From positions 1-64,000 of the IMG/VR virus record IMGVR_UViG_3300025896_001356: a stretch of 64,000 bases of DNA. One strand, given 5' to 3'. Source of the DNA: a virus. The notes beneath the pieces were generated by a model. It saw nothing but the letters and a program-made list of their open reading frames with translations, was not told where the DNA came from and did not search any database. The position numbers and the translations under genes were made by a program. Shown here piece after piece: positions 1 through 64,000 of this stretch (the first letter of the stretch is position 1; each line of letters opens with the position of its first letter).

Positions 1-155
1 AGCGAATTAGCTTTTGGGGCGATCGCAGTGCTCTTATTGGTCAATTGGTTGAAGTAAGAGCTGACGCTATTACACAGAATCAAGACGGCACTTACAGTTT
101 GCGCTTTCCACGCTTCAAAGGCTTCCGTGGCTTTGTAGCAGGCGAGAAACTATGA
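1..155 (+). CDS. ATP-dependent DNA ligase, C-terminal end (partial)
   Basis: The open frame enters from the left edge and ends at TGA 153-155, so only about 50 C-terminal residues are visible. They read as the OB-fold end of an ATP-dependent DNA ligase: a GQLVEVRADAIT strand, then the motif VI-like stretch SLRFPRFKGFR, where the basic residues contact the ATP phosphates in this family. The enzyme would seal nicks in replicating phage DNA. The catalytic lysine motif lies outside the window, so the call rests on the C-terminal motif only. The stop codon overlaps the next start (ATGA). Confidence 0.72.
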   Translation, partial: RISFWGDRSALIGQLVEVRADAITQNQDGTYSLRFPRFKGFRGFVAGEKL

Positions 156-397
156 TCATGAACGAAACATTGATTCGACAGCTTGTGGAGCAAAATGAAC
201 GCATTGCAAATCTGTACAACATTGGTCCGGTACAACGTGCAGAAGTAGAACAATTTGTTGAATCGATTGTTAAAGAAGCAATCGAGAAGATTGAATCTAA
301 CTATGTGGCAATGGTCGGAACTTATCCAGGTGCTCACAATTCAGCAATCAGGAAATGTGTAGTTACTGTGAAAGAGCACTTTGGCGTAGAAGAATAA
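152..397 (+). CDS. Small protein of unknown function (81 aa)
   Basis: Starts by ATGA overlap with the ligase stop; a second in-frame ATG at 158 is equally possible. The product is mostly predicted helix with alternating charged residues and no Cys pair or membrane segment. I do not recognise a family. Overlap with the ligase suggests translational coupling and a place in the replication operon. Confidence 0.6.
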   Translation: MIMNETLIRQLVEQNERIANLYNIGPVQRAEVEQFVESIVKEAIEKIESNYVAMVGTYPGAHNSAIRKCVVTVKEHFGVEE

Positions 398-398
398 T

Positions 399-662
399 AT
401 GTTTAATTTTGACTTATCATTGCGTAATCCATTTAGCAAACGCTTCAAGCTATTATCTGGTAAAAGTGGTACCTTGCTTTCAAACAAAGCATGGGAAGCC
501 AATGTATATGCAACTAACACAATTGTTAAATTTAGCATTGCCATTACCACAAGATCTGATCACGCTGGCCTAAACATTTATATTGGCCTTATTGGGTTTG
601 AATACGAATTTCATTTTTACGATACTCGACACTGGTGCTATAAAACCGACAGCTGGGAGTAA
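399..662 (+). CDS. Small protein of unknown function (87 aa)
   Basis: The frame opens two bases after the preceding stop and encodes an aromatic-rich protein. The C-terminal half looks like alternating beta strands (YIGLIGFEYEFHFYDTRHW). No catalytic motif is seen. Tight spacing and the plus-strand direction shared with its neighbours support it as a real gene. Confidence 0.55.
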   Translation: MFNFDLSLRNPFSKRFKLLSGKSGTLLSNKAWEANVYATNTIVKFSIAITTRSDHAGLNIYIGLIGFEYEFHFYDTRHWCYKTDSWE

Positions 663-718
663 GTTCGAGTAGCTGTCTGCATTAGGTATGCATATATACA
701 CAAAACAGGAATATTATC

Positions 719-883
719 ATGTCAAAGGTAGTTGTAGAATTTTACAAGATTGTTGACGGTGCAATTGCACCTGTCCAAGTCCGAACCGAAGAATGTTACG
801 ATGAAATTGAAGCTGATACATTAGTCGAACAAGAATGCCATATGTACGATATGGTTAAGATCGTTCCTGCAAACTCTAAATAA
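719..883 (+). CDS. Small acidic protein of unknown function (54 aa)
   Basis: A 54-codon frame starting MSKVVVEFYKIVDG, with AGGA about 8 nt upstream of the ATG (ACAGGAATATTATC). It is acidic in its second half and has no motif I know. It fills the gap between the 399 gene and the DUF3307 gene and ends 6 nt before the latter. Confidence 0.5.
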   Translation: MSKVVVEFYKIVDGAIAPVQVRTEECYDEIEADTLVEQECHMYDMVKIVPANSK

Positions 884-889
884 ATTATC

Positions 890-1249
890 ATGCTACTATA
901 CGAAGCTGCTCTCATATTGCTTTTGATTAAGCATTGGTATATTGATTTTGTAATGCAAACTCCTCGCATGGTAGAGGAAAAAGGCCAGTACGGTAAGTGG
1001 TACGGCATCTTGCATAGCTTGCAACATGGTATCGCTACCTTTGCTATTTTTGCATTAGGTGGCCTGCAACTTGCTGCAATCCTTGCAGTAATTGACTTTG
1101 TTACACACTATCATATTGACTGGATTAAAATGAACTATGGTAACAGAGATATTACAACTCCGCAGTTCTGGAATCATCTTGGCATGGATCAGCTGGCACA
1201 TCAGTTAGTTTATATCACAATCGTTTCTGTCTTTGTTCGCCTGGCATGA
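890..1249 (+). CDS. DUF3307-like integral membrane protein
   Basis: 119 aa with three or four hydrophobic segments and the pattern typical of DUF3307: KHWYIDFVMQTPRMVEEKG near the N terminus, then HSLQHG, then DFVTHYHIDW. The conserved His and Asp residues near membrane faces are the family hallmark. The biochemical role is unknown. It occurs in phages and bacteria and probably sits in the host inner membrane. It is the last gene before the radical SAM cluster, 30 nt upstream of it. Confidence 0.65.
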   Translation: MLLYEAALILLLIKHWYIDFVMQTPRMVEEKGQYGKWYGILHSLQHGIATFAIFALGGLQLAAILAVIDFVTHYHIDWIKMNYGNRDITTPQFWNHLGMDQLAHQLVYITIVSVFVRLA

Positions 1250-1279
1250 TAAGTAAAGTGAAAATTACACAAGTTGCCA

Positions 1280-2932
1280 ATGAATATATTTGAAAAAGCA
1301 TTACAAAAACAAACCCCAATACCAGTTGCAAAAAAAGAAATCAAGTTAAGCCCGCGTAAGAATTACGGGTATACTGAATACTTTCAAAAAGCAGAGGTTA
1401 TGCGAGATCGCCTCGGAGAAGTTAGCACCAGCATGTGCCTGGCCAAGTGGTTGCAAGTTAGTATCAATTTGGCCAATGGAACTACGCAAAGTTGTTACCA
1501 TCCGCCAGTACACGCAATTCCACTATTAGAGTTACAGGCCAACCCCAGCGCATTACATAATACAAAATTTAAGAAAGCTGAACGAGCATTGATGCTGGAT
1601 GGCAAACGGCCAAGTGGCTGCGACTATTGCTGGAAGGTCGAAGATGCAGTAACAGAATATGATTCGAGTCATCTATCCGATCGTCATTATAAGTCAAGCG
1701 AGTTTTGGGCAGAACCTTATCTCGAAGAAGTAGTAAGCCAGCCAGCAGACTTTAATATCGTCCCTCGCTACGTTGAAGTAAATTTTAATCAAGCATGCAA
1801 TTTTAAGTGCATGTATTGCAGCCCGCATATTAGTTCAGCTTGGCAAGATGAGATTGAAGAACACGGCCCTTACAAATTAGAGCATACTGAACACAATAAT
1901 CTAAAATCATTGAAAGCTGCTGGGTATATGCCCATTGTTGCAGCCAGTAAAGATAATCCATATGTAACAGCATTTTGGAAATGGTGGCCAACAATTTATC
2001 GCAACTTGCGGGTATTCCGTATGACCGGTGGTGAGCCATTGATGGATAAGAATACCTTTAAGGTACTTGACTATGTAAATGAAAATCCGCACGGACAGTT
2101 GGAACTCAGTATAACCAGCAATATGTGCCCGCCTGATCAAAAGCTATTGGACAAGTTTATCAAACAAGTACAGGCACTTGAAGTAATTCGCACATACGAA
2201 GATAAAGACAACTTTAATGAGTTCTCAGGCAACAACTGGTATGTTGACAAAGGCTTCAAGCACTTTTGGTTATATGTAAGCGTAGACTCTGTTGGTGCGC
2301 AGGCAGAGTACATGCGTACAGGTCTTGACTACAATCGCATGATGGATAATGTACGAAGGTTTCTAAACGAAACACGGTATACTACTGTTAGCTTTATCAA
2401 TACATTCAACATTCTGTCCATTCCAGGTCTGAAGCAGTATTTGCAAATGGTATTGGATTTGCGTAAAGAGTTTGGCAGTGATGCACAGACAGAATTTGAA
2501 ATTGCTCCAGTTTCAACAGAACATGAAATCGCAAACGGCATTGAGCATAAGCAATATAAACAGAAAAAGTTCCAGCGTATATTTTTGGATATACCGTTAC
2601 TAAAGTTCCCATCCTGGTTTGATTCACAGAATGCAGGGCAGTGGGGAATAGATATTGTAGAAGATTGCGTTAAGTTTATGGAAGAAAATGTGCAAGCGAA
2701 GGATTATCATCTAACGTTCGAAGGCTTTAAACCGCACGAGATCCTTAAACTAAAACGCAATTTGACTATTATGAAAGAAACTGCGGCAATTGAAACTCTT
2801 GATGCAAATAAGCGCAAGTTTGCACAGTTTATCGAAGAATACGATCATCGTAGAGACACCAAGTTTGAAACAGTATTTCCCGAGATGGTGGAATACTACG
2901 ACGAGTGTAAGTCGTTAAATAACAGATATTAA
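1280..2932 (+). CDS. Radical SAM protein 1, N-terminal four-Cys domain, subtype A
   Basis: 550 aa from ATG 1280; a TTG at 1274 would add two residues. The radical SAM core shows CNFKCMYC (C173, C177, C180), the CX3CX2C ligands of the [4Fe-4S] cluster that cleaves SAM, and a GGEP SAM-binding motif near residue 250. Upstream sits a second Cys set, CLAKW (C53), SCYHPP (C72) and GCDYCW (C114, C117). This fits an N-terminal twitch/SPASM-like auxiliary cluster domain. A long C-terminal half of unknown structure follows. First and longest of eight related genes; substrate unknown. Confidence 0.88.
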   Translation: MNIFEKALQKQTPIPVAKKEIKLSPRKNYGYTEYFQKAEVMRDRLGEVSTSMCLAKWLQVSINLANGTTQSCYHPPVHAIPLLELQANPSALHNTKFKKAERALMLDGKRPSGCDYCWKVEDAVTEYDSSHLSDRHYKSSEFWAEPYLEEVVSQPADFNIVPRYVEVNFNQACNFKCMYCSPHISSAWQDEIEEHGPYKLEHTEHNNLKSLKAAGYMPIVAASKDNPYVTAFWKWWPTIYRNLRVFRMTGGEPLMDKNTFKVLDYVNENPHGQLELSITSNMCPPDQKLLDKFIKQVQALEVIRTYEDKDNFNEFSGNNWYVDKGFKHFWLYVSVDSVGAQAEYMRTGLDYNRMMDNVRRFLNETRYTTVSFINTFNILSIPGLKQYLQMVLDLRKEFGSDAQTEFEIAPVSTEHEIANGIEHKQYKQKKFQRIFLDIPLLKFPSWFDSQNAGQWGIDIVEDCVKFMEENVQAKDYHLTFEGFKPHEILKLKRNLTIMKETAAIETLDANKRKFAQFIEEYDHRRDTKFETVFPEMVEYYDECKSLNNRY

Positions 2933-2945
2933 AAACAGGAATACT

Positions 2946-4481
2946 ATGCCAAAAAAACATAACGAAACATTTGCCCAATATAAAATTAGAATGGTTGACT
3001 CAACAAGCGATAGCTTTTGTGCAGCCAAGTGGCTCAACGCCACAATCTGGTTAGGCAATGGACAAACAACCAGCTGCCACCATCCATTGGGACATCAGAT
3101 TGATGCAGCTGAATTAGAAACTAACCCATCTGCAATTCACAATACTCCGCATAAGAAACTTATGCGCAAGATGATGCAAGAAGGTACACGTCCACAAGAG
3201 TGCGAGTACTGCTGGAAGATTGAAGATATTGGCCGTGAAAACATCAGCGATCGTGTTTACAAGACAGCCGTGTTCAAAGACGAAGATGTTATTGCAGCGG
3301 CAACTACACACTGGCAACATGACACAATGCTAAAGACATTGGAAGTATCGTTTGATCGTACTTGTAATTTCTCTTGCTCATACTGCAACCCATCGTTCAG
3401 TACCAGCTGGGTAAAGGACATCAAGAAGTTTGGCCCATATCGCAACATCAATGGTGATTCGCGTAGCCACTTCATCAATGCTGCTGACCATGCAATTCCT
3501 ATTGCAGATGAAACTAATCCGTACATCAAAGCATTTTGGCGCTGGTGGGATGAAGGACTATCTGACAGCTTAGATGAGATTCGTATCACAGGCGGCGAGC
3601 CACTTATGGCCCCAGGTGTATGGAAGCTGATGGATTGGTTCAAGAACAATCAAGAACGTTCTACTCGTCCAGACGGCAGCGTATTACGTTATGCCATCAA
3701 CAGTAACCTAGTGCCCAAAGATGACCTAATGGACAAGTTCATTGAGATGAGTAAGTTTGTGCCGCACATGGAAGTATACACCAGTAATGAAAGCGTTGGC
3801 GCACACAGCGAATACATTCGCGATGGTATGGTCTACAGCAAGTGGAAAGAGAATCTACATCGCTTGCACACAGAAGGCAATATTAAAAAGACACACATGA
3901 TGATGACCATCAACAGTTTGTGTCTTGCAAGTATTGTTGAATTCATGGACGAGATCTTAGAGTTTAAGCGCGAACACAAGACTGTATATCCCACAATGAG
4001 CTTGAACATTTTACGATTCCCGTCGTTCCAATCATGTGCTATGTTGCCAACCAGCATTCGTCAACTATACAAGAACAAGTTACAGACATGGTTAGATGAT
4101 CAGATTGCCCGGGATGAAAAAGTTGACTTTATGGGCAATGGCAACATGTGGCCTATCCTAACTCCAATTGAACGTGAACAGGTACAGCGCCTGATTGACT
4201 ATCTTGATGTTATTAAAACTCCGCACAAGAACGTTAAGGACATGGCACAGCAACACTTGGACTTTAAAAACTTCTATACACAATACGATGTGCGCCGTGG
4301 TAAAGACTTCTGTGCCACATTCCCCGAAGAGTTTGTAAACTGGTACAACAGTATTGAAACACCAGTACCGACACGTGACGAAATCCTGGCTGGGACTTAT
4401 AGCGATGAAACCGGAGGCATTCCCGATCATCCACCAGAAGATCCAAGTAAGGAAGAATTCTTTAACCCGGATCTACAATGA
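2946..4481 (+). CDS. Radical SAM protein 2, subtype A
   Basis: 511 aa with an AGGA site before the ATG. It has the subtype A N-terminal Cys set CAAKW (C25), SCHHP (C44), CEYCW (C86, C89), followed by a KIED...SDR linker. Radical SAM ligands are CNFSCSYC (C140, C144, C147) and the SAM motif is ITGGEPL. It is a clear paralogue of radical SAM protein 1, sharing NPSAIHNTPHKK and RPQECEYCW. The C terminus is a charged, Pro-rich tail. Its last 4 bases overlap the next gene (ATGA). Confidence 0.88.
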   Translation: MPKKHNETFAQYKIRMVDSTSDSFCAAKWLNATIWLGNGQTTSCHHPLGHQIDAAELETNPSAIHNTPHKKLMRKMMQEGTRPQECEYCWKIEDIGRENISDRVYKTAVFKDEDVIAAATTHWQHDTMLKTLEVSFDRTCNFSCSYCNPSFSTSWVKDIKKFGPYRNINGDSRSHFINAADHAIPIADETNPYIKAFWRWWDEGLSDSLDEIRITGGEPLMAPGVWKLMDWFKNNQERSTRPDGSVLRYAINSNLVPKDDLMDKFIEMSKFVPHMEVYTSNESVGAHSEYIRDGMVYSKWKENLHRLHTEGNIKKTHMMMTINSLCLASIVEFMDEILEFKREHKTVYPTMSLNILRFPSFQSCAMLPTSIRQLYKNKLQTWLDDQIARDEKVDFMGNGNMWPILTPIEREQVQRLIDYLDVIKTPHKNVKDMAQQHLDFKNFYTQYDVRRGKDFCATFPEEFVNWYNSIETPVPTRDEILAGTYSDETGGIPDHPPEDPSKEEFFNPDLQ

Positions 4482-5869
4482 GCAAAATAATCCCAATCTG
4501 GGGTGATAATGCTCGTGTACATGCAGATAGTCCTAATAAGACATTCTGCATGGCGCCCTGGCGCCACACTTACATTAGCCCACAAAGCGAACGCAGAATG
4601 TGTTGCGCAAGCCGTGAGGAACACTCATTCCAAAAGCAATACATCGATGCTACCAACGACAAAGCCTACGGCGAAGTTTCTGACAGCAAGACTGCATTAG
4701 CAGATTACAATCCAGTTTCTTTAAAAGAACATTGGAACAGTGATTACATGAAAGACATTCGCGTTAAGCTGATGGCTGGCGAAACTATTCCACAGTGTGA
4801 CGTATGCAACAATAATTTGCTTATGGAAGGTAGTTACCGCGGCTGGTTCACAGGTGTGCTATTCCGTGATCAAATTGAAGAAGCTTTCGCTAAAACTGAC
4901 GAGACTGGTTACACCACAATGGAGCCAGTTAGCTTTGACTATCGCTTCAGTAACCTATGCAACTTCAAATGCCGTATGTGTGGCGAACAGTTAAGCAGTA
5001 GCTGGGAAGTCGAAAAGAAAGTACACAAGCTCTGGACTCCAAAAGATCAACCGTTTATGGTGCCTGAAATTAAGAGTGCAATGCAAGACTTTCAAACTAC
5101 AGTGGTAGAACCAGAGTTTAAGGATGCAGTTACTCGTGGTATCATTGAGGAAATGTATTGGGTAGGCGGCGAGCCATTGATGTACGATATCCATTGGTGG
5201 ACACTTGAAGAAATGCTTCGTAATGGCAGTGCTGACAAGTGCTATATGCGTTATAACAGCAATCTAAGTCGTGTGCAGTTTGGAAATAAAAATCTGTTTG
5301 ATTACCTTCCCAAGTACAAAGACTGGATGATGTGCGCAAGTATAGACGGCACAGGTGACATTGTGGAATACATTCGTACAGGTATCAACTGGAACGAATG
5401 GCTTGCTAACTTCAAAGAAGGTGTCGGCTTACCAGGCGGGCAAGATAAGATGAAGTTAGATCTTACTATTACTGCCCCGGGTATGTTTTCTCTACGGGAC
5501 TTGTTTGATCTGAGTTTAGAACTCAATGTAGAGATCATTACTAAGATTACGTTTGCATTTCATGCTGACATTATGTGGACGCCAATGAGCTGGCCGCGTC
5601 ATATCTTAAATCGTCATATTGAAGAATTGATTGCATACATGAGACCATTGGCAGGATCAAAGCAACAAAGTCTTATCACAGCATTAGAGTCAATGCGTGA
5701 TAGTAGACAAACACACAAAGAAGCGTATCCAGATACATTTGCTACAGCAGCTAAGAATGGTAAAGGATGGGTTACGCAGTTAGAAACAATCCGCAAGGAT
5801 GTTAAAACAACTATGTCTTCTATCTACTCTGCTGATCCAGAGTTGCAGGCCTGGTGGGATAACATATGA
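4478..5869 (+). CDS. Radical SAM protein 3, subtype B1
   Basis: 463 aa. The N-terminal set differs from subtype A: CMAPWRH (C24), a vicinal pair MCCAS (C42, C43), then CDVC (C107, C110). The radical SAM triad is CNFKCRMC (C161, C165, C168), followed by a VGGEPL motif. About 50 residues separate the auxiliary Cys set from the core. It most resembles the gene at 11420 (SNLCNFKCRMCG versus NNLCNLSCRTCG, then S-x-x-W). Coupled on both sides by ATGA overlaps, so it is probably made at a fixed ratio with its neighbours. Confidence 0.87.
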   Translation: MSKIIPIWGDNARVHADSPNKTFCMAPWRHTYISPQSERRMCCASREEHSFQKQYIDATNDKAYGEVSDSKTALADYNPVSLKEHWNSDYMKDIRVKLMAGETIPQCDVCNNNLLMEGSYRGWFTGVLFRDQIEEAFAKTDETGYTTMEPVSFDYRFSNLCNFKCRMCGEQLSSSWEVEKKVHKLWTPKDQPFMVPEIKSAMQDFQTTVVEPEFKDAVTRGIIEEMYWVGGEPLMYDIHWWTLEEMLRNGSADKCYMRYNSNLSRVQFGNKNLFDYLPKYKDWMMCASIDGTGDIVEYIRTGINWNEWLANFKEGVGLPGGQDKMKLDLTITAPGMFSLRDLFDLSLELNVEIITKITFAFHADIMWTPMSWPRHILNRHIEELIAYMRPLAGSKQQSLITALESMRDSRQTHKEAYPDTFATAAKNGKGWVTQLETIRKDVKTTMSSIYSADPELQAWWDNI

Positions 5870-7056
5870 GCAAGACATTATGTGTCTTGCCATGGATGCA
5901 CTTGGCAAGTCACCCCAATGGTGGCCAAAGCCTATGCTGCCGTAGCAATCATACAGATGCAGTCAGCTGGGCAATGAAACCTGGCACTACACTTCCTCAG
6001 ACATTTGAGGATGCTACATTGCTCGAGATGTCAAACAGCGAAACATTTGTAAGAGTGCGTGAGCAGATGATTGCTGGCGAACAGCCTGTAGAATGCGAAG
6101 GCTGCTGGAAGGATGAAGCAGCAGGTATTCCAAGCAAGCGAGAATATGAAAACCAACGTTGGCAACATATCATTCCCGAGCTTGAGCAAACAGCAGTACT
6201 AAGCAAACCAAACTATCGTTATGTGGAACTACGATTGGGCAATGTGTGCAACAATGCCTGCGTAACTTGCAATAGCTTTAGCAGCAGTAAATGGTATGCA
6301 GACGAAGTTAAGATCTCTAAGGACTTGCCTTGGTTTAAGTTGCGACCAATGGAAAACTTTAAGTGGCATGATCGCCCGGCGTTTTACGAAGAGCTTGCAA
6401 CATTAAGCAATGATGTAGAAGAAATATATATCAACGGTGGTGAGCCAACGCTTATCAAAGCACACTTTGGTTACCTTGAAAGTCTTATTAAGAGCGGTCA
6501 AGCTGCTAACGTACATCTTGTTTATAGTTTAAACATGATGGACATTCCTGACAAGCTAACAGCATTATGGGAACACTTTAAACGTGTCACTGTAAATTGT
6601 AGCGTGGACGATATTGGTGAACGCAATTTTTATATTCGTTGGCCAAGCGTATGGGAAGATACAGTTCGTAGTATAAGGAAATTAGATTCAATACACACAG
6701 TCGAGTGGCACGTGACGCAAACTGTAAGCATCTATAATATCTTTAGTGTAGATGAACTTGACGCATGGCTACGTAATAACTTTGACAAGTCAACTACACA
6801 TAATTATGTACTGTATCCCGAACATCTAAGTTTAGCTGCAATACCCAACAATGTCAAAGATCAATTGCGATGGAAGTATCAAAATTCGTTTAACGAAGAT
6901 AAACGCAACGAGCTGATGGCAAAGTTAGACATGCCGTATCGTCCAGAGCTAACTATACAAGCGAAGGAGTTTGTTGAAGCTCTTGATCGCAGCCGTAATT
7001 TAGATTATAAAAATTACGTACCTGAATTAGGAAAGATATTAAATGGAACAAGTTGA
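5866..7056 (+). CDS. Radical SAM protein 4, subtype B2
   Basis: 396 aa. N-terminal Cys set: CVLPWMH (C6), SLCCRS (C24, C25), CEGC (C77, C80), then WKDEAAGIPSKR. Radical SAM ligands are CNNACVTC (C128, C132, C135), and INGGEP is the SAM motif. Closest in layout to the gene at 10175, which has CWVDEKNGFKSKR at the same place. The 3' end overlaps the methyltransferase start by 14 bases. No substrate can be inferred. Confidence 0.86.
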   Translation: MSKTLCVLPWMHLASHPNGGQSLCCRSNHTDAVSWAMKPGTTLPQTFEDATLLEMSNSETFVRVREQMIAGEQPVECEGCWKDEAAGIPSKREYENQRWQHIIPELEQTAVLSKPNYRYVELRLGNVCNNACVTCNSFSSSKWYADEVKISKDLPWFKLRPMENFKWHDRPAFYEELATLSNDVEEIYINGGEPTLIKAHFGYLESLIKSGQAANVHLVYSLNMMDIPDKLTALWEHFKRVTVNCSVDDIGERNFYIRWPSVWEDTVRSIRKLDSIHTVEWHVTQTVSIYNIFSVDELDAWLRNNFDKSTTHNYVLYPEHLSLAAIPNNVKDQLRWKYQNSFNEDKRNELMAKLDMPYRPELTIQAKEFVEALDRSRNLDYKNYVPELGKILNGTS

Positions 7057-7654
7057 TAAAAATGATTACAACCAGGAGCCAATTTCGTGGCAACAGTATC
7101 TTGATGAGATTGGACCACTCTTCAGATTCTGTACAAATGCAACAGTATTAGAAATTGGGCCATATTATGGACATCATACTAAACTCATTGAGACTTTTGG
7201 TCCCGAAGCAATTACGTTAGTTGAAAACAATGCAGATGCAGTTAACGTATTACGTCAAAGATTCGAACATGAGATTATACATGCTGACATAAACGATTTT
7301 CTTAAAGTAAATCGACATTTTGATGTTGTAGTTTGTTGCGGAGTATTGTATCATTTGCATTCGCCTGTGCATCTATTGGAGTTAATTGTTAACATGTCAA
7401 CCCCAAAAATTGTAATATTAGAATCAGTTAATGTGTCAACTATTGAAATGACTGTTGAGCCTGACAATAACCCGGGTATGCGATACATTGACGAAAGTTG
7501 GAAATCAGCGAAGTGTAATATGGTGTTGCCATTTAATACAATTATTAGCATTATGAAAACACTTGGGTACAAACTTGCAGACCACCATATGCAAGGTTAT
7601 CCTAACATTATATCTAAACAAAACGTACAATCAGCAGTTTTTATACAACAATGA
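7043..7654 (+). CDS. Class I SAM-dependent methyltransferase
   Basis: 203 aa with a Rossmann-fold methyltransferase layout: motif I VLEIGPYYGHHT near residues 35-46, an acidic residue after the next strand (LVENN), HADINDF, then VVCCGVLYHLHSP near 110. The last resembles the post-motif region of small-molecule and CmoB-like methyltransferases. It splits the radical SAM array into two blocks of four and overlaps genes on both sides, so it very likely acts in the same pathway. Acceptor unknown. Confidence 0.82.
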   Translation: MEQVDKNDYNQEPISWQQYLDEIGPLFRFCTNATVLEIGPYYGHHTKLIETFGPEAITLVENNADAVNVLRQRFEHEIIHADINDFLKVNRHFDVVVCCGVLYHLHSPVHLLELIVNMSTPKIVILESVNVSTIEMTVEPDNNPGMRYIDESWKSAKCNMVLPFNTIISIMKTLGYKLADHHMQGYPNIISKQNVQSAVFIQQ

Positions 7655-8940
7655 CAATTACACAAATACCAATTCAGATTGATCATAGCTTCTGTGCAGC
7701 AAAGTGGCTTATGGTCACCATGCACTTTGGCATGGGCGAGAATCACTCTTGTTATCATCCTCCTATCCATCGTTGGGATTTAGATGATGTCAAAGCTAAC
7801 CCTGGTGCATTGCACAACAGCAAGCACAAGATTAAACAGCGTGAAATGATGCTGACTGGCATCCGTCCCAAGGAATGCAACTACTGCTGGAACATGGAAG
7901 ACATTGATTCCACAGCAGTAAGTGATCGTAAACGTTTTACCAACGAAACCTGGGCAATTGAACGTCGCCAAGAGATATTATCTGCGCCTGCTGACGCCTA
8001 CATTGGTCCAGCACACTTAGAAATATCATTTGCCAACGTATGCAACTTTGCCTGCGCCTACTGTAGTCCAGGTCAAAGTAGTACATGGGAAACGGAAATC
8101 CGTAAACACGGTTCATACCCAATTGAAGATGCGACTGTGCATAAGGATAAAATGCACGATATGATTCCTGAAGATAATAATCCGTACATTGATGCATTTT
8201 GGGAATGGTTGCCGTCGATCTATTCTGGCCTACGTTATCTACGTATTACAGGTGGCGAACCTTTGGCTACTCGTAACTTTATGAAGTTGTTGGACTACGT
8301 TGCAGAGAATCATAACCCTGATTTAACGTTAGTGGTAAACACTAACTTATGTGTGCCTGAAAAGAACTTAGATTTATTCTTTACCAAAGCAACTGCATTA
8401 CTTGAAGCCAAGACTATTAAAGGGCTTGAAGTTTATACCAGTATGGATACATGGGGACCACAAGCCGAGTACATTCGTGACGGATTAGATATTGAGAAGT
8501 GGGAAGCAACTGTTCGTAAGGTCAGTACCACGTTCGGAGTTCCGATTCGAGTCATGGTCACATTTGGATTGCTTAGTGTGTTTAACTTCCAAACCTTTGT
8601 TGAAAAGGTCATAGAAATGCGCTCACAAGGCATAGATATCATGTTTAATTGCTCCAGACTTGTAGATCCTAAGCAGTTTGACCTTAGAATATTGCCTGAC
8701 GAATGCGATCACTACTTTGATGCAGTAAATAATTTTATTGTGGATAATAATGACATTGTTAAGGTAGAAACTGAAACATGGGCAATGGTTTATCAGTTCT
8801 GGAAAGCCAGACACACTACAATGACAGTGATCGAACGTGATCATCGACGGGATCAGTTTGCCAAGTTCACAGCCGAATACGACAAACGTAGAACATTGAA
8901 CTTCAGCGCAACATTTCCGGAGTTGGCAGGATGGATTTAA
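7651..8940 (+). CDS. Radical SAM protein 5, subtype A
   Basis: 429 aa. Subtype A N-terminal set CAAKW (C15), SCYHPP (C34), CNYCW (C76, C79), the shared NPGALHNSKHK stretch, then SDRKR. Radical SAM triad CNFACAYC (C131, C135, C138) followed by SPGQSSTW, and ITGGEPL. Very similar in layout to proteins 1 and 2 but shorter at the C terminus. It starts by ATGA overlap with the methyltransferase. Confidence 0.88.
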   Translation: MTITQIPIQIDHSFCAAKWLMVTMHFGMGENHSCYHPPIHRWDLDDVKANPGALHNSKHKIKQREMMLTGIRPKECNYCWNMEDIDSTAVSDRKRFTNETWAIERRQEILSAPADAYIGPAHLEISFANVCNFACAYCSPGQSSTWETEIRKHGSYPIEDATVHKDKMHDMIPEDNNPYIDAFWEWLPSIYSGLRYLRITGGEPLATRNFMKLLDYVAENHNPDLTLVVNTNLCVPEKNLDLFFTKATALLEAKTIKGLEVYTSMDTWGPQAEYIRDGLDIEKWEATVRKVSTTFGVPIRVMVTFGLLSVFNFQTFVEKVIEMRSQGIDIMFNCSRLVDPKQFDLRILPDECDHYFDAVNNFIVDNNDIVKVETETWAMVYQFWKARHTTMTVIERDHRRDQFAKFTAEYDKRRTLNFSATFPELAGWI

Positions 8941-10178
8941 TTCATAATATGAATCAAGCACTTGAAGAATTAAAAAAATCAACAAGTCAAACTTTGTGTT
9001 TAGCAAAGTTTCACGAAGCTACTATCTGGCTATATAGTGGCCGCATTGCTAGTTGCCATCATACTCCTTTAGTACCATTGGGTGATAGTGTACTCACATT
9101 CTTTAATCCAACTGAAAAACGTAAGCAACAAGAATCAATGCTAGCTGGCAACAAGCCGTCTGAATGTTCATACTGCTGGAAATTAGAAGACAAGAATCTT
9201 ATCAGTGATAGATATAAAAAATCAATCAGCTTCAAATCTACACTGACTGCTGTTGAGTATTTGGATCCTACTTATAATTTTAAACCTAAGGCATTAGAAT
9301 TATCATTTCAGAATCTTTGCAATTTGGCCTGTAGCTATTGCAGTGCAGAATATAGTTCTAAGTGGGCAGATGATCTAACAAAAAACGGTAATTATACTAA
9401 GATTACAACTGACAAACGCTTGCATTATCAACGCGGAGTAGACAATCATACCCCAGTTGATATGACTTTATTTTGGGATTGGTTTAATACAGTCGCTGAT
9501 GGAATTGAATCGCTTCGTATTACTGGCGGCGAACCATTGCTCCATGAAGAAACATTTAAAATGCTTGATATCATGCAGGAAATCAATCCAAACATTGAGT
9601 TTGTAGTACATACAAATCTTTGTCAAAAACCTGTAATTATTAGTCGATTTGTTGATAAAATATCAAAGTTCAATAATGTGCGTGTAAACATAAGCAATGA
9701 AAGTGCAGGCGACGTAGCTGAATTTATACGTGATGGAATGAATTACAATGAATGGTTAGCGAATCTTAAAGTACTATCAAATAGCAACGCCAACCTAAGT
9801 GTCAGTACTACTATCACTGCATTAGCATTAACAAGTCTAGATCAACTATACACTGATGTCATTGCGATTCGCAATGCGGCTAACCAAAAAGTATACATTT
9901 CGATTAACTTTGCTACATATCCAGAATTCCAATCAATTAGTTGTCTGACTCAGGATGAATTGCAGTTTTATTATAATAAGTACATCGTGTTCTTTGATAA
10001 CATCAAGGATGATCTATTAGAGATTGAACACAGCCACATAATAAGACTATTAAAAATGATGCAATCGGATGAAGATGTAAATCAGCCAGTGCTTCGGAAA
10101 GATTTGAATTCTTTCTTTGAACAGTACTCTGTCAGACGTAATAAGGTTAACCTAATAGGAACAATTGGATTGAAATGA
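8931..10178 (+). CDS. Radical SAM protein 6, subtype A
   Basis: 415 aa from ATG 8931, which lies inside the end of the previous gene; ATG 8949 is an alternative. Cys set CLAKF (C23), SCHHTP (C42), CSYCW (C79, C82), then ISDRYKK. The triad is CNLACSYC (C130, C134, C137), with ITGGEPLL as the SAM motif. It lacks the NPxAxHN stretch in its exact form (FFNPTEKRKQQ), so it is the most divergent subtype A copy. The next gene starts by ATGA overlap. Confidence 0.87.
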   Translation: MDLIHNMNQALEELKKSTSQTLCLAKFHEATIWLYSGRIASCHHTPLVPLGDSVLTFFNPTEKRKQQESMLAGNKPSECSYCWKLEDKNLISDRYKKSISFKSTLTAVEYLDPTYNFKPKALELSFQNLCNLACSYCSAEYSSKWADDLTKNGNYTKITTDKRLHYQRGVDNHTPVDMTLFWDWFNTVADGIESLRITGGEPLLHEETFKMLDIMQEINPNIEFVVHTNLCQKPVIISRFVDKISKFNNVRVNISNESAGDVAEFIRDGMNYNEWLANLKVLSNSNANLSVSTTITALALTSLDQLYTDVIAIRNAANQKVYISINFATYPEFQSISCLTQDELQFYYNKYIVFFDNIKDDLLEIEHSHIIRLLKMMQSDEDVNQPVLRKDLNSFFEQYSVRRNKVNLIGTIGLK

Positions 10179-11383
10179 ATAATATACCAGTTAACAAGAT
10201 ATGCAGTATGCCTTGGGTTGGGTTTAGCAATGATCCCGACGGTAAAGTGCGGCCGTGCTGTTTGTACAAAGGTCATATATCAGAGAATGATAAACCAATG
10301 TATGTGCAGCAGCACAGTGTAGATGACATTTTTAAAAGCAAATACATGCGTGACTTGCGCGATGATTTTAGAAATGGTAATCAGCCTTCGGCCTGTTCCA
10401 CCTGCTGGGTAGATGAAAAAAATGGATTTAAAAGCAAACGATTGATTGCCAATGAAATCTGGAAACATCATCAAATTGACTATATGGAAGAACCAGTTCT
10501 TCCAGTTGAATTTCAGATGATTATAAACAATTCCTGCAATCTAAAATGTCGGTCTTGCACGCCTAGCCATAGTACCCAATGGCAAATTGAAAATGTTAAA
10601 ATTAATGGAAGTTCAGGTTACAATATGCCGCATGGCCAAGCAGGCGATGACGATAGTGTATTATGGACAAAGCGTCACGAATGGTATGCAAGTGTGCAAC
10701 GATTGGAAATAGTAGGCGGCGAACCTTTTTATGTTAAACAATGGCACCAAATATTTGAAGAACTAATCGAATTAGGTTATGCAAAGAATATCGTACTGAA
10801 TCTGAGTTCGAATTGTACATTGTTTTTTGGTGGCTTAGTTGAAAGGATGACTCAAAATTTCAAATCTGTTGGAATTGGATTAAGTATAGATGGCACTGGC
10901 TCCGAATACGAATATCTGCGTCATCCAGGTAATTGGGACACTGTCTACGCTAACATGAAAAAGTATCATGCCTTAATGGAAAAGTACCCCAATTTACATG
11001 TACAAGTGAGTTATACAATCGGCTGGTTAAATGCACTGGATCTAACCATTATGCACGAACTAGTACGAACAGACTTTCCTAAGTTTAGGATATGGAATAA
11101 CATCATTCATTTTCCCGAGCATATGGCAATTTGTTCAGCGTCAGACGATATAAAACAGGAAATAATGGACAATTGGGACGCATATAAATGGGATCAACAT
11201 TATACATCAATCATTGACGGCGTCAAAACTTTTATGAATAGTAAATCAATCAGCACACAACAATTTAAAAGTTATGTTGATATTCTGCTCAGCAGAGATG
11301 CCATCCGAAACGAAAACTTATATGAATCCTTTCCGAAACTTGTTAAATTTTTACCAACACAATCTGATAACTCTGACTCATAA
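10175..11383 (+). CDS. Radical SAM protein 7, subtype B2
   Basis: 402 aa. N-terminal set CSMPWVG (C10), PCC (C28, C29), CSTC (C74, C77), then WVDEKNGFKSKR as in protein 4. Core triad CNLKCRSC (C121, C125, C128), SAM motif VGGEPF. The SIDGTGSEYEYLRHPGNW stretch is a typical mid-barrel segment of radical SAM enzymes with SPASM/twitch extensions. A 36-base gap follows that holds a 12-codon micro-ORF. Confidence 0.87.
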   Translation: MNNIPVNKICSMPWVGFSNDPDGKVRPCCLYKGHISENDKPMYVQQHSVDDIFKSKYMRDLRDDFRNGNQPSACSTCWVDEKNGFKSKRLIANEIWKHHQIDYMEEPVLPVEFQMIINNSCNLKCRSCTPSHSTQWQIENVKINGSSGYNMPHGQAGDDDSVLWTKRHEWYASVQRLEIVGGEPFYVKQWHQIFEELIELGYAKNIVLNLSSNCTLFFGGLVERMTQNFKSVGIGLSIDGTGSEYEYLRHPGNWDTVYANMKKYHALMEKYPNLHVQVSYTIGWLNALDLTIMHELVRTDFPKFRIWNNIIHFPEHMAICSASDDIKQEIMDNWDAYKWDQHYTSIIDGVKTFMNSKSISTQQFKSYVDILLSRDAIRNENLYESFPKLVKFLPTQSDNSDS

Positions 11384-11384
11384 T

Positions 11385-11423
11385 ATGCAAGTACATAAAT
11401 TAAAACAACAAGGCATATTATGA
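11385..11423 (+). other. 12-codon micro-ORF coupled to the next radical SAM gene
   Basis: An ATG just after the stop of radical SAM protein 7 opens a 12-residue frame (MQVHKLKQQGIL). Its TGA overlaps the ATG of the next gene (ATGA). It could be a translational coupler or chance; there is no ribosome site directly upstream. Reported because a second micro-ORF sits on the other side of the same gene. Confidence 0.2.
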
Positions 11424-12757
11424 GCGAGCAGTCATTTAATCCAACTGATCTTGCAGCAAGCAGCGATACATTTTGTATCTTGCCCTGGATGCACCAGTAC
11501 ATTGGCACACGCGGAGATATTAAACCATGCTGTGCGTTTGAGCATACGTTAGAAATTGGAAATTTAAAAAAAGAAACATTGGCTGATACTTGGAACAATG
11601 ACAAAACCAAAAATGTTCGTCTCGAATTGCTCAATGGAAAAATTCCCAAAGGTTGCGAGATCTGCGACCGCAAAGGAAAAGGTATGGCATTGGCCGACGC
11701 AGCCAACAGTTGGTTTTATGACACCAATGCAGAATCTGGTGTCAAATTTGATATTATGCAACAGCTAGCATCAACTCAGTCTGACGGTACAGTGGCCGAC
11801 CACAAGTTATTTTATATGGATACACGTTTTAATAATCTTTGTAATTTATCGTGCCGTACATGCGGTCCGCACTTTAGTACAACTTGGGCAGCCGAACGTA
11901 AAAAGATTGCCATCTTGACAAATATGCCTTTGCGAGATGACGGAATTGATACAGGTTTGCAATTTGCTGGAAAAACAGTAAATGATGCTTACGAACAATT
12001 GTTGCCACATTTTCCCAATCTCACACGCATTTATTTCGCAGGCGGCGAACCAATGATGCAAGTGGAGCACTACAACACGCTTAAAGAATTAATAAGGACT
12101 GGCCGCACTGACGTTGAGCTTTGGTACAATGCAAATTTCAGTAGATTGACCTTAGGTAAAGATGATGCCATTGAACTTTGGAAAAATTTTAAATCTGTCA
12201 GAATGATGGCTAGCCTGGATGGGTCATATTTAAAAGGGGAGTATTGGCGTAATGGCTTACATTGGAGCGATGCAATACGTCATCGCGAGAAAATGCTAGC
12301 TGAGGCGCCACATGTTGAATTTTATGTTTCCTTTGTGGTAAGTTGGCCAAATATTTTTAATCTATTAGAATTTCACAAAGAATGGTTCGAATTAGGTTAT
12401 ATTAGTAGTGTTGAACACTTTAGTCTGAATCTATTAGAAGGGCCAGCAATGTATAGTTTGCAAAATTTGCCCGAATGGAAAAAAATAAAAATTAAAGCAG
12501 CAATAACCAACCACATTGTATGGATTAATAGCAATTCATTAAATGGCAATTCTACTATTGCATTTGCACTAAACAGATTCGTCGAAAGTATGATGCAGCC
12601 AGCAGTTGATCTGCAGAAAAGTCTGACTAAGTTCGCTATAGAAACCAAAATGCTGGATAACGTACGAGATCAGAATTTTTGGGAAGTATATCCTGAGCAT
12701 TTAGATCTTAAAGAATATATGCAACAAGAATTTAACATAGTATGGGAAAATCTATAA
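11420..12757 (+). CDS. Radical SAM protein 8, subtype B1
   Basis: 445 aa. N-terminal set CILPWMH (C19), PCC (C37, C38), CEIC (C79, C82). The core triad CNLSCRTC (C141, C145, C148) is preceded by YMDTRFNNL, very like the FDYRFSNL of protein 3. SAM motif AGGEP. The spacing between auxiliary and core Cys also matches protein 3, so these two form a pair. AAGG about 7 nt before the ATG may serve as ribosome site. The stop and the following micro-ORF overlap as TAATG. Confidence 0.87.
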   Translation: MSEQSFNPTDLAASSDTFCILPWMHQYIGTRGDIKPCCAFEHTLEIGNLKKETLADTWNNDKTKNVRLELLNGKIPKGCEICDRKGKGMALADAANSWFYDTNAESGVKFDIMQQLASTQSDGTVADHKLFYMDTRFNNLCNLSCRTCGPHFSTTWAAERKKIAILTNMPLRDDGIDTGLQFAGKTVNDAYEQLLPHFPNLTRIYFAGGEPMMQVEHYNTLKELIRTGRTDVELWYNANFSRLTLGKDDAIELWKNFKSVRMMASLDGSYLKGEYWRNGLHWSDAIRHREKMLAEAPHVEFYVSFVVSWPNIFNLLEFHKEWFELGYISSVEHFSLNLLEGPAMYSLQNLPEWKKIKIKAAITNHIVWINSNSLNGNSTIAFALNRFVESMMQPAVDLQKSLTKFAIETKMLDNVRDQNFWEVYPEHLDLKEYMQQEFNIVWENL

Positions 12758-12810
12758 TGGGTGAAGCAATAAAATGTGCGTTCCTCATTGTAAATGCAGC
12801 TTTTGAATGA
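12757..12810 (+). CDS. 17-residue micro-ORF between radical SAM and SGNH genes
   Basis: The frame MGEAIKCAFLIVNAAFE starts by TAATG overlap with radical SAM gene 8 and ends by ATGA overlap with the SGNH gene. It exactly bridges what would otherwise be a 49-base gap. Such two-sided coupling is what one expects of a translated frame. It has one Cys and a hydrophobic middle. It could be a coupler, a regulatory peptide or, more speculatively, a peptide substrate for the radical SAM enzymes. Only its position supports it. Confidence 0.35.
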   Translation: MGEAIKCAFLIVNAAFE

Positions 12811-13763
12811 GTGAATATATAAAATACTTGAGTTTTTTAAAAAATCCAAAGTCTTTGGAGGAACTCTGGCTGGTCCAACACTGGCTTGAAATTGCACCAG
12901 CCAGTTCTAGCAATAATATGCAGAAATTTTTTATCAGGCCAGCAAATCAGCATGAAATTGATAACTCGGCTCAAGCCTATGCCAATGGTCGTACTACAAA
13001 ATCGTCGCCTCCGGAATATAAGGTTGATCGTTACGGATTTAGAATAGCGTCAGGTTTCGCAGGATTAGACACAATTGATGATTCAGACCACTTGCATATT
13101 GGATTTTTTGGTTGCTCTTTCACATATGGTATCGGATTAGAGTCTGAAGAAATTTGGATAGAAGGGGTAGCCAGTGCATTATCTGTACAACTCAATAGGC
13201 CTGTAACAATTTATAATTTTGGCGAAGGCGGTGCCGGAGTACAGAGAATAGCAGATATATTCCGCCAGGTAACACAGTTTAGGAAATTAGACTATGCATT
13301 TTTTTTACTTCCAGATCATCAACGTTACCAGTATCCGGTTATTGTCACAGACCATCAACCAACCACAAGCCCAGTTAAACTTATAAATGTAGTTAATGGA
13401 TTTAATCCAACTCGCATCAGCAATGAACAACAGTACCAGTTAATAACTCGAAATAAATCCATGTCCGAACTCGACGATGTCAACCGACTGATCAATGAAT
13501 TGCAGATCATTGAACTTATTGCCAAGGTAAACAACGTCAAAATATTCTATTCAGCCTGGCGAGCTCCTACTTACGAAATATTGTCAACACACATTGATAA
13601 TAGTGCAATGTTACCATTTTTTGGTTCTTCGCCAGGCACTAGCAGAGACGGAAACTGGACAGATTTTGCTGCCGACGGCAGTCATCCTGGGCCAAAATTA
13701 AATCAACATTGGGTAAATATAGTACAGCAATATTTCATTGAACACAGAAAAGGATTAGATTAA
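12807..13763 (+). CDS. SGNH/GDSL-type hydrolase or acyltransferase 1
   Basis: 318 aa. After a roughly 90-residue N-terminal extension, block I of the SGNH fold appears as FFGCSFTYGIG (nucleophile S104). A block II-like NFGEGGAG follows, and block V is DGSHPG near residues 290-295 (Asp-His of the triad). SGNH enzymes add or remove acyl groups, often on sugars. The gene sits between radical SAM genes 8 and 9 and overlaps the latter by TAATG, which ties it to the same pathway. No signal peptide, so cytoplasmic. Confidence 0.8.
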   Translation: MSEYIKYLSFLKNPKSLEELWLVQHWLEIAPASSSNNMQKFFIRPANQHEIDNSAQAYANGRTTKSSPPEYKVDRYGFRIASGFAGLDTIDDSDHLHIGFFGCSFTYGIGLESEEIWIEGVASALSVQLNRPVTIYNFGEGGAGVQRIADIFRQVTQFRKLDYAFFLLPDHQRYQYPVIVTDHQPTTSPVKLINVVNGFNPTRISNEQQYQLITRNKSMSELDDVNRLINELQIIELIAKVNNVKIFYSAWRAPTYEILSTHIDNSAMLPFFGSSPGTSRDGNWTDFAADGSHPGPKLNQHWVNIVQQYFIEHRKGLD

Positions 13764-14968
13764 TGAGCCAGATGTACGGTAAAGTAACCCGGTTACACAT
13801 AGAATTATCAAGCAGGTGCAATGCCAGCTGCCCGTGTTGCAGCAGAAATTTTTGCGGCGGCCCAGTTGTGCCTGACCTAGATCTCACTGAGCTATCGCTT
13901 GCTGATATAAAACAAATGATTCCAAATGAGTTAGCGGCACAATTACATGCTATTAATTTTTGTGGCAACATAGGCGACCCGGGTATGGCAACAGATTTAA
14001 TAGAAATATTAGAGCATTTTCGAGACCAGTCGCCAAACATTATACTGCAAGTTAGAACCAATGGCGGCATGCGTTCAGCAGAATTTTGGACCAAATTGGG
14101 TAACTTTTTTAAAAATCACCAAGCCAACAATATGGATCCAATTCAGGCCGATGGCGGCCATTTGTTTGGTAGATCAAACGTCGTTTTCAGTGTCGACGGA
14201 CTTGAAGAAACTAATCATATATACCGCCGCGGGGTAATTTGGGAAAAATTAATCAGAAACATGCAAGCATATAGCGATACTGGTGCAACTGCAACTTGGG
14301 AATGGTTATTGTTTGATCATAATAAACACCAAATTGACGAAGCACATGCATTGGCCAAGAAATTAAATTTTGATCTTTTATTCAAGAATCCAATGGGGTT
14401 CACTGAACATGATGGTATTTTCAAACCAATACCAGTGTATAGCAAAGCTGGCAAGTACGAGTATAGTATTTGGCCAAATGGCTACTCCGGTGAAAAAATA
14501 GTCGGCGCAGATAGTTCGTTTGATTTTGTCAATCATTACATTACTCAAAAACAAAATAAAAACATACCCGTTATTAACGAATTTAGTAAAAGTTTAGAAA
14601 ACAATACAATAACATGTCGGTCAACTGCTAAATTGGATCAGGGTGAAGTGTACATTTCTGCAGGTGGCTATATGTTACCTTGCTGCTATCTAGGAAGTGT
14701 GTTTGGTCAGAATCAATCATCATATTCACGCTACCAGTTCAATTCACTGATGCAAGACTATGGATTAGAGAAATTCAATCTGAGAACCCGGCCAATGACG
14801 GATATTTTAAAAGGGCCAGAATTTTCCAAATTTTTCTTAGATGGTTGGTCAGCAGATACAATCAAAAACGGTAAATTATTATATTGTATAGAAACATGCG
14901 GACAATCAGAATTAAATTCTATTGATAAACTATATCCTAATAAAATTATCAGTAAAGATTTAACATGA
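13763..14968 (+). CDS. Radical SAM protein 9 with C-terminal SPASM-like Cys set
   Basis: 401 aa. Unlike the other eight it begins almost directly with the radical SAM core: LHIELSSRCNASCPCC (C19, C23, C26). Its additional Cys lie at the C terminus: TCRSTAK, then GGYMLPCCYLG, then LLYCIETCG. This is the usual place for SPASM/twitch auxiliary clusters, as in peptide- and sugar-modifying radical SAM enzymes. The canonical GGEP is replaced by CGNIGDPG. It is therefore a different lineage added to the cluster. Confidence 0.85.
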   Translation: MSQMYGKVTRLHIELSSRCNASCPCCSRNFCGGPVVPDLDLTELSLADIKQMIPNELAAQLHAINFCGNIGDPGMATDLIEILEHFRDQSPNIILQVRTNGGMRSAEFWTKLGNFFKNHQANNMDPIQADGGHLFGRSNVVFSVDGLEETNHIYRRGVIWEKLIRNMQAYSDTGATATWEWLLFDHNKHQIDEAHALAKKLNFDLLFKNPMGFTEHDGIFKPIPVYSKAGKYEYSIWPNGYSGEKIVGADSSFDFVNHYITQKQNKNIPVINEFSKSLENNTITCRSTAKLDQGEVYISAGGYMLPCCYLGSVFGQNQSSYSRYQFNSLMQDYGLEKFNLRTRPMTDILKGPEFSKFFLDGWSADTIKNGKLLYCIETCGQSELNSIDKLYPNKIISKDLT

Positions 14969-15014
14969 AAATATTTGGCAATACACAGCTATATCAACTT
15001 ACCAGGAGCATTAC

Positions 15015-15116
15015 ATGTTTAAATGGATAAAAAATTTATATTACAAGATCAAAACAGAATTGCGCTATCGGAAGCGCATCAAAGAAATGAAAAAACGTGA
15101 TCCGTTCATCTACTAA
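15015..15116 (+). CDS. 33-residue very basic protein
   Basis: AGGAG 7 nt upstream of ATG 15015 gives a good start. The product MFKWIKNLYYKIK...MKKRDPFIY is strongly basic and amphipathic. From memory, peptides with the ending KRDPFIY recur in marine T4-like phages, but no function is known to me. It lies between radical SAM gene 9 and the second SGNH gene. Confidence 0.6.
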   Translation: MFKWIKNLYYKIKTELRYRKRIKEMKKRDPFIY

Positions 15117-15123
15117 GTAGAAC

Positions 15124-15828
15124 ATGAAAATTGGAATATTTGGTGATAGCTTTGCAGTATACTACCCAGAAAAGGCGCCCAGAACGGCCTGGGCTACTGT
15201 CTTAGAAGATAAATTTAAATGGGATGTTACTAACTACGCCTGGGGGGCAACAAGTTTATTTTGGACTTATACGCAATTATTAAATAATATAAACGACGTT
15301 GATATTGTCATAATGAGTATTACTCAGCAAGGTAGATTATACAGTCATGATCCAAAAGCGTGTACTGGTCTGTCTAATTATGGATCAGTTAATGCTCGGC
15401 TTGCTGGATTGAGTAGTAGTCATGCAGATTATGAAATTCTCAATGCCGCACTGCAATATTTTGTGCATTTGTCCAATGATGATTTTAATAGGTATGTACA
15501 TGTCAAAATCATTGACGACATAAAGAAACTCTGCAACTTGCAGGGTAAACGATTGATTTTAATTCCCGGATTTGATGAAGATATAAACTCTCAAGATATA
15601 TTTCAGTCTGCACTAATAAATGTGTCGGTCACTGAGTGCTGGGCGCATTTTAAGCAGCCGTACGTCATTGAAGCGCCTACACGTAATTGTCATATGACAG
15701 ATGCAAACAATAGTATACTAGCTCAACTGTTGGATCAAATATTACGTGGCAATCGAACAGAGGTCAAACTCACTGATTTTAATTTTGAAAAAATATCAGA
15801 TTTATCTTCCCAATGGATTTTACCATAA
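15124..15828 (+). CDS. SGNH/GDSL-like protein 2
   Basis: 234 aa. Block I is IFGDSFAVYY (S9) and a block II-like glycine is in YAWGATS. The expected block V Asp-x-x-His seems degenerate (NCHMTDANN, with Asn before Cys-His), so catalysis is uncertain. No signal peptide. The stop codon forms TAATG with the carbamoyltransferase start, a strong coupling. It may hydrolyse or transfer acyl groups on the product of the neighbouring enzymes, or simply bind a substrate. Confidence 0.7.
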   Translation: MKIGIFGDSFAVYYPEKAPRTAWATVLEDKFKWDVTNYAWGATSLFWTYTQLLNNINDVDIVIMSITQQGRLYSHDPKACTGLSNYGSVNARLAGLSSSHADYEILNAALQYFVHLSNDDFNRYVHVKIIDDIKKLCNLQGKRLILIPGFDEDINSQDIFQSALINVSVTECWAHFKQPYVIEAPTRNCHMTDANNSILAQLLDQILRGNRTEVKLTDFNFEKISDLSSQWILP

Positions 15829-17285
15829 TGATATTAGGTATTACAGCACAAAATCATGACGCCAGTTTAGCACTAATAGATGGTGATCGTATTGTATGGG
15901 CAGCACACGCAGAACGCTACAGCAGAGTTAAAAACGATCCGCTATTAAATGCAGCCATGCTGGCAGATATGCGATGCTACGGCGAGCCAACTGAATTAGT
16001 ATGGTTTGAAAAGCCCGTACAAAAGGATTTACGACGATTGATTTCCGGACAACGTCCTTGGCATGTTAGTCCTAAAGATCAATTACGTGCAGTGGGATTA
16101 GATCACTTGCCTATCGACTATGTTGGCCATCATCAAAGCCATGCTGCCGCAGGATACTATACAAGTGGGTTCAAAGACGCTGCAATCTTAGTAGTAGATG
16201 CAATCGGCGAATGGGACACAGTTAGTATTTGGCATGCTGAAGGTGCCGATATGAAGCGCAAGTGGTCAAAGAAGTATCCTAACAGCGTAGGATTGTTTTA
16301 CACAGCAATGACACAGTGGTTAGGATTAAAGCCCAATGAAGAAGAATACATCCTAATGGGCATGGCTGCTTATGGAAAGCCTCGACACGCAGAAGAACTA
16401 TTAGAAACGTTCTTTACCAAGTGGGCGCCACCCGACTTTAAGCTAAAGCACAATCTACATCGTGGTTGCGCTTGGTGGACTCCTAAAGACTCTACTGCAA
16501 CCAAGTTTGATATTGCTGCCAGTGTACAGTACATAATTGAAATGTATTTGACAGAGACAATTGATTGGATGTCTGGAGAAATTGATTCAGATAATTTAGT
16601 CTTTATGGGCGGCGTTGCATTAAATTGTGTGGCAAATGCATTAATTGCACGAGAAAACTATTTTAATAATTTCTGGATTATGCCTAATCCCGGTGACAGC
16701 GGCAGTGCAATTGGTGCAGTTGCAGCCCATACTCGACGGCATTTAAAATGGGAAACCATTTACCTAGGCACTGATATCAAACAAGATGTTGATGTCAAGT
16801 CAATTGTTAAAGAACTCAAAAAGGGCAATGTGGTAGCAGTAGCAAATGGTCGTGCTGAGTTTGGCCCACGTTCATTAGGTAATCGTAGTTTACTGTGCGA
16901 TCCACGTGGTGCAGATGCCAAGCCCCGCATGAATACTATTAAAAAGCGTGAACAATTTCGTCCATTTGCGCCGGCTGTGTTAGCAGAACACGCAGACACA
17001 TATTTTGACATGCCTGTTGCAGAAAGCCCTTATATGCAGTTTGTTGCAGAATGTAGAACGCCAGACACATTGCCGGGTATTTGTCACGTAGATAACTCTA
17101 GTAGAGTGCAAACAGTTACCGAGCAAGATAATCCTGTGTTTCGTAGTATATTAGAAGCATGGGAAACTGCAACAGGTTGCCCTATATTAATGAATACCAG
17201 TTTAAACATTCGTGGCGAACCGCTAGTAAATACCTGGGCAGACGCACTGCGCTTTCAAACTTTACACAAGGTAAATGTATATTAA
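15828..17285 (+). CDS. NodU/TobZ/CmcH-family carbamoyltransferase
   Basis: 485 aa from ATG 15828, chosen because MILGITAQNHDASLALIDGD is the family's N terminus and the start overlaps the upstream stop. Motifs in order: HHQSHAAAGYYTSGF (Kae1/YgjD-like metal site), DAIGEWDT, MGGVALNCVAN, GRAEFGPRSLGNRSLL, RPFAPAVL, NTSLNIRGEPLV. These enzymes make carbamoyl adenylate from carbamoyl phosphate and ATP and pass the carbamoyl group to a hydroxyl of a sugar or antibiotic. Full length and intact. It supports a small-molecule or glycan-modifying role for the cluster. Confidence 0.9.
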   Translation: MILGITAQNHDASLALIDGDRIVWAAHAERYSRVKNDPLLNAAMLADMRCYGEPTELVWFEKPVQKDLRRLISGQRPWHVSPKDQLRAVGLDHLPIDYVGHHQSHAAAGYYTSGFKDAAILVVDAIGEWDTVSIWHAEGADMKRKWSKKYPNSVGLFYTAMTQWLGLKPNEEEYILMGMAAYGKPRHAEELLETFFTKWAPPDFKLKHNLHRGCAWWTPKDSTATKFDIAASVQYIIEMYLTETIDWMSGEIDSDNLVFMGGVALNCVANALIARENYFNNFWIMPNPGDSGSAIGAVAAHTRRHLKWETIYLGTDIKQDVDVKSIVKELKKGNVVAVANGRAEFGPRSLGNRSLLCDPRGADAKPRMNTIKKREQFRPFAPAVLAEHADTYFDMPVAESPYMQFVAECRTPDTLPGICHVDNSSRVQTVTEQDNPVFRSILEAWETATGCPILMNTSLNIRGEPLVNTWADALRFQTLHKVNVY

Positions 17286-18047
17286 ATGGTTAAACGATTA
17301 GTAATTGTAGGGGATAGTTTTTGTGCTGACCGCAAAATAGCCACCGACTGGCCGGTTAAACTTGCAAATATGCTCGGACGCCAACTGCGCGGTGAAGGGC
17401 GTGGTGGACGGGCGTGGTGGACGACACGAAGCTGGATTTATAAAAATATTGGTCAAATTGACCAAGACACAATTTTAATAGTGTGTCATACTTCTCCGTC
17501 TAGATTACCAAATCAGAATCACTATCCAATCAGTACTGGTATTTTACATAGCGAAGTTTCTGCGCCATCAAATGATTTACGGCTAGTTGATCCCAATGGT
17601 GAACTATTTAATTTGGCCAAAAATTTCTATCTATCAGACTTATATGTGCATGAGTTTTACGAATGGGCAGGAAGGTGCTGGTTGCATGAAGTAAACAACC
17701 TGGCACAACGAGTACATAAACTTATTCATTTGCCTGGTCCAGACGCTATTCATCATTCGTTTGATACCCAATATAGTAATTCTATTAGAATAGAACCATC
17801 ATTGGAATGCAAAGCACTAGTTGACTTGTCAATGAAAGAATTAAAACAAAATGGTAGAAAGTTTTTTGGACCCGACGCACGACATAACCATCTAACTGAA
17901 CACAACAATATCAAATTGGCCGAAGCCTTGTATACTATAATTAAATCAGAATCTGCTCCGACTAATCCAATGCATTTTGATAATCTCAATGAGTGGTCCT
18001 TTACAAATGACGATTTTAAAGTCAGAATGGATTTTGAAAACTACTAA
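17286..18047 (+). CDS. SGNH/GDSL-like protein 3
   Basis: 253 aa directly abutting the carbamoyltransferase stop. Block I is IVGDSFCADR (S11), and GRGGRAWW could supply the block II glycine. A C-terminal DARHNHLTEHNN carries Asp and His in block V spacing. No signal peptide. With the proteins at 12807 and 15124 it makes three SGNH-type genes around one carbamoyltransferase. The last bases contain CTAAATA, a possible late promoter element for the next gene. Confidence 0.72.
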   Translation: MVKRLVIVGDSFCADRKIATDWPVKLANMLGRQLRGEGRGGRAWWTTRSWIYKNIGQIDQDTILIVCHTSPSRLPNQNHYPISTGILHSEVSAPSNDLRLVDPNGELFNLAKNFYLSDLYVHEFYEWAGRCWLHEVNNLAQRVHKLIHLPGPDAIHHSFDTQYSNSIRIEPSLECKALVDLSMKELKQNGRKFFGPDARHNHLTEHNNIKLAEALYTIIKSESAPTNPMHFDNLNEWSFTNDDFKVRMDFENY

Positions 18048-18055
18048 ATAAAATT

Positions 18056-18847
18056 ATGAAAAAACTATTGTTAATCCTTTTGGCAACATTTACAATGTCT
18101 GCCTTTGCCTGGACTCAAACTCCTGCTAAACCACTTGAAGCATGTGCTGCACAAATGCCGTATGGTATTCCTGAAGTTGCTCGTAAAGTAACTGGCCTAT
18201 GTCACTTGGCATACGCCACAGCAAATGACGAAGCTGCAAAACTACCAGTCTGGACCAGTTATGTACTAACTCCAGAACATGCTCTTGGTTGTGTTGCCCG
18301 TACTAACGCATTCACCCCAGACATCAGCATCAAAGGCGGTGCACGACCAGACGACTATGCTGGCACTGGTTACGATAAAGGTCACGTGGCACCAGATGGG
18401 GATATGAGTTGGGACCAGCAAGTTGAATATGAATCATTTTTAATGACCAATATGATGCCGCAATTGGGCGGCTTGAATAGAGGTATCTGGAAGCAGCTTG
18501 AAACAATAATTCGTGGCTGGACAGTTCAGCAAGCTCACAGCTATACAATTTATGCAGGCCCCATTTATAACATGGCAAACAACAAGATTGGCAAAGGAGT
18601 TGTTATACCAAGTGCGTTCTACAAGATTGCGATCAATAATGAGACGCATGCTATTGCTGGTTGGGTATTCCCGCATCGCACTGACTTAAAGGATTTAGAA
18701 GAACTCCGCATGCCTGTTAAGCACATCATGGAAGCTGCTGGAGTGCAATTTGGATTTCCAGATGCCGGCAAAGAAATTCGTCCAGGTAACGAACCTGACG
18801 TTGATTTTGGTGCATTAACCAAAGCTAAACAAGCAATTTGCAAGTAA
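18056..18847 (+). CDS. Secreted DNA/RNA non-specific endonuclease (NUC1 family)
   Basis: 263 aa. Residues 1-18 are a classic signal peptide (MKKLLLILLATFTMSAFA), so the mature enzyme should reach the periplasm. The catalytic stretch is DKGHVAPDGDM, matching the family DRGH motif with Lys for Arg. LTNMMPQLGGLNRGIWKQLE carries the metal-binding Asn. The enzyme cuts DNA and RNA without sequence preference. A periplasmic nuclease could destroy incoming DNA of rival phages or recycle released host DNA. It ends the radical SAM transcription unit, before a terminator. Confidence 0.85.
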   Translation: MKKLLLILLATFTMSAFAWTQTPAKPLEACAAQMPYGIPEVARKVTGLCHLAYATANDEAAKLPVWTSYVLTPEHALGCVARTNAFTPDISIKGGARPDDYAGTGYDKGHVAPDGDMSWDQQVEYESFLMTNMMPQLGGLNRGIWKQLETIIRGWTVQQAHSYTIYAGPIYNMANNKIGKGVVIPSAFYKIAINNETHAIAGWVFPHRTDLKDLEELRMPVKHIMEAAGVQFGFPDAGKEIRPGNEPDVDFGALTKAKQAICK

Positions 18848-18912
18848 TACACCTACTTAACGCTTGCATTAACACGATACATAAATAGAATCGCTGTATA
18901 CGGCACCGCTAA

Positions 18913-18941
18913 ACAGGGCACATTGGTTGCCCTGTTTTCTT
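18913..18941 (+). terminator. Rho-independent terminator
   Basis: An 8-bp stem ACAGGGCA/TGCCCTGT with a 7-nt loop is followed by TTTTCTT. It lies 65 nt after the NUC1 stop and directly overlaps the -35 box of the next promoter, so it separates the radical SAM unit from the downstream operon. Confidence 0.8.
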
Positions 18942-18968
18942 GACAACGTATAAGTATTTTGCTATAAT
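18940..18968 (+). promoter_or_regulatory. Consensus sigma70 promoter (leaderless type)
   Basis: TTGACA, 17-nt spacer, TATAAT: a perfect match to the sigma70 consensus. The -10 box ends 6 nt before the ATG at 18975, so the expected first transcribed base is at or next to the A of the start codon and the mRNA would be leaderless. Confidence 0.85.
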
Positions 18969-18974
18969 AGTAAG

Positions 18975-19493
18975 ATGAAAGTTATTAATGTTATTGCCGG
19001 CCCAGGTGTAGGTAAAAGCACTCTAGCGTCAGGTCTCTATCATGAGGCAAAACGCAGAGGGTGGAATGTAGAATTGGTTACGGAAGTGGCCAAGGACCTA
19101 GTTTGGGAAGGGCGGCAATGTGCGTTAAGCAATCAGGCTTATGTATTTGGACGGCAAGTTCAACGTATACATAGGTTAGAAGGGCAAGTTGATTATGTTA
19201 TCACTGACAGCCCCTTCTTGTTAAGTGCCATCTATGCGCCGGATGATTATCCAAGTGCATGGGAGGAAGTAGTAGTAGAACTTTGGAAACGTTACGATAA
19301 CAGCGTGGCATTTCTAGAGCGCGGCCCTTGGTTTTCCGAAACGGGTCGTGTGCATAATCTTCAAGCGAGTTTGGAGATCGATCAACGGATTGCGGTGCTC
19401 TTGGCAAAGCATAACATAACCCACACTCAGGTTAGTTATGGATACCAGAGCCCAGGTGAAGTCTTAGATGCTATTTTAGCGTCAAGGGCCTGA
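18975..19493 (+). CDS. P-loop ATPase/kinase, NadR-like AAA_28 family
   Basis: 172 aa. Walker A is GPGVGKST near residue 9-16. YVITDSPFLLSAIY resembles the Walker B/DxP region of nucleotide and nicotinamide riboside kinases such as the NadR C-terminal domain. Related phage proteins are thought to act in NAD salvage, but the substrate here is not certain. The start is fixed by the promoter, whose -10 ends 6 nt upstream, and there is no Shine-Dalgarno site. Confidence 0.75.
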   Translation: MKVINVIAGPGVGKSTLASGLYHEAKRRGWNVELVTEVAKDLVWEGRQCALSNQAYVFGRQVQRIHRLEGQVDYVITDSPFLLSAIYAPDDYPSAWEEVVVELWKRYDNSVAFLERGPWFSETGRVHNLQASLEIDQRIAVLLAKHNITHTQVSYGYQSPGEVLDAILASRA

Positions 19494-19525
19494 CTGGAGG
19501 TAATCCCAATGAAAGGAGATGTAAT

Positions 19526-20215
19526 ATGCATGTAACCTTGAATAGCAACTTGGGCATGATAAAACAAACGGTTGAGCGTTTGTTTATAAAGGCAATTTTA
19601 ATTGCTTTAATTTTTATAGTTGTTTCTACAGCAGTATTTGATAGTCGACGTTTTGTTATGTCATTTGAGTTTGAAGATACTGAGATGGAAACAGTTAGTG
19701 AATGGGTAATTAAACAATTTAATCCAGGTAAAAAGGAAACATTAGAAGAACGCTTGCAGCGACTAATGCATTCCAATTTAGAATCAACTGGAGGCGTAAA
19801 GGCTGCATTAGCCGATAAGTCAGTTAAGTGTTTAGCAGAGAATGTTTATTACGAAAGCCGTGGCGAATCGCTACAAGGGCAAGTAGCAGTGGCCAATGTA
19901 ACTCTGACAAGATTACACGAAGGATATGCCCGTTCAATATGTGGTGTAGTAAAGCAACGTAATCCCAATGGGTGCCAGTTTGAATGGGTCTGTAGACCTA
20001 GTTTAACAGTGCCAACTGGAGTAGCATGGACCCAAGCAGTGGGAATTGCGCTAGTAGTATTAAATGAGGGCAAACGAGTTGAAGATCCAACTAACGGTGC
20101 AAGTCATTTTCATGCTACACATATTGATTGGCAACCAACCTGGCATCGGGTAAATAACTCAGTACGCCAAATTGGCAACCATATCTTTTATAGAGTAAAA
20201 CCACAGGGACAATAA
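19526..20215 (+). CDS. SleB/CwlJ-type cell wall hydrolase (endolysin) with membrane anchor
   Basis: 229 aa with a strong AAAGGAG site. Residues about 20-38 form one hydrophobic segment, so it is either membrane anchored or a signal-arrest-release type. The hydrolase domain starts near residue 105 with KCLAENVYYESRGESLQGQVAVANVTLTR. The Glu residues there are the presumed catalytic site of the Hydrolase_2 family. CQFEWVC and GASHFHA follow. It would cleave peptidoglycan during lysis, together with the spanins at 55613-56313. Overlaps the next gene by TAATG. Confidence 0.82.
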   Translation: MHVTLNSNLGMIKQTVERLFIKAILIALIFIVVSTAVFDSRRFVMSFEFEDTEMETVSEWVIKQFNPGKKETLEERLQRLMHSNLESTGGVKAALADKSVKCLAENVYYESRGESLQGQVAVANVTLTRLHEGYARSICGVVKQRNPNGCQFEWVCRPSLTVPTGVAWTQAVGIALVVLNEGKRVEDPTNGASHFHATHIDWQPTWHRVNNSVRQIGNHIFYRVKPQGQ

Positions 20216-20559
20216 TGAGAAAATTATACACAGCAAGATTGTTAGAAGTACGTAACACGGACACGTTAGACGTAGAACTAGATCTTGGCTTCAACGTATA
20301 CACCCGCCAAAAAATTAAACTATTTGGCGTGTCAAGCGCAGGCAAAGATTCAGATGTAAAGCTGGTACTGACCGAGCTTTGTAAGAATGGCTTTATAGTA
20401 GAACCTATTATAACCAAACGTGCAAAGCTAGGCCGTGTACTAGGATGGGCATACATTGCTGACGCCACTGGTGAACCTGGACTTAATCTTAATCAAGCAT
20501 TGGTTGAGCAAGGGCTTGCTACATCCTTCCAAGCTCCAGAAGAGGACGAGGAAGAATAA
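20215..20559 (+). CDS. SNase-fold (thermonuclease-like) protein
   Basis: 114 aa. VRNTDTLDVELDLGFNVYTRQKIKLFGVSS and RVLGWAYI...LNQALVEQGLA match strands and the C-terminal helix of staphylococcal nuclease-like OB folds. The usual catalytic Arg after the third strand (RLxGIDxPE) is replaced by KIKLFGVSS, so nuclease activity is doubtful. The C terminus is acidic (EEDEEE). Coupled to both neighbours by TAATG overlaps. Confidence 0.65.
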   Translation: MRKLYTARLLEVRNTDTLDVELDLGFNVYTRQKIKLFGVSSAGKDSDVKLVLTELCKNGFIVEPIITKRAKLGRVLGWAYIADATGEPGLNLNQALVEQGLATSFQAPEEDEEE

Positions 20560-21302
20560 TGTACGAAGAAGGACTAACAGCAAGAAAGATAGCAGAGTTT
20601 GACTCTGCTATTTTCAATGAGTACCGTGCCTGGGAAGCTGCATTTGATTGGAATCCAGCAGCTGAACCAAAAAGATATTTACGCAGTGATGGCACCCATT
20701 TAATTTACTTGCCAATAAATGCAATGCGTAATAATGATAAGGCTGGATTTAAATCTTTGACCAGGACTTATACCCCGGACATTCAACTGCTATGGGATAA
20801 TATATTAAAACGCCAATGCGAATATCTAGCAGAATTAACTGGCATTGCAGATCCTATTATTGTTCAAGCAGATATTGCACGTATGAAACCTGTCACAGGC
20901 GACACTGTGATGCATACAGACACTCGCTATAATCAACGCTACGCAAGACGTTACAACATCGCTATAAGCACTAATACTGATTGCTGGCTTTATCATCGCA
21001 ATTATGATTTAAATAATGGTGGTATGCGCGATCATATCAACGAAGGCGAAATGTGGGAGTTGAATAATAAAATTATACATACGGCTGTAAACTATGGTGA
21101 TACATGGCGAACACATTTGATCATTGACGTGATGCCACGAAACTATTACGATGCTATGTGTAAACTTTATAATCCTTATGCCAAAGTACCAAATATACAG
21201 AACAAAAATACAACCTACGATTATGATATCGACGGTAATTTAATACACGAGCCTTTATTTAAAGACTTACCACATTGCTTTCCAGCAAGGACACACTTAT
21301 AA
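20559..21302 (+). CDS. 2OG-Fe(II) oxygenase, aspartyl/asparaginyl beta-hydroxylase-like
   Basis: 247 aa. The iron-binding facial triad is visible: HTD (HxD) in DTVMHTDTRYNQRY, and a distal His in NKIIHTAVNYGDTWRTHLIID. The following Arg is placed to bind 2-oxoglutarate. This layout matches Asp/Asn/Pro hydroxylases of the cupin-like double-stranded beta-helix fold. Substrate unknown. One of seven such genes in the window. Confidence 0.75.
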   Translation: MYEEGLTARKIAEFDSAIFNEYRAWEAAFDWNPAAEPKRYLRSDGTHLIYLPINAMRNNDKAGFKSLTRTYTPDIQLLWDNILKRQCEYLAELTGIADPIIVQADIARMKPVTGDTVMHTDTRYNQRYARRYNIAISTNTDCWLYHRNYDLNNGGMRDHINEGEMWELNNKIIHTAVNYGDTWRTHLIIDVMPRNYYDAMCKLYNPYAKVPNIQNKNTTYDYDIDGNLIHEPLFKDLPHCFPARTHL

Positions 21303-22552
21303 TGAAAATTACACGCACAGATATAATTGTTGCTTACTTGGCGCTTATAAGCGGTCTAAGCATTAGCGCAGTTGCAGTATATTACAGCGTAGCAGGATTG
21401 GTTAGTATCTTCTCTGCTGCGGTGATTCCAATTATCGTTATGGGTGTTGCACTTGAAGTCAGTAAACTAATTGCCACAATGTGGTTAAAGTTAAACTGGA
21501 CTCGTGCCCCATTCTTTATTAAAACTTATATGACCGCTGCGGTAGCAGTACTAATGATTATTACCTCAATGGGTATCTTTGGCTTTCTAAGCAAAGCACA
21601 CAGTGATCAAAGTTTGGTAAGTGGAGATGTACAAAGTAAGATTGCAGTGTACGATGAAAAAATTAAAGTAGCCAGGGATAATATTGATGCAAACCGCAAA
21701 GCACTCAAACAAATGGATGAGGCTGTGGACCAAATTATGGGTCGAAGTTCGTCAGAAACGGGTGCGGACAAAGCAGTTGCGGTCCGTAAAGGGCAGGCCA
21801 AAGAACGCTCTAGATTACTTTCTGACATCACTGCCGAACAGAAAGCAATTACTAAACTTAGTGAAGAACGGGCACCCATCGCCGCAGAAGTGCGCAAGGT
21901 GGAAGCAGAAGTTGGTCCGATAAAATACATTGCAGCATTTATCTATGGTGATAACCCAGATGCCAATGTGCTAGAAAAAGCAGTGACATGGGTGATTATT
22001 ATCATTGTGTCTGTATTTGACCCTCTTGCAGTTATCTTGTTGTTGGCCAGTCAGTATAGCTTCCAATGGTTTAGAAAACCAGATGAGGATGAAATTGTTG
22101 TAGTCAATTCCCCAATTGTGGCTACTGTGCAGCCAGTTGACAACTACGTTGCAGATATACCGCCTGTGTATCCTGTTACAGAAGATGACCTTGAAGAAAT
22201 TGCAACTGCATTTAACGAAGCAAAAAAGAAAGTTCACGATGAGCCTGTTGTAGAACAAATCGTTTCTCACCAATATGATGTGCCGCAGGAACCCGAAGTG
22301 ACACTAATTACTCCTGCACCAACGTTTAATGAGTTAAGCGAAGAGGATATTACTCGCTTAGAAGCCAGCCGGGATTTAGATTTTGCGCCACCGGGAACAC
22401 CAGGAGAGGCTTGGACTGCACCAGTGCAAAACGAGCAGCAAGCCACTGATAATATTGATAAAATATATAAAGCAAGTTCAGAAGACTTGGCTAAACAAAT
22501 GCGTGGTCGTGGTTGGTTTCAAGCCACGTTCCCTAAAAAAGATAACACATAA
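21302..22552 (+). CDS. Large membrane protein with coiled coil
   Basis: 416 aa from ATG 21302 (TAATG overlap). It has three N-terminal membrane segments (about residues 8-30, 35-60 and 75-95), then a long charged coiled coil (about 100-205). A fourth segment near 225-245 contains WVIIIIVSVFDPLAVILLLA, followed by a soluble, acidic, Pro-rich tail. The AIFYGDNPDAN...VFDPLA region looks like that of membrane proteins common in large phages. Function unknown; possibly it reshapes or guards the host inner membrane. Confidence 0.65.
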   Translation: MKITRTDIIVAYLALISGLSISAVAVYYSVAGLVSIFSAAVIPIIVMGVALEVSKLIATMWLKLNWTRAPFFIKTYMTAAVAVLMIITSMGIFGFLSKAHSDQSLVSGDVQSKIAVYDEKIKVARDNIDANRKALKQMDEAVDQIMGRSSSETGADKAVAVRKGQAKERSRLLSDITAEQKAITKLSEERAPIAAEVRKVEAEVGPIKYIAAFIYGDNPDANVLEKAVTWVIIIIVSVFDPLAVILLLASQYSFQWFRKPDEDEIVVVNSPIVATVQPVDNYVADIPPVYPVTEDDLEEIATAFNEAKKKVHDEPVVEQIVSHQYDVPQEPEVTLITPAPTFNELSEEDITRLEASRDLDFAPPGTPGEAWTAPVQNEQQATDNIDKIYKASSEDLAKQMRGRGWFQATFPKKDNT

Positions 22553-22563
22553 GAAAGACTATT

Positions 22564-22986
22564 TTGAGTGATTCAAACGTATACATTGTAAGCCCTCCAA
22601 CTTTATACATGCCAGCAGGCGGGTTGGCATTTTGCTTAATAAGTAATGATCCTACATGGCAAGATTCAATTATCAACTATTTAGAAGCAAACATTCAGAA
22701 TCAATTAACATTCTATGCAACTGAAACAAGCACCAAGGATCCTAAAGCATGGGTATGGTATTGGCATATAGTTGACAACTGCGGCATGATCTTTGTTGAT
22801 CTTTCGAGCAGTACAGAGCATGAAGTTAGAATGGCGATGGCAATGGCCAAATTGGATATGCCAGTTATCTTTCATGTTAGGCCTGGCAACGACGAGTTTG
22901 TGGCATTGCTTAATGCAGTAGATATTCCACACTTCGAAGATATGGAACATTTGGCAACGTTATTGGAGAACGGCCTTGGTGGATAA
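22564..22986 (+). CDS. Conserved-looking protein of unknown function (140 aa)
   Basis: Uses a TTG start with AAGAAAG upstream. [15 protein letters not shown], then [31 protein letters not shown], suggest a small Rossmann-like alpha/beta domain recalling nucleoside deoxyribosyltransferase or TIR-like folds. No catalytic set is clear. The 3' end overlaps the clpX start. Confidence 0.5.
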
Positions 22987-24199
22987 AGTACAGTCGCTAA
23001 GTTGCAGTTTTTGCAACAAGCATAGAGACACTGTCCAGGCGCTTATCGCTGGAGAGAGTGCATACATTTGCAATGAGTGTATTCATTTATGTCTCGAAGC
23101 GTTATCTGAAACTCCTGCGCCAACATCGTTTGGGGAAAGCTCTACTCCATCACAAATTAAAGCGTACCTTGATAGATTTATCATTGGGCAAGATCTTGCC
23201 AAACGCAGTCTAAGCGTAGCAGTACGCAATCACTATAAACGTCTTGGCCAAGGCGAAACTGATCTTATTAAGAAGTCAAATGTATTGTTGATTGGACCAA
23301 CTGGTTCAGGCAAAACATTGCTTGCAAAGAAACTTGCAGAAATGCTGAACGTACCGTTTGCAATGGCTGATGCAACTACACTAACCGAAGCTGGTTATGT
23401 AGGTGATGACGTTGAAAGTGTCATCCATCGACTGTTACAAAGTGCAGGCGGAGACATTAAAAAAGCTGAGCAAGGTATTGTGTACATTGACGAGATAGAC
23501 AAGAAAGGTCGTAAGAGCGAAAGCTCAAGCATTACCCGTGACGTATCAGGTGAAGGTGTGCAGCAAGCATTGCTAAAGCTGATTGAAGGTACTGAATGTC
23601 GTGTTCCCCAAGGTGGCGGCCGTAAGCATCCAGGCACTGAAACTAATGTAGTAAACACAAAGAATATTTTGTTTATATTAGGTGGTGCGTTTGTAGGCCT
23701 TGACGAGCAAGTTAAAAAGCGTATGAGTGGCGGAGTACGTATTGGATTCGGTGCTGAAATTGGCCTAGCTGACGTTAAGACTGATCATTGGCTTGCAGAA
23801 GTCGAGCCAGAAGACTTTGTTAAGTTTGGTATGATTCCCGAGTTCATGGGACGTATCCCTGTCATTGCTGCACTTGATACATTAACCCCTGCTGACCTTG
23901 TCCGCATCATGTGCGAGCCAGATGACAGCATTGAAAAAGAATATAAAGCAATCTTTGCACTAGATAAAGTAGAGATTGAATTTACAGCAGATGCATGTAT
24001 CAGCATCGCTAACCTAAGCATAACTAAAAAGACTGGCGCACGTGGTATTCGCAACATAATTGAGCAAATTCTATTAGATATCCAGTTTAATCTGCCTGAA
24101 TTAGCAGCAGAAGGGTTAAGTAAAGTTATAATTACAGAACAGACTGTGGTGGACCACAATCCTGTTTTAATTTATAAAACAATAAAGAACGTTGCATAA
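22976..24199 (+). CDS. clpX: ClpX, AAA+ unfoldase of the Clp protease
   Basis: 407 aa, the normal ClpX length. GGAG lies 7 nt before TTG 22976; GTG 22979 is an alternative start. An N-terminal zinc-binding domain has C10, C13, C32 and C35. Walker A is GPTGSGKT (107-114), Walker B is IVYIDEIDK (168-176), the sensor region is GARGIRNI. The loop RIGFGAE carries IGF at 256-258, the motif that docks on ClpP. No clpP gene lies in the window, so the product probably recruits host ClpP. Likely role: redirecting host proteolysis or extracting proteins from complexes. Confidence 0.93.
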
Positions 24200-24200
24200 T

Positions 24201-24470
24201 ATGAGCATGGATAAGAGACGCCCAATAAAGGGTACTACAGTAATCGTCAGAGATGATCAAGTTGAAAAGGCATTGCGTAAGTTTAAAAAGAAGATTCAAG
24301 ATAGCGGCAAGCTAGAAGAAATTAAAGAACGTGAGTCTTATGAAAAGCCAACTACATCAAGACGCCTTGCTAAAAACAAAGCAGTTCGTCGTCAACAAAA
24401 ACAAGTTGAGACTGATGAACGCGATGGCAAACGCGCACCTCGCGATGGTAAATTAAAGCGGATGTATTGA
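24201..24470 (+). CDS. rpsU: Ribosomal protein bS21
   Basis: 89 aa. VEKALRKFKKKIQDSGKLEEIKERESYEKPTTSRRLAKNKAVRRQQ matches bS21 closely (ALRRFKR, RREFYEKPT, KRxKAxAVKR). bS21 is a small-subunit protein near the mRNA exit channel and anti-Shine-Dalgarno. Phage copies are known and are thought to swap into host ribosomes and favour phage mRNAs. It has a longer basic C-terminal tail than typical. Start ATG 24201 follows the clpX stop; TTG 24192 is less likely. Confidence 0.92.
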   Translation: MSMDKRRPIKGTTVIVRDDQVEKALRKFKKKIQDSGKLEEIKERESYEKPTTSRRLAKNKAVRRQQKQVETDERDGKRAPRDGKLKRMY

Positions 24471-24472
24471 AC

Positions 24473-24501
24473 TTGACAATTTGTTAGAACATAACTATAA
24501 T
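24473..24501 (+). promoter_or_regulatory. Consensus sigma70 promoter for hsp20
   Basis: TTGACA, 17 nt, TATAAT, a perfect consensus. It lies directly after the S21 stop and about 87 nt before the hsp20 ATG, giving a leader of about 80 nt with possible secondary structure around the AAGGAG site. Confidence 0.85.
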
Positions 24502-24507
24502 AGTACA

Positions 24508-24588
24508 TGTTAGTGCCAACAGGACTAACAACGTATATGCAAGGCTTGCGATGAGCTTGCTATTAAACTCGCTTATTAAGGAGACTTT
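24508..24588 (+). promoter_or_regulatory. Structured hsp20 5' leader, possible RNA thermometer
   Basis: The leader holds an inverted repeat GTTAGT/ACTAAC at its start. TTGCT at 24557-24561 can pair with AGGA (24579-24582) of the ribosome site with one bulged G, the arrangement used in ROSE-type thermometers of small heat shock genes. The helix seen by eye is only about 5 bp, so this is tentative. Confidence 0.3.
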
Positions 24589-25035
24589 ATGACTAATATG
24601 ACAATGGGCCACGCAGCCTTTCACCCCTACCATAAGATTGGTGTTGGCTTTGATCGAATGTTCCATGAACTAGATCGACTAATGCAAGTTGGCACCAACA
24701 CCGCCAATGGTGGGTATCCCCCTTTTAATCTTGAAAAAACTGGTGATGCACAGTATCGTATTACCATGGCAGTTGCTGGCTTTACTGACGATGAGATTGA
24801 GCTTTTACAAAAAGAAAACATTCTGACTGTGATAGGAGCCAAGATTACAACTGTTGACGAATCTACTTTCTTACACCGCGGTATTGCCAATCGTAGCTTT
24901 AAGCGTGAGTTCGTACTTGCTGATCAAATTGAAGTTATCACAGCAGTGCTCAAGGACGGTATGCTGGTGATTGAACTAAAACAACTTGTTGTTGAAGAAC
25001 ATAAGCCAAAGAAAATCCCATTGGCAAAGGGTTAA
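24589..25035 (+). CDS. Small heat shock protein Hsp20/IbpA-like
   Basis: 148 aa with AAGGAG 5 nt before the ATG. The alpha-crystallin domain spans about residues 40-135: YPPFNLEKTGDAQYRITMAVAGFTDDEIEL, then LTVIGAK, then LHRGIANRSFKREFVLADQIEV and LKDGMLVIELK. The C terminus has an I-P-L motif (KKIPLAKG) for oligomer contacts. Such chaperones hold unfolding proteins for refolding. It has its own strong promoter, so it can be expressed apart from the clpX-S21 pair. Confidence 0.92.
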   Translation: MTNMTMGHAAFHPYHKIGVGFDRMFHELDRLMQVGTNTANGGYPPFNLEKTGDAQYRITMAVAGFTDDEIELLQKENILTVIGAKITTVDESTFLHRGIANRSFKREFVLADQIEVITAVLKDGMLVIELKQLVVEEHKPKKIPLAKG

Positions 25036-25042
25036 CTTAACA

Positions 25043-25071
25043 AGCCAGGATAACCTGTCCTGGCTAAATAT
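25043..25071 (+). promoter_or_regulatory. Hairpin joined to a late-promoter-like box before clpS
   Basis: An 8-bp stem AGCCAGGA/TCCTGGCT (25043-25050, 25058-25065) is followed by no T run. Its 3' arm runs into GCTAAATATCTTAC, a 14-nt string also found at 54328. CTAAATA resembles the T4 late box TATAAATA. It would place transcription start about 20 nt upstream of clpS. Confidence 0.45.
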
Positions 25072-25095
25072 CTTACATAACACGGATAGATTAAC

Positions 25096-25401
25096 ATGTC
25101 AGAAACTGCAATTCAAACAATCAACAAAACAGACCTTAATGTCAAAGAACCTGAACGATACAAAGTTGTTATTTTAAATGACAACTCAACCCCAATGGAA
25201 TTTGTAATCGAATTGCTCAAACTTATTTTCCACCTGAATCAGGAAGCAGCAGTTGCAGTTATGCTTCAAGTTCACCAACTTGGCAAGGGTACCGCAGGAA
25301 TTTATACATATGAAGTTGCTGAACAAAAAGCAATGGAGTCCACGCAAATTGCACGTACAAATGGACACCCCTTAGGAGTGTCTGTTGAACTTGCCGGATG
25401 A
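25096..25401 (+). CDS. clpS: ClpS, N-end rule adaptor of ClpAP
   Basis: 101 aa. The core RYKVVILNDNSTPMEFVIELLKLIFHLNQEAAVAVMLQVHQLGKGTAGIYTYEVAEQKA is a near-textbook ClpS domain. The N-degron pocket residues (ND-x-x-TPMEFV) and the flexible N-terminal tail that enters ClpA are present. ClpS delivers proteins with bulky N-terminal residues to ClpAP. A phage clpA lies at 57677, so adaptor and unfoldase may work as a pair. Confidence 0.92.
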   Translation: MSETAIQTINKTDLNVKEPERYKVVILNDNSTPMEFVIELLKLIFHLNQEAAVAVMLQVHQLGKGTAGIYTYEVAEQKAMESTQIARTNGHPLGVSVELAG

Positions 25402-26008
25402 TCCAGAGTTAGAAAACTTATTAATCATCGATATCGATGATGTATGTTTAGATACACTTACTGGATTTGTTAAGTGGTTGTCTAAGCATAATAGATTACA
25501 TAACATAGCAGGCAATGCCATAACTTCCCGCGAAGTTCTTGGCACTTGGTTAAACGTCCCCGACGAACTTGCAAATCATTGGATGAAAGATTTCAGTGAA
25601 CGTTCATGGGAATGGGGTGCATTATATCCCATGATGGATTCTAGACCTGTAATTAATGAGTTATATAAAGAAGGTTGGAATCTAATTGCAGTATGCCGTG
25701 GCTCTACTGATTTGAGTCGTGCTACATTACGCAGAGCAAATTTGGAACTAGTATTCCCTGGACTGTTTGATGATGTGTATGTGTTAGGTTTACATGCAAA
25801 CCTGCACTCAATGTTAAAAAATTACCAAAATGCAATATGTGTCACATCAACTGAATTAGTTGCAGCGGCCAGCGCACAAGCCGGTCATATCACATATCTA
25901 TTAGATCAACCTTGGAATAGAACATTTAATAATATGTCAGCTCGACGATTTAATGATTGGGCAGGAATTAAAGAAGCACTGGATAAAATACGTCAAGATT
26001 TCACATAA
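25385..26008 (+). CDS. HAD-like phosphatase family protein
   Basis: 207 aa with a TTG start at 25385, favoured by AGGAG 6 nt upstream, and 17 nt overlap with clpS. LLIIDIDDVCLDT has the DxD-type motif I of HAD hydrolases. The capped alpha/beta layout (NELYKEGWNLIAVCRGS as motif II region) fits HAD phosphatases or 5'-nucleotidases. Motifs III and IV are not clear. A second HAD-like gene is at 51965. Substrate unknown. Confidence 0.6.
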   Translation: MNLPDDPELENLLIIDIDDVCLDTLTGFVKWLSKHNRLHNIAGNAITSREVLGTWLNVPDELANHWMKDFSERSWEWGALYPMMDSRPVINELYKEGWNLIAVCRGSTDLSRATLRRANLELVFPGLFDDVYVLGLHANLHSMLKNYQNAICVTSTELVAAASAQAGHITYLLDQPWNRTFNNMSARRFNDWAGIKEALDKIRQDFT

Positions 26009-26015
26009 GTATTTG

Positions 26016-26999
26016 ATGCAAAAACTAAATCAAAAACGTGTTTTATGGGCCGAGGTAGATAAAGAAACACTTCGGTTGACTGGAAAAACACAATCGCTTC
26101 ACATAGCACAGCCAATCTTAACAAGTGATTGGGTACAGTTAAACCAATCAAACGCTGTTATGCTAATGAACGGTACAAAGCCGTGGCAACACTTTGCCTG
26201 TGTTAACGGTCATGTGGTTGAAGTGGGTCCGGATATTGACCTTAACTTCTTAACACACATTAGCCCAACTGCTTGGCCTGAAATCACAACAATTGATCAT
26301 ACATGGACTAACATCCCTTGGGTACCACTAGACATTCCGCGCATTGAACCTGATGACTGGGATTTATTTTGGAAGCTCTGGAATGAAAAGAATGCTAACA
26401 TTACCAGGGCAGATACTACAGAAACGCAATACTGGAAGGGCTTATGCTGCTGGTTAAATCCTGTCATTGACTCGTCTAAGTTTAACTATAGCAATACAGT
26501 GGTTGAAGATTGGAGTATGCATTTTCCCAAGATGTTTGAACAAATACGTGCATGTTTGCCGTTTATGTTTGTAGAGAAGATTGTGCTATGGTCAAACATT
26601 AATCAAGTAAATCCGCACTTTGATCCAGATGTTGTTATCTACCCGTTTCCAGATAGCCTACGTATTATGCTATGGGATACAAATGACAAGCCAACGTTCT
26701 ATATGAACAAATGGCCAAAGCGTACAGAGGATTTTAATCCTGCTCCGGTGACTGTGCGCACCAATGGAACTGGTTATGGTATTAAACCAGAACGTGTACC
26801 ACACGAAGATAGAATGTATGTAGACTTGCCACAAGATACAAATACGTTTGTATTCAATAATGGTGCATTCTTACATGGTGCTGATCTTGCCAAGCCAAAG
26901 ATTATTATGGCTGTTAAAGGTCGCCCGAACATTTATAAATGGCTCAAAGCATTAGAAGCCAGTTACAACAAATACAAGGATATCATTCCAAAATGCTAA
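26016..26999 (+). CDS. Putative 2OG-Fe(II) oxygenase
   Basis: 327 aa from ATG 26016. NQVNPHFDPDVVIYPFPDSLRIML holds HxD, and FNNGAFLHGADLAKPKIIMAVKG provides a distal His followed by a Lys/Arg position for 2-oxoglutarate. The domain is thus in the C-terminal half. The N-terminal 150 residues, rich in Trp, match nothing I know. It overlaps the next oxygenase gene by 7 bases. Confidence 0.6.
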   Translation: MQKLNQKRVLWAEVDKETLRLTGKTQSLHIAQPILTSDWVQLNQSNAVMLMNGTKPWQHFACVNGHVVEVGPDIDLNFLTHISPTAWPEITTIDHTWTNIPWVPLDIPRIEPDDWDLFWKLWNEKNANITRADTTETQYWKGLCCWLNPVIDSSKFNYSNTVVEDWSMHFPKMFEQIRACLPFMFVEKIVLWSNINQVNPHFDPDVVIYPFPDSLRIMLWDTNDKPTFYMNKWPKRTEDFNPAPVTVRTNGTGYGIKPERVPHEDRMYVDLPQDTNTFVFNNGAFLHGADLAKPKIIMAVKGRPNIYKWLKALEASYNKYKDIIPKC

Positions 27000-27898
27000 C
27001 ATTTAACAGACATACTTTACCAGGTGACTCACCTGTGTCCGGCGCCTTGCAGCAACGTGCTCCTTTTAAGGACAGCCGTGTTAGTGCAGTTAACACTGCG
27101 CCCTTATTGAAATTAGAAATGCGAGAGGTTGATTTATCACGCTTGTTACATGATACTCAGCAATCAATGGAAATACACGGCCAATGGAATTATAGACTTG
27201 GAAAAGATAACAATGAGCAAGCCAGGGTAGATTTAGGTTATGGTGGATTGGGGTTGACATATAATCCTACCCACCACGAACTGATTGACTCCGACATCCA
27301 TCAACAAGTTCAAGGCAATGCAAATCCGGCAAAGGGTCTTGCAAATCCATTTAGTGTGCTAAGTGGAGATACTAGACGCACCTATGCAACACGCAATTCT
27401 CATTATGATACGTATGGCCTAAGCTACCGTACTCCAGCAAGTAAACATGGATACCTTGGAGAATTCTTAGACACATGTAAACGAACCATGGTTCGTTCTG
27501 CTGTTAGAATTATATACGCAGACCAAGAAGGACCAGTTGGTGAAGGGAAGTATGCGGGGGTAACTTGGCACAGAGATGAAAGTATGTTTGAAAACTTACG
27601 TGTCAATATTCCGTTGATAACAGACCCAATTTTTCTATTAGAACAAGAGGGTTACCCACCAGAACACTTGCCAGTGGGTTATGCATATAGCTGGGACACT
27701 CATGTGTTGCATCGTGCGTATGCAACAGAAAAGGCCAACAAGCATAGAATACATTTAATGCTTGGGTTCAGCTGCTGGTGGGACTTTGACGAAGTCACAG
27801 GCAATTGGAGCCAGAATGAGTTCTTTGGTAAAAAGCATCCAAAAGATATGTTAGTAGACGGCGATGTTATTCCTGGACTAAAACTTCAATTAACATAG
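26993..27898 (+). CDS. 2OG-Fe(II) oxygenase, Asp/Asn hydroxylase-like
   Basis: 301 aa from ATG 26993. The facial triad is seen in VTWHRDESMFENLRVNIPL (HxD as HRD) and THVLHRAYATEKANKHRIHLMLGF (distal His and following Arg). The N-terminal part has no motif. Tandem with another 2OG gene upstream, so the two could act in sequence. Confidence 0.68.
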   Translation: MLTFNRHTLPGDSPVSGALQQRAPFKDSRVSAVNTAPLLKLEMREVDLSRLLHDTQQSMEIHGQWNYRLGKDNNEQARVDLGYGGLGLTYNPTHHELIDSDIHQQVQGNANPAKGLANPFSVLSGDTRRTYATRNSHYDTYGLSYRTPASKHGYLGEFLDTCKRTMVRSAVRIIYADQEGPVGEGKYAGVTWHRDESMFENLRVNIPLITDPIFLLEQEGYPPEHLPVGYAYSWDTHVLHRAYATEKANKHRIHLMLGFSCWWDFDEVTGNWSQNEFFGKKHPKDMLVDGDVIPGLKLQLT

Positions 27899-27915
27899 CA
27901 CAGAATGCGTAGCAG

Positions 27916-27967
27916 GTAGGTAGTTTAAGTTTTACAACTACTTACTAAGTATTAATACTCGTTAACG
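27916..27967. repeat. Hairpin plus two adjacent perfect palindromes before sprT
   Basis: GTAGGTAGTT pairs with AACTACTTAC across a 10-nt loop. It is followed by the 12-nt palindrome AGTATTAATACT (27948-27959) and the 8-nt palindrome CGTTAACG (27960-27967). No T run follows, so a terminator is unlikely. An operator or RNA structure is possible. Confidence 0.4.
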
Positions 27968-27988
27968 GGTTACACAGAGGTTTCCAAA

Positions 27989-28405
27989 GTGTCAAAAATA
28001 CAACTGCACCGCCTAGTTGAAACAGCAGCCCAGCAAAGCCGGAATACACCGCTGGTTGTTACCAAAGAAATGGTAGAAACTATATACACTGCGGTAAACA
28101 ACGCAGTGTTCAATGGCATTCTTGTAAGACCAAAACTCATAGTACGTGATTACAGCCATCGACATATCTGGGGAGAGTGCGAAGGTTGGCAACGTGGCAG
28201 TCGGTGGGGCGAACATTATACTGTTGTTATTCGTATACAAAAATATTTCCCAAATCTAAAAAAATTAATTGCAGTTGTTGCACATGAAATGGTGCACCAA
28301 TGGGAATGGGACAAATGCGGAGTAATGACGCACGGTAAGCAAACATTCTTTGTATGGGAAGATAGGCTTCGCAGTAAAGGGATTCGACTCGCAGCAGTGG
28401 GGTAA
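27989..28405 (+). CDS. SprT-like zinc metalloprotease
   Basis: 138 aa with a GTG start and AGAGG upstream. LKKLIAVVAHEMVHQWEWDKCG has the HExxH zinc motif, and a third ligand His lies in MTHGKQTFF. SprT/Spartan proteases cut proteins cross-linked to DNA. In phages SprT-like genes are common and often lack the DNA-binding tail, as here. Followed by a 20-nt palindrome and an oxygenase gene. Confidence 0.75.
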   Translation: MSKIQLHRLVETAAQQSRNTPLVVTKEMVETIYTAVNNAVFNGILVRPKLIVRDYSHRHIWGECEGWQRGSRWGEHYTVVIRIQKYFPNLKKLIAVVAHEMVHQWEWDKCGVMTHGKQTFFVWEDRLRSKGIRLAAVG

Positions 28406-28424
28406 TGTAGATAACTATCTACAT
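28405..28424. promoter_or_regulatory. 20-nt perfect palindrome abutting a start codon
   Basis: ATGTAGATAACTATCTACAT reads the same on both strands, and its last AT is the first two bases of the ATG at 28423. It could be an operator or an mRNA hairpin that hides the start. No Shine-Dalgarno site is visible for this gene. Confidence 0.45.
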
Positions 28425-29169
28425 GAGCACATTCAATCAACATAATCCCAATGCAGTTGTAGGCGCTGGTGTCAGTGGCAGTCGCCAAGGGTTAGGCGGT
28501 ATGACCCCAATGTTATTAGCAGCAGAAATGGCACTTAGTCAAATTGGAAACTTTGAACCACTTGATTATAAACTAGATACCCATGGTATCGAGAATGTTA
28601 TTGCTGAAAAATATAGCAACGATTGGGTGGACTATTTGCCGCGAACCGATCGCCCTAATAATCGTAAGTCAATGACACTTACAACAATTCCAGGTTGGGA
28701 TCATCGTAAGGCACCAAGTATTCCTGAAGCAGCAAATGCACTAGGATACACACCTAAAGAAACAGAATTCTGTGTGCCAACTACATTATACACTGATTGC
28801 AATCGCACCAGTCCTGGATTAACTAGTCTTAAAGATTTTCTAGATGAATGGCAACCACTTGGACGTTCATTCATCATTAATAGTGGCATTGGTGGATATT
28901 TTGTCCCTCATAGAGATCACCCAGGAATGCCGCGCCCGTGCTTTAGACTTGTGGCATTCTTAAAGAACTGTGGCCCGTACGAGTATGATTGGCTAATGGA
29001 TAATCACAATAAAGCAAATATAGAAATAGGACGAGTATATTACGTTAATACACGTTTGACTCATCGCACAATTAGCTGGACACCTGACAGTTGGCACTTA
29101 GTTTTGAATGTGCCGTTTACAACAGAGAATGTAGACAAGGTATTAAAGCACTTACAACATAGGCATTAA
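28423..29169 (+). CDS. 2OG-Fe(II) oxygenase, Asp beta-hydroxylase-like
   Basis: 248 aa. GGYFVPHRDHPGMPRPCFRLVAFL gives HxD (HRD). NTRLTHRTISWTPDSWHLVLNVPF gives the distal His. The spacing of about 55 residues fits a compact double-stranded beta-helix. It begins with a Gly-rich stretch and ends directly before the QueC-like gene. Substrate unknown. Confidence 0.66.
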   Translation: MSTFNQHNPNAVVGAGVSGSRQGLGGMTPMLLAAEMALSQIGNFEPLDYKLDTHGIENVIAEKYSNDWVDYLPRTDRPNNRKSMTLTTIPGWDHRKAPSIPEAANALGYTPKETEFCVPTTLYTDCNRTSPGLTSLKDFLDEWQPLGRSFIINSGIGGYFVPHRDHPGMPRPCFRLVAFLKNCGPYEYDWLMDNHNKANIEIGRVYYVNTRLTHRTISWTPDSWHLVLNVPFTTENVDKVLKHLQHRH

Positions 29170-29808
29170 ATGATAGCATACACAGGTCCCGAGAACGATA
29201 AGCGTAAGATTGAAATTAAGTTCCCAGACGGAAAGAAACGTATCGGAGTGATGCTAAGTGGTGGTGCAGATTCTGCTATCTTACTTTATTTGCTGGCGTT
29301 GGAACGTAAGATGGAATGCAGTGATCAAGAACTAATTCTGTTTACTGTGGCGCGGGCTGATGGCGCCTGGAATTACGTCAAACCAATTGTAGATAAAATC
29401 AATACTATGCTAGGCATTATCCTGCCAGATCCAATACAAGTTGGCGATCCAACGCTACACCATAGCAAGCAAGGTCGCAGTGGAGAGATTGAGGCGCGAG
29501 CACAGCATGGCATCGAACATTTTTTCTATGGTAGTCAGCAGCACCCACCAAAGGAGATGATTGAGTTGCCTGGCATCTATCCTAATCGACCCGACTCTGT
29601 TGAATTACCCGGCACTACTATTCCATTTGCATTAGTCGATAAGCGGCATACACTTGGGTTATATGAAGTCTTTCAAGTATGGTCTTTGATCGAGCTTACT
29701 CATTCATGTACAGCACAAACCGTAGGCCGTTGTATGGAATGTTATAACTGTAAGGAACGTGAATGGGCGTTAGACGAATTAGGTATCAGTGACCCCGGGG
29801 CGATGTAA
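29170..29808 (+). CDS. QueC-like PP-loop ATPase (7-cyano-7-deazaguanine synthase-like)
   Basis: 212 aa. The PP-loop VMLSGGADSAILLYLL binds ATP. The C-terminal CTAQTVGRCMECYNCKERE resembles the zinc-binding Cys cluster of QueC. QueC turns carboxy-deazaguanine into preQ0. With the QueD-like gene at 46717 this hints at 7-deazaguanine chemistry, used by some phages to modify DNA. A different PP-loop reaction cannot be excluded. Convergent with the next gene, overlapping it by 23 nt. Confidence 0.65.
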   Translation: MIAYTGPENDKRKIEIKFPDGKKRIGVMLSGGADSAILLYLLALERKMECSDQELILFTVARADGAWNYVKPIVDKINTMLGIILPDPIQVGDPTLHHSKQGRSGEIEARAQHGIEHFFYGSQQHPPKEMIELPGIYPNRPDSVELPGTTIPFALVDKRHTLGLYEVFQVWSLIELTHSCTAQTVGRCMECYNCKEREWALDELGISDPGAM

Positions 29809-30457
29809 AAATACTGAGACCAAGTTTACGCTTGACGCCATTGCGCGGAAACGCAGAACTAACATGCAGCCGGTCTCGAGGGAATGTCATTGGAACGCCC
29901 GGAGTCCATTGCCAATGTTTATCTACTGTTAGACCGGCAAAATTACTACTATTTAAATGCGGACAGTAGTCAAGTAATAATCCATCTATGGTACCATCTT
30001 CTAACATACCAACATCCTTGTAGTCTGTTATAACTTGATTATACTCATTGGGTTCAACTGTTTCACCGTGTAAGAAGAACGCTGCATCGCCTGCCCAGGT
30101 TTGGTTAAGCACTAAAAATCTATTACGTTCCAATCGCACTGGAATATCTGTACGCAAGTCATATCGCAACGGAAACACAAATGTTTGCAGTACACGATCT
30201 GGTCCGTCTTTACCAGTATCAGCATGTACTCGATAACCAGTTTCAGTCTCAAAAAAGTTGCCGCCGGTTACTTCCCATGTGCCTATACCCAATACACTAT
30301 CTATAATAGGCTTTACAATTTCCAACGCTGGACCAAGATCCAATGCAAACTTACGCTGAGGTAATATTTGCAATTGTTTATTATTTTCAAAGCATAATAT
30401 TAGTGCATCCAGCTGTTCAGCAGTGAGTGCAGGCAATAATTGTGGTAATATGTTCAT
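29786..30457 (-). CDS. Putative 2OG-Fe(II) oxygenase (minus strand)
   Basis: 223 aa on the minus strand. TETGYRVHADTGKDGPD gives HxD. RLHVSSAFPRNGVKRKLGLSIF gives a distal His and a basic residue. One of only six minus-strand genes in the window. It lies tail to tail with the QueC-like gene and head to head with the repeated promoter at 30478. Confidence 0.58.
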   Translation of the reverse strand: MNILPQLLPALTAEQLDALILCFENNKQLQILPQRKFALDLGPALEIVKPIIDSVLGIGTWEVTGGNFFETETGYRVHADTGKDGPDRVLQTFVFPLRYDLRTDIPVRLERNRFLVLNQTWAGDAAFFLHGETVEPNEYNQVITDYKDVGMLEDGTIDGLLLDYCPHLNSSNFAGLTVDKHWQWTPGVPMTFPRDRLHVSSAFPRNGVKRKLGLSIFTSPRGH

Positions 30458-30477
30458 TGTAATTACTTATGCGTATA

Positions 30478-30527
30478 ATGTTGCTAAAATACAACACAAA
30501 ATAGTCTGAAAAACGGTTGACAGCAGG
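30478..30527 (+). repeat. 50-bp perfect direct repeat carrying a promoter -35, copy 1
   Basis: Bases 30478-30527 are identical to 38768-38817, 8,290 bp away. The repeat starts ATGTTGCTAAAATACAAC and ends in GGTTGACAGCAGG, so it contains the -35 box but not the -10 box. Such long identity outside genes points to recent copying or recombination of a promoter module. Confidence 0.9.
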
Positions 30528-30545
30528 GCCAAAGTACGCTATAAT
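30517..30545 (+). promoter_or_regulatory. Consensus sigma70 early-type promoter
   Basis: TTGACA, 17 nt, TATAAT, followed by a leader containing ACACATAGACAGCAAGGAG that supplies the ribosome site for the gene at 30570. The leader shares ACACATAGACAGCAA with the promoter at 37204. Confidence 0.85.
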
Positions 30546-30569
30546 TAACACATAGACAGCAAGGAGCAC

Positions 30570-30665
30570 ATGATGATACCAGAAGCAATCCCCGTAATTT
30601 TTGTTCTTGTAGTAGCACCCTTGCTCTGCGTTTTGGCAATCGTCATTGGAGGCAAACAGAAATGA
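30570..30665 (+). CDS. 31-residue membrane peptide
   Basis: AAGGAG precedes ATG 30570 closely. The product is a single hydrophobic helix (VIFVLVVAPLLCVLAIVIGG) with a short basic tail (GGKQK). It overlaps the next gene by ATGA. Small membrane peptides of this kind are common in phage early regions; role unknown. Confidence 0.6.
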   Translation: MMIPEAIPVIFVLVVAPLLCVLAIVIGGKQK

Positions 30666-30847
30666 AAGTCAGCAAGAAAGAGATCGTAAAGTTCCAGAAG
30701 AAGGAGCAGGCTCGCATCGCAGGGCAAGAAGTCAATCGTGTGCAGGATCGCAAGACTGGCGAGTACTACAATCCACAAGAAGCTTTTGATGCAATGATGA
30801 ACAAGCCTGAAATCCTGGCAGTGTTCAAGCGTTTGGCCGTTCGTTGA
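30662..30847 (+). CDS. Small basic protein of unknown function (61 aa)
   Basis: Highly charged N-terminal helix (MKVSKKEIVKFQKKEQARIAGQEV) followed by a short ordered region (TGEYYNPQEAFDAMM). No motif known to me. It is translated by coupling to the membrane peptide under the 30517 promoter. Confidence 0.55.
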   Translation: MKVSKKEIVKFQKKEQARIAGQEVNRVQDRKTGEYYNPQEAFDAMMNKPEILAVFKRLAVR

Positions 30848-30848
30848 T

Positions 30849-31001
30849 ATGAAAGAACAACTGTTAGCCCTGGCCTATGAACAGCAGGATGAAGTGTATG
30901 CTTGCAGCGAACATGAGGACTTTGCAGCTCTCATCTATTTGATTGAGGATGGCACCATCGACACCTTTGAAGAACTTGCCAAGTACGGAGTTGAAAAATG
31001 A
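30849..31001 (+). CDS. Small acidic protein of unknown function (50 aa)
   Basis: MKEQLLALAYEQQDEVYAC...EELAKYGVEK, acidic and helical. ATG 30849 follows the previous stop directly and the 3' end overlaps the next start (ATGA). Real by its perfect operon spacing; no function inferred. Confidence 0.5.
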   Translation: MKEQLLALAYEQQDEVYACSEHEDFAALIYLIEDGTIDTFEELAKYGVEK

Positions 31002-31249
31002 AAATCATTAAGTGCTGGGATATTCAAACTTGGGATGGTGGTGATCGCCACAACCACAAGTATTATGTAGCAACTAAAGAAGCTGCTCAGGCATGGCTAG
31101 CAAATAACAAGTACGATACTGTCTATGAACGAGAATTTGTTATCCTTGATAGTTTAGATGAATTGACAGAATACGAAAACGGTGAACTCCGCAAACGTGC
31201 CCTGGCTAAACTATCAGAAGCAGAAAAGAAAGTATTGGGATTAAAATGA
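30998..31249 (+). CDS. Small protein of unknown function (83 aa)
   Basis: Starts with beta strands around KCWDIQTWDGGDRHNHKYYVATKEAAQAWL and ends in a charged helix. ATGA overlaps on both sides. I recognise no family. Confidence 0.5.
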   Translation: MKIIKCWDIQTWDGGDRHNHKYYVATKEAAQAWLANNKYDTVYEREFVILDSLDELTEYENGELRKRALAKLSEAEKKVLGLK

Positions 31250-31497
31250 TCAAGTACACAGCACATCCAGAAGTTATCCGTAAGTACGACAGCATCCGTA
31301 AGAATGCCAAGCGTCCGTGGGATGATCACTTCCTGTTCGCTGTCAGCATCTGTGGCAGCAATCGTGCCTACTTTGCCTGCGGCGACTTCTGGAAGCACTA
31401 CCAGGGCCTAGAGTTCTTCAGTGCCGAGAAGCGTACAGAAGTCCCGGTCAACGGTGTGCTGATTCCAGTTGAGTATTTTACTGAAACAGTGCAATAG
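31246..31497 (+). CDS. Small protein of unknown function (83 aa)
   Basis: A basic N-terminal helix is followed by an aromatic-rich core (RAYFACGDFWKHYQGLEFF). ATGA overlap with the upstream gene. No catalytic motif seen. Confidence 0.5.
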   Translation: MIKYTAHPEVIRKYDSIRKNAKRPWDDHFLFAVSICGSNRAYFACGDFWKHYQGLEFFSAEKRTEVPVNGVLIPVEYFTETVQ

Positions 31498-31523
31498 GTA
31501 AATGATTATAGTTTGGAAATAAT

Positions 31524-32276
31524 ATGAGTCAAATTACAGTTTGGAAATGTGATCAGACGGGTAAGCTGTTTGAGGATCAAACAAAATACACAAGCCACCT
31601 GCGTCGGCTTGCTCGTGAACGTGCTACCAAGCGCCGTCTCACAGTGATTGAAGCAGTTGCAAACCAAAAGTGGAACGAACTTTACGAGTGCGAACAGACT
31701 ATTGAACAGTGGAAGCTGATGGTACTTGGTAATCAAGACATGTTCTGGGCCGAAGCTGCCAAGCATGATCCAAATGATTGGGAACGTGTTGGCAAGGGAC
31801 GGGGCCGTAAAAAAGACAACGTTGTTTGCCCTGTTCCTCGACTACTAGAGTTTGAACGCTTTGATGTTCGTTGGAATCCTGAAGTCAGCAATAGTCATAG
31901 TTGCCCGCATAACGGTGTACAATGCTGGAGCAGCCAGGATTCCAAAGATGGCCGACCTCGAAGCTACCCAGGTTGGAGCGGTCGTATTGATTGGATTGTT
32001 GCTTGGCCTAAAGAATGGGATGGTGTGTACCTAGGCGGCGACTTGTTCCGCGGATTGCACGGATTCCGATCTGGTCGTCAACGTGCCCACACTGGCACAG
32101 GCGGTGGAGGAGGTATGCGCTACAGCGAAAAGCACAAGTGCCATGTCCAGAGTTTTGGCTACGACTTCCGTATGTACGCCGCAGACTGGCCAGGTATGGC
32201 TCGTGTAGAAGGTATGAAGCAGTTTGCTGAAGTGTTAAGTGGCAACCGTCAACAAGTTGATTATGTTGCTGCATAA
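31524..32276 (+). CDS. Protein of unknown function with C2H2-like N terminus (250 aa)
   Basis: The N terminus WKCDQTGKLFEDQTKYTSHLRRLARER looks like half of a zinc finger, with one Cys and one His in finger spacing, followed by a charged helix. The rest contains SHSCPHNGVQCW, a glycine-rich loop (GTGGGGGMRY) and many aromatics. The Cys/His content suggests metal binding. Largest unknown of this early block. Confidence 0.55.
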   Translation: MSQITVWKCDQTGKLFEDQTKYTSHLRRLARERATKRRLTVIEAVANQKWNELYECEQTIEQWKLMVLGNQDMFWAEAAKHDPNDWERVGKGRGRKKDNVVCPVPRLLEFERFDVRWNPEVSNSHSCPHNGVQCWSSQDSKDGRPRSYPGWSGRIDWIVAWPKEWDGVYLGGDLFRGLHGFRSGRQRAHTGTGGGGGMRYSEKHKCHVQSFGYDFRMYAADWPGMARVEGMKQFAEVLSGNRQQVDYVAA

Positions 32277-32292
32277 GAAAATGAGGTAAGTG

Positions 32293-32577
32293 ATGAAAGT
32301 TACAAGTAAAGTAATCAAGCTGAATAACAGATACAAACTGTACAAAGAACATAGAATGGAACATGCCATTAGGTTCAGCTGCTGGGATTCAAAGGTTGGG
32401 AAGGTAGAATCGTTTATGCGTGAACAATTTGGTCCCGAATATGTTCGTGGACACAATGCTCAAACACAGTGGCAAACACATTGGGGCACATCAAGCCGTA
32501 ATCAACCCCGTCCGTACTTCATTGGCGTTCGCAGTGAAGATATGATCTTTGTGGCCCGGTTGGCAGGTGTGATCTAA
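32293..32577 (+). CDS. Small basic protein of unknown function (94 aa)
   Basis: GAGG sits upstream of a GTG at 32290 and an ATG at 32293; ATG is chosen. It has a basic N-terminal half and a C-terminal PRPYFIGVRSEDMIFVARLAGVI that looks like beta strands. Family unknown. Confidence 0.5.
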   Translation: MKVTSKVIKLNNRYKLYKEHRMEHAIRFSCWDSKVGKVESFMREQFGPEYVRGHNAQTQWQTHWGTSSRNQPRPYFIGVRSEDMIFVARLAGVI

Positions 32578-32584
32578 ATACAGA

Positions 32585-32613
32585 TTGCCCTGCCAGCAAT
32601 ATTATGTTATACT
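32585..32613 (+). promoter_or_regulatory. Sigma70-like promoter (leaderless type)
   Basis: TTGCCC, 17 nt, TATACT. The -10 ends 5 nt before an ATG that opens an 8-codon ORF, so the transcript probably starts at or near that ATG. Confidence 0.6.
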
Positions 32614-32618
32614 ACAGC

Positions 32619-32645
32619 ATGAAAATTGTAATCGCAATGCAGTAG
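32619..32645 (+). other. 8-codon leader ORF
   Basis: MKIVIAMQ, then TAG. It starts 5 nt after the -10 box and ends 25 nt before the likely start of the next gene. A second leader ORF of similar size follows the promoter at 36866, so these may help load ribosomes onto leaderless transcripts. Confidence 0.35.
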
Positions 32646-32670
32646 GTTGAAATATGCACAAGGAATTGAA

Positions 32671-33366
32671 ATGACTCCCGAAGAACGTAAAGCTATTCTC
32701 AAAGACAAGAAGCTGCCTATTCGTATTGCATGGGCGTTGGTAGCATTTGCTGATCGTATTAATAAAGGAGCTTATGTTAAGTTTCCCGAATGCGATGCTG
32801 AAACTGGCAACGTTACGCTTCGACCCAATCGTGAACTTATTGCTGATCAGATCACGTTGGGTCTATGTAGTCTAACGGAAGTTGACTACAGCCAAGGCGA
32901 TAAATTTGCAGAACACTTTCAAGGACTTGTATTTGATGCCCTGAGCGGAAAGTCAACTGAGTTTGATCAGAAGATTATCAATCTAATATCCGAAGCCAAT
33001 GTTGACTACAAGGCAATGGCGTTCTTGGCATGTATGGGTGCAAGATACCATCGGGACACTATTAAAGATTACAAGAACGAGATGCTGTTTAAACTCGGAT
33101 CGTCAAGTCGGCATCAAGGAAACGTAGGAGATTCCCTGCGCTTAAATGTGACCATACTATCAAAGTATGAAGGCAAAGCGTTTCCTGGTTCAGTTGTACG
33201 TGCAACAGATGGCACCAACTTGTATTTTTGGTCGTCAAGTAAAATGATTGACATGTGGCCAGACTCTCCTGAGCAGTTTCCTATTGTTGGGGTAGTCAAA
33301 GCACACGGCATTGATCGAGATAGTTACACAGAAACTCGACTAACTCGTGTCAAGATTGTAATGTAA
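32671..33366 (+). CDS. Protein of unknown function (231 aa)
   Basis: Start ATG 32671 is chosen for AAGGA 7 nt upstream; a TTG at 32647 would add 8 residues. MTPEERKAILKDKKLPIRIAWALVAFADRI begins a helical domain. The C-terminal half (SVVRATDGTNLYFWSSSKM...IVGVVKAHGIDRDSYTETRLTRVKI) reads like a small beta barrel, perhaps an OB-type single-strand binding fold. The function is a guess. Confidence 0.5.
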   Translation: MTPEERKAILKDKKLPIRIAWALVAFADRINKGAYVKFPECDAETGNVTLRPNRELIADQITLGLCSLTEVDYSQGDKFAEHFQGLVFDALSGKSTEFDQKIINLISEANVDYKAMAFLACMGARYHRDTIKDYKNEMLFKLGSSSRHQGNVGDSLRLNVTILSKYEGKAFPGSVVRATDGTNLYFWSSSKMIDMWPDSPEQFPIVGVVKAHGIDRDSYTETRLTRVKIVM

Positions 33367-33427
33367 GTCCTTGTTAATCCGCAATATGGTCAAAACGGAA
33401 TTTTTGATTAAACAGTTATACTAGATA

Positions 33428-34000
33428 ATGATAATTAAATGTATGTTAACATATCTTACTTTGGCCACTTCAAATCTTATCCGCCACCATATTCCAGTAT
33501 ATCCAGATTGGCCAAAAACTGGAGTCAAATATCTTAACACAGTCGAGCTTTGCCAAAACCCAAGTGCATTTGATCTAAGTGTGCAATGGTTTAAAGCAGT
33601 CGCCGAAACATGTAATGCACAAGATATTTTTGCTGCAGATGCTCGTGGGTTCATTTGGGGTGCACCAACTGCAAACCATTGTAAACTACCGTTGCATGTA
33701 GTAAGAAAACCAGGAAAACTTCCGGGAAATGTGTGGAGCCAGACTTACGAACTCGAGTATGGTACAGATACATTGGAGTTGCTGTCATCTACTCCAGTAG
33801 GCAATCGTCAGATACTAATTGTAGATGATGTACTAGCAACTGGAGGCACAGCAGATGCAATTTGCAAATTGTTGCATAACAATTTAAATATTCCGTACAC
33901 GTCAATGAGCGTGGCTGTATTAGTCAATCTAACATTTTTATCTGGTCAACAAATGTTAGAAGAAAAAGGTATTCAAGTATTTGGATTATTAAATGAGTGA
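33428..34000 (+). CDS. apt: Adenine phosphoribosyltransferase-like enzyme
   Basis: 190 aa. The PRPP-binding motif ILIVDDVLATGGTADA is near residue 130, ADARGFIWGAPTA matches the APRT ADxRG signature, and VRKPGKLPG matches the flexible hood loop. APRT joins adenine to PRPP giving AMP and pyrophosphate. It overlaps the MTA/SAH nucleosidase-like gene, which releases adenine, so the two form a salvage pair. The weak TATACT 5 nt upstream may be a promoter. Confidence 0.85.
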   Translation: MIIKCMLTYLTLATSNLIRHHIPVYPDWPKTGVKYLNTVELCQNPSAFDLSVQWFKAVAETCNAQDIFAADARGFIWGAPTANHCKLPLHVVRKPGKLPGNVWSQTYELEYGTDTLELLSSTPVGNRQILIVDDVLATGGTADAICKLLHNNLNIPYTSMSVAVLVNLTFLSGQQMLEEKGIQVFGLLNE

Positions 34001-34544
34001 TATAATTGTATTTGCACTAGAAGCTGAAGCTCCTAACCTGTTTAAAGAATATGCAAATGTTTACTGCATTGGTGTAGGTAAAGTAAATTCTGCAATCCAA
34101 ACTGTACGGCTATGTAATACCTATCAACCTGATCGTATTATTAATTTAGGCACAGCAGGCGGCATTAGATTAGGCACAGGCATACATCGTATCAACACAG
34201 TCTGGCAACACGATATAAACTTAATGGCACTTGGCATGCGCCCAGGTATACATTTTAATGATCCCGAAAGCATGATAATTATGCCTGGTCCAGGAAAGAC
34301 ATGTGCGTCTGGTGATATCTTTATTATAGAACCCGAGAAGCTTCGCGTAGAATGTGACGTGGTTGACATGGAAGCATACAGTGTGGCCAAGGTAGCAAAC
34401 CGCCTGGGCCTTGGTATTGAAATATGGAAATACATCAGTGACCCTGCAGATGCCAGCGCAGGCAAAACTTGGCAAGAACAAGTAGCAGCAGGTGAACCGT
34501 TTTATAGAAAAGTGTTGGAACAACTTGGAGCAAAATTAAAATGA
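33993..34544 (+). CDS. MTA/SAH nucleosidase-like enzyme (Pfs/MTAN family)
   Basis: 183 aa, shorter than the roughly 230 aa of bacterial MTAN. Key residues fit: E12 in FALEAEAP, NLGTAGG (51-57), E127 in VDMEAYSVAKVA and D150 in ISDPADASAGKTW. These match the catalytic Glu, ribose-binding Glu and catalytic Asp of E. coli MTAN. The family cleaves S-adenosylhomocysteine, methylthioadenosine and 5'-deoxyadenosine to adenine plus a sugar. The last is the by-product of radical SAM enzymes. It overlaps the genes on both sides. Confidence 0.8.
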   Translation: MSDIIVFALEAEAPNLFKEYANVYCIGVGKVNSAIQTVRLCNTYQPDRIINLGTAGGIRLGTGIHRINTVWQHDINLMALGMRPGIHFNDPESMIIMPGPGKTCASGDIFIIEPEKLRVECDVVDMEAYSVAKVANRLGLGIEIWKYISDPADASAGKTWQEQVAAGEPFYRKVLEQLGAKLK

Positions 34545-35143
34545 GTGCAGCAACGGGCTTTGCAGAAATGTTTGAATGGGCAGACGGAAACCCAACAAAT
34601 GAAGACCGTGGTGGCAAAACAGTTGTCCTCATTGGTGATAAAATTGTAGAATTTAATCGCAGTTCGACTACTACAAAAGACACAGATATTATCGGAGTAG
34701 TTGGTGGTGATAATACTGCTGTTGCTGCAATTAGTAATGCAAGCCCAATGGAATGGCACGGAAAGCATTTACGCGATCCGCTTAACCGTTTACTATGGGA
34801 ATCACAAAGCATGGTTGAATGGATAGTAGATGGCTACAGACATTGGTACGAAGCAGATCGTATTCCTGCTGGCATTGTGGTACCGTTGAATGCAACTTAC
34901 TATCACGATACTTGGAACGGACATAAGTTGCATCGAGAAATTCTAAGCGAAGAATTTAAAAATCCTAGCAAAGTTGTTGGTCAGTATCATCCACGATGGG
35001 AACGACCAAATTGGGGAATCGTAATATTATTAGGCCGTGCACCAATTAGAGATAGTAGCGTATGCAATCCAAATTGGAAACGGTTACATGATATAACAGG
35101 AACAGTTGACGGCGAAAGTATTTCAGAGTGGTTGGTTCGCTAA
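34541..35143 (+). CDS. Stand-alone Peptidase_G2-like autoproteolytic domain protein
   Basis: 200 aa beginning almost at once with GFAEMFEWADGNPTNEDRGGKTVVLIGDKI. This resembles the Peptidase_G2 (IMC) self-cleavage domain that normally ends phage tail spikes. IIGVVGGDNTAVAAISNASPMEW and LLWE match later parts. No spike domain precedes it here, so it may act in trans as an assembly chaperone or be a relic. Coupled by ATGA to the nucleosidase gene. Confidence 0.65.
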   Translation: MSAATGFAEMFEWADGNPTNEDRGGKTVVLIGDKIVEFNRSSTTTKDTDIIGVVGGDNTAVAAISNASPMEWHGKHLRDPLNRLLWESQSMVEWIVDGYRHWYEADRIPAGIVVPLNATYYHDTWNGHKLHREILSEEFKNPSKVVGQYHPRWERPNWGIVILLGRAPIRDSSVCNPNWKRLHDITGTVDGESISEWLVR

Positions 35144-35189
35144 TACTCAAAATTATCAACATAAATTATTAACTCACTAAGGAACTAAA

Positions 35190-35363
35190 ATGGCAGGCAA
35201 AGCAAAATCAATCTATCTCACAGTACTTCCAAAAGGTAGTCATAAAAGCATCTTTAAAAAAATGTTCTTTGAAGCGAAAACATATAATGAATATGTAAAG
35301 AGTGAAGAGTTTAAGACACAATATCCAGTGACTGAATTCGATATTGTCAAGGAGACATATTGA
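35190..35363 (+). CDS. Small basic protein of unknown function (57 aa)
   Basis: AAGGAA lies 5 nt before the ATG. MAGKAKSIYLTVLPKGSHKSIFKKMFFEAKTYNEYV is basic, the rest more acidic. Too short for a fold call. A TTAAATA string follows, 13 nt before the next gene. Confidence 0.5.
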   Translation: MAGKAKSIYLTVLPKGSHKSIFKKMFFEAKTYNEYVKSEEFKTQYPVTEFDIVKETY

Positions 35364-35375
35364 GTTAAATACACA

Positions 35376-36221
35376 ATGCAAGTAAAAAACATATACGAGA
35401 AGTGGGGTACAGAGTTCACTGACATAAGTGACTTATTTGAGCAAGATCCGCACGAATTACGAAGATTACTTTACGATCGTAAGATGCTGGTATTCCATGC
35501 TCCTAATTGGGATAAGCTAACATATTGGAAATTCCTTGCACTTTGGGGTAAACCATGGGGTCGTGATGCATACATTTCAAGCCGTGAACGCTGGGAATAT
35601 GTACCTAGCGGAGACGGGCAACATCGCTTTATGACTTCGATGAGCAATAAATTATCTAAGCGATTACAAGATTTTAAAATGCCTTGGCATTCAGACATTG
35701 CCAATCGAGTAGACGGTGGCATTCAGTTCCCGCATCGTTGCATTTACATGAAGACAGTACCTAATCCTCTTGCAGGATTTACTTACTGGATGGATATGGA
35801 GATTGCATATCCAGAAGTGCATCCAACCTTACGCAAGCGTTGGGAAGCACGTACAATTATTCAACAAAATTGGCATGCGCCAGGCAACAATATTATTGAA
35901 TGGCCAAGCATGAAACAACATCCAATTACCAAACGCTGGAGTCCACGTTGCAACTATCATGGCATTGCAGATAGCTGGATTCTAGATACCAAAGACGCCA
36001 GCGGTAACAGCATGGGTACTGGTATTGTTGAAGAACTAATGGAAGCAATGGCAGAAATCCCAGAGTGTGTGTACGAACAGAAATGGGCGCCAAATGACAT
36101 TGTCCTTTATGACAATTGGCCGTTTGTACATAGACGAACCGCTCCAGACCTAAAAGAAGGTGAAGAGCGGTTGATGTGGCGTGCTAACATCGATCACGAC
36201 ATTAGCTTAGTACAAGATTAA
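35376..36221 (+). CDS. TauD/TfdA-like 2OG-Fe(II) dioxygenase
   Basis: 281 aa. The TauD layout is visible: an N-terminal LLYDRKMLVFHAPN strand and HxD in FKMPWHSDIANR near residue 110. The distal His is in IVLYDNWPFVHRRTAP, and ERLMWRANID supplies the 2-oxoglutarate-binding Arg. TauD-family members hydroxylate small molecules or amino acid side chains. The residues for metal and 2OG binding all look intact. Tail to tail with the HNH gene, overlapping it by 4 nt. Confidence 0.78.
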   Translation: MQVKNIYEKWGTEFTDISDLFEQDPHELRRLLYDRKMLVFHAPNWDKLTYWKFLALWGKPWGRDAYISSRERWEYVPSGDGQHRFMTSMSNKLSKRLQDFKMPWHSDIANRVDGGIQFPHRCIYMKTVPNPLAGFTYWMDMEIAYPEVHPTLRKRWEARTIIQQNWHAPGNNIIEWPSMKQHPITKRWSPRCNYHGIADSWILDTKDASGNSMGTGIVEELMEAMAEIPECVYEQKWAPNDIVLYDNWPFVHRRTAPDLKEGEERLMWRANIDHDISLVQD

Positions 36222-36781
36222 GATTCTAGTTCAGCATCCCAATACAAGTAATCCCTCCAAGTTTCATGCAAATCTGTATGCTTGCGAGGGATTTTCTTTC
36301 CACTTGCATAAAGGTCCCATGCACTTGGTGCAACTGGTTTCTTCAAAAGATTCATGCGAGCCTCGTGAACCAGCTTTGAACCCTTGCGATGATTACATGG
36401 GCCACAGGCAGCAACAACGTTGGTCCATGAACTAACACCTCCGGCTGCACGTGGGATAACGTGGTCAAAGGTCAGTTGCTTGGTTTCAAATTCTTTTGCA
36501 CAATATTGGCAGGTAAACTGGTCCCGCAGGTAAACGTTGTAGCGACTAAACGTTGGTCGCTGGTCACGCTTAACGTAGTCCTTTAGGGCCACCACACTAG
36601 GAAGGCGCCAGATTTCTGTAGCACTATGGATATCAACTTCATACTCTGCTACCACGCTGACACGCCCGGAAATAACTGCTTTAATAGCATCTTGCCAAGT
36701 GATTGTGCTCAACGGGTGCATCTGCACTGGTTGAAAATCTGCGTTAAGCAGAAGAGCTGGGTATTGTCCGTCGATGATCAT
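36218..36781 (-). CDS. HNH endonuclease
   Basis: 187 aa on the minus strand. FTCQYCAKEF...LTFDHVIPRAAGGVSSWTNVVAACGPCNHRKGSK is a complete HNH nuclease with zinc-holding CxxC pairs and the DHV/N/H catalytic set. The N-terminal NADFQPVQMHPLSTITWQDAIKAV is typical of a widespread bacterial HNH family rather than of group I intron enzymes. It may cut host DNA or act as a free-standing mobile gene, as its reversed strand suggests. Confidence 0.88.
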   Translation of the reverse strand: MIIDGQYPALLLNADFQPVQMHPLSTITWQDAIKAVISGRVSVVAEYEVDIHSATEIWRLPSVVALKDYVKRDQRPTFSRYNVYLRDQFTCQYCAKEFETKQLTFDHVIPRAAGGVSSWTNVVAACGPCNHRKGSKLVHEARMNLLKKPVAPSAWDLYASGKKIPRKHTDLHETWRDYLYWDAELES

Positions 36782-36814
36782 GATTGTTTAACTTGTTAGT
36801 TTACTTATCTACGT

Positions 36815-36843
36815 ATTGTACACGGATTTATGTACTTGAGCAA
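36815..36843 (-). promoter_or_regulatory. Candidate minus-strand promoter for the HNH gene
   Basis: On the minus strand: TTGCTC, 17 nt, TACAAT, ending 33 nt before the HNH start codon. A fair but not consensus sigma70 match. It faces away from the strong plus-strand promoter at 36866. Confidence 0.45.
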
Positions 36844-36865
36844 CATATATTAGAATATTTTCTAG

Positions 36866-36894
36866 TTGACAACTGACTCAAACTACGTTATAAT
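36866..36894 (+). promoter_or_regulatory. Consensus sigma70 promoter (leaderless type)
   Basis: TTGACA, 17 nt, TATAAT. The -10 box ends 6 nt before ATG 36901, which opens a 9-codon leader ORF overlapping the next gene start. Confidence 0.85.
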
Positions 36895-36900
36895 ACGCAC

Positions 36901-36930
36901 ATGACAACAATCTTAGGATATCATGCTTAA
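36901..36930 (+). other. 9-codon leader ORF
   Basis: MTTILGYHA, then TAA. It starts at the expected transcription start and its last codons overlap the ATG at 36923, so translation could be coupled. The internal AGGA also serves as ribosome site for the next gene. Confidence 0.45.
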
Positions 36931-37198
36931 AACTTTTGCGTTGCAGAATAGACCGTTTGCAATCTTTGATGCAGCGAACCTCGAACATCGAAAAGCATTT
37001 CAGAAATTTCGAACTACCATGTCCTGGGCACAATGCCCTGTGCAATGGATCTTAGATGATGATTCCTCAGATATTGTGTATAACATTTCTAAGAAACTTG
37101 TAGCACATTATATGTCCCTTGAGTTTGTTGTAAAAAAACCACGGATTGTACGTAAAAACAAGCCAAAAACTGTCACAAAACTTAAAAAAATGGCGTAA
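36923..37198 (+). CDS. Small basic protein of unknown function (91 aa)
   Basis: The ordered N-terminal part (FALQNRPFAIFDAANLEHRKAFQKF) is followed by a very basic tail (KKPRIVRKNKPKTVTKLKKMA) that could bind nucleic acid. AGGA is 5 nt before the start. Under the 36866 promoter. Confidence 0.55.
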   Translation: MLKTFALQNRPFAIFDAANLEHRKAFQKFRTTMSWAQCPVQWILDDDSSDIVYNISKKLVAHYMSLEFVVKKPRIVRKNKPKTVTKLKKMA

Positions 37199-37203
37199 AA
37201 CGG

Positions 37204-37232
37204 TTGACAATAGGCTCAACTTGCGCTATAAT
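37204..37232 (+). promoter_or_regulatory. Consensus sigma70 early-type promoter
   Basis: TTGACA, 17 nt, TATAAT, preceded by AAAACGG as in the 50-bp repeat and followed by ACACATAGACAGCAA as at 30517. It drives the gene at 37265 with a leader of about 27 nt. Confidence 0.85.
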
Positions 37233-37264
37233 ATACACATAGACAGCAACAAACAGGACTTAAA

Positions 37265-37606
37265 ATGAAAGTTTGCATCACTACACAGTACATGGAAAAT
37301 TATGGTGCGCATGATTGGGACGGTACAGGTGAGTGCCCGCAGTACTGGAAAATGAAGGGCGGCGAGGAGTACTTTTTGCCCTTGGACGGTTTTAATCCTG
37401 CCCATGAGTTTGCAGAGAAGAATCTGCAGATGATTGTGGACAGTGTTCGTGATCAGGTTGAGTGGAACGAGGCTTGGAGCCGTCAGTACATTGTGGGTTA
37501 TGTGATTGTGGAAGATGACTACATGACCGAGTTTGAATGCAGCCAGTTGGAATACGATGGTGAGATTCGTTTCCCTGCAAAAGTGCTAGAAGAAGGTGTT
37601 GTTTAA
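37265..37606 (+). CDS. Protein of unknown function (113 aa)
   Basis: Acidic and aromatic-rich (ITTQYMENYGAHDWDGTGECPQYWKMKGGEEYF). From memory, similar small proteins occur in aquatic T4-like phages, but no function is assigned. The end of the gene forms a hairpin (37596-37615) that includes the stop codon. Confidence 0.55.
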   Translation: MKVCITTQYMENYGAHDWDGTGECPQYWKMKGGEEYFLPLDGFNPAHEFAEKNLQMIVDSVRDQVEWNEAWSRQYIVGYVIVEDDYMTEFECSQLEYDGEIRFPAKVLEEGVV

Positions 37607-37615
37607 AAACAACAC
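37596..37615 (+). promoter_or_regulatory. Perfect hairpin over a stop codon
   Basis: GTGTTGTT, loop TAAA, AACAACAC. The loop is made around the TAA stop of the 37265 gene. No T run follows. It lies 15 nt upstream of the next -35 box, like the stem-loop plus early promoter cassettes described in T4-type phages. Confidence 0.55.
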
Positions 37616-37629
37616 AATAACCCATCAGG

Positions 37630-37658
37630 TTGACAGGTTATCGATTCGGTGTTATAAT
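37630..37658 (+). promoter_or_regulatory. Consensus sigma70 early-type promoter
   Basis: TTGACA, 17 nt, TATAAT, then TAATACTTAAACAGCAAACGGAG. The leader shares CTTAAACAGCAAA with the promoter at 38807. Confidence 0.85.
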
Positions 37659-37686
37659 TAATACTTAAACAGCAAACGGAGCTATT

Positions 37687-37971
37687 ATGAATATCCAGGA
37701 AATCAACAAAGCAATCATGTTTGGCACTTTCACCAATACCGAGCTGACCAGCATTGGTGATGCTATCCGTTGGAATCGTGCGCAACTTGGCAAGCAGACC
37801 AAACGTTCTATTACCATTGGTTGCACTGTAAAATTTACTGATCCCAGAAGCGGTGTTGTTTATCAAGGCACTGTTAACAAAATCAAAATCAAGAACATCT
37901 TGGTCAACTGCTCTGCATACGGACGCGGTGGACTTGTAAATGTGCCAGCTAACATGCTCGAGGTGGCATAA
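37687..37971 (+). CDS. Protein of unknown function with a small beta-barrel core (94 aa)
   Basis: CGGAG precedes the ATG. After an N-terminal helix, TIGCTVKFTDPRSGVVYQGTVNKIKIKNILVNC reads like a KOW/SH3-type barrel, which often binds RNA or protein. TAATG coupling with the next gene. Confidence 0.55.
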   Translation: MNIQEINKAIMFGTFTNTELTSIGDAIRWNRAQLGKQTKRSITIGCTVKFTDPRSGVVYQGTVNKIKIKNILVNCSAYGRGGLVNVPANMLEVA

Positions 37972-38183
37972 TGGAAAAACTTATCCTTGCGCTGGCCGCA
38001 ATTGTTATTGGTATCGCTGGTGTAATGTTTCTCAGCTTCTTGCTGAGTTGGCCCGTGTTCATGCTGTGGAACGGTTGCTTGGTTGGCGCAGTCGCAGGTG
38101 TTGCTGAAGTAACTTGGTTGCAGGCCTGGGGCCTGACTATACTATGTGGCTTCTTATTCAAGACTTCAGTGAGCAAATCATAA
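37971..38183 (+). CDS. Small membrane protein (70 aa)
   Basis: Two hydrophobic segments, LILALAAIVIGIAGVMFLSFLLSW and LVGAVAGVAEVTWLQAWGLTILCGFLF, form an inner membrane hairpin. No charged motif suggests holin function strongly, though size and topology would allow it. Coupled to both neighbours. Confidence 0.55.
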   Translation: MEKLILALAAIVIGIAGVMFLSFLLSWPVFMLWNGCLVGAVAGVAEVTWLQAWGLTILCGFLFKTSVSKS

Positions 38184-38338
38184 TGCAAAATGTTAACATG
38201 ATGCAACTTATGCAACGGTGCATGGCACGTCTAGAAGTAGATATCTCTTCTGAGGAACGCATTAAGGTTCTCAAAGTGTTGGCAAGTACTGCTACCATGC
38301 TGGTGGAAAATTTAGAAACTATTGTTGAGGTGGCGTAA
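38183..38338 (+). CDS. Small helical protein (51 aa)
   Basis: Start ATG 38183 by TAATG overlap. MQNVNMMQLMQRCMARLEVDISSEERIKVLKVLASTATMLVENLETIVEVA is fully helical. Its end forms TAATG with the next gene. No family recognised. Confidence 0.5.
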   Translation: MQNVNMMQLMQRCMARLEVDISSEERIKVLKVLASTATMLVENLETIVEVA

Positions 38339-38526
38339 TGGATCCGAAACCAACTCCTGACTATTCACAGAAATACCAGATGACGTACCGTGTTATCCGG
38401 GCTGATCAAATTAACGATTTTCTAAATGAACTTGCTGACATGCAACAGGTTTATTTTGAGGAAGCAATTGAAGCATCACAATACAAAGATGCAAAAGAAG
38501 TTATCAATCACATCCGTTCACTATAA
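38338..38526 (+). CDS. Small acidic protein of unknown function (62 aa)
   Basis: MDPKPTPDYSQKYQMTYRVIRADQINDFLNELADMQQVYFEEAIEAS; helical and acidic. Supported by coupling and direction only. Confidence 0.5.
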   Translation: MDPKPTPDYSQKYQMTYRVIRADQINDFLNELADMQQVYFEEAIEASQYKDAKEVINHIRSL

Positions 38527-38536
38527 AGAAAACCTT

Positions 38537-38680
38537 ATGACCACCGCCCGCGAAAAAAATACTGCCCATGATCAACGCCAAGTAACTCGACCCAAAGCGG
38601 TCCATTACGACTTTACTGCACTTACTCAGGTGATGAAGGCGTGGTATAATCAGGAAATTTATTCCCCGTATTCTGCATAA
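38537..38680 (+). CDS. Small protein of unknown function (47 aa)
   Basis: MTTAREKNTAHDQRQVTRPKAVHYDF; basic N-terminal half. The ATG at 38537 follows the upstream stop by 10 nt; a longer frame from 38426 would be mostly inside the previous gene. Confidence 0.42.
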   Translation: MTTAREKNTAHDQRQVTRPKAVHYDFTALTQVMKAWYNQEIYSPYSA

Positions 38681-38682
38681 TC

Positions 38683-38766
38683 ATGGCTGGATTATTTGGA
38701 TTCTTTGCACTGCTTTGCACTGGTCATCCTATACTGGCACTGGTCTTTTTGATACTTTGCTTATAA
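38683..38766 (+). CDS. 27-residue membrane peptide
   Basis: MAGLFGFFALLCTGHPILALVFLILCL is a single very hydrophobic helix, starting 2 nt after the previous stop. There is no good ribosome site, so coupling would be needed. The 50-bp repeat starts 2 nt after its stop. Confidence 0.4.
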   Translation: MAGLFGFFALLCTGHPILALVFLILCL

Positions 38767-38767
38767 G

Positions 38768-38817
38768 ATGTTGCTAAAATACAACACAAAATAGTCTGAA
38801 AAACGGTTGACAGCAGG
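38768..38817 (+). repeat. 50-bp perfect direct repeat, copy 2
   Basis: Identical to 30478-30527. Here it supplies the -35 box for the ParB-like gene. The -10 and leader differ from copy 1 and match the 37630 promoter instead, so the module seems to be a mosaic. Confidence 0.9.
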
Positions 38818-38835
38818 CTCAAGCCGTGTTATAAT
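38807..38835 (+). promoter_or_regulatory. Consensus sigma70 early-type promoter
   Basis: TTGACA, 17 nt, TATAAT, then TATTACTTAAACAGCAAAAAGGA. It drives the ParB-like gene at 38865. Confidence 0.85.
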
Positions 38836-38864
38836 TATTACTTAAACAGCAAAAAGGAATTAAT

Positions 38865-40007
38865 ATGTTGCCAGTGTATCAAGATGTAGTTCGTAAGCCA
38901 AATATTCTTAAAAATCGCAATCCTTTAAAGAACACAATTGCAACAGTTATTAGTCTAGGTAACCGCCTTACTGATCTGAACACTTCCAAGGAATGGAAAG
39001 CTCTTATTAAAGAGTATAAGGCAAATGCAATTGTGCTTGATCCAACACTGCGACCAAAGGTAATGATGGTCAAGCTAGGTAAGCTGACCATCGACGAAGA
39101 TATCCAACGTGCGCTCGACGTCAAACATTGTGCAAAGAAAATTGCCGCAACTGGTACATTTGATCCACGCTTGTTGCAAGTAGTATATTGTGTTAAGACC
39201 CCGGGCAAAGATGAATTTTGCGCTGTAGATGGTCAGCACACTGCGGCAACTATTGCCGGGCTTGTTGATGCAGGATTGTTTGTAGGCGAAACCGATTGGC
39301 GCGAAGTTGAAGTTGCAGTTCTGTATGTCGAAACAACCAGCAAAGCGTTTGCTCGTAAAGCGTTTGCACTGATTAATGGCAAAGGCAAAAAGAAAGTTAG
39401 CCCTTGGTATGAGCACCGTACCAAAGTAATGAGCGTTCGTATTGATGGCTCAACTGATGAAGATGATGTGTCTGCAGAACAAAAGCAACAAATTTGCGAA
39501 AAGTACGACTGCTATCCAGTTGATCTCGATAGTCAGTTTGTTGGCAAGCCTGGCACATTTACACACATGGGCGCTCTTAACTTAGATGCAGAGACACTAG
39601 AATTGTGCTGTAAGTTTCATGACAAGTATTTTCATTATGATGCCATTGACGGCTCGTTGTGGTTTATGATGGCAGACATTGCTAAAGCATTCAAGGCAGC
39701 TAAAATTAAAATCACTGATAAGTTTCTCGGAGAACTTGCTGGAATTTTGCAAGGTTACTTTGCAGGCTTGTACGAGTTTCATGCTTCTGTGCATAAGGCA
39801 CATAAGCTGTGGGGCGAACATACATACGGTTACGAAGTATCATGGGACGACGATTCTATTGCAGCCGTGCTAGTAATGCTGTATCGTAACTTGGGTGGTA
39901 CTCAGCGTATTCCACAACCAATGTTGGATCGCTTTGCACAGATCCTAGATTTTGTTGATGACGATATTAAAGAATTGTACAACAACACTACCTTATTGGC
40001 TGCATAA
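38865..40007 (+). CDS. ParB/DGQHR-like domain protein
   Basis: 380 aa. LGKLTIDEDIQRALDVKHCAKKIAATGTFDPRLLQVVYC and CAVDGQHTAATI match the ParB N-terminal nucleotide-binding domain with a DGQH motif, as in DGQHR and DndB-type proteins. The rest is helical and unassigned. Such proteins bind CTP or DNA in other systems. It has its own strong promoter, so it is probably an early gene. Confidence 0.72.
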   Translation: MLPVYQDVVRKPNILKNRNPLKNTIATVISLGNRLTDLNTSKEWKALIKEYKANAIVLDPTLRPKVMMVKLGKLTIDEDIQRALDVKHCAKKIAATGTFDPRLLQVVYCVKTPGKDEFCAVDGQHTAATIAGLVDAGLFVGETDWREVEVAVLYVETTSKAFARKAFALINGKGKKKVSPWYEHRTKVMSVRIDGSTDEDDVSAEQKQQICEKYDCYPVDLDSQFVGKPGTFTHMGALNLDAETLELCCKFHDKYFHYDAIDGSLWFMMADIAKAFKAAKIKITDKFLGELAGILQGYFAGLYEFHASVHKAHKLWGEHTYGYEVSWDDDSIAAVLVMLYRNLGGTQRIPQPMLDRFAQILDFVDDDIKELYNNTTLLAA

Positions 40008-40315
40008 TGTTTTTCTATATACTCCCTGGGCCGTTCCGTTTAGGATTTGGTATCACTGGTAATCACGAGCGGCGTGCAAAAGACTATACAGGCTCGTGGG
40101 GTGGTGAAGCTAAGTTTGCATATCTGTTTGAAGGACCAACACCGCATATTAAGAGGCTAGAGAACATTATCAAAACAATGCATACTGATATGCTATGGAA
40201 ACTTGATGACTGGGAAACTGAATGGTTGGATAATAATTGGACTGCTGATCAGTTGCTTAATTTTGTAAAAGATGTTATACTAGAACGACATTTAGCAATT
40301 AAACAAATACGATGA
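40007..40315 (+). CDS. GIY-YIG-like small protein
   Basis: 102 aa. FFYILPGPFRLGFGITGNHERRAKDYTGSWGGEAKFAYLFEGPTPHIKRLENIIK follows the strand order of a GIY-YIG/T5orf172 nuclease core, ending with a Glu-containing helix. The tyrosine motifs are only partly kept, so activity is unsure. TAATG overlap with the ParB-like gene. Confidence 0.42.
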   Translation: MFFYILPGPFRLGFGITGNHERRAKDYTGSWGGEAKFAYLFEGPTPHIKRLENIIKTMHTDMLWKLDDWETEWLDNNWTADQLLNFVKDVILERHLAIKQIR

Positions 40316-40635
40316 TTAAAACTATATCCAGTCCTGATAGCATAATAAGCGTTGGCCTGTCGGGGCAAGGCGGACCTTACCATAGTGGCGCAGTTTATTG
40401 GGACGGTAACGCACAAAAGATGTTAGTGATCAATGGGGATGGTGTTAGACATGACATGCACGGACAAGAAGCACATATTGTAGCAGGTCCAATGTTATCA
40501 CATGTCATGTCTTGGGTGTATAAGAAAATGTCAGAAGAAGCAGAGTTGGACAAGTTATGCAAAGCATATCCAAACTTGGATGAGGCCCGCAAGGAGTTTG
40601 CAGTGTTGCATCGTTTGGTAAAGGACAATAAATGA
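40312..40635 (+). CDS. Protein of unknown function (107 aa)
   Basis: The N-terminal half suggests beta strands (IISVGLSGQGGPYHSGAVYWDGNAQKMLVINGDGV) and the C-terminal half an acidic helix. ATGA overlaps on both sides. Confidence 0.5.
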   Translation: MIKTISSPDSIISVGLSGQGGPYHSGAVYWDGNAQKMLVINGDGVRHDMHGQEAHIVAGPMLSHVMSWVYKKMSEEAELDKLCKAYPNLDEARKEFAVLHRLVKDNK

Positions 40636-40862
40636 ACAGCGATAAATGTACAGTGAAGGCAGTTGCATCTGGTCGAGAGATGGATGCAGAAGTAATTGCA
40701 TTTCACGAAAAACGAAACTTGACAGTTGCAATTAACAAGAGTGTTAAACTGTTAATGACCTGGAACGGTCGAATGTTTGAAGGCAAGGCAGCAGGTATGG
40801 ACTTTGAAAGCAATGGTCCAAAAGTAGTCACTGAATATAAATCAATAAGGGGAAATCGATGA
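40632..40862 (+). CDS. Small protein of unknown function (76 aa)
   Basis: Strand-rich (VKAVASGREMDAEVIAFHEKRNLTVAINKSVKLLMTWNG), perhaps a small SH3-like barrel. Coupled by ATGA overlaps. Confidence 0.5.
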   Translation: MNSDKCTVKAVASGREMDAEVIAFHEKRNLTVAINKSVKLLMTWNGRMFEGKAAGMDFESNGPKVVTEYKSIRGNR

Positions 40863-41155
40863 TTAACAAATTTGAAGGCACAGTTGAAGAACGCCGTGTT
40901 GTATTGGAAGCATTCTTCAAAGACAATGCAAACGTGGAAGTTACCTTTAAGAAGGTAGATGGCGAAATTCGCACCATGCCTTGTACGCTGAACGAAGCAC
41001 TGCTTCCTGTAGTAGTGCAAATTACACCAACTGAAGATACTCCGCGGCCACGTGCTAAAAAGTTTAACCCAACTGTAATGAGTGTGTTCTGCACTAACAA
41101 GCAAGAGTGGAGAAGCTTTCGAATTGAAAATTTGATTTCACTAAAGGCGATGTAA
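40859..41155 (+). CDS. DUF2693-like SH3 beta-barrel protein
   Basis: 98 aa. VEVTFKKVDGEIRTMPCTLNEALLP, and a C-terminal MSVFCTNKQEWRSFRIENLISL, match the DUF2693 pattern found in many phages (V-x-F-x-K-x-DG-x-x-R-x-M-x-CT, then a WRSF strand). The family is thought to be an SH3-like fold; role unknown. Confidence 0.68.
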   Translation: MINKFEGTVEERRVVLEAFFKDNANVEVTFKKVDGEIRTMPCTLNEALLPVVVQITPTEDTPRPRAKKFNPTVMSVFCTNKQEWRSFRIENLISLKAM

Positions 41156-41156
41156 T

Positions 41157-41480
41157 ATGGATGTAATCGACTTCTTGGTATTCCTGTGTGCAGGATTAGC
41201 AGCTCTGGCGATTGCATCATCTGTACTAAAGGCGTGGGTAAAGCGCCTGGAAAATAAACTTGAAGATACATTAGTTCATGCCGCTGTAAAAGAAGCATTA
41301 ACAAGGATAATCTTTATTCGAGTTGAAGAACATGGTAATATGCAGTTTGCGTACAATGCATTAACCTCAGAGTTTTTAGTGCAGGGTAAAGATGCTGCCG
41401 AACTTAATGTAAACTTTGGCAAGAACTTTCCAAAGTTCCAAGGTGTAATTGTTGAACCAGAGGAAACGCCAAATGTTTAA
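41157..41480 (+). CDS. Membrane-anchored protein of unknown function (107 aa)
   Basis: One N-terminal membrane segment (FLVFLCAGLAALAIASSVL) is followed by a charged helix and a small soluble domain ending in an acidic tail. Possibly anchored to the inner membrane facing the cytoplasm. Confidence 0.55.
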   Translation: MDVIDFLVFLCAGLAALAIASSVLKAWVKRLENKLEDTLVHAAVKEALTRIIFIRVEEHGNMQFAYNALTSEFLVQGKDAAELNVNFGKNFPKFQGVIVEPEETPNV

Positions 41481-41658
41481 TGTTATTATACTTGCAAGTG
41501 TTGACAGCCGGCAATTGCTATTAATCCTTGGAGTTGATAATATTCCAATGTTGTCAGTGTATGACGATCATGACGGACATACTCTTGTTCGCCCTTGCAT
41601 ATCAAATGTAGATAATCTCGCCTACGCATTGGGCGTACTTGAAAACGGAGAAATCTAA
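41473..41658 (+). CDS. Small protein of unknown function (61 aa)
   Basis: ATG 41473 lies inside the previous gene end, preceded by AGGAAA. MFNVIILASVDSRQLLLILGVDNIPMLSVYDD looks like two strands and a helix. TAATG coupling downstream. Confidence 0.5.
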   Translation: MFNVIILASVDSRQLLLILGVDNIPMLSVYDDHDGHTLVRPCISNVDNLAYALGVLENGEI

Positions 41659-41996
41659 TGAGTACACAATGGATCGTTCTATTTGATAACGAAGGTCTCG
41701 ACACCCTAGTTCCATATAGTGACATGGTAGAAGAACAAGTAATGTCTAGACTTTCTGGCGGCGAAATGAGTAGAGATGCACAACATACTATTTCACGAAT
41801 CATGCTACGAGCACGTTTTAACGAACATCGGCATCCAGAAGTATGGGGCTATTCAACTGCTGATCATATGGAATACCAGGACATGCGAGACCTATGGGAA
41901 GCTAGTCCACAGTATATGGCTGACCTAATACGCAAAAGCGGTCAGCAATTGCACGGAACTAAACCGGGCCAGCAACGTGCCCCTGTTATTGTTTAG
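41658..41996 (+). CDS. Protein of unknown function (112 aa)
   Basis: Helical, mixed charge, with several Met and Arg residues and no motif I know. Its 3' end runs 11 nt into the end of the minus-strand hydrolase gene. Confidence 0.5.
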   Translation: MSTQWIVLFDNEGLDTLVPYSDMVEEQVMSRLSGGEMSRDAQHTISRIMLRARFNEHRHPEVWGYSTADHMEYQDMRDLWEASPQYMADLIRKSGQQLHGTKPGQQRAPVIV

Positions 41997-42543
41997 AACT
42001 TATAATTTCTAATAGCTCGGGACTTTGGAGAACTTCATTGTGTCCGTAGTCCAACACAATTTCTGTGTGCGGTCCATACAGTTCGCGCTGACTTTCAACT
42101 GTAACAACACCGTCATTCTTTCCTACTGCAAATAGATCAAAGCCATGAGTAGTAACCACGTTGGTCCACGGCACTGGAGTTTCGAGCAATCTGGTTTGTG
42201 CAGTCCAAGGTTCGTGTCGTGTTAACATTTGCAACCATGGCACATTGATGTTAAACATTTTCCAAAAGCCTGCTTGGATAGATCCACCAAACGGTGTACC
42301 AATGCTCATACCACCAACCACCAACTCTGGATTCCGATTAGCAAGGTGCCACGCATAAAGTCCGCCCATTGAATGGCCAACAACAAAGCAAGGCTCGTCG
42401 AGTTCCTTTTCCATTGCTTCTAAATTCTTTTCTGGACTTGACATCATGCCCCACTCAAATCTATCGTGGTTCTTAATAGATGAACCAATCCAATTCCAAG
42501 ATATTTTGGATGCATTGGCCCCGTGGATTAAAATAATTTTCAT
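41986..42543 (-). CDS. Alpha/beta hydrolase (minus strand)
   Basis: 185 aa from the ATG complementary to 42541-42543, with AAGGA 8 nt upstream. The fold is clear: IILIHGANAS (oxyanion loop), VVGHSMGGLYAW (nucleophile elbow with Ser) and GKNDGVVTVESQ (acid). DYGHNEVLQSPELLEII provides the catalytic His. No signal peptide, so cytoplasmic. Ester, thioester or lipid substrates are possible. It sits on the opposite strand among early genes, divergent from dCMP deaminase. Confidence 0.82.
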   Translation of the reverse strand: MKIILIHGANASKISWNWIGSSIKNHDRFEWGMMSSPEKNLEAMEKELDEPCFVVGHSMGGLYAWHLANRNPELVVGGMSIGTPFGGSIQAGFWKMFNINVPWLQMLTRHEPWTAQTRLLETPVPWTNVVTTHGFDLFAVGKNDGVVTVESQRELYGPHTEIVLDYGHNEVLQSPELLEIISSKQ

Positions 42544-42571
42544 TGACTTTTCCTTAAACAAGTGTTATACT
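42543..42571 (+). promoter_or_regulatory. Sigma70 promoter (leaderless type) for dCMP deaminase
   Basis: TTGACT, 17 nt, TATACT, with the -10 ending 6 nt before ATG 42578. The -35 begins at the very base where the divergent hydrolase start codon lies, so both genes share about 30 bp of control region. Confidence 0.75.
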
Positions 42572-42577
42572 TATCGT

Positions 42578-43090
42578 ATGAAACCTAAAATTATTAAAGC
42601 CCACATGCAAGTTGCAGAGACGTATGCTAAACTAAGCACTGCTCGTAGACTTCAAGTTGGTTCTATTATTGTTAAAGAGGACCGTATCATCAGCATTGGT
42701 TACAATGGTATGCCATCTGGCTGGGATAACACTTGTGAGGATCGAGTATATGATCCGGGCGCAGGCGGTTGGCTTAGCCCAGAAGAGTTTGAAGAACAAT
42801 ATCCCTACGAAGGCTGGCACGAAGAAGCAGGCCGCACAGTGCGATATGGACTAAAAACTAAACCAGAGGTGTTGCATGCAGAGGCAAACGCAATTGCAAA
42901 GGTTGCACGTAGCCCGGAATCTGCCGAAGGCGCTGTATTATTTGTAACGCACAGCCCTTGCATTGAATGTGCAAAGCTGATATTCCAAAGTGGTATTAAG
43001 CAAGTGTTTTATCGCGATAACTATCGTAGTGACGCTGGGATTGCTTTTTTAAAGCAAGCTGGTGTAATTGTTAATCAACTTGAGAACTAA
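42578..43090 (+). CDS. dCMP deaminase
   Basis: 170 aa from ATG 42578, set by the promoter. The zinc site is HAEANAIAKVARS (His and catalytic Glu) plus PCIECAKLI (two Cys). QVGSIIVKEDRIISIGYNGMPSG is the family N terminus. The enzyme makes dUMP from dCMP to feed thymidylate synthesis during phage replication. Very like T4 gp cd. No Shine-Dalgarno, consistent with a leaderless transcript. Confidence 0.9.
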   Translation: MKPKIIKAHMQVAETYAKLSTARRLQVGSIIVKEDRIISIGYNGMPSGWDNTCEDRVYDPGAGGWLSPEEFEEQYPYEGWHEEAGRTVRYGLKTKPEVLHAEANAIAKVARSPESAEGAVLFVTHSPCIECAKLIFQSGIKQVFYRDNYRSDAGIAFLKQAGVIVNQLEN

Positions 43091-43091
43091 A

Positions 43092-43304
43092 ATGGCAACA
43101 GCTAAAACAGTAACAAAACTCAGCGACAAGCTGACAAAAGTAAATGAGAACTTTTCAATCAACATGTACGACAATGGCTTCATGGTTGAGGTTGGTGGCC
43201 GCAACAAAAAGGGCGACTATGTGAACGCCAAGCTATTGTGCAGTACATTAGAAGAAGTTCAAGCACTGGTAGCAGAAGCCTGTACAATGGAACGAGACGT
43301 TTAA
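43092..43304 (+). CDS. Small protein of unknown function (70 aa)
   Basis: MATAKTVTKLSDKLTKVNENFSINMYDNGFMVEVGGRNKKGDY, basic N terminus then strands. Begins 1 nt after the deaminase stop. Similar small proteins are, from memory, seen in other aquatic phages. Confidence 0.52.
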   Translation: MATAKTVTKLSDKLTKVNENFSINMYDNGFMVEVGGRNKKGDYVNAKLLCSTLEEVQALVAEACTMERDV

Positions 43305-43313
43305 GGAATAATT

Positions 43314-43724
43314 ATGACCTGGTGGAATGTAGCAACCGCAGATAAAAAGAGTGTTGAAGAACACGAGTTTTGGCAAAAAGATGACATGGTCATTCGACGT
43401 GTCAACGGATATCGATGGGGTGTTTGGGCTGTTGAAACAGACGGAGACGAGCCACCAGAATTTGAGCGAGTTGCAATGCCAACTGGCAGCAGTGACGAAG
43501 ATAGTATCGAAATGAACAGCATCGAATACGAAGGCGAACTAGAATCGCTCGACGATGGTTGGTACAATGAAATTATTTGGCCCGACGATATGGAAGAAGC
43601 AGAACGTGACAGATTGCAAGCACTGGTAGATGACGATGCGTATGCTTGGGAAGCTGATGGCTGGTCAAACTATGAAACTGAAGTTTGGTTCTGGGGACCA
43701 CTTGAAATTACAAAGGACGAATGA
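43314..43724 (+). CDS. Acidic Trp-rich protein of unknown function (136 aa)
   Basis: Very acidic with 11 Trp residues, including MTWWNV and YETEVWFWGPLEI. Strong negative charge could mimic nucleic acid, but that is a guess. TAAGGA precedes the start. Confidence 0.5.
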   Translation: MTWWNVATADKKSVEEHEFWQKDDMVIRRVNGYRWGVWAVETDGDEPPEFERVAMPTGSSDEDSIEMNSIEYEGELESLDDGWYNEIIWPDDMEEAERDRLQALVDDDAYAWEADGWSNYETEVWFWGPLEITKDE

Positions 43725-43924
43725 TGTTAAAAGATAGACGACTTTTGATGGAGCAAGAAATTGCTAAACTAACTGCAACATGTGGTTATACCTATCTTGC
43801 TGCTATGCGAGTGCCAATGACTGACAATGAAAAAGTAGTATACACTGCCGCAGTTGAGAAGTTGAGTACAATGACAACTGAATTGGCAATTATCGTTGAG
43901 ATGATTAATAAAGGACACGAGTAA
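43721..43924 (+). CDS. Small helical protein (67 aa)
   Basis: Two ATGs, 43721 and 43724, can start it. It reads as two amphipathic helices. ATGA and TAATG overlaps with its neighbours support it. Confidence 0.5.
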   Translation: MMLKDRRLLMEQEIAKLTATCGYTYLAAMRVPMTDNEKVVYTAAVEKLSTMTTELAIIVEMINKGHE

Positions 43925-44766
43925 TGGCACAACACTCAAACTACTGGAGTTGCAGTTCCTTTGCAGATTGGCTTCGCGGCACTAAAAAACTCGGTGCAGG
44001 CACAAGCGAAGAATGGGATGAGTGGACTACTGCTGCCCAAATGAAACATAACTTCCGCTACTGGATGGCTGAAGAAGCACTTGGACATATCCAAGACTTT
44101 GTCACCTGGCCAATTAGAAAGATTTACGATGTCAAGTACTATATTAATAACCGTTGGGTTACTGGCACTCATAGTCTCACTGCTCACCCTCGCGACATTA
44201 AACCCGGCCAATGGCAGGATGTTGGTAACAGGTTTCTTCCATGCCTCTTCAACGAACTCGTTGACTTTGTCGAAGTAGAAACAGCATGGAGTCATATTGC
44301 TTGGGGCGACAAAGAAGCTCGCGCCAAATACAATCCTCCGTTCTATGCAAGTGGTTGGTGGCGCTGGAGAACTTGGCGTAGTCCGCAAGCAGGCTTAGAT
44401 CACCTTGACTGGGCAATGACCTTGACCAATGAAGAATGGTTAGAAGAAGGTAAAAAAGGTGAAGCTGTACCAACAAGCCAGGCCACTTCGGCAAAAGAAA
44501 TTAAAGAGCTTTACACTTGGTGGACTGTTACCTATCGTGCTCGTCCAGACCCGCATGATGCCAGTGGTTGGAGTGCTCACTGCGATGCGATGCGTGTCAA
44601 GTATCCGGGTAGCTTTTTCTCTAGCCTAAACAGCAAGGATCCAGTAGATCGTAAGGCTAGCGACAAGGCTCATAAGCTTCTGCAAAAGATTGAAGCTGCA
44701 TACGAAAAAGAAGATGAGGCTATGATGATACGCCTTATTAAGATTAGAGAAAGTCTATGGACTTAA
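43924..44766 (+). CDS. Trp-rich protein of unknown function (280 aa)
   Basis: The sequence is rich in Trp and charged residues: FADWLRGTKKLGAGTSEEWDEW, WWRWRTWRSPQAGLDHLDWAM, LYTWWTVTYRARPDPHDASGWS. The regular spacing suggests a conserved globular phage protein; I recall similar ones in large phages without known role. No catalytic motif evident. Confidence 0.55.
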   Translation: MAQHSNYWSCSSFADWLRGTKKLGAGTSEEWDEWTTAAQMKHNFRYWMAEEALGHIQDFVTWPIRKIYDVKYYINNRWVTGTHSLTAHPRDIKPGQWQDVGNRFLPCLFNELVDFVEVETAWSHIAWGDKEARAKYNPPFYASGWWRWRTWRSPQAGLDHLDWAMTLTNEEWLEEGKKGEAVPTSQATSAKEIKELYTWWTVTYRARPDPHDASGWSAHCDAMRVKYPGSFFSSLNSKDPVDRKASDKAHKLLQKIEAAYEKEDEAMMIRLIKIRESLWT

Positions 44767-44933
44767 CTTCTACTGTATGTTGCCAAGTACCAAAAAAGTA
44801 CTCGGAAGAGTACGATTGTTACTATTGTGAATCTTGTAACATTTGGGCAGAAGATAAATGCAATGATCCTACGTGCGAGTTTTGCACTACAAGGCCAATG
44901 ACACCAATGGAGACTAATAATGACAATGCCTGA
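44757..44933 (+). CDS. Cys-rich zinc-ribbon-like small protein (58 aa)
   Basis: Contains CC, then CYYC, C, C and CEFC within 40 residues, which could hold one or two zinc ions. The start overlaps the upstream gene end by 10 nt and the stop runs into the next gene. Possible transcription or RNA-binding modulator. Confidence 0.5.
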   Translation: MDLTSTVCCQVPKKYSEEYDCYYCESCNIWAEDKCNDPTCEFCTTRPMTPMETNNDNA

Positions 44934-45141
44934 TGAACGCTATCGAGCAATGGTAGAAGGACTAAAGCTAATTGAAGACTTGCTTATACCGCAAGTGACT
45001 CCAAGAGTGCCCGGGGAAATTCGAGAACGTGCTCGCTGGATAATGCGGCACTATCCAAGTGCATACGAGCTCGAACGTCTTGCAGCAAATGTTCCATCTA
45101 TGCTGTCGACAAAGAATTTTAACGGAGAGAAGATCAAATGA
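44920..45141 (+). CDS. BPSL0761-like small protein (73 aa)
   Basis: MTMPDERYRAMVEG...VPGEIRERARWIMRHYPSAYELERLAA matches the small BPSL0761 family seen in bacteria and phages (MTMPDER, then RRxA-x-x-x-RH-x-P). Function unknown. It overlaps genes on both sides. Confidence 0.6.
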   Translation: MTMPDERYRAMVEGLKLIEDLLIPQVTPRVPGEIRERARWIMRHYPSAYELERLAANVPSMLSTKNFNGEKIK

Positions 45142-45311
45142 CATCTTGGACTATAACACTTGAGGATGCAGAAGATGGTAGTGGCGATCTTGTACTGCCA
45201 CTACCGCAGGATCTATTAGATAATGCCGGATGGAAAGAAGGCGACACTCTTGAATGGATTGATAACAACAACGGCACATGGTCGATGAAGAAAGTAGAAG
45301 CTCCAGCCTGA
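45138..45311 (+). CDS. AbrB/MazE-like small protein (57 aa)
   Basis: DLVLPLPQDLLDNAGWKEGDTLEWIDNNNGTWSMKK has the strand-helix-strand pattern of AbrB-type swapped-hairpin DNA-binding domains (lP.ell...gw..GD.le). It lacks strong basic patches. Could be a regulator. Confidence 0.55.
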   Translation: MTSWTITLEDAEDGSGDLVLPLPQDLLDNAGWKEGDTLEWIDNNNGTWSMKKVEAPA

Positions 45312-45312
45312 A

Positions 45313-45918
45313 CTAACTGCTTGCTAATTTAGCAGCTTTATTTTTGGCTCTTGTTAGCTTATATTTTTCAATAGTTTCCGGCGATCGTTTATGTGAATCA
45401 TTGGCCTTCATTGTTGCCAGTCGTTTAGCAATTGATTCTGGACTATTTGGATTCGTAGTTCCATTTGCCTCTTTAGTGACACGGCATTTGGCAAGTGATT
45501 CTGACGTAATAGTATTCAAAGTACCATATTTTGCCAGTTTAGTTTCAACGCCTTTGGCAACTGATTCCGGGCTAGTGAGATTCAAAGTACCATATTTTGC
45601 CAGTTTAGTTACTAAACCTTTTGCAATTGATTCTGAAGTTTGTTTTACGCCCTCACCAGATTCTGCAATTAAGTTTGCCCAGTCGTCGCTGTCAACCACA
45701 TTCCATAACTCACTATAATATAGACCAAGTTCTTTGACTTCTTCATTTGAAGTGCATTCTTTGAGGATTGTAGTGGTATAATCGTACCCGTGTACTTTTA
45801 GATGACTGGTCCATCTGGTTCCAGAATCTGGATATTTGTGTGGATCTTTTCTTATTGTTTTGCCAAGATATTTTAGGCCAGTGACATTATGTGTCTTGAC
45901 GTATAGATAAATAATCAT
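45313..45918 (-). CDS. GIY-YIG homing endonuclease with NUMOD-like repeats
   Basis: 201 aa on the minus strand. IIYLYVKTHNVTGLKYLGKTIRKDPHKYPDSGTRWTSHLKVHG is a phage-type GIY-YIG start. From residue about 90 the tail repeats SPES(I/V)AKGxxTKLAKYGTLN-like units four to five times, as in DNA-binding NUMOD3-type tails of Seg/homing enzymes. Free-standing, placed against the operon strand and lying next to a promoter, so most likely a mobile gene. Confidence 0.85.
   Translation of the reverse strand: MIIYLYVKTHNVTGLKYLGKTIRKDPHKYPDSGTRWTSHLKVHGYDYTTTILKECTSNEEVKELGLYYSELWNVVDSDDWANLIAESGEGVKQTSESIAKGLVTKLAKYGTLNLTSPESVAKGVETKLAKYGTLNTITSESLAKCRVTKEANGTTNPNSPESIAKRLATMKANDSHKRSPETIEKYKLTRAKNKAAKLASS
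45514..45544. repeat. 31-bp direct repeat in the homing endonuclease tail, copy 1
   Basis: Identical to 45580-45610, 66 bp apart (22 codons). It encodes the repeated TKLAKYGTLN unit on the minus strand. The exact identity shows a recent in-frame tandem duplication of the DNA-binding repeat. Confidence 0.85.
45580..45610. repeat. 31-bp direct repeat in the homing endonuclease tail, copy 2
   Basis: Second copy of the 31-bp unit (see 45514-45544). Confidence 0.85.
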
Positions 45919-45995
45919 GCTGATGTTCCTCCAGAACGTTAGAGCCGGTAGATATGTCGAGTATCGTGATCGGCACTTTTATTTATCATCTTAGG

Positions 45996-46024
45996 TTGAC
46001 AGTGCGGCTGGCTTGCAGTATAAT
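45996..46024 (+). promoter_or_regulatory. Consensus sigma70 promoter for the DexA-like exonuclease
   Basis: TTGACA, 17 nt, TATAAT, then ATCAACATAGGAGAAAATAATGGCAA. The leader and first codons match those after the 46671 promoter almost exactly. Confidence 0.85.
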
Positions 46025-46043
46025 ATCAACATAGGAGAAAATA

Positions 46044-46628
46044 ATGGCAAATGAAATGAACTACAACAAGCCTGGCAATCATATTATGGTTGACTTAGAA
46101 ACACTTGGCACTAAACCAAATAGTTTAATGCTTACTATTGGCGCTATTCGTTTTAACCCTTGGGCAGAGGATACTAACAATCCAATGGAGAAGATGGATA
46201 CGTTTTATCGACGTGTTAGTTTTGAAAGTTTTGAAGGATTAGATCATGTCATTGATGACGACACCCTTGCTTGGTGGGGAAAGCAATCTGAAGAAGTTAG
46301 AGAGGAAGCATTTAATGAAGAAGGCCGTGTTGATATACGTGATGTTTTGCGCGATTTCCATCGCTGGTGCGGTGGTGTTGACGCTATCTGGGCAAATGGT
46401 ACCGGGTTCGACTTAAACATCCTTGAACACTTTAGTCGTGAACTGAAGCGCGGGGTTGCATGGAAGTATTGGCAGGCTCGTGATGCCCGCACATTATATG
46501 CACTTGTTCCTGGTCTTGAACGACCACAAGGTGCTGCTCACCATGCACTATGGGATTGCTGGAGCCAACTGGTTGGTGTGCAACGTTCCTTCAAAGCTCT
46601 TGGTATCAATGAGTTAACTTCTCGTTAA
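46044..46628 (+). CDS. DEDD 3'-5' exonuclease (DexA/Rv2179c-like)
   Basis: 194 aa. IMVDLETLGTKPNS (first Asp and Glu), WANGTGFDLNILEHF (second Asp region) and AAHHALWDCWSQL (His and last Asp) make a complete DEDDh active site. Close to T4 DexA and phage 3'-5' exoribonuclease-like enzymes. It would degrade host DNA or RNA or edit ends early in infection. AGGAG ribosome site. Confidence 0.88.
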   Translation: MANEMNYNKPGNHIMVDLETLGTKPNSLMLTIGAIRFNPWAEDTNNPMEKMDTFYRRVSFESFEGLDHVIDDDTLAWWGKQSEEVREEAFNEEGRVDIRDVLRDFHRWCGGVDAIWANGTGFDLNILEHFSRELKRGVAWKYWQARDARTLYALVPGLERPQGAAHHALWDCWSQLVGVQRSFKALGINELTSR

Positions 46629-46670
46629 TACTGTACTAAGTAATACACCGGTCTTCGGACATCATCCCGG

Positions 46671-46699
46671 TATACAAACTCTGCTGCCTATGCTATAAT
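46671..46699 (+). promoter_or_regulatory. Sigma70-like promoter for the QueD-like gene
   Basis: TATACA (four of six -35 matches), 17 nt, TATAAT, followed by CAACATAGGAGAAAACAATGGCAA, a near copy of the 46044 gene leader. The -10 is strong, the -35 weak. Confidence 0.65.
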
Positions 46700-46716
46700 C
46701 AACATAGGAGAAAACA

Positions 46717-47226
46717 ATGGCAACAACACTAACCCCAGTCGCATACAAATATACTTCAACTAAAGAGTATCATGATGCATTTCCGTGCGCTTATCGTCAA
46801 TGGCGATCCGACTCACACTGCAATCTAATTCACGGCTATTCATTTAGCATGAAGTTCTACTTTGGAACTAACGAGCTAGATGCACGTAATTGGGCTGCTG
46901 ACTACGGCGGACTTAAAGAACTAAAGAAGACCTTAGAGAGTCAATTCGACCATACACTTATTGTAGCACAGGATGATCCGGATATGGAAACATTCAAGTT
47001 GCTGCAAGAGCGGAACATGGCTAAGATCGTAGTGCTACCTAAACTAGGATGCGAAGGCCTAAGCGACATGCTTTACAAGTATGTCAATGGCGTTTACATC
47101 CCAGAGATGTGGGGTGAGGGCGAATCAAAGCGTCTTTGGTGTTACAAAGTAGAAGTACGTGAAACACAAAGTAATATGGCGTTCCGTGAAGGACACCGTG
47201 AGTGGAATGAGGACCTGTTCGCTTAA
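46717..47226 (+). CDS. QueD/6-pyruvoyltetrahydropterin synthase-like protein
   Basis: 169 aa. SDSHCNLIHGYSFSMKFYFG, LDARNWAADYGGLKELKKTLESQFDHTLIVAQDDP and LGCEGLSDMLYKYV follow the PTPS/QueD fold with catalytic Cys region, Asp-His pair and Glu. The usual HGH zinc motif reads HGY here, as I recall for a subfamily common in Proteobacteria. QueD makes 6-carboxytetrahydropterin for 7-deazaguanine. A link to the QueC-like gene at 29170 is plausible; QueE and FolE are not in the window. Confidence 0.75.
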   Translation: MATTLTPVAYKYTSTKEYHDAFPCAYRQWRSDSHCNLIHGYSFSMKFYFGTNELDARNWAADYGGLKELKKTLESQFDHTLIVAQDDPDMETFKLLQERNMAKIVVLPKLGCEGLSDMLYKYVNGVYIPEMWGEGESKRLWCYKVEVRETQSNMAFREGHREWNEDLFA

Positions 47227-47477
47227 TGCGATTACTTCAACTTAAAGAACTTCAGCAAAGCTATAGCTTAACTCAAGCTGTCAGGCCTGCTGAGGTTTGG
47301 GGATTACCAATCCAACCCGAAGCTGAAGGAATCTCGCTGACTATTATCGAGTCCATAGCCGACGTAGCAGAAGGATGGACTGGCTGGGGTTTTGGACAAC
47401 AGAATACCTGGTTGCTATTTGAAAAACAAGAAGATGCTATTATAGCAAACGTTACGCTTGGAGAGTCGTATGTCTAA
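47226..47477 (+). CDS. Small protein of unknown function (83 aa)
   Basis: TAATG overlap with the QueD-like gene. GFGQQNTWLLFEKQEDAIIANVTLGE suggests beta strands. No motif seen. Confidence 0.5.
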   Translation: MRLLQLKELQQSYSLTQAVRPAEVWGLPIQPEAEGISLTIIESIADVAEGWTGWGFGQQNTWLLFEKQEDAIIANVTLGESYV

Positions 47478-47679
47478 CATTAAATCATTTCTAGGCAAGC
47501 AAATTGATCAAGACGCTGCAATCATTGATAAAGAAATTGTAGTGCAATCAAAGCACAATCTGGATACATTGAGTGCTATGACGAAGAAAGAGGTCATAGC
47601 TTATGCTCATAAGTATGCTATACTAATTAACTCCCGCAAGAAAAAGGAAGAGTTAATAGATACCATTCTAAGGAACTAA
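47470..47679 (+). CDS. Small helical protein (69 aa)
   Basis: ATG 47470 lies inside the end of the previous gene with GGAGAG upstream. [36 protein letters not shown] resembles a SAP- or Rho-N-like helix-extended-helix, which could bind nucleic acid. Confidence 0.5.
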
Positions 47680-47680
47680 T

Positions 47681-48019
47681 ATGGATAATCAAGTAAACAT
47701 TACAGATGCAGCATACGCCAAGGTTAAGGAGATTATCTCCGAAGATGCCAAATTGGAAGGTGTAGCATTGCGTATTTTTGTGCAAGGTGGCGGATGTTCG
47801 GGCATGGAATATGGCTTTACATTTGATGCAGATGTGAACGACGACGACTTTAATTTTGAGCAAAATGGTATCAAGGTCTCAATTGATTCGATGAGCATGA
47901 CATATCTAACAAATGCAGTCATTGACTACAAAGAAGATTTAAACGGTTCAAGATTTTCAATTGAAAATCCAAATGCACAAACTACATGCGGTTGCGGTAG
48001 TTCTTTTAGTCCGAGCTAA
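47681..48019 (+). CDS. A-type Fe-S cluster carrier, ErpA/IscA-like
   Basis: 112 aa. The three cluster ligands are present: Cys in [16 protein letters not shown] and the pair in TTCGCGSSF at the C terminus. [14 protein letters not shown] is the usual N terminus. ErpA/IscA proteins carry and insert [2Fe-2S]/[4Fe-4S] clusters into enzymes. With nine radical SAM enzymes in the same window, each needing one or more [4Fe-4S] clusters, its role as their cluster donor is an attractive inference. Confidence 0.9.
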
Positions 48020-48021
48020 TT

Positions 48022-48246
48022 ATGGAAATTGATTACCTCTCAATGACGTTTGACCAACTTATGGAGCGGCAACGTATGATCACTAAAAAATACAACGCTG
48101 CATATTCTGGCGGTGCAAGTCAAGAAGTTAAAAATCAAATTTTAAATCATATGGATGCTATTCGGCAAGCCATGTATGAAATTGGCTACAAGCAAAGTTT
48201 TGCAGCAAGTGATAGTGATGATCCATTCAAAGACAGCATTATCTAA
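48022..48246 (+). CDS. Small helical protein (74 aa)
   Basis: MEIDYLSMTFDQLMERQRMITKKYNAAYSGGASQEVKNQILNHMDAIRQAMYEIGYKQ is a helical hairpin with an acidic tail. Supported by tight spacing (2 nt each side). Function unknown. Confidence 0.52.
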   Translation: MEIDYLSMTFDQLMERQRMITKKYNAAYSGGASQEVKNQILNHMDAIRQAMYEIGYKQSFAASDSDDPFKDSII

Positions 48247-48247
48247 C

Positions 48248-48724
48248 ATGCCAACTACAACATTAGTGGAGAATGATTTGGTAGAATTATTGTACCAAGG
48301 TAAAATGGGATTGCTTACAGCGGATCGTAGTCTACTAACAACTTATGATGCTGGTTGTTCTGCATTGGGGCAGAATAAAGTGTTTAGTGTTGTCGAGCTA
48401 CCAGAATCAGTTGAAGAAGCAGTTAAGCAATGGAATATTCCTGCACATATCGAAGAACTTGATTTAGACGTTTACTTTGCAACCAAGGTAGAAACGTTGG
48501 AAGAAGCCTTGCGAGTAGTAGAAGAATTGAGATTGTATAGAGAAAAGAAAATGATACCAATGCTTAGATTTATGATCTATTTGGTAGAGGTAATGAAGGG
48601 CAATGATATTGTCTGGGGAGTTGGTAGAGGTAGTTCAGTTAGTTCCTTTCTATTGTATTTGGCAGGACTACATAGTATCAACTCGGTTAAGTATAATTTA
48701 GATATCAAGGAGTTTATTAGATGA
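48248..48724 (+). CDS. Small protein with DnaE (family C polymerase) GRGSS motif
   Basis: 158 aa from ATG 48248. The C terminus, FMIYLVEVMKGNDIVWGVGRGSSVSSFLLYLAGLHSINSVKYNLDIKEFIR, aligns with the palm segment of bacterial DNA polymerase III alpha (GRGSGAGS...YALxITDLDPLxxxLxFERFL). It stops just before the place of the catalytic DxD. It therefore cannot polymerise alone. Related short proteins are, from memory, known in cyanophages. Role unknown. Confidence 0.62.
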   Translation: MPTTTLVENDLVELLYQGKMGLLTADRSLLTTYDAGCSALGQNKVFSVVELPESVEEAVKQWNIPAHIEELDLDVYFATKVETLEEALRVVEELRLYREKKMIPMLRFMIYLVEVMKGNDIVWGVGRGSSVSSFLLYLAGLHSINSVKYNLDIKEFIR

Positions 48725-49110
48725 GCAATTCACGGTACAAAACGCACACTGGACGAGAGTTCAACATGAGTGCGTTCGCTGAAAAAAATGGTGATACAAG
48801 GGCCGTTGGTAATGTATCAATGAACGCCCGCGGAGATATTGTAGATGCAAAGGGCAATGTAAAAATTCCCACACAAACAATATCACGTGCATTAGCAGAT
48901 ATTAAAAATAATGAGAGCAAAACTGTTAGCCTAAAAGCTGATGAAAGCATTACTCCAGTTCAGAATAATCCAGTACGTGCTGACAATATTCCTACTATAG
49001 TAGCTTCGCGCGAAGTTAATACCATTGATGGCCCTGCGACAGAAGTTGAATATTCCGATGGCAGCATGCAGGTTATTCCAAAAGTACAATCAACCCCAAC
49101 GAGCCTATAA
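48721..49110 (+). CDS. Protein of unknown function, probably disordered (129 aa)
   Basis: ATGA overlap with the upstream gene. Polar and repetitive in character (GRGDIVDAKGNVK-like stretches, PVQNNPVRADNIPTIV), with few hydrophobic residues. Could be a scaffold or linker. TAATG overlap with the GroES-like gene. Confidence 0.5.
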   Translation: MSNSRYKTHTGREFNMSAFAEKNGDTRAVGNVSMNARGDIVDAKGNVKIPTQTISRALADIKNNESKTVSLKADESITPVQNNPVRADNIPTIVASREVNTIDGPATEVEYSDGSMQVIPKVQSTPTSL

Positions 49111-49484
49111 TGCAAACAATTAGACCTTTACAAAATCGCGTCCTTGCTGAACTAATGGGGCTTGATGACCGTGTTACTGCCAGCGGCATTATTATCAAAT
49201 CCGAAGATGGCAAGGATCGCGGAGTACGACCGCGCTGGGCCAAAGTACGCTTAGTAGGCGAAGGCATTGATTGGGTACAGCCCGGACAGTATGTATTAGT
49301 ATCACATGGTCGATGGAGCAGACAATTTGAAACTGAGCATCTGGGTGAGAAACTCAAGCTAGTCTACCTTGACAACAAAGAAGTATTGGCTGTATCGGAT
49401 TCTGATCCAATGGACGACTTTGTAGGTGTTGGTATTGATACTGCCCCAACCATTCACCGCGCAGAAGATTTCGGCGCAAATTAA
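49110..49484 (+). CDS. GroES/gp31-like co-chaperonin
   Basis: 124 aa. MQTIRPLQNRVLAELMGLDDRVTASGIIIKSEDGKDRG is the GroES start followed by a mobile loop position. VRLVGEGIDWVQPGQYVLVSHGRWSRQF and KEVLAV fit the GroES beta barrel. T4 gp31 replaces host GroES to fold its capsid protein, so this may do the same. The extended C terminus of about 25 residues is unlike bacterial GroES. Confidence 0.82.
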   Translation: MQTIRPLQNRVLAELMGLDDRVTASGIIIKSEDGKDRGVRPRWAKVRLVGEGIDWVQPGQYVLVSHGRWSRQFETEHLGEKLKLVYLDNKEVLAVSDSDPMDDFVGVGIDTAPTIHRAEDFGAN

Positions 49485-49486
49485 AC

Positions 49487-49516
49487 TTGACACATGTTGC
49501 GGGTATATGCTATACT
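49487..49516 (+). promoter_or_regulatory. Sigma70 promoter (leaderless type)
   Basis: TTGACA, 18 nt, TATACT. The -10 ends 6 nt before ATG 49523. Confidence 0.72.
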
Positions 49517-49522
49517 TGCAAC

Positions 49523-49699
49523 ATGAAAACAGATAAATGTAGTACCTGCAATAAAGCATATTCAGTAAGCTGCGACTACAATCAGGGCCGCTGCCCGATG
49601 CATCCTCCATATTTTCCTGACTTCCCAGAGTACCATCTACGGTATCTCAATCTGGGCCAATCTATTAAAAATCTTTGGAACAAGTTATGGAAGAAATGA
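49523..49699 (+). CDS. Cys-rich small protein (58 aa)
   Basis: CSTCNKAYSVSCDYNQGRCPMH offers four Cys and a His for a zinc site. The rest is aromatic and basic (IKNLWNKLWKK). The start is set by the promoter; the longer frame from 49487 would begin inside the -35 box. No ribosome site, so a leaderless message is expected. Confidence 0.6.
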   Translation: MKTDKCSTCNKAYSVSCDYNQGRCPMHPPYFPDFPEYHLRYLNLGQSIKNLWNKLWKK

Positions 49700-49702
49700 G
49701 AG

Positions 49703-49731
49703 TTGCAAAACTTTGCTGAAGATGTTATAAT
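49703..49731 (+). promoter_or_regulatory. Sigma70-like promoter
   Basis: TTGCAA, 17 nt, TATAAT, with a leader of about 20 nt containing AAAAGGAAA before ATG 49757. This one has a normal leader and ribosome site. Confidence 0.68.
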
Positions 49732-49756
49732 AGCTAAACTAAAAGGAAACTGAAAC

Positions 49757-49930
49757 ATGACAATTGAAATCCAACCCAAAGACACTAGTAGAAATCATTT
49801 CTATGTAAGTTTAGCTAAGAGCTTGATTCGTATTATTGCAGGTGGTGCGCTGCTTGCTGGTCACATTGCAGAAGCAGGTGGCCTGCTTATTTTAGCAGAA
49901 GTGCTTGGCATTGCAGAGGAAATTGTATGA
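49757..49930 (+). CDS. Small protein with hydrophobic C terminus (57 aa)
   Basis: MTIEIQPKDTSRNHFYVSLAKSLIRIIAGGALLAGHIAEAGGLLILAEVLGIAEEIV: a likely amphipathic or membrane helix pair. From memory, similar short proteins occur in T4-like cyanophages. ATGA overlap downstream. Confidence 0.55.
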   Translation: MTIEIQPKDTSRNHFYVSLAKSLIRIIAGGALLAGHIAEAGGLLILAEVLGIAEEIV

Positions 49931-50118
49931 ATAGTGTTACACTAAATCGAAAGCAGATTGCGCAGTTGATCGAGATTGCCACTAAGTTTACAGAAACAGA
50001 AAATTTTACCATTGAATCAGAAAGTCTAAGTGGCATTGGGCCAAATATAGCAATCAGATTTGATTTGTTTGAAACATCTGATACAAAAATTGATATTACA
50101 GATGTGAGTACTTGGTAA
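49927..50118 (+). CDS. Small protein of unknown function (63 aa)
   Basis: Helix followed by strands (ENFTIESESLSGIGPNIAIRFDLFE). Coupled by ATGA and TAATG overlaps; no family known to me. Confidence 0.5.
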   Translation: MNSVTLNRKQIAQLIEIATKFTETENFTIESESLSGIGPNIAIRFDLFETSDTKIDITDVSTW

Positions 50119-50435
50119 TGTTTAATTGGTTTAAACGTGAGCCAGTAGAACAGACTACTGCAACTGATGACATGATGCTTGGCGACTATCCAGGACATGT
50201 ACCGCCAAGACCCATTCCAACACCGTCTAAGCCGCTCATGCCGCCCGTGACCCAAGAAGCAGTATATACCATTGGGGTTAACTCCGAAGGTGCAACCCAA
50301 TTTCGAATAAAAATGGATTATGGTTCGGCTACACTAACAATGACTACTGCAGGTGTCATTGATTTAATTGAAGATTTAGCACATTCGATTCGCAAGGATT
50401 ATAATGTAGTAATTGTTCCAGAGGATGAAGCATGA
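50118..50435 (+). CDS. Protein of unknown function (105 aa)
   Basis: Start ATG 50118 by TAATG. A Pro-rich linker (GHVPPRPIPTPSKPLMPPV) joins a short basic N terminus to a C-terminal domain with YTIGVNSEGATQFRIKMDYGSATLTMT strands. Confidence 0.5.
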   Translation: MFNWFKREPVEQTTATDDMMLGDYPGHVPPRPIPTPSKPLMPPVTQEAVYTIGVNSEGATQFRIKMDYGSATLTMTTAGVIDLIEDLAHSIRKDYNVVIVPEDEA

Positions 50436-50635
50436 ATGCAACAGACGTAATTGGCCGTATTATGCAACTAACAGAATTTACGGTTACAACCAAGTGTATT
50501 GGTACATTGCAATTCAACGGAGTTGTGCCGTTTGATTTGACAATCAAAGACAATGTAGTAACTGCAAAGGTATTGGCAGTTACATTTGATGAAGCAGTTG
50601 CAACACTGCATAACTTCCTGTATCCAAATGGCTAG
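50432..50635 (+). CDS. Small protein of unknown function (67 aa)
   Basis: Predominantly beta (FTVTTKCIGTLQFNGVVPFDLTIKDNVVTAKVLA). ATGA overlap upstream, 8-nt overlap downstream. Confidence 0.5.
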   Translation: MNATDVIGRIMQLTEFTVTTKCIGTLQFNGVVPFDLTIKDNVVTAKVLAVTFDEAVATLHNFLYPNG

Positions 50636-50885
50636 TCTAGCTGAGTACTTTGCCGCCAACCGTTATAACGGCAAGTGGCAAATTGGTGACAGAGTGTTTG
50701 GTTATTACAACAAGATTCCCTTTGTTGGCTCTGTAGGCAATGACACATTGATCAATGAACTAATTGGTCCACAAGTATCTATACATTTGGATTTACCAAT
50801 CAAGTTGACAGATAAGCTGCAAAATGTTATAATACTAACAGGTAAAGATATTAAAACGTTGAAAAAACTAATCGAGTACAAATAA
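50628..50885 (+). CDS. Small protein of unknown function (85 aa)
   Basis: ATG 50628 is used because the longer frame lies within the previous gene. WQIGDRVFGYYNKIPFVGSVGND looks like a small barrel; the C terminus is basic (GKDIKTLKKLIEYK). Confidence 0.5.
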   Translation: MASLAEYFAANRYNGKWQIGDRVFGYYNKIPFVGSVGNDTLINELIGPQVSIHLDLPIKLTDKLQNVIILTGKDIKTLKKLIEYK

Positions 50886-50887
50886 TT

Positions 50888-51052
50888 ATGGAAAATAAAA
50901 ACCTAACAGATGCACTGATTCAGCTGCATGGCATTGCACGTTTAATCGAAGGCGAGATTGGAACTGGAGCACTCAGCGAAGATATTCGTAAGTGTGCAGA
51001 TAGACTTAGTGCATTGCTAAAACCGTATGTACAAGAAAAGGAAGCAGCATGA
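50888..51052 (+). CDS. Small helical protein (54 aa)
   Basis: MENKNLTDALIQLHGIARLIEGEIGTGALSEDIRKCADRLSALLK is helical. It ends by ATGA overlap with the clamp loader gene, so it may be co-made with it. Confidence 0.5.
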   Translation: MENKNLTDALIQLHGIARLIEGEIGTGALSEDIRKCADRLSALLKPYVQEKEAA

Positions 51053-51972
51053 AAGAGCTATGGGTTGAAAAGTATCGACCAAAAACTACAAGCGACTATG
51101 TATGGATTGACAATGATCAAAAGCACATGGTTGCAACTTGGATTAAAGACAAGTATATTCCGCATTTGTTGTTGGCAGGTAAAGCAGGCGCTGGTAAGAC
51201 TACACTGGCCAAAGTGCTTGTAAATGAACTTGGAGTTGATCCAAGCGAGTTTATGCATATCAACGCAAGTAGAGATAATGGAGTTGATTTCTTGCGTACT
51301 AAAATTAATAATTTCTGTAGCACTATGTCCAATGGACCGTTTAAGGTTGTGCTATTAGATGAAGCTGACTACATTACCCCTCCAGCACAAGGTATTTTGC
51401 GCGGTATGTTAGAGCAGTATCACGAAGGTGTACGATTTGTATTAACTTGTAACTATCCACAAAAGATTATTCCAGCATTACACAGTCGTTTACAAACTAT
51501 CAGTTTCAAGACACTTGATCAAGAGCAATTTGCTGCCCGGTTAGCTTGGATTTTGTACACTGAAAATGTTGACTTTGATAAAGACACGTTAGACACGTAT
51601 GTCAAGGCATGCTATCCAGATCTGCGTAAAGCAATCAATACTGCACAAATGCGCAGTACCTCAGGTAAATTAGAAGCACCAAAGGAAGAAGAAGGCGAAA
51701 GCGATTACAAATTGGCAATGGTTGATTTGTTTAGGCAAGGCCGTATTCGCGAAGCTCGCAATCTAATTATTAAGCAAATTAATTTAGACGAATACGAAGA
51801 CATGTATCGCTTCATGTATCGCAATCTTGATTTATGGGGCAATGACGTAGATAAGCAAGATAGTGCGTTGTTGCTGATTCGTAAGGGACTGGTTAATCAT
51901 AGTATGGCTGCTGATGCAGAGATTAACTTGTCAGCTACATTTGTTGAACTGGAGCGTTTATATCGTGGATAA
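51049..51972 (+). CDS. Clamp loader ATPase subunit (T4 gp44-like)
   Basis: 307 aa, near the size of T4 gp44. LWVEKYRPKTTSDYVW is the hallmark start. Walker A is GKAGAGKTT near residue 44-52, Walker B is VVLLDEADYI, and sensor 1 is FVLTCNYPQKI. The arginine finger SRC motif reads HSRLQ here. It loads the sliding clamp on DNA using ATP. The small clamp loader subunit gp62 is not next to it, unlike in T4. Confidence 0.9.
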   Translation: MKELWVEKYRPKTTSDYVWIDNDQKHMVATWIKDKYIPHLLLAGKAGAGKTTLAKVLVNELGVDPSEFMHINASRDNGVDFLRTKINNFCSTMSNGPFKVVLLDEADYITPPAQGILRGMLEQYHEGVRFVLTCNYPQKIIPALHSRLQTISFKTLDQEQFAARLAWILYTENVDFDKDTLDTYVKACYPDLRKAINTAQMRSTSGKLEAPKEEEGESDYKLAMVDLFRQGRIREARNLIIKQINLDEYEDMYRFMYRNLDLWGNDVDKQDSALLLIRKGLVNHSMAADAEINLSATFVELERLYRG

Positions 51973-52540
51973 GATCATTCTAACTGATTGTGATGGTGTC
52001 TTACTTGATTGGGAAACTGCATTCAGAGTATATGCAGAGCGGCAAGGTTATGTGTTTGACAAAAGTCATGCATCATCATACAGCATTGGCGATCAGTATA
52101 GGCTAACACACGAACAAAGTTTAGATTTAATTTCACGGTTTAACCATAGTAGCGACTTTGAATCGCTGCCTCCTTGGCGTGATGCACAAGAAGTAGTTAA
52201 ACAACTTGTAAGTGAAGGATGGCAGCTTGTTGTAATTACCACGGCCGGAACACATCCATGGACATATGGTTTGCGTATGACTAATCTTGAGAATGTATTT
52301 GGCAAAGATGCGATCCGTTCGTTACATGTATTGCCTTTGCATGGCGATAAGGGTGTAGAACTTATCAAGTACAAAGATACTGGATTGTATTGGATTGAAG
52401 ACAAGTTAAGCAATGCCGAGTTGGGTCCATGGTTTGGACTTAAATCAATATTAATGACTGCTGAATATAATAAGAATTACACGGGCCCTATTCCACGAGT
52501 AAATAACTGGAAAGACATTTATAGGATTATCAATTCATGA
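51965..52540 (+). CDS. HAD-like hydrolase
   Basis: 191 aa with a GTG start at 51965 overlapping the clamp loader stop. IILTDCDGVLLDWETAF is HAD motif I (DxDG), EGWQLVVITTAG motif II, and LYWIEDKLSNAELG motif IV-like. Probably a phosphatase or nucleotidase of the 5'(3')-deoxyribonucleotidase type, common in phages. Substrate not determined. Confidence 0.72.
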   Translation: MDKIILTDCDGVLLDWETAFRVYAERQGYVFDKSHASSYSIGDQYRLTHEQSLDLISRFNHSSDFESLPPWRDAQEVVKQLVSEGWQLVVITTAGTHPWTYGLRMTNLENVFGKDAIRSLHVLPLHGDKGVELIKYKDTGLYWIEDKLSNAELGPWFGLKSILMTAEYNKNYTGPIPRVNNWKDIYRIINS

Positions 52541-53346
52541 CATTCAGAGACCCGGCACTACTTAGAACATTCCCCAAAGAACTCGAGCCTTATAAGAGTT
52601 TAATTTTCTGCCCGCTAGATTTGCCACCACCACCAGAGTTTGACGAGAGCAGATTATTTGCATATATTGCAATGCGAGATGAGCGTGATAGAGGTACACT
52701 TGCTGGATCAGTTTCAGGTGCAACAGGTCCCATATCATTACAAAGCCCATGGCTACGTTATACTGCATCGTGGTCAAAGGAAAAGAATACTTACCCGTGG
52801 AGATTGTTACACTTGATGCGAAGTGATTTTGCAGAAGATGGCTGGGAATTTTATGATGAGTTTAAGCAGTGGTGTCCCGACCTTGCAGCTTACTTTGAGA
52901 GTTTGCCAGTTAGTGAATTTTACACAATGTCGTTGCTTAATCAAAAGGCAGGTACCGATGTTGGTATTCACACCGATCCGGATGTTTGGTTTGGTCTCCG
53001 CTTCTATGCTGTTAATCGCAGCGATGCTAAAATCTTTTTTCAAAAGGCAAAGCATCCTCAAGATAAACGCTTATTAAATATAATCCACGATGACGAAGGG
53101 AAAATCAAGCAGTTACCGTGGAGCGACCTGGTAGAGGATGAGAGGATTTACGCAAAGTATCCGCAGCCTTGTTTCCCGTTCCACTTAACTACTACTCATG
53201 CAGCACATGGAGTCGAAGCAGTACCAGAAGGGGTCGAAGATGCAAGAGTCACTGGATTTGTTATTTGCAAAGTGGACCCGGTTAAGTATGCCGAACTACT
53301 TGCCCGCAGTGTAGAAAAATACAAAGACTACGCAATTTGGTGGTAA
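52537..53346 (+). CDS. 2OG-Fe(II) oxygenase-like protein
   Basis: 269 aa. VGIHTDPDVWFGLRFY has HxD, HAAHGVEAVPEGVEDARVTGFV has distal His and an Arg. The spacing is longer than usual, about 75 residues. ATGA overlap with the HAD gene. It precedes a two-way terminator. Confidence 0.6.
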   Translation: MTFRDPALLRTFPKELEPYKSLIFCPLDLPPPPEFDESRLFAYIAMRDERDRGTLAGSVSGATGPISLQSPWLRYTASWSKEKNTYPWRLLHLMRSDFAEDGWEFYDEFKQWCPDLAAYFESLPVSEFYTMSLLNQKAGTDVGIHTDPDVWFGLRFYAVNRSDAKIFFQKAKHPQDKRLLNIIHDDEGKIKQLPWSDLVEDERIYAKYPQPCFPFHLTTTHAAHGVEAVPEGVEDARVTGFVICKVDPVKYAELLARSVEKYKDYAIWW

Positions 53347-53347
53347 T

Positions 53348-53375
53348 GATAAAAGGAGCCTGGGCTCCTTTTATC
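53348..53375. terminator. Bidirectional terminator
   Basis: GATAAAAGGAGC and GCTCCTTTTATC form a 12-bp stem with a 4-nt loop. A-rich on the left and T-rich on the right, it can stop transcription from both the oxygenase side and the phoH side, which converge here. Confidence 0.82.
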
Positions 53376-53398
53376 TTAGGTGCTAAGGTTATTAGCGA

Positions 53399-54178
53399 TT
53401 ATTCGTCATCACCATATATGCGAAGTACTTCGGATACAGCAGGATGACGTTCGACGTGTTGACGTTCGAACTTTACTAATGCCATTCTTGAACTTGGGTC
53501 GGAAGTTAATCTGTCGATAAAGTCCGCTAAACCATTTTGTTCAAATCCGCGATCATGTTGATTCAAGTCGCCGGTAATGACCATCTTAGATCCTTCGCCA
53601 ATACGAGTCAATAACATTTTCATTTGGCTAACAGTTGAGTTTTGCAACTCGTCACCAATGATAATACTATTCTTAAAAGTGCGTCCACGCATGTATGCAA
53701 GTGGTGCAATTTCAATTGTGCCTTCGATTAGCATGCCTTCAATTTGTTTGACATTCCAATAGTCACGTAGCACATCCATAATAGGACGAGTCCAAGGTGC
53801 CATTTTCTGTTCAAGTGTTCCTGGTAAGAAACCATGCTGCTCGTCAACGCTGACTGCTGGTCGTGTCACGACAATGCGATCTACTTCTCCAGACTTTAGC
53901 TGTTTAACGGCCCATAATGTAGCGATGAGTGTCTTGCCTGTGCCTGCTGGCCCTAATGCAAATACCATGTCCTTTTTGTGATTTTCGAGATGCGCAAGGT
54001 AATCCTCTTGTCGTAAATTACGTGGCGTAATTTCAACTCGTTTATATTTGGAGGGTTTAGCTTCTTCTTTTTCTCTAAAGTTATTTAGATCAATAACGGC
54101 ATTGCCGTCAAATCTACGGTCGCCGTTGCGGTCACTGTTACGATCACTCGCTGGAGTGCGTTTTTGCTGTTTTCTCAT
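53399..54178 (-). CDS. phoH: PhoH-like ATPase
   Basis: 259 aa on the minus strand with AAGGAG before the ATG. After a charged N-terminal stretch, MVFALGPAGTGKTLIATLWA (Walker A), RIVVTRPAVSVDEQHGFLPGTLEQKM, IIIGDELQNSTVSQMKMLLTRIGEGSKMVITGDLNQ (Walker B and sensor) are nearly identical to bacterial PhoH/RhaA helicase-like ATPases. Very common in marine phages. It may act on RNA; its exact role is unclear. Confidence 0.93.
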   Translation of the reverse strand: MRKQQKRTPASDRNSDRNGDRRFDGNAVIDLNNFREKEEAKPSKYKRVEITPRNLRQEDYLAHLENHKKDMVFALGPAGTGKTLIATLWAVKQLKSGEVDRIVVTRPAVSVDEQHGFLPGTLEQKMAPWTRPIMDVLRDYWNVKQIEGMLIEGTIEIAPLAYMRGRTFKNSIIIGDELQNSTVSQMKMLLTRIGEGSKMVITGDLNQHDRGFEQNGLADFIDRLTSDPSSRMALVKFERQHVERHPAVSEVLRIYGDDE

Positions 54179-54327
54179 CTTGCTCCTTTACAATAACTGG
54201 ATTGTTGGGCTGATAGCATAAATGTTAGATTTGTTATGTTCAACCCAACCAAGTTAGGTTGATTCATCGCTGAACCAAAAGTATTTAACCTCGGGGTGCA
54301 AACTGGGCAAGGTTATAGCAATAATAT

Positions 54328-54341
54328 GCTAAATATCTTAC
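54328..54341 (+). promoter_or_regulatory. Candidate late promoter
   Basis: GCTAAATATCTTAC, shared base for base with 25063-25076. CTAAATA resembles the T4-type late box. It lies 1 nt before ATG 54343, so the transcript start would be in or just before the start codon. It faces away from phoH and opens the structural/lysis gene run. Confidence 0.5.
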
Positions 54342-54342
54342 T

Positions 54343-54903
54343 ATGCCAACACAAGACACCATTTATAAGAATCTGGATAATATCCACCGAAGCCCTAACG
54401 TAATCGACACATTGTCTGAGATTGACCGCGTTCTAGATCGCATGGACATCTATGCTTACGAAAACTGGATCAAAGGCGAAATCGTTGACGGCCCGTTTGT
54501 TGAGCGTCATTGGGTAGAGCTAACACTTATGTACCCGTTAAAAATGATGCCAAATCCAGATGCTGCGATGCGACTAATTAATAACGGTTGCAAAGTACAA
54601 TTTGGTAAAGATGTACTAACTGTATATAAAAAAGTAAAAGGTCCAGAAGACTTAGAAGAAGATACAGATGGTAGTCGTAGACCAAAGTTAGTTAAAAAAC
54701 AAGTATGGTTAGTAAATTTACGCATTCCAATTGCATTATTAGATGTAAGTGAAGATATCATTGATACTGATGACATTGATTACGATAGCGTAGAAAATGC
54801 CTATGATGAAGAACTTGACGGCGAGCAAGGCTTACAAGATGAAACAAATACCCCAACTCAAGAACAACCAAATGACAATCAAACAGAAGAAGTACCTACT
54901 TAA
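54343..54903 (+). CDS. Conserved-looking protein of unknown function (186 aa)
   Basis: The N-terminal 120 residues seem well folded (VIDTLSEIDRVLDRMDIYAYENWIKGEIVDGP...VELTLMYPLKMMPNPDAAMRL). The C-terminal 60 residues are very acidic and Gln/Asn-rich. I recall similar proteins near structural genes of aquatic T4-like phages but no role. It overlaps the next gene by 65 nt if that starts at 54839. Confidence 0.55.
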   Translation: MPTQDTIYKNLDNIHRSPNVIDTLSEIDRVLDRMDIYAYENWIKGEIVDGPFVERHWVELTLMYPLKMMPNPDAAMRLINNGCKVQFGKDVLTVYKKVKGPEDLEEDTDGSRRPKLVKKQVWLVNLRIPIALLDVSEDIIDTDDIDYDSVENAYDEELDGEQGLQDETNTPTQEQPNDNQTEEVPT

Positions 54904-55363
54904 AGAAAGCCTCAGAGCCGGCGACTTACGCGACACTATTGCTGCGTTGGTTGAGATCGACCGCTATAAACCAAAACTTGGTACAGAGTCAGACACTGTT
55001 GTACTTTGTTTTAAAGCAGATACAATCGAAGCTGCTACTGATCTCGGAGCCTTCTTAGAATGGTCCGCTGCTGGAATCGAAGATGTTGAAGTCAGTGATG
55101 CCGGGGACAAAGAAGGAAAGTTTCACGTTTATTGTGAGATCCAACGTTTACCGGGTATTAATCAAAAGATCCTTAACATTGTTAAAGATGCCGAACATAC
55201 AACTGGCCCACAAGATTGGAAGTTTGTGGCAATGGATGGCCGTCGTGCAGACTTGACATTAGGCGAATTAAATGCTACAATTATACAAGATCCAAAACTA
55301 TATGACTTACCACCAGAAAGTCGAGAGTTTTATCTACGTATGAAAAATTTAAGTAATTACTAA
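54839..55363 (+). CDS. Conserved-looking protein of unknown function (174 aa)
   Basis: Start ATG 54839 has AAGG 8 nt upstream; ATG 54872 ([19 protein letters not shown]) is an alternative that shortens the overlap. Strands and helices such as [36 protein letters not shown] suggest a compact domain. A similar arrangement occurs, from memory, in marine T4-like phages. No enzymatic motif. Confidence 0.55.
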
Positions 55364-55379
55364 CCATAAAGTTATTATA

Positions 55380-55601
55380 GTGGCAAAAGAGACCGGTTTC
55401 GTTATTAAGGGAAGTGTAGTTGAAACTCTTCCAAATGCAATCTTTAAAGTTCAACTGGAAAGTGGACCTATTATACTAGGACACTTGTCGGGTAAGATGC
55501 GCACCAATAGAATTACCATAATTCTAGGCGATGCAGTAGACATTGAGATGAGTCCGTATGATCTTACCAAAGGTCGTATTGTATACCGACATAAGTCATA
55601 A
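55380..55601 (+). CDS. infA: Translation initiation factor IF-1
   Basis: 73 aa, the standard IF-1 length, with a GTG start. [65 protein letters not shown] follows bacterial IF-1 almost residue by residue (G-x-V-x-E-x-LPNA-x-F-x-V-x-L, GH-x-SGKMR-x-x-x-I-x-I-x-x-GD-x-V, SPYDL-x-x-GRI-x-YR). IF-1 binds the ribosomal A site during initiation. A phage copy could bias initiation toward phage messages. Confidence 0.93.
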
Positions 55602-55612
55602 CTAATAGATAT

Positions 55613-56050
55613 ATGTGGATACTAAACTGGTTACCTGATTTTGTATTTCACCTGATTCTAATTGCAGGTGTCTTTGCTCTATTGGCCAGTTGGGTGCTGA
55701 AGTTTATTCCTTTCATTACAACGTATCGTTTACCAATACAAGTTGCAGGCATATTACTAACAGTGCTTGGTGTATGGTATGAAGGTGGTATTGCAAAGGA
55801 CAATGAGTGGAAAGTTCGCGTTGCAGAACTCGAAGTTAAAGTTGCACAAGCAGAAGCAAAATCTGCAACTGAAAATGTTAAAATTGTCACTAAAGTTGTT
55901 AAGCAATTAGAACTTGTTCGTACACGCGGCAACGATGTTATTCAATATGTCGATCGTGAAATTGTAAAATACGACAACGTTTGCCCAATTCCAAAAGAAG
56001 TTGTCAAAGCACATAACATGGCTGCTGAACGAGTAGGAGAAGCAAAATGA
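55613..56050 (+). CDS. Inner-membrane spanin (i-spanin)-like protein
   Basis: 145 aa with hydrophobic segments near residues 10-30 and 40-58, then a periplasmic coiled coil (VRVAELEVKVAQAEAKSATENVKIVTKVV) and a short end. Coiled-coil i-spanins join the outer-membrane partner to fuse both membranes at lysis. The next gene, a lipoprotein overlapping by ATGA, fits as partner. Two membrane segments instead of one is unusual. Confidence 0.7.
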   Translation: MWILNWLPDFVFHLILIAGVFALLASWVLKFIPFITTYRLPIQVAGILLTVLGVWYEGGIAKDNEWKVRVAELEVKVAQAEAKSATENVKIVTKVVKQLELVRTRGNDVIQYVDREIVKYDNVCPIPKEVVKAHNMAAERVGEAK

Positions 56051-56313
56051 AATATATAATCGTTGCACTTGCTATTTTATTGTCTGGTTGTAGCACTGTT
56101 GTACCAATTGCGGCAAAGTTTCCAGAGGCACCATCAATTATTATGGAACGTTGCCCTGATCTTAAAAAGATAGAAACCGATACAACTGTTATGAGTATAC
56201 TAACCAAAACTGTAACTGAAAACTATACTACGTATTACGAATGTGCAGTTAAAGTAGATGCGTTCCGAAAATGGTACGAAACACAAAAAGCCATCTTTGA
56301 GAACCTCAACTAA
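56047..56313 (+). CDS. Outer-membrane spanin lipoprotein (o-spanin)-like
   Basis: 88 aa. Signal peptide with lipobox LSGC (Cys at residue 15) gives a lipid-anchored protein of about 74 residues. Order, overlap and size match the Rz/Rz1 type pair. It would complete lysis of a Gram-negative host after the endolysin. Confidence 0.75.
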   Translation: MKYIIVALAILLSGCSTVVPIAAKFPEAPSIIMERCPDLKKIETDTTVMSILTKTVTENYTTYYECAVKVDAFRKWYETQKAIFENLN

Positions 56314-56367
56314 TCATCCTTATCAATCAACAATTTTAATCGGTACTAGCAGTACCTTGGACAAGTT

Positions 56368-57168
56368 ATGAACTACCATAAAGTTCTTGGTTTAGATACA
56401 TCTGCTACAGTAGATGAAGTCAAACAAGCATACCGCAAATTAGCAATGAAACATCACCCCGATCGTGGCGGCGATGAAAACGAATTTAAAAAAATCAAAG
56501 AAGCATACGAAAAATTGACAGCACCAGGTGGTGGACCAGATACAGGTGATTTTGATGACTTACATGAATTTTTTAAACAGGGTCAACGTGCTGGCCGACA
56601 CAATTGGTCATTTAGTAACGGATGGGATTCGGAGCCCGAGCAGGTAAAAAATCCTGATGTTAATATTGCAATACCATGTTCGCTTGAAGAAGCGCATACT
56701 GGCTTTACTAAGCAAGTTGAATTTACTTTGCCAGATGCCAATGTAAAAAATATGACTGTGACCTTCCCCGCAGGATGCACAGGTGATATTAAAATAAAAT
56801 ATGCAGGTGAAGGTGGAAGACTAATAACCTCTAGGCCACCAGGTGACTTATATGTTAAATTAAACATTGCATCCCATCCAATTTGGCGTATCCAGGGCCA
56901 GGATCTGTTTGCAACACTTCAAATAAATGTATGGCAAGCCATGTTTGGTGCAACTGTAAAGTTAACTGACATAAGCGGAACTGAAATAGAAATAACAATT
57001 CCAGCAGGCACACAATCAAGATCGCAACTTAGACTCAAAGGTAAAGGATTCAATGTTAGAGGTTCAATAGCTCGGTATAACGCATTTTTAGAAATTGTAG
57101 TGATCATCCCGGCGTTAACCGAAGATGATCTTATTAAGACAATCGTTGACTTAAAAGAGAAATTATAG
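56368..57168 (+). CDS. DnaJ/CbpA-like co-chaperone
   Basis: 266 aa. J domain in residues 1-55 with the HPD motif (KHHPDRGGDENEFKKIKEAYEKL), a short linker, and two substrate-binding C-terminal domains (VNIAIPCSLEEAHTGFTKQVEF; LYVKLNIASHPIWRIQGQDLFATLQINVWQAMFGATVKL). The zinc-finger region of DnaJ is absent, so it is the CbpA type. It would steer host DnaK. Its gene holds the promoter for peptide deformylase in its last codons. Confidence 0.92.
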   Translation: MNYHKVLGLDTSATVDEVKQAYRKLAMKHHPDRGGDENEFKKIKEAYEKLTAPGGGPDTGDFDDLHEFFKQGQRAGRHNWSFSNGWDSEPEQVKNPDVNIAIPCSLEEAHTGFTKQVEFTLPDANVKNMTVTFPAGCTGDIKIKYAGEGGRLITSRPPGDLYVKLNIASHPIWRIQGQDLFATLQINVWQAMFGATVKLTDISGTEIEITIPAGTQSRSQLRLKGKGFNVRGSIARYNAFLEIVVIIPALTEDDLIKTIVDLKEKL

Positions 57169-57174
57169 TATAAT
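57146..57174 (+). promoter_or_regulatory. Sigma70 promoter (leaderless type) for peptide deformylase
   Basis: TTGACT, 17 nt, TATAAT, ending 6 nt before ATG 57181. It is inside the end of the dnaJ gene, so the message for deformylase and ClpA can be made without the upstream operon. Confidence 0.75.
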
Positions 57175-57180
57175 AATCAT

Positions 57181-57675
57181 ATGTTAGAAATTATCCCTGA
57201 AACCCACCCTATCCTATCAATTGAAATTCCGCCTGTTGATCCTGAAACCAATGTAGAACATCTAAGCAAAGAGATGTTTATGATTATGTGGCTCAATGGA
57301 GGCATTGGCCTAGCTGCCCCTCAAGTTGGAATGGCTGTACGTATGTTTGTTATGGGTCCACAAGAAGGCCCAAACTACGTATGCATCAATCCTGAAATTG
57401 TTGCAACAAGTGAGGATCAAACTATCGCCTTAGAAGGGTGTTTATCGTACCCTGCCTTGTGGTTAAATATCAAGAGGCCAAGTTGGGTGCAAGCAAGATA
57501 CACTACACTCGACGGGCAAGTGGTAGAGAAGAAGTTTGAAGGATTGTTGGCAAGATGCTACATTCATGAGTTAGAACATCTTAATGGTGTATTATTTACA
57601 AAGCGTAGTTCTGCATTGGGACTACGACTTGCAAGAGCACGTCAGCAAAAGAAATTGCGTAAAATTAAAGGTTAA
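57181..57675 (+). CDS. def: Peptide deformylase
   Basis: 164 aa. All three motifs are present: GIGLAAPQVG, EGCLSYP (Cys ligand) and HELEHLNG (two His and the catalytic Glu). It removes the formyl group from new proteins. Phage deformylases are known in marine phages. Basic C-terminal tail (ARQQKKLRKIKG). Placed just before clpA and behind its own leaderless promoter. Confidence 0.95.
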   Translation: MLEIIPETHPILSIEIPPVDPETNVEHLSKEMFMIMWLNGGIGLAAPQVGMAVRMFVMGPQEGPNYVCINPEIVATSEDQTIALEGCLSYPALWLNIKRPSWVQARYTTLDGQVVEKKFEGLLARCYIHELEHLNGVLFTKRSSALGLRLARARQQKKLRKIKG

Positions 57676-57676
57676 T

Positions 57677-59890
57677 ATGAGTCAAGAAGAAAACAACGGT
57701 AAGATTAATGAAGTGATTGCTCGTGCTTTTCAAGAGGCACTCAATCGTGAACATGAATATGTTACACTAGAGCACATCTTGCGTGTCATGCTCGATGAAG
57801 ATGAGATTAAAGAAGTACTTGCTGAACTTCAGGTTGATGTATCAACCTTGCGCGATGAAATTGACAACTGGCTGCGGGCGCAAGAAGACATGCGAGTTGA
57901 AGGTGTTACCAAACCGCGCAAGACTGCAACACTTGAACGATGTTTCAATCGTGCATATACTCAAGCAATCTTTACTGGCCGTGGCCATATGGAGCCGCTT
58001 GATTTGCTTATTAGTATTGCAGCAGAAAAGAATAGCTATGCAAACTACTTCCTGGCAAAAAATGGCATTACAAAAGATGCAATTATCGCTTACGTATCAA
58101 AGTTAAAAGACGGTAAGAGCAAAGAAAGTAAAGGTGCAAAGAAACGTGATAGCGAAAAGATTCTTTCTAAGTACACTACTAACTTGAACAAAGAAGCAGA
58201 GAAGCAACAGATTGATCCGCTAATTGGGCGCGAAAAAGAAGTGTTCCGTCTAGCACAGACACTAACACGTAAAAAGAAGAATAACGTAATTATGGTAGGC
58301 GAGCCTGGCGTAGGTAAGACTGCTATTGTTGAAGGACTTGCTGTTGCTATTGTGCGTAATGAAGTGCCCGAAGTTCTTAAAGGTAAAACAATTTATAGTT
58401 TGGAGATTGGTAAGCTACTTGCTGGTACCAAGTACCGCGGTGACTTTGAAGAACGTATGCAGAATGTGCTTGATGCACTTGAAGAACGTGATGACATTAT
58501 TTTGTTCATCGACGAGATTCATATGATTATGGGTGCTGGTAGCAGCGGCCAAGGTAGTATGGACGTTGCTAACTTGCTTAAACCAGCACTGGAAAAAGGC
58601 AAGCTACGTTGCGTTGGTAGTACAACATACGAAGAGTTTCGTTCACACTTTGAGAAAGATCGTGCATTGCTGCGCCGCTTTACAAAAGTTGACGTTAACG
58701 AACCAAGCGTAGAAGAAGCACGATTGATGCTTCGACGAGTTGCTCCATTATATGCAAAGTTCCATGACTTAACTATTAATGATGAAGCAGTTGATCTTGC
58801 AATTGATTTGTCTATGAAGTACATGCTTGATCGTAAGTTGCCAGACAAAGCTATTGATATCATTGATGCGTCAATGGCACGTATGCGAGTATCAAATGCC
58901 GTTAAAGGCGCTGAAGTTACCAAAGATAATATCCGTCAAGAGATCAGCGACTTGACTCGTGTTCCAATTGAACAACTTGGTGAACAAAAAGGTGTTGCAG
59001 TTACTGAACTTGAAAGCCGTATGCGTACAAACGTATTTGGTCAAGATGATGCAATTGAACGCTTGATGAACATGGTGTACATTGCCAAGTCTGGATTGAA
59101 AGAAGTAAATCGTCCAATGGCTAACTTCTTGTTTGTTGGTCCAACTGGTACTGGTAAAACAGAACTTGCAAATCAACTTGCTGAAGGCTTGGGCATGGAA
59201 GTTGTGCGCTTTGATATGAGTGAATACAAAGAGTCGCATAAGATTGCTTCATTGATTGGTAGCCCTCCTGGTTACGTGGGTTACGGTGAAGGCAAAGCTG
59301 GTTCCGGTAAGTTGATCAATGAACTTGAGCGTGTTCCTAATTGTGTATTGCTGTTTGACGAGATTGAAAAAGCTCACCCCGATGTTATCCAAGTATTACT
59401 TGGCTTAATGGATAATGGTATTGTTACTGGTTCTGATAACAAACAAGCCAGTGCTCGCAATGCCTTTGTTATCTTAACAAGTAACTTGGGTGCAGTTGAT
59501 AGCGAGAAACAAGTAATTGGATTTGGATCTGGCTTAAATGAATCTGCAAGTGACGATGCTGTTAAACGCTTCTTCTCCCCAGAGTTCCGCAATCGTTTAG
59601 ATGCAACAGTTAAATTCAATCGTTTGCCAAAAGATGTTATTCGACGAGTTGCTGATAAGTTTATGAATCAAATTCGTGAACAGTTGATTGCACAAAATCA
59701 ATCTATTACAATTGATGATTCTGCACTTGACTATCTGGCTGCTAACGGTTACAGTGAAACAATGGGCGCTCGACCAATGAAGCGATTGATTAACGAAGAG
59801 ATTCGATTGCCAGTTGCTAAACGCATTATCAAGGACGGGATGCATACTCACCACGTTAGTAGTGATGGTGAGAAACTTGTAATCTCATAA
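57677..59890 (+). CDS. clpA: ClpA-like AAA+ unfoldase
   Basis: 737 aa from ATG 57677. A Clp N domain ([16 protein letters not shown]) is followed by AAA-1 with GEPGVGKT and [15 protein letters not shown], then AAA-2 with GPTGTGKTE and [14 protein letters not shown]. The loop VIGFGS gives IGF at residues 614-616, in the position where ClpA binds ClpP. No middle coiled coil, so it is ClpA rather than ClpB. With ClpS at 25096 it makes a possible phage N-end rule system acting through host ClpP. Confidence 0.93.
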
Positions 59891-60513
59891 TGAAAGAGCA
59901 TTTAACTCAGCGGCTGTTTTGGAAGAAATGGCCGTTTAAAGCAATTATACAAATTCAGACTAATCGTGGCTCATATGATTGGAGACTTACTAAGCTGCAA
60001 GCCCAGGCGAGGCGGTCTGAGTTTGTAGTTTTAAAGGAGTGGACTGCTTCGCATTTTCCCAATTCGGGAACTCGATGTGAAACAAATTTCAGTGTATTTT
60101 TACACACTGAAGAAGAACTAAACGAACTGCTTGACTACTACGGACACAAGGTAATTGATGTTTGGAAGCCTGAATCACAATCTACAATGGATACATTATT
60201 AGAGCATACTTTTGATGTTGTCCGTGCTAAGCCATGGTACGGACAATATCCCATTCGTGCCCGTATTCCGTTTACCACTGAGTTTAGAACCGAAGGCTTT
60301 AAAACTTTACAAACATCACTCGAGTCTATTGCTAAAGATGCGTGGCACTGCAATGGAATGTTAAAAGATATGATGATCCGAGTGAATCCTCCGCGGCTTT
60401 ATAGCTGGGGGCAACCGTTGCATTTATATCTAAGTTCCAATGATGATGCTGCAATGCTGCGATTATTGTGCGGCCACCTTATTGAACGATTCGAGAGAAT
60501 TAGAGCACCATAA
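59890..60513 (+). CDS. Protein of unknown function (207 aa)
   Basis: TAATG overlap with clpA. FKAIIQIQTNRGSYDWRLTKLQAQARRSEFVVLKEWTASHFP looks like a beta-rich domain and LYLSSNDDAAMLRLLCGHLIERFERI a closing helix. No known motif. It ends 22 nt before a terminator, closing the clpA unit. Confidence 0.55.
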   Translation: MKEHLTQRLFWKKWPFKAIIQIQTNRGSYDWRLTKLQAQARRSEFVVLKEWTASHFPNSGTRCETNFSVFLHTEEELNELLDYYGHKVIDVWKPESQSTMDTLLEHTFDVVRAKPWYGQYPIRARIPFTTEFRTEGFKTLQTSLESIAKDAWHCNGMLKDMMIRVNPPRLYSWGQPLHLYLSSNDDAAMLRLLCGHLIERFERIRAP

Positions 60514-60535
60514 TAGACTATCCATCCTAAACAAC

Positions 60536-60566
60536 GCCTCCAGCTAAATATAGTTGGAGGCTTTTT
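60536..60566 (+). terminator. Terminator hairpin that also holds a ribosome site and late-promoter-like box
   Basis: GCCTCCA/TGGAGGC, a 7-bp stem, then TTTTT. The 3' arm contains GGAGG, placed 7 nt before ATG 60568. The loop contains CTAAATATA. Read-through transcripts would hide the ribosome site in the stem, while transcripts starting from the loop would expose it. Confidence 0.7.
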
Positions 60567-60567
60567 A

Positions 60568-60732
60568 ATGGCAAAAATACACGAAGAACTGATCATAATC
60601 AAGATTAGTAAACTATATAAAGACGGATTGAGTGGTGGTACACTCATCAATGAAGACACTACATCCAGCTTAGAAGCAGTTGTACAACAGTTAGTTGGCG
60701 ACGATGTTGTTGTAGAAATCATCAAGGAATAA
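60568..60732 (+). CDS. Small protein of unknown function (54 aa)
   Basis: GGAGG 7 nt upstream. MAKIHEELIIIKISKLYKDGLSGGTLINEDTTSSLEAVVQQLVGDDVVVEIIKE; one strand-helix domain. It is the first gene of the tail fibre operon; cyanophages carry, from memory, a similar small gene near structural genes. Confidence 0.6.
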   Translation: MAKIHEELIIIKISKLYKDGLSGGTLINEDTTSSLEAVVQQLVGDDVVVEIIKE

Positions 60733-60736
60733 TACT

Positions 60737-61102
60737 ATGAGTATGCGTAGTCAAAATATGTTAATCGCCAATGGTGAGTTAGATCAAGTTGGTCTAGCTG
60801 CTCGCGGCGATGGCTACTATGGATATGCAGGCGGCTTGCATACTATAGGGTTTTATTTAAAGAATTTTATCGGACGTATCTACGTAGATGCATCCTTAAG
60901 CGACAATCCCGGGGACAATGATTGGTTTCCGATCGCCCTAGGCGACTTAGAATTTGCCGACTTTGATTCAGCAATGACCGGAATTGAAACATTTAACATT
61001 GTAGGAAACTTTGTTTATCTGCGAGCAAAGATCAAGCGAAGTCACTTAAATCAACCAGTTAGTGCATTAGGTACTTGTGAAAAGGTTGTACTAAGTCTTT
61101 AA
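60737..61102 (+). CDS. Probable virion structural protein (121 aa)
   Basis: Gly- and aromatic-rich (GDGYYGYAGGLHTIGFYLKNFIGRIYVDASLSDNPGDNDWFPIALGDLEFADFDSAM), which reads like a beta-sandwich of the type found in tail fibre or decoration proteins. It is placed between the small 60568 gene and the fibre gene. Confidence 0.55.
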   Translation: MSMRSQNMLIANGELDQVGLAARGDGYYGYAGGLHTIGFYLKNFIGRIYVDASLSDNPGDNDWFPIALGDLEFADFDSAMTGIETFNIVGNFVYLRAKIKRSHLNQPVSALGTCEKVVLSL

Positions 61103-61117
61103 GACAAAGGAAATAAT

Positions 61118-63079
61118 ATGGGAATTAGAGCAAGCTCAGGTGGTCAGTTAGGTTTCGGAGGTACTTCTGGCGGCACCAGTACAGGCCTAACTATCGAACA
61201 AGTGCAAGATATTCTGTCAGAAGCAATTACTACAACTGATACAGTACAAGGCATTACACTAACATCAACATATGATGATATAACTGGTAAACTTAGAATA
61301 AGTTTAGGTACTCCAATAGATGCACCAATTGCAGGGATTGTCCCTGCAAGTATCGAAGTTGCAAAAACTGGTGTCACAATTGGTGCTGCAAAGGGATTTA
61401 ACTTTGCTGGGCCAGGAGTTGGTGTCATTAGTATTGTTGATGATGTTGCAACGATTAACATTACTGGCGGTGGCGGTGGTGGTGCTGGCATTGGTATTGC
61501 TAATGTTGTCATTGATAGCAACGGACATTTAAAAGTATCATTGGATGATGGTAACATCATTGATGCTGGTGTTGCTCGTGGCACACAGGGTATCAAAGGT
61601 GATACTGGTTTACAAGGGCCGCAGGGTTTAGTTGGCCCTCAGGGCGTACCTGGTATCAAGGGTGATACTGGTTTACAAGGCGTACCTGGTATCAAAGGTG
61701 ATACTGGTTTACAAGGTGCCCAGGGAAATACAGGGCGCGGTGTAGCTGCTACTGTAATTGACAGTGATGGCAATTTACAAATTTCATTAACTGATGGCAG
61801 TATTGTTACTGCTGGTCATGTTGTTGGTCCACAAGGTATACAGGGCGCCCAGGGTGTTCCTGGCATTGCTGGTTTAAAAGGCGACACTGGTCTACAAGGA
61901 TTGCCAGGTGCTGCAGGTAGTCCAGGAGTGCAGGGTGTGCCAGGTGCCGATGGTGCGCAGGGTAGTACAGGTGCAACTGGCGCAAGTGTTAGTGCAGGGG
62001 CAGTAGTAAATGGTCATTTGATTATTACTAAGACCGATGGCGCAACAATCGACGCTGGTAGCGTAGTTGGGCCGCAGGGTGTTCAGGGTGTACAAGGTGT
62101 CAAGGGCGACACTGGCACGCAAGGTGCAGCAGGTGTTAGCTATACTCTTAATAATAAAAGCGGCCAAGTGCAAGTATTTGGGTTATCAACTACTACACAG
62201 CCCGGCTACGATTTAGAAGTTGATCTTGCTAACAAAGCAAACAAACTTACAACATCACGTAATATTGCATTGTCTGGTAAAGTAACTGGTCTAACTACAT
62301 TTGACGGTAGTGGTAACGTTACTATGCTTACATCATTAAATGGTGTAACTACCAATGATGTTGCTGAAGGTACAAACCAATATTTTACAAATGCAAGAGC
62401 ACGGGCTGCATTAAGCGCAAGTACTGGCCTAAGTTATAATAGTGCAACTGGCGTAATGTCATTGAACGCTAATAGCGATCAGCTTAACGAAGGTACAAAC
62501 AATTTATACTTTACCAATAATAGATTTGATAACAGATTAGGACAAAGTACGTTATCACAGTTTTCAGACGTTGCTAACGTTACGCCTACTACTGGCCAAG
62601 CATTGGTATGGAATGGTAATACTTGGACTCCTGGTACTGTTGCCAGCGGCGCTGGTACAACTGCTGGATCAAGTTCTGGTTTATTTAAAGCAACTGTTCA
62701 AGTTGAATATGATGCAAGCGGTAACCTAAGCAATGTGAGTATTTTAAACGGTGGCATTAGTGCAGTTATTACAACTGCAACTTCTACATCGGCTACAGTA
62801 ACTTTTACATTCACTGGCAGTACTTGTTCCCCAATGGGTATTCAAGTGTATGGATATCAACGCACAAACAATGTATATGTAACTCGTGCATTAGCAAGTG
62901 ATTTTCCAACAAGAACTGTAGCAGCAGGTGGAGTATCAGGTGCGCCAACTACGTTCAGTGCGTTTGATGCGACTGCTAACACAATGACTCTTGGATTGAC
63001 CAAGGCTGTTACAGGTGCAAGTGCTGGCATTGGCCAGACTACCCATTGTGTATTGCAATTCTTACTAAGTTCAATCTAA
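61118..63079 (+). CDS. Tail fibre protein with collagen-like repeats
   Basis: 653 aa. The N-terminal 150 residues are Gly/Thr/Ile-rich. Residues about 155-345 hold several blocks of collagen Gly-X-Y repeats (GIKGDTGLQGPQG, GVPGIKGDTGLQG and others), broken by short beta motifs VIDSDGNLQISLTDGSIV that recur three times. A trimeric C-terminal part has DVAEGTNQYFTNARARAALS and LNEGTNNLYFTNNRF, a repeat common in marine phage fibres. It probably forms a long trimeric fibre for host contact. Confidence 0.85.
   Translation: MGIRASSGGQLGFGGTSGGTSTGLTIEQVQDILSEAITTTDTVQGITLTSTYDDITGKLRISLGTPIDAPIAGIVPASIEVAKTGVTIGAAKGFNFAGPGVGVISIVDDVATINITGGGGGGAGIGIANVVIDSNGHLKVSLDDGNIIDAGVARGTQGIKGDTGLQGPQGLVGPQGVPGIKGDTGLQGVPGIKGDTGLQGAQGNTGRGVAATVIDSDGNLQISLTDGSIVTAGHVVGPQGIQGAQGVPGIAGLKGDTGLQGLPGAAGSPGVQGVPGADGAQGSTGATGASVSAGAVVNGHLIITKTDGATIDAGSVVGPQGVQGVQGVKGDTGTQGAAGVSYTLNNKSGQVQVFGLSTTTQPGYDLEVDLANKANKLTTSRNIALSGKVTGLTTFDGSGNVTMLTSLNGVTTNDVAEGTNQYFTNARARAALSASTGLSYNSATGVMSLNANSDQLNEGTNNLYFTNNRFDNRLGQSTLSQFSDVANVTPTTGQALVWNGNTWTPGTVASGAGTTAGSSSGLFKATVQVEYDASGNLSNVSILNGGISAVITTATSTSATVTFTFTGSTCSPMGIQVYGYQRTNNVYVTRALASDFPTRTVAAGGVSGAPTTFSAFDATANTMTLGLTKAVTGASAGIGQTTHCVLQFLLSSI
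61589..61716 (+). repeat. Collagen-like DNA repeats in the fibre gene
   Basis: Three copies of a unit of about 29 bp (GGTATCAAAGGTGATACTGG and following bases) at about 61589, 61652 and 61688 encode GIKGDTGLQG. Copies differ by at most one base, so length change by recombination is likely. Confidence 0.8.
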
Positions 63080-63087
63080 GGAATAAC

Positions 63088-64000
63088 ATGACAATTAATG
63101 CATGGAAAACAAACTTCATTGGATTAAACAAACCAGCAAAAGTGCTTTCAGGCAGTGCTGACTCGTTTGTTAGTTTAGACTTGTGGCCATATGCAAATGG
63201 TATTGATGATCCATATTGGAGCGGTGGCACAAATCCACAATTTTATCGTTGGCAAGTCAAGTTCACTGTCAATGAACGTCAACACGGATCACACTTGACT
63301 CGTACCCCGTTTAGATTTAATGCACAAGATATTGAAGTTGGTGACTTTGTTGCTGGCGCACAAGATGGCAAAGTTTGTCAGATCATGAGTATCATATCTA
63401 AAACTGACAGCGAAATTGTTGCTATTGTAGAAGATAGATTGCGATATAATACATTTCGTGATACAGCAGGTTTTGGGCTGTTCTCAACTCCGGGCACTGT
63501 TATATTTTTTCAAATCAATGAACTCGGCTATCCAATGTTGGATCCAGTTCCTGGTGAAGCAGCAGCTGATTTTGCAAGTAATGTAATGAGTCGCTTTCAA
63601 TATTTGAATCCATTAATTAACTATCTATTAGAAAAGACAGATAACGGATTTGAACAAGGTGACGCTATCTGTATCGAAGCTGAACAATTTGTATTAAGTA
63701 ATTCAGACAACGTAAGTAAGTTCATTGGAACTGTAGTACATCCGGGGCCAGGGCCTCATCAATTCATCCTGCGGCCCGCAAACGGAGTCATTGACTTTGT
63801 TGCAAACTTGCCTGGCGCAGTAGGTGATTACATTTATCCAAGCATAGATGGTACTGGTGATCTGACAACAAGTGATGTTAGTCGTCGACCAATTTACATG
63901 AAAGTTGCAAAAGCATTAACCAGTGCAACCACAGGTGTTGGGGTTAACCCACACGGAGTAGCTGGGGATATTATCGAATTCAATCGAATCCAAATGCCTC
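63088..64000 (+). CDS. Tail fibre/structural protein, 5' part (partial)
   Basis: The frame opens at ATG 63088 with AAGGAA upstream and runs off the window without a stop, giving at least 304 residues. It has beta-rich segments (FYRWQVKFTVNERQHGSHLTRTPFRFNAQDIEVGDFVAGAQDGKVCQIMSII) and no catalytic motif. Position after the fibre gene suggests another fibre or baseplate-linked protein. Confidence 0.65.
   Translation, partial: MTINAWKTNFIGLNKPAKVLSGSADSFVSLDLWPYANGIDDPYWSGGTNPQFYRWQVKFTVNERQHGSHLTRTPFRFNAQDIEVGDFVAGAQDGKVCQIMSIISKTDSEIVAIVEDRLRYNTFRDTAGFGLFSTPGTVIFFQINELGYPMLDPVPGEAAADFASNVMSRFQYLNPLINYLLEKTDNGFEQGDAICIEAEQFVLSNSDNVSKFIGTVVHPGPGPHQFILRPANGVIDFVANLPGAVGDYIYPSIDGTGDLTTSDVSRRPIYMKVAKALTSATTGVGVNPHGVAGDIIEFNRIQMP

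What the first reader, a model, noticed from the sequence alone, without database searches (positions are those of the whole stretch)
1280..14968. Nine radical SAM genes in one 13.7 kb phage operon
Nine separate genes carry the CX3CX2C radical SAM triad; eight also carry a four-Cys set in front of it. Eight of the starts overlap or lie within 40 nt of the previous stop, so this is one coordinated unit. Phages with one radical SAM gene are common; from memory, T4-like Campylobacter phages CP220/CPt10 were reported to hold several. Nine in tandem with distinct sequences suggests a multi-step modification pathway or a family of enzymes with different targets. The substrate is unknown and could be a surface glycan, a nucleobase, a peptide or a lipid.
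Basis: partly seen in the sequence, partly recalled or inferred. Interest (0 to 1): 0.95.

Follow-up and report, generated by a model that had tools for sequence, protein, structure and literature searches.

The report
Phage radical-SAM array, probably glycan-tailoring
A T4-like phage carries nine radical-chemistry enzyme genes in one 13.7 kb block, eight of them old, still-functional copies of one enzyme family that in other viruses and bacteria sits among sugar-decorating genes, so the block most likely remodels a glycan on the host or on the virus particle.

Summary
Nine ORFs between 1274 and 14968 are radical SAM (rSAM) proteins on a phage record. Eight belong to one named family, N_Twi_rSAM (NF033640, E 1e-76 to 1e-99), whose four-Cys auxiliary cluster lies in front of the CX3CX2C core. 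That N-terminal part matches the C-terminal twitch domain of BtrN, so the domain order is permuted. The ninth is a different rSAM with its extra Cys at the C-terminus. The array is not a one-off: 13 contigs share the gene order and 30 other viral records hold 1-17 copies each. Most paralogs have their own clade, several spanning freshwater-type and marine-type phages, and core members show dN/dS of 0.02-0.06: distinct, non-redundant enzymes. The substrate is not shown, but context favours glycans. A GT-A-like glycosyltransferase is the next gene to N_Twi in 17 of 27 independent viral groups, SGNH hydrolases recur, and carbamoyltransferases co-localise with N_Twi in Bdellovibrionota (20 of 49 within 20 kb, 2 expected). 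No lipid-carrier flippase was found in 20 records, so the phage probably edits host sugars or its own virion glycoproteins. Multi-rSAM T4-like phages were reported before; the CP220 rSAMs scanned here are a different family.

The parts
890..1249 (+). DUF3307 protein, 24 nt before the first rSAM ORF; also directly upstream of the array in relative G013
   Evidence: PF11750 E 7e-12; G013 synteny
1274..2932 (+). N_Twi radical SAM 1 (CNFKCMYC; 552 aa, ATG at 1280)
   Evidence: NF033640 E 8e-83; Cys 55,74,116,119 + 175,179,182
2946..4481 (+). N_Twi radical SAM 2 (CNFSCSYC; 511 aa)
   Evidence: NF033640 E 2e-87; dN/dS 0.03 vs G013
4478..5869 (+). N_Twi radical SAM 3 (CNFKCRMC; 463 aa)
   Evidence: NF033640 E 2e-88; clade shared with marine-type loci, SH-aLRT 100
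5866..7056 (+). N_Twi radical SAM 4 (CNNACVTC; 396 aa); the protein modelled by AlphaFold2
   Evidence: NF033640 E 3e-97; model pLDDT 95, pTM 0.92
7043..7654 (+). SAM-dependent methyltransferase inside the array
   Evidence: PF13489 E 2e-9
7651..8940 (+). N_Twi radical SAM 5 (CNFACAYC; 429 aa)
   Evidence: NF033640 E 3e-84; 88% identical relatives
8931..10178 (+). N_Twi radical SAM 6 (CNLACSYC; 415 aa)
   Evidence: NF033640 E 7e-76, PF04055 E 2e-12
10175..11383 (+). N_Twi radical SAM 7 (CNLKCRSC; 402 aa)
   Evidence: NF033640 E 7e-86; SPASM PF13186 at residues 10-78 E 1.5e-7
11420..12757 (+). N_Twi radical SAM 8 (CNLSCRTC; 445 aa)
   Evidence: NF033640 E 1e-99; SPASM PF13186 at residues 19-82 E 5e-10
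12807..13763 (+). SGNH/GDSL-type hydrolase, recurrent partner family V7
   Evidence: V7 profile E 1e-48; PF00657 below its cut-off
13763..14968 (+). Ninth radical SAM, different family (V13), extra Cys at the C-terminus
   Evidence: V13 profile 476 bits; only 32 bits to NF033640, cut-off 170; Cys 285,307,308,375,379
15124..15828 (+). Second SGNH-type protein, partner family V28
   Evidence: V28 profile E 2e-78
15813..17285 (+). NodU/CmcH/TobZ-type O-carbamoyltransferase
   Evidence: PF16861 E 9e-55, PF02543 E 3e-46; also beside the array in most related records
17286..18047 (+). Possible third SGNH-like protein (weak)
   Evidence: V28 profile E 1e-6; no Pfam hit

Best explanation
The block is a phage-encoded sugar-tailoring cassette. 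Eight paralogous N_Twi rSAM enzymes, each with an N-terminal twitch cluster and a radical SAM core, make radical C-H changes (for example dehydrogenation, epimerisation or deoxygenation) on different positions or different sugars of a glycan. The ninth rSAM, a methyltransferase, SGNH acyl hydrolases/transferases and an O-carbamoyltransferase add further marks. The glycan is either host surface polysaccharide (or its precursors), changed during infection to block competing phages, or a glycan on the phage's own virion proteins. Shown: family, permuted domain order, conserved cluster ligands, conserved gene order, separate purifying selection, linkage of the family to glycosyltransferases and carbamoyltransferases. 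Inferred: that the substrate is a sugar, the reaction types, and the biological purpose.
For: The N-terminal four-Cys region matches the twitch domain of BtrN (4m7t, E 4e-7, query 7-82 to BtrN 183-261), and other profile or fold hits include the sugar-acting BlsE and the twitch dehydrogenase SpeY. A glycosyltransferase-like family V0 (GT-A fold: PBCV-1 capsid glycosyltransferase 2p6w probability 1.00, RmlT, WrtF) is in 18 and the next gene in 17 of 27 independent viral groups; 84 V0 genes are followed by N_Twi on the same strand. Other partners: UDP-sugar dehydrogenase, GDP-mannose dehydratase-like epimerase, GT7-type transferase, DegT aminotransferase, SGNH hydrolases. A carbamoyltransferase over the cut-off is in 12 of 20 viral records, this one included. 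In 29 bacterial genomes, nearly all Bdellovibrionota, 20 of 49 carbamoyltransferases lie within 20 kb of N_Twi genes, 2.0 expected; a control aminotransferase gives 4 against 4.5. Paralogs form separate clades; core dN/dS 0.02-0.06.
Against: No product or substrate is known. V0, V1 and the other glycosyltransferases are absent from this 77 kb fragment and V0 also from its closest relatives' fragments G011-G013, so for this very phage the glycan link rests on the SGNH proteins, the carbamoyltransferase and homology. G011-G013 also lack a carbamoyltransferase. The rSAM core is equally near peptide-modifying enzymes (SkfB, SuiB, anSME). DegT co-localisation in bacteria is only weak (8 against 3.65 expected). 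V0 fold matches have modest TM-scores (about 0.2-0.35).
Confidence: 0.55

Rival explanations
1. The enzymes modify proteins: the tail-fibre and other virion proteins, or a ribosomal peptide, in the manner of SPASM/twitch peptide maturases.
For: Closest whole-fold matches include SkfB, SuiB, anSME; tail-fibre-like structural genes V3/V6 lie a few genes upstream in many loci.
Against: No room for a precursor peptide inside the array: gaps between array genes are mostly negative in 13 genomes. No NCBIfam peptide-maturase model reaches its cut-off. The recurrent neighbours are sugar enzymes.
Confidence: 0.2
2. The array hypermodifies phage DNA nucleobases, with glycosyl- and carbamoyl-transferases decorating the base.
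For: rSAM enzymes, carbamoyltransferases and glycosyltransferases can take part in phage base modification (general knowledge); eight of 20 related records hold a thymidylate synthase-family gene.
Against: Thymidylate synthase is ordinary in T4-like phages (general knowledge) and was not found in the window record or the G011-G013 fragments. The same coupling of N_Twi with carbamoyltransferase exists in bacterial genomes.
Confidence: 0.07
3. Viperin-like production of modified nucleotides acting against other phages or host defence.
For: Weak pVip and viperin hits to the core.
Against: Hits are 18-37 bits, far below the NCBIfam viperin cut-off of 180; viperins lack the N-terminal twitch domain and are not known as arrays of paralogs (general knowledge).
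Confidence: 0.04
4. An auxiliary metabolic gene set for cofactors such as haem or iron-sulphur metabolism, as such genes are often annotated in viromes.
For: Virome papers interpret SPASM rSAM genes as ahbD or list viral rSAM genes with Fe-S metabolism (PMC9301287, PMC5332604).
Against: NirJ-type hits are 22-25 bits against cut-offs above 500; no other gene of such a pathway was seen in the block.
Confidence: 0.05

Closest known systems
NCBIfam NF033640 N_Twi_rSAM (twitch domain-containing radical SAM protein)
   Same: Eight of the nine proteins score 256-334 bits over full length, cut-off 170
   Different: The model names a domain arrangement only; function, arrays and partners are not part of it
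BtrN and SpeY (twitch radical SAM dehydrogenases of aminocyclitol antibiotics)
   Same: Twitch domain with an auxiliary cluster; profile match of the auxiliary domain to BtrN E 4e-7; SpeY among the fold matches
   Different: Twitch is N-terminal here and C-terminal in BtrN; substrate not tested
Campylobacter phage CP220/CPt10 radical SAM modules
   Same: T4-like phage; five clustered rSAM genes with an amidinotransferase and two nucleotide-diphospho-sugar transferases
   Different: In the first 100 kb of CP220 no protein exceeds 24 bits to the N_Twi profile
Host recognition cluster of pelagimyophages (PMC7029224)
   Same: Hypervariable island of T4-like phages with tail fibres, glycosyltransferases and inserted rSAM cassettes
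   Different: The passages read give no family, order, orthology or partner analysis; in the window the array is not beside tail-fibre genes
T4-like TARA_ERS488813_N000010 (PMC5332604)
   Same: 183 kb marine T4-like genome with 12 rSAM genes
   Different: Read by its authors with Fe-S metabolism; family and arrangement not given in the passage

Membership tests
NF033640 N_Twi_rSAM | Score above curated cut-off of 170 bits | tested here: met
   Eight proteins 255.9-333.9 bits; the ninth, 31.9 bits, is not a member
NF033640 N_Twi_rSAM | Auxiliary-cluster Cys in front of CX3CX2C | tested here: met
   Present in all eight; C6, C77, C80 invariant and C25 at least 90% in 85 aligned proteins
Twitch/SPASM radical SAM enzymes | Homology of the auxiliary domain | tested here: met
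   BtrN twitch E 4e-7; PF13186 hits in 3 of 8
Twitch/SPASM radical SAM enzymes | Auxiliary domain C-terminal to the core | tested here: not met
   Domain is N-terminal in all eight: a permuted variant, not a classical member
CP220-type phage radical SAM module | rSAM proteins homologous at family level | tested here: not met
   24 bits or less in the first 100 kb of CP220; remaining 77 kb not scanned
Prokaryotic viperin (pVip) | Score above NCBIfam cut-off (180 bits) | tested here: not met
   Best 30.8 bits
RiPP maturation system | Precursor peptide gene beside the maturase | tested here: not met
   Array genes overlap or abut; no intergenic space for one inside the array. Distant precursors not excluded
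Phage glycan-modification cassette | Altered glycan product | not testable with these tools
   No chemistry available

The most novel reading that the evidence does not exclude
A viral enzymatic editing line: a set of ancient, specialised, permuted-twitch radical SAM enzymes, up to 17 per genome, that rewrites one glycan at many positions by radical chemistry, with a constant core set and a faster-changing middle set (dN/dS 0.15-0.26) that varies the final structure, for instance in phage-phage competition.
Probability: 0.3. Interest if true: 0.87.

Novelty: new variant of a known kind. Interest (0 to 1): 0.62.

Why it matters
Radical SAM enzymes usually act singly or in small groups. A conserved set of eight to seventeen non-redundant ones in a phage, with a recurring glycosyltransferase partner and a parallel in Bdellovibrionota, would give a large unexplored pool of sugar-editing radical enzymes and a specific, testable account of a gene group that virome studies list under haem or Fe-S metabolism.

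Tried and rejected
Viperin, haem/NirJ, RiPP maturase and DNA modification were considered and ranked low (see rivals). CP220 homology was tested and rejected for the part of the genome scanned. Alignment A1 was too diverse to drive a collection scan; A2 was used instead. F15, F12 and single N_Twi queries against cultured phages found nothing, or only Vibrio phages K566/K567 with three N_Twi-like places each and a 7,955-base single-cell marine record. Profile search of V0 against solved structures gave only spurious ankyrin and transporter matches, so its fold was predicted and compared instead. No Wzx-type flippase in 20 viral records. Two keyword searches for this family in papers returned nothing.

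Full report
Observation. Nine ORFs with one CX3CX2C triad each lie at 1274-14968 on the plus strand, overlapping or nearly abutting, with a methyltransferase (7043-7654) and an SGNH-type hydrolase (12807-13763) between them. The record is an IMG/VR virus record of 77,160 bases of which the window is bases 1-64000; a T4-type clamp loader and tail-fibre proteins confirm a T4-like phage.

Family. Eight proteins match NCBIfam NF033640 over full length at 256-334 bits. The ninth scores 32 bits there and instead belongs to a separate family, V13, with extra Cys at its C-terminus. In an alignment of 85 N_Twi proteins from the window and other loci, C6, C77, C80, C128, C132, C135, the GGE motif and a few further residues are invariant and C25 is at least 90% conserved. 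A profile of this family matches solved radical SAM structures in the core, and its first 80 residues match the C-terminal twitch of BtrN at E 4e-7, so the auxiliary domain is permuted to the front. AlphaFold2 gives a confident model (pLDDT 95) whose nearest solved folds are SkfB, viperin-like enzymes, SuiB, anSME and BlsE, with modest TM-scores.

Distribution and order. Thirteen contigs, the window included, share the order first (about 521 aa), second (510), third (465), fourth (392), fifth (428), a variable middle, then members of the 437 and 417 aa families, followed in most by the ninth-type rSAM, SGNH proteins and a carbamoyltransferase. In the window the last two are swapped and one further copy lies between them. 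Thirty other viral records hold 1-17 NF033640 matches. In 121 viral loci most have one or two copies, so the large array is an expansion of a widespread gene. In a tree of 109 proteins the window's paralogs 1-6 and 8 each fall in a separate clade with counterparts from G013, G014, G015 and G020; paralogs 1-4 also group with marine-type loci such as L009, L011, L038, L122 and L207; paralog 7 groups with L011 and L009 only (short tree search, some open forks). Habitat words here rest on my reading of sample groups and on MAG names, not on metadata. Core members show dN/dS 0.02-0.06, and four middle members of G014 against G030 show 0.15-0.26; some synonymous distances are large or saturated.

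Partners. Family V0 is in 93 of 121 viral loci; after grouping loci that share N_Twi proteins at 65% identity, it is in 18 of 27 groups and is the next gene to N_Twi in 17. The matches of its predicted structure at the top of the list are GT-A-type glycosyltransferases and related nucleotidyltransferases. Other partners are the GT-like V1 (assigned by sequence motifs only), SGNH proteins V7, UDP-sugar dehydrogenase, epimerase/dehydratase, GT7 transferase, DegT, amidinotransferase-like proteins and carbamoyltransferase. Bacterial relatives are almost all in Bdellovibrionota MAGs; 29 such genomes hold 1-20 copies. There, 20 of 49 carbamoyltransferases lie within 20 kb of a listed N_Twi gene against 2.0 expected, a control aminotransferase 4 against 4.5, DegT 8 against 3.65. 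Not all N_Twi matches were listed, so the true counts may be higher. The genomes were chosen because they hold N_Twi, which does not by itself place carbamoyltransferases near it.

Limits for this phage. V0, V1 and the other transferases were not found in the 77 kb record, nor V0 in the G011-G013 fragments; all are fragments. In the window the array is beside DUF3307, nuclease and Clp genes, not tail-fibre genes.

Mechanism and rivals. The best-supported reading is a glycan-tailoring cassette (0.55). No Wzx-type flippase was found in 20 records, which argues against the phage exporting a polysaccharide of its own and leaves host-glycan editing or virion glycoprotein synthesis. I cannot separate these two. 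Protein or peptide modification is the main rival (0.2).

Literature. CP220 and CPt10 have 11 and 12 rSAM proteins (PMC2853527). CP220's five-gene module also contains an amidinotransferase and two nucleotide-diphospho-sugar transferases, a striking parallel, but the proteins in the 100 kb scanned are not N_Twi. A 183 kb T4-like marine genome has 12 rSAM genes (PMC5332604). Pelagimyophage host recognition clusters hold glycosyltransferases, which the authors read as O-chain modification against coinfection, and rSAM cassettes (PMC7029224). So rSAM-rich T4-like phages are known; what is added here is the family, its permuted domain order, the ordered ancient paralogs, the V0 partner and the Bdellovibrionota link.

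Noticed in passing
L048 16463-20000 continuing into L049 (G014 76463-81160); equivalents in G015, G016, G028, G030: Very long proteins (about 850-2255 aa) downstream of the array, made of many degenerate repeats with FDFSWxPD-type motifs and a V0-like glycosyltransferase domain near the C-terminus (E 1e-16 to 1e-21).
   Followed up: partly
window 22976-24199 and 57584-59890: Phage-encoded ClpX (zf-C4_ClpX, AAA_2) and a ClpA-type ATP-dependent protease (phrog_4871); relative G013 also has a ClpS-like ORF (by eye).
   Followed up: no
window 38865-40007: ParB-like partition protein (phrog_1033, weak).
   Followed up: no
L008 7552-8565 and 11057-12016 (record 70452-71465 and 73957-74916): By eye, a UV-damage endonuclease-like ORF and a tripartite tricarboxylate transporter substrate-binding-like ORF in the part of the record outside the window; not tested by profile.
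   Followed up: no
bacterial genomes G031-G059: Bdellovibrionota-type genomes carry up to 20 N_Twi copies each, sometimes in divergent small clusters.
   Followed up: partly
literature PMC9301287: 261 viral 'ahbD' haem genes reported from the Baltic may include N_Twi proteins under another name; not checked.
   Followed up: no

What the first reader, a model, noticed from the sequence alone, without database searches (positions are those of the whole stretch)
33428..34544. Adenine salvage pair (nucleosidase + APRT) that fits radical SAM waste
The overlapping genes encode an APRT and an MTA/SAH nucleosidase-like enzyme with catalytic E12, E127 and D150 in place. Bacterial MTAN also cleaves 5'-deoxyadenosine, the by-product of radical SAM enzymes and an inhibitor of them, and SAH from the methyltransferase. 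APRT returns the adenine to AMP. Finding both in a phage with nine radical SAM genes suggests a deliberate support pathway.
Basis: partly seen in the sequence, partly recalled or inferred. Interest (0 to 1): 0.8.

Follow-up and report, generated by a model that had tools for sequence, protein, structure and literature searches.

The report
Phage adenine-salvage gene pair
A lake phage carries two neighbouring genes that probably cut adenine off the waste products of S-adenosylmethionine and recycle it to AMP; the same pair is common in plankton bacteria and in unrelated phages, and in a survey it did not travel with the radical SAM genes it was thought to serve.

Summary
Window 33428-34000 is a true adenine phosphoribosyltransferase (APRT). 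The overlapping 33993-34544 is a short MTAN-fold nucleosidase: AlphaFold2 pLDDT 92, every top PDB match is MTAN or its futalosine-hydrolase variant, and E12/E127/D150 are invariant in 67 relatives. Both are under purifying selection, and the genome carries nine CX3CX2C radical SAM genes. APRT-nucleosidase is an ordinary bacterial gene pair; in 22 such bacterial genomes no canonical MTAN passed its cut-off. Phages carry the pair in several contexts, including beside ribonucleotide reductase in a complete genome with one radical SAM gene. The nucleosidase occurs in 5/46 phage contigs picked for these radical SAM enzymes and 4/35 picked by a neutral gene. Close relatives with 9-11 radical SAM genes, and a 316-kb contig with 14, show none. 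Nucleosidase and APRT are not a fixed unit. Best reading: a general, old phage auxiliary module that clears SAM by-products (SAH, MTA, 5'-deoxyadenosine) and salvages adenine. Dedication to radical SAM is not supported. A phage MTAN with radical SAM genes was already reported from Lake Baikal.

The parts
33428..34000 (+). Adenine phosphoribosyltransferase (190 aa as the ORF is called; probable start at about 33443-33446)
   Evidence: NF002636 146 bits over its cut-off of 125; PDB APRTs at E 7e-32; PRPP loop intact; dN/dS about 0.1
33993..34544 (+). Short (183 aa) MTAN-fold purine nucleosidase, predicted to release adenine from 5'-substituted adenosines; E12, E127, D150 catalytic
   Evidence: PF01048; NF004168 best NCBIfam model; AlphaFold2 pLDDT 92; all top VIA-align matches MTAN or its futalosine-hydrolase variant, Z up to 21.4; invariant residues
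34541..35143 (+). Peptidase_G2-like (intramolecular chaperone) gene, overlapping the nucleosidase stop by 4 bases; conserved next gene in the lineage, not metabolic
   Evidence: PF11962 64 bits; synteny in L003-L014
1274..14968 (+). Cluster of nine radical SAM genes (eight NF033640 N-terminal-twitch type) plus a methyltransferase (7043-7654) and a GDSL-like protein; 18 kb from the pair

Best explanation
An old phage auxiliary-metabolism module. The nucleosidase hydrolyses SAM-derived 5'-substituted adenosines (SAH, MTA, 5'-deoxyadenosine) to adenine plus the sugar. APRT then joins adenine to PRPP to give AMP for the nucleotide pool. The effect would be relief of product inhibition of SAM-dependent enzymes in general (phage methyltransferase, phage and host radical SAM enzymes) plus purine salvage. 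It is general housekeeping, not tied to the radical SAM cluster. Shown here: gene identity, fold, catalytic residues, selection, distribution. Inferred: substrates and physiological role.
For: Fold and residues: model pLDDT 92, best match H. pylori MTAN Z 21.4, 180 aligned residues, 2.1 A; E12/E127/D150 invariant in 67. APRT passes an equivalog cut-off. The pair is directly adjacent in 62 of 80 viral loci and about 33 of 80 bacterial loci (SAR116, Litorivicinus, SAR202, Verrucomicrobia; divergent in SAR11), which argues that the nucleosidase releases adenine. In 22 bacterial genomes chosen mostly for carrying the pair, no canonical MTAN exceeds the curated cut-off and the short nucleosidase is the match, so it probably does the MTAN job there. 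The phage sequences form a group with Verrucomicrobia, apart from Proteobacteria and Chloroflexi, and include phages with and without radical SAM clusters. Purifying selection.
Against: The nucleosidase is below the cut-off of every curated nucleosidase equivalog, so its substrate is not fixed by homology; the 5'-pocket Phe is Trp160 throughout this family. 16 viral loci with enough upstream DNA have no adjacent APRT, so salvage to AMP is not always encoded by the phage. No assay exists.
Confidence: 0.6

Rival explanations
1. Dedicated radical SAM support: the nucleosidase is kept to remove 5'-deoxyadenosine made by the phage's own radical SAM cluster, APRT recycling the adenine.
For: All long window-lineage contigs but one carry 5-12 radical SAM genes. 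In a second lineage (L033, L034, L037, L052, L053, L058, L063, L082) radical SAM genes lie about 1.4-2.3 kb from the nucleosidase, convergent, and several of these have no adjacent APRT. MTAN-type enzymes are known to act on 5'-deoxyadenosine (PMC10986504).
Against: 5/46 against 4/35 (odds ratio 0.95, p = 1). Within the neutral sample 1/9 radical-SAM-rich against 3/26 others. Close relatives G077 and G080 (96 kb, 9 and 11 radical SAM genes), and G079 (244 kb, 8) and G082 (316 kb, 14), have no nucleosidase or any PF01048 protein. The pair or the nucleosidase occurs in long phage contigs without a radical SAM cluster (G024 96 kb 0; G040 52 kb 0; G051 54 kb 0; G100 209 kb 0; complete C48C1 1). 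The pair is 18 kb from the cluster and exists as a pair in bacteria.
Confidence: 0.13
2. Nucleotide supply: the nucleosidase strips adenine from ordinary host nucleosides (deoxyadenosine, adenosine) or MTA and APRT feeds AMP, then dATP, for phage DNA.
For: In C48C1 and several relatives (L070, L078) the pair directly follows ribonucleotide reductase genes.
Against: MTAN-type hydrolases are generally poor on 5'-hydroxyl nucleosides (established knowledge, not tested). No ribonucleotide reductase was seen beside the pair in the window lineage.
Confidence: 0.15
3. Removal of SAH specifically, to keep phage or host methyltransferases running (DNA or other methylation).
For: One methyltransferase at 7043-7654; Lake Baikal phage VP_139 carries MTAN with MetK and three methyltransferases and was read this way (PMC7678222).
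Against: Trp160 replaces the usual Phe of the 5' pocket, which could narrow it; nucleosidase phages were not systematically checked for methyltransferases.
Confidence: 0.12

Closest known systems
NF004168 / PRK05634 short bacterial 'nucleosidase' (PNP_UDP_1 superfamily) next to apt in plankton bacteria
   Same: Length, fold, catalytic residues, adjacency to APRT
   Different: Phage-encoded; 106 bits against a cut-off of 129
MTA/SAH nucleosidase (MtnN/Pfs, EC 3.2.2.9), e.g. H. pylori and E. coli
   Same: Fold Z 21, 180 residues; E12, E174 and D197 equivalents
   Different: About 50 residues shorter, 22-26% identity, below MTAN model cut-offs, Trp for the 5'-pocket Phe
Lake Baikal methylotroph phage VP_139: MTAN + radical SAM + methyltransferases + MetK (PMC7678222)
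   Same: Freshwater phage with a nucleosidase and radical SAM genes, read as SAM-cycle support
   Different: The passages found do not mention APRT or 5'-deoxyadenosine; its radical SAM proteins were read as PQQ biosynthesis
Phage C48C1 (OQ984149, complete, 156 kb, Kyanoviridae)
   Same: APRT immediately followed by the nucleosidase, 40-42% identical
   Different: Next to ribonucleotide reductase, one radical SAM gene, no cluster

Membership tests
Adenine phosphoribosyltransferase | Passes a curated equivalog cut-off | tested here: met
   NF002636 146.3 bits, cut-off 125; the narrower TIGR01090 model is below its own cut-off (135.7/185.85)
Adenine phosphoribosyltransferase | PRPP-binding loop and type I PRTase fold by sequence | tested here: met
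   IVDDVLATGGTAD intact; aligned end to end with APRT structures
Adenine phosphoribosyltransferase | Adenine + PRPP to AMP activity | not testable with these tools
   needs an assay
MTA/SAH nucleosidase (MTAN) | PNP-superfamily MTAN fold | tested here: met
   All top VIA matches MTAN or its futalosine-hydrolase variant, Z 17.6-21.4
MTA/SAH nucleosidase (MTAN) | Catalytic Glu12, Glu174, Asp197 equivalents | tested here: met
   E12, E127, D150 in the window, invariant in 67 relatives
MTA/SAH nucleosidase (MTAN) | Passes curated MTAN equivalog models | tested here: not met
   NF004079 58.5/169, TIGR01704 38.3/73.8; so it is not filed as MTAN proper but as a short MTAN-like nucleosidase
MTA/SAH nucleosidase (MTAN) | Hydrolysis of MTA, SAH, 5'-deoxyadenosine | not testable with these tools
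   needs an assay
NF004168 short nucleosidase | Passes the curated cut-off of 129 bits | tested here: not met
   106 bits; best model nonetheless, residues 4-167 of 183. None of the phage records tested passes either
Dedicated radical SAM by-product disposal system | Enriched in phages with radical SAM clusters | tested here: not met
   5/46 against 4/35; 1/9 against 3/26
Dedicated radical SAM by-product disposal system | Physically linked to the radical SAM genes | tested here: inconclusive
   18 kb away in the window; about 1.4-2.3 kb in one other phage lineage

The most novel reading that the evidence does not exclude
The phage keeps the nucleosidase (with or without APRT) mainly to destroy 5'-deoxyadenosine from its own radical SAM cluster, together with a phage-encoded Fe-S carrier: a phage-borne radical SAM maintenance kit that is optional rather than universal.
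Probability: 0.13. Interest if true: 0.6.

Novelty: new member of a known kind. Interest (0 to 1): 0.3.

Why it matters
If it cleaves 5'-deoxyadenosine it would show that phages manage the waste of SAM enzymes during infection. As it stands it documents that a short MTAN-like nucleosidase plus APRT is a recurrent phage auxiliary module (285 relatives of the nucleosidase among 322 pattern-matched stretches of viral contigs in one scan), and that co-residence with radical SAM genes in one genome is not evidence of a linked pathway.

Tried and rejected
Acinetobacter phage MD-2021a hits: the record carries ileS, ribF and ssu genes, so it looks like a bacterial contig and was left out. Window-lineage contigs alone suggested near-perfect co-occurrence, but they are one syntenic lineage. 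Collapsing nucleosidase-positive records of 40 kb or more to 13 clusters gives 5/13 radical-SAM-rich (3 or more) against 9/28 neutral, p = 0.73. With 2 or more radical SAM genes it is 8/13 against 10/28, p = 0.18. A different PNP-superfamily enzyme replacing the nucleosidase in radical SAM phages was tested and not found (0/50). PHROGs gave no family for either gene. Plasmid hits were few and divergent, and several records have chromosome size. Paper searches found only one phage MTAN report.

Full report
WHAT IS THERE. Window 33428-34000 (+) and 33993-34544 (+) overlap by 8 bases. The first passes an APRT equivalog model (NF002636, 146 bits, cut-off 125) and aligns end to end with solved APRTs. 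The second is a PNP_UDP_1 superfamily protein whose best curated model is NF004168, 'nucleosidase', a short bacterial family (106 bits, cut-off 129). It is about 50 residues shorter than canonical MTAN and fails the MTAN equivalog cut-offs, so I do not file it as MTAN proper.

FOLD AND ACTIVE SITE. AlphaFold2 on 67 relatives gives pLDDT 92. The second-look PDB comparison lists only MTANs (including the H. pylori enzyme deposited as futalosine hydrolase), Z up to 21.4 over 180 residues. E12, E127 and D150 are invariant in all 67. PDB entries in the same list describe E. coli Glu12Gln and Asp197Asn as mutants studied with ligands. The Phe of the 'SFDQF' stretch in solved MTANs is Trp160 in the whole family; its role in the 5' pocket is from general knowledge. 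dN/dS of about 0.08-0.2 shows a maintained protein.

SURROUNDINGS. The window is part of a 77,160-base virus record with T4-like clamp loader, PhoH, ClpA-like and tail-fibre genes. The order phrog_2319 - APRT - nucleosidase - Peptidase_G2, followed in most by TauD and HNH genes, is conserved in viral contigs L003-L014. The nucleosidase is 80-86% identical in contigs where APRT is mostly only 58-62% identical, and no APRT is adjacent in G002/L004. The two genes therefore do not evolve as a tight unit, and the nucleosidase is the more constrained. The nine radical SAM genes (CX3CX2C in all) lie 18 kb upstream.

DISTRIBUTION. An alignment-based scan found 285 viral relatives, of which 80 were kept. 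APRT is adjacent in 62. In 80 bacterial relatives about 33 have APRT directly adjacent: Verrucomicrobia, SAR116, Litorivicinus, SAR202, and divergently SAR11. In 22 of these genomes nothing exceeds the canonical MTAN cut-off, so the short nucleosidase probably serves as their MTAN. The tree groups all phage sequences with Verrucomicrobia, apart from Proteobacteria and Chloroflexi. In phages the pair occurs in several contexts: the window lineage, a lineage with convergent radical SAM genes about 1.4-2.3 kb away, and T4-like phages with ribonucleotide reductase just upstream, including complete phage C48C1.

CO-OCCURRENCE TEST. Nucleosidase-positive window relatives are radical-SAM-rich, but they are one lineage. 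A neutral sample of 35 contigs (32 kb or more) was chosen by clamp loader: nucleosidase in 4; 1 of 9 radical-SAM-rich (3 or more) and 3 of 26 others. A sample of 46 contigs (35 kb or more) was chosen by similarity to the window's radical SAM proteins: nucleosidase in 5. An earlier 13 gave 0. Fisher p = 1 for 5/46 against 4/35. Fifty radical-SAM-bearing records of these samples that lack the nucleosidase also lack every PF01048 protein, including close relatives with 9-11 radical SAM genes and contigs of 244 and 316 kb. Conversely, nucleosidase phages without a cluster exist: G024, G040, G051, G100, C48C1. Caveats: most records may be fragments, the samples are small, and many of the 46 may carry a single radical SAM gene.

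LITERATURE. E. coli Pfs/MtnN acts on SAH, MTA and 5'-deoxyadenosine, and these inhibit SAM enzymes (PMC10986504). Lake Baikal phage VP_139 was reported with MTAN, MetK, radical SAM proteins and methyltransferases as a SAM-cycle module (PMC7678222). The basic idea of phage SAM-cycle support is therefore published; APRT and 5'-deoxyadenosine are not mentioned in the passages found there.

VERDICT. A real, functional-looking adenine-releasing and adenine-salvaging pair; most likely general clearance of SAM by-products. Dedication to the radical SAM cluster is not supported by the distribution but is not excluded as a benefit in individual phages.

Noticed in passing
window 47681-48019 (+): ErpA/IscA-like A-type Fe-S carrier (NCBIfam PRK13623 ErpA, E 9e-45, in the genome-wide scan; GGGCSG and CGCG cysteines kept). 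A phage-borne Fe-S loader in a genome with nine radical SAM genes may be the better candidate for radical SAM support.
   Followed up: partly
L025:5104-5742: In a contig with a 77%-identical nucleosidase, a class II aldolase (PF00596, 84.8 bits) lies upstream of the nucleosidase and no adjacent APRT is found; class II aldolases process 5-deoxyribose in the DHAP shunt.
   Followed up: partly
L033, L034, L037, L052, L053, L058, L063, L082: One phage lineage has radical SAM genes convergent with and about 1.4-2.3 kb downstream of the nucleosidase, often with a small gene between (SegE GIY-YIG nucleases are frequent among the neighbours); several have a DUF6614 gene upstream.
   Followed up: partly
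window 1274-17285: Nine radical SAM genes (eight N-terminal-twitch type), a methyltransferase, a GDSL-like protein and a NodU-type carbamoyltransferase in one run: looks like a biosynthetic or surface-modification cluster; product unknown.
   Followed up: no
window 29170-29808: QueC-like protein (PF06508 24 bits, phrog_1550) conserved upstream of the pair in most members of the lineage.
   Followed up: no
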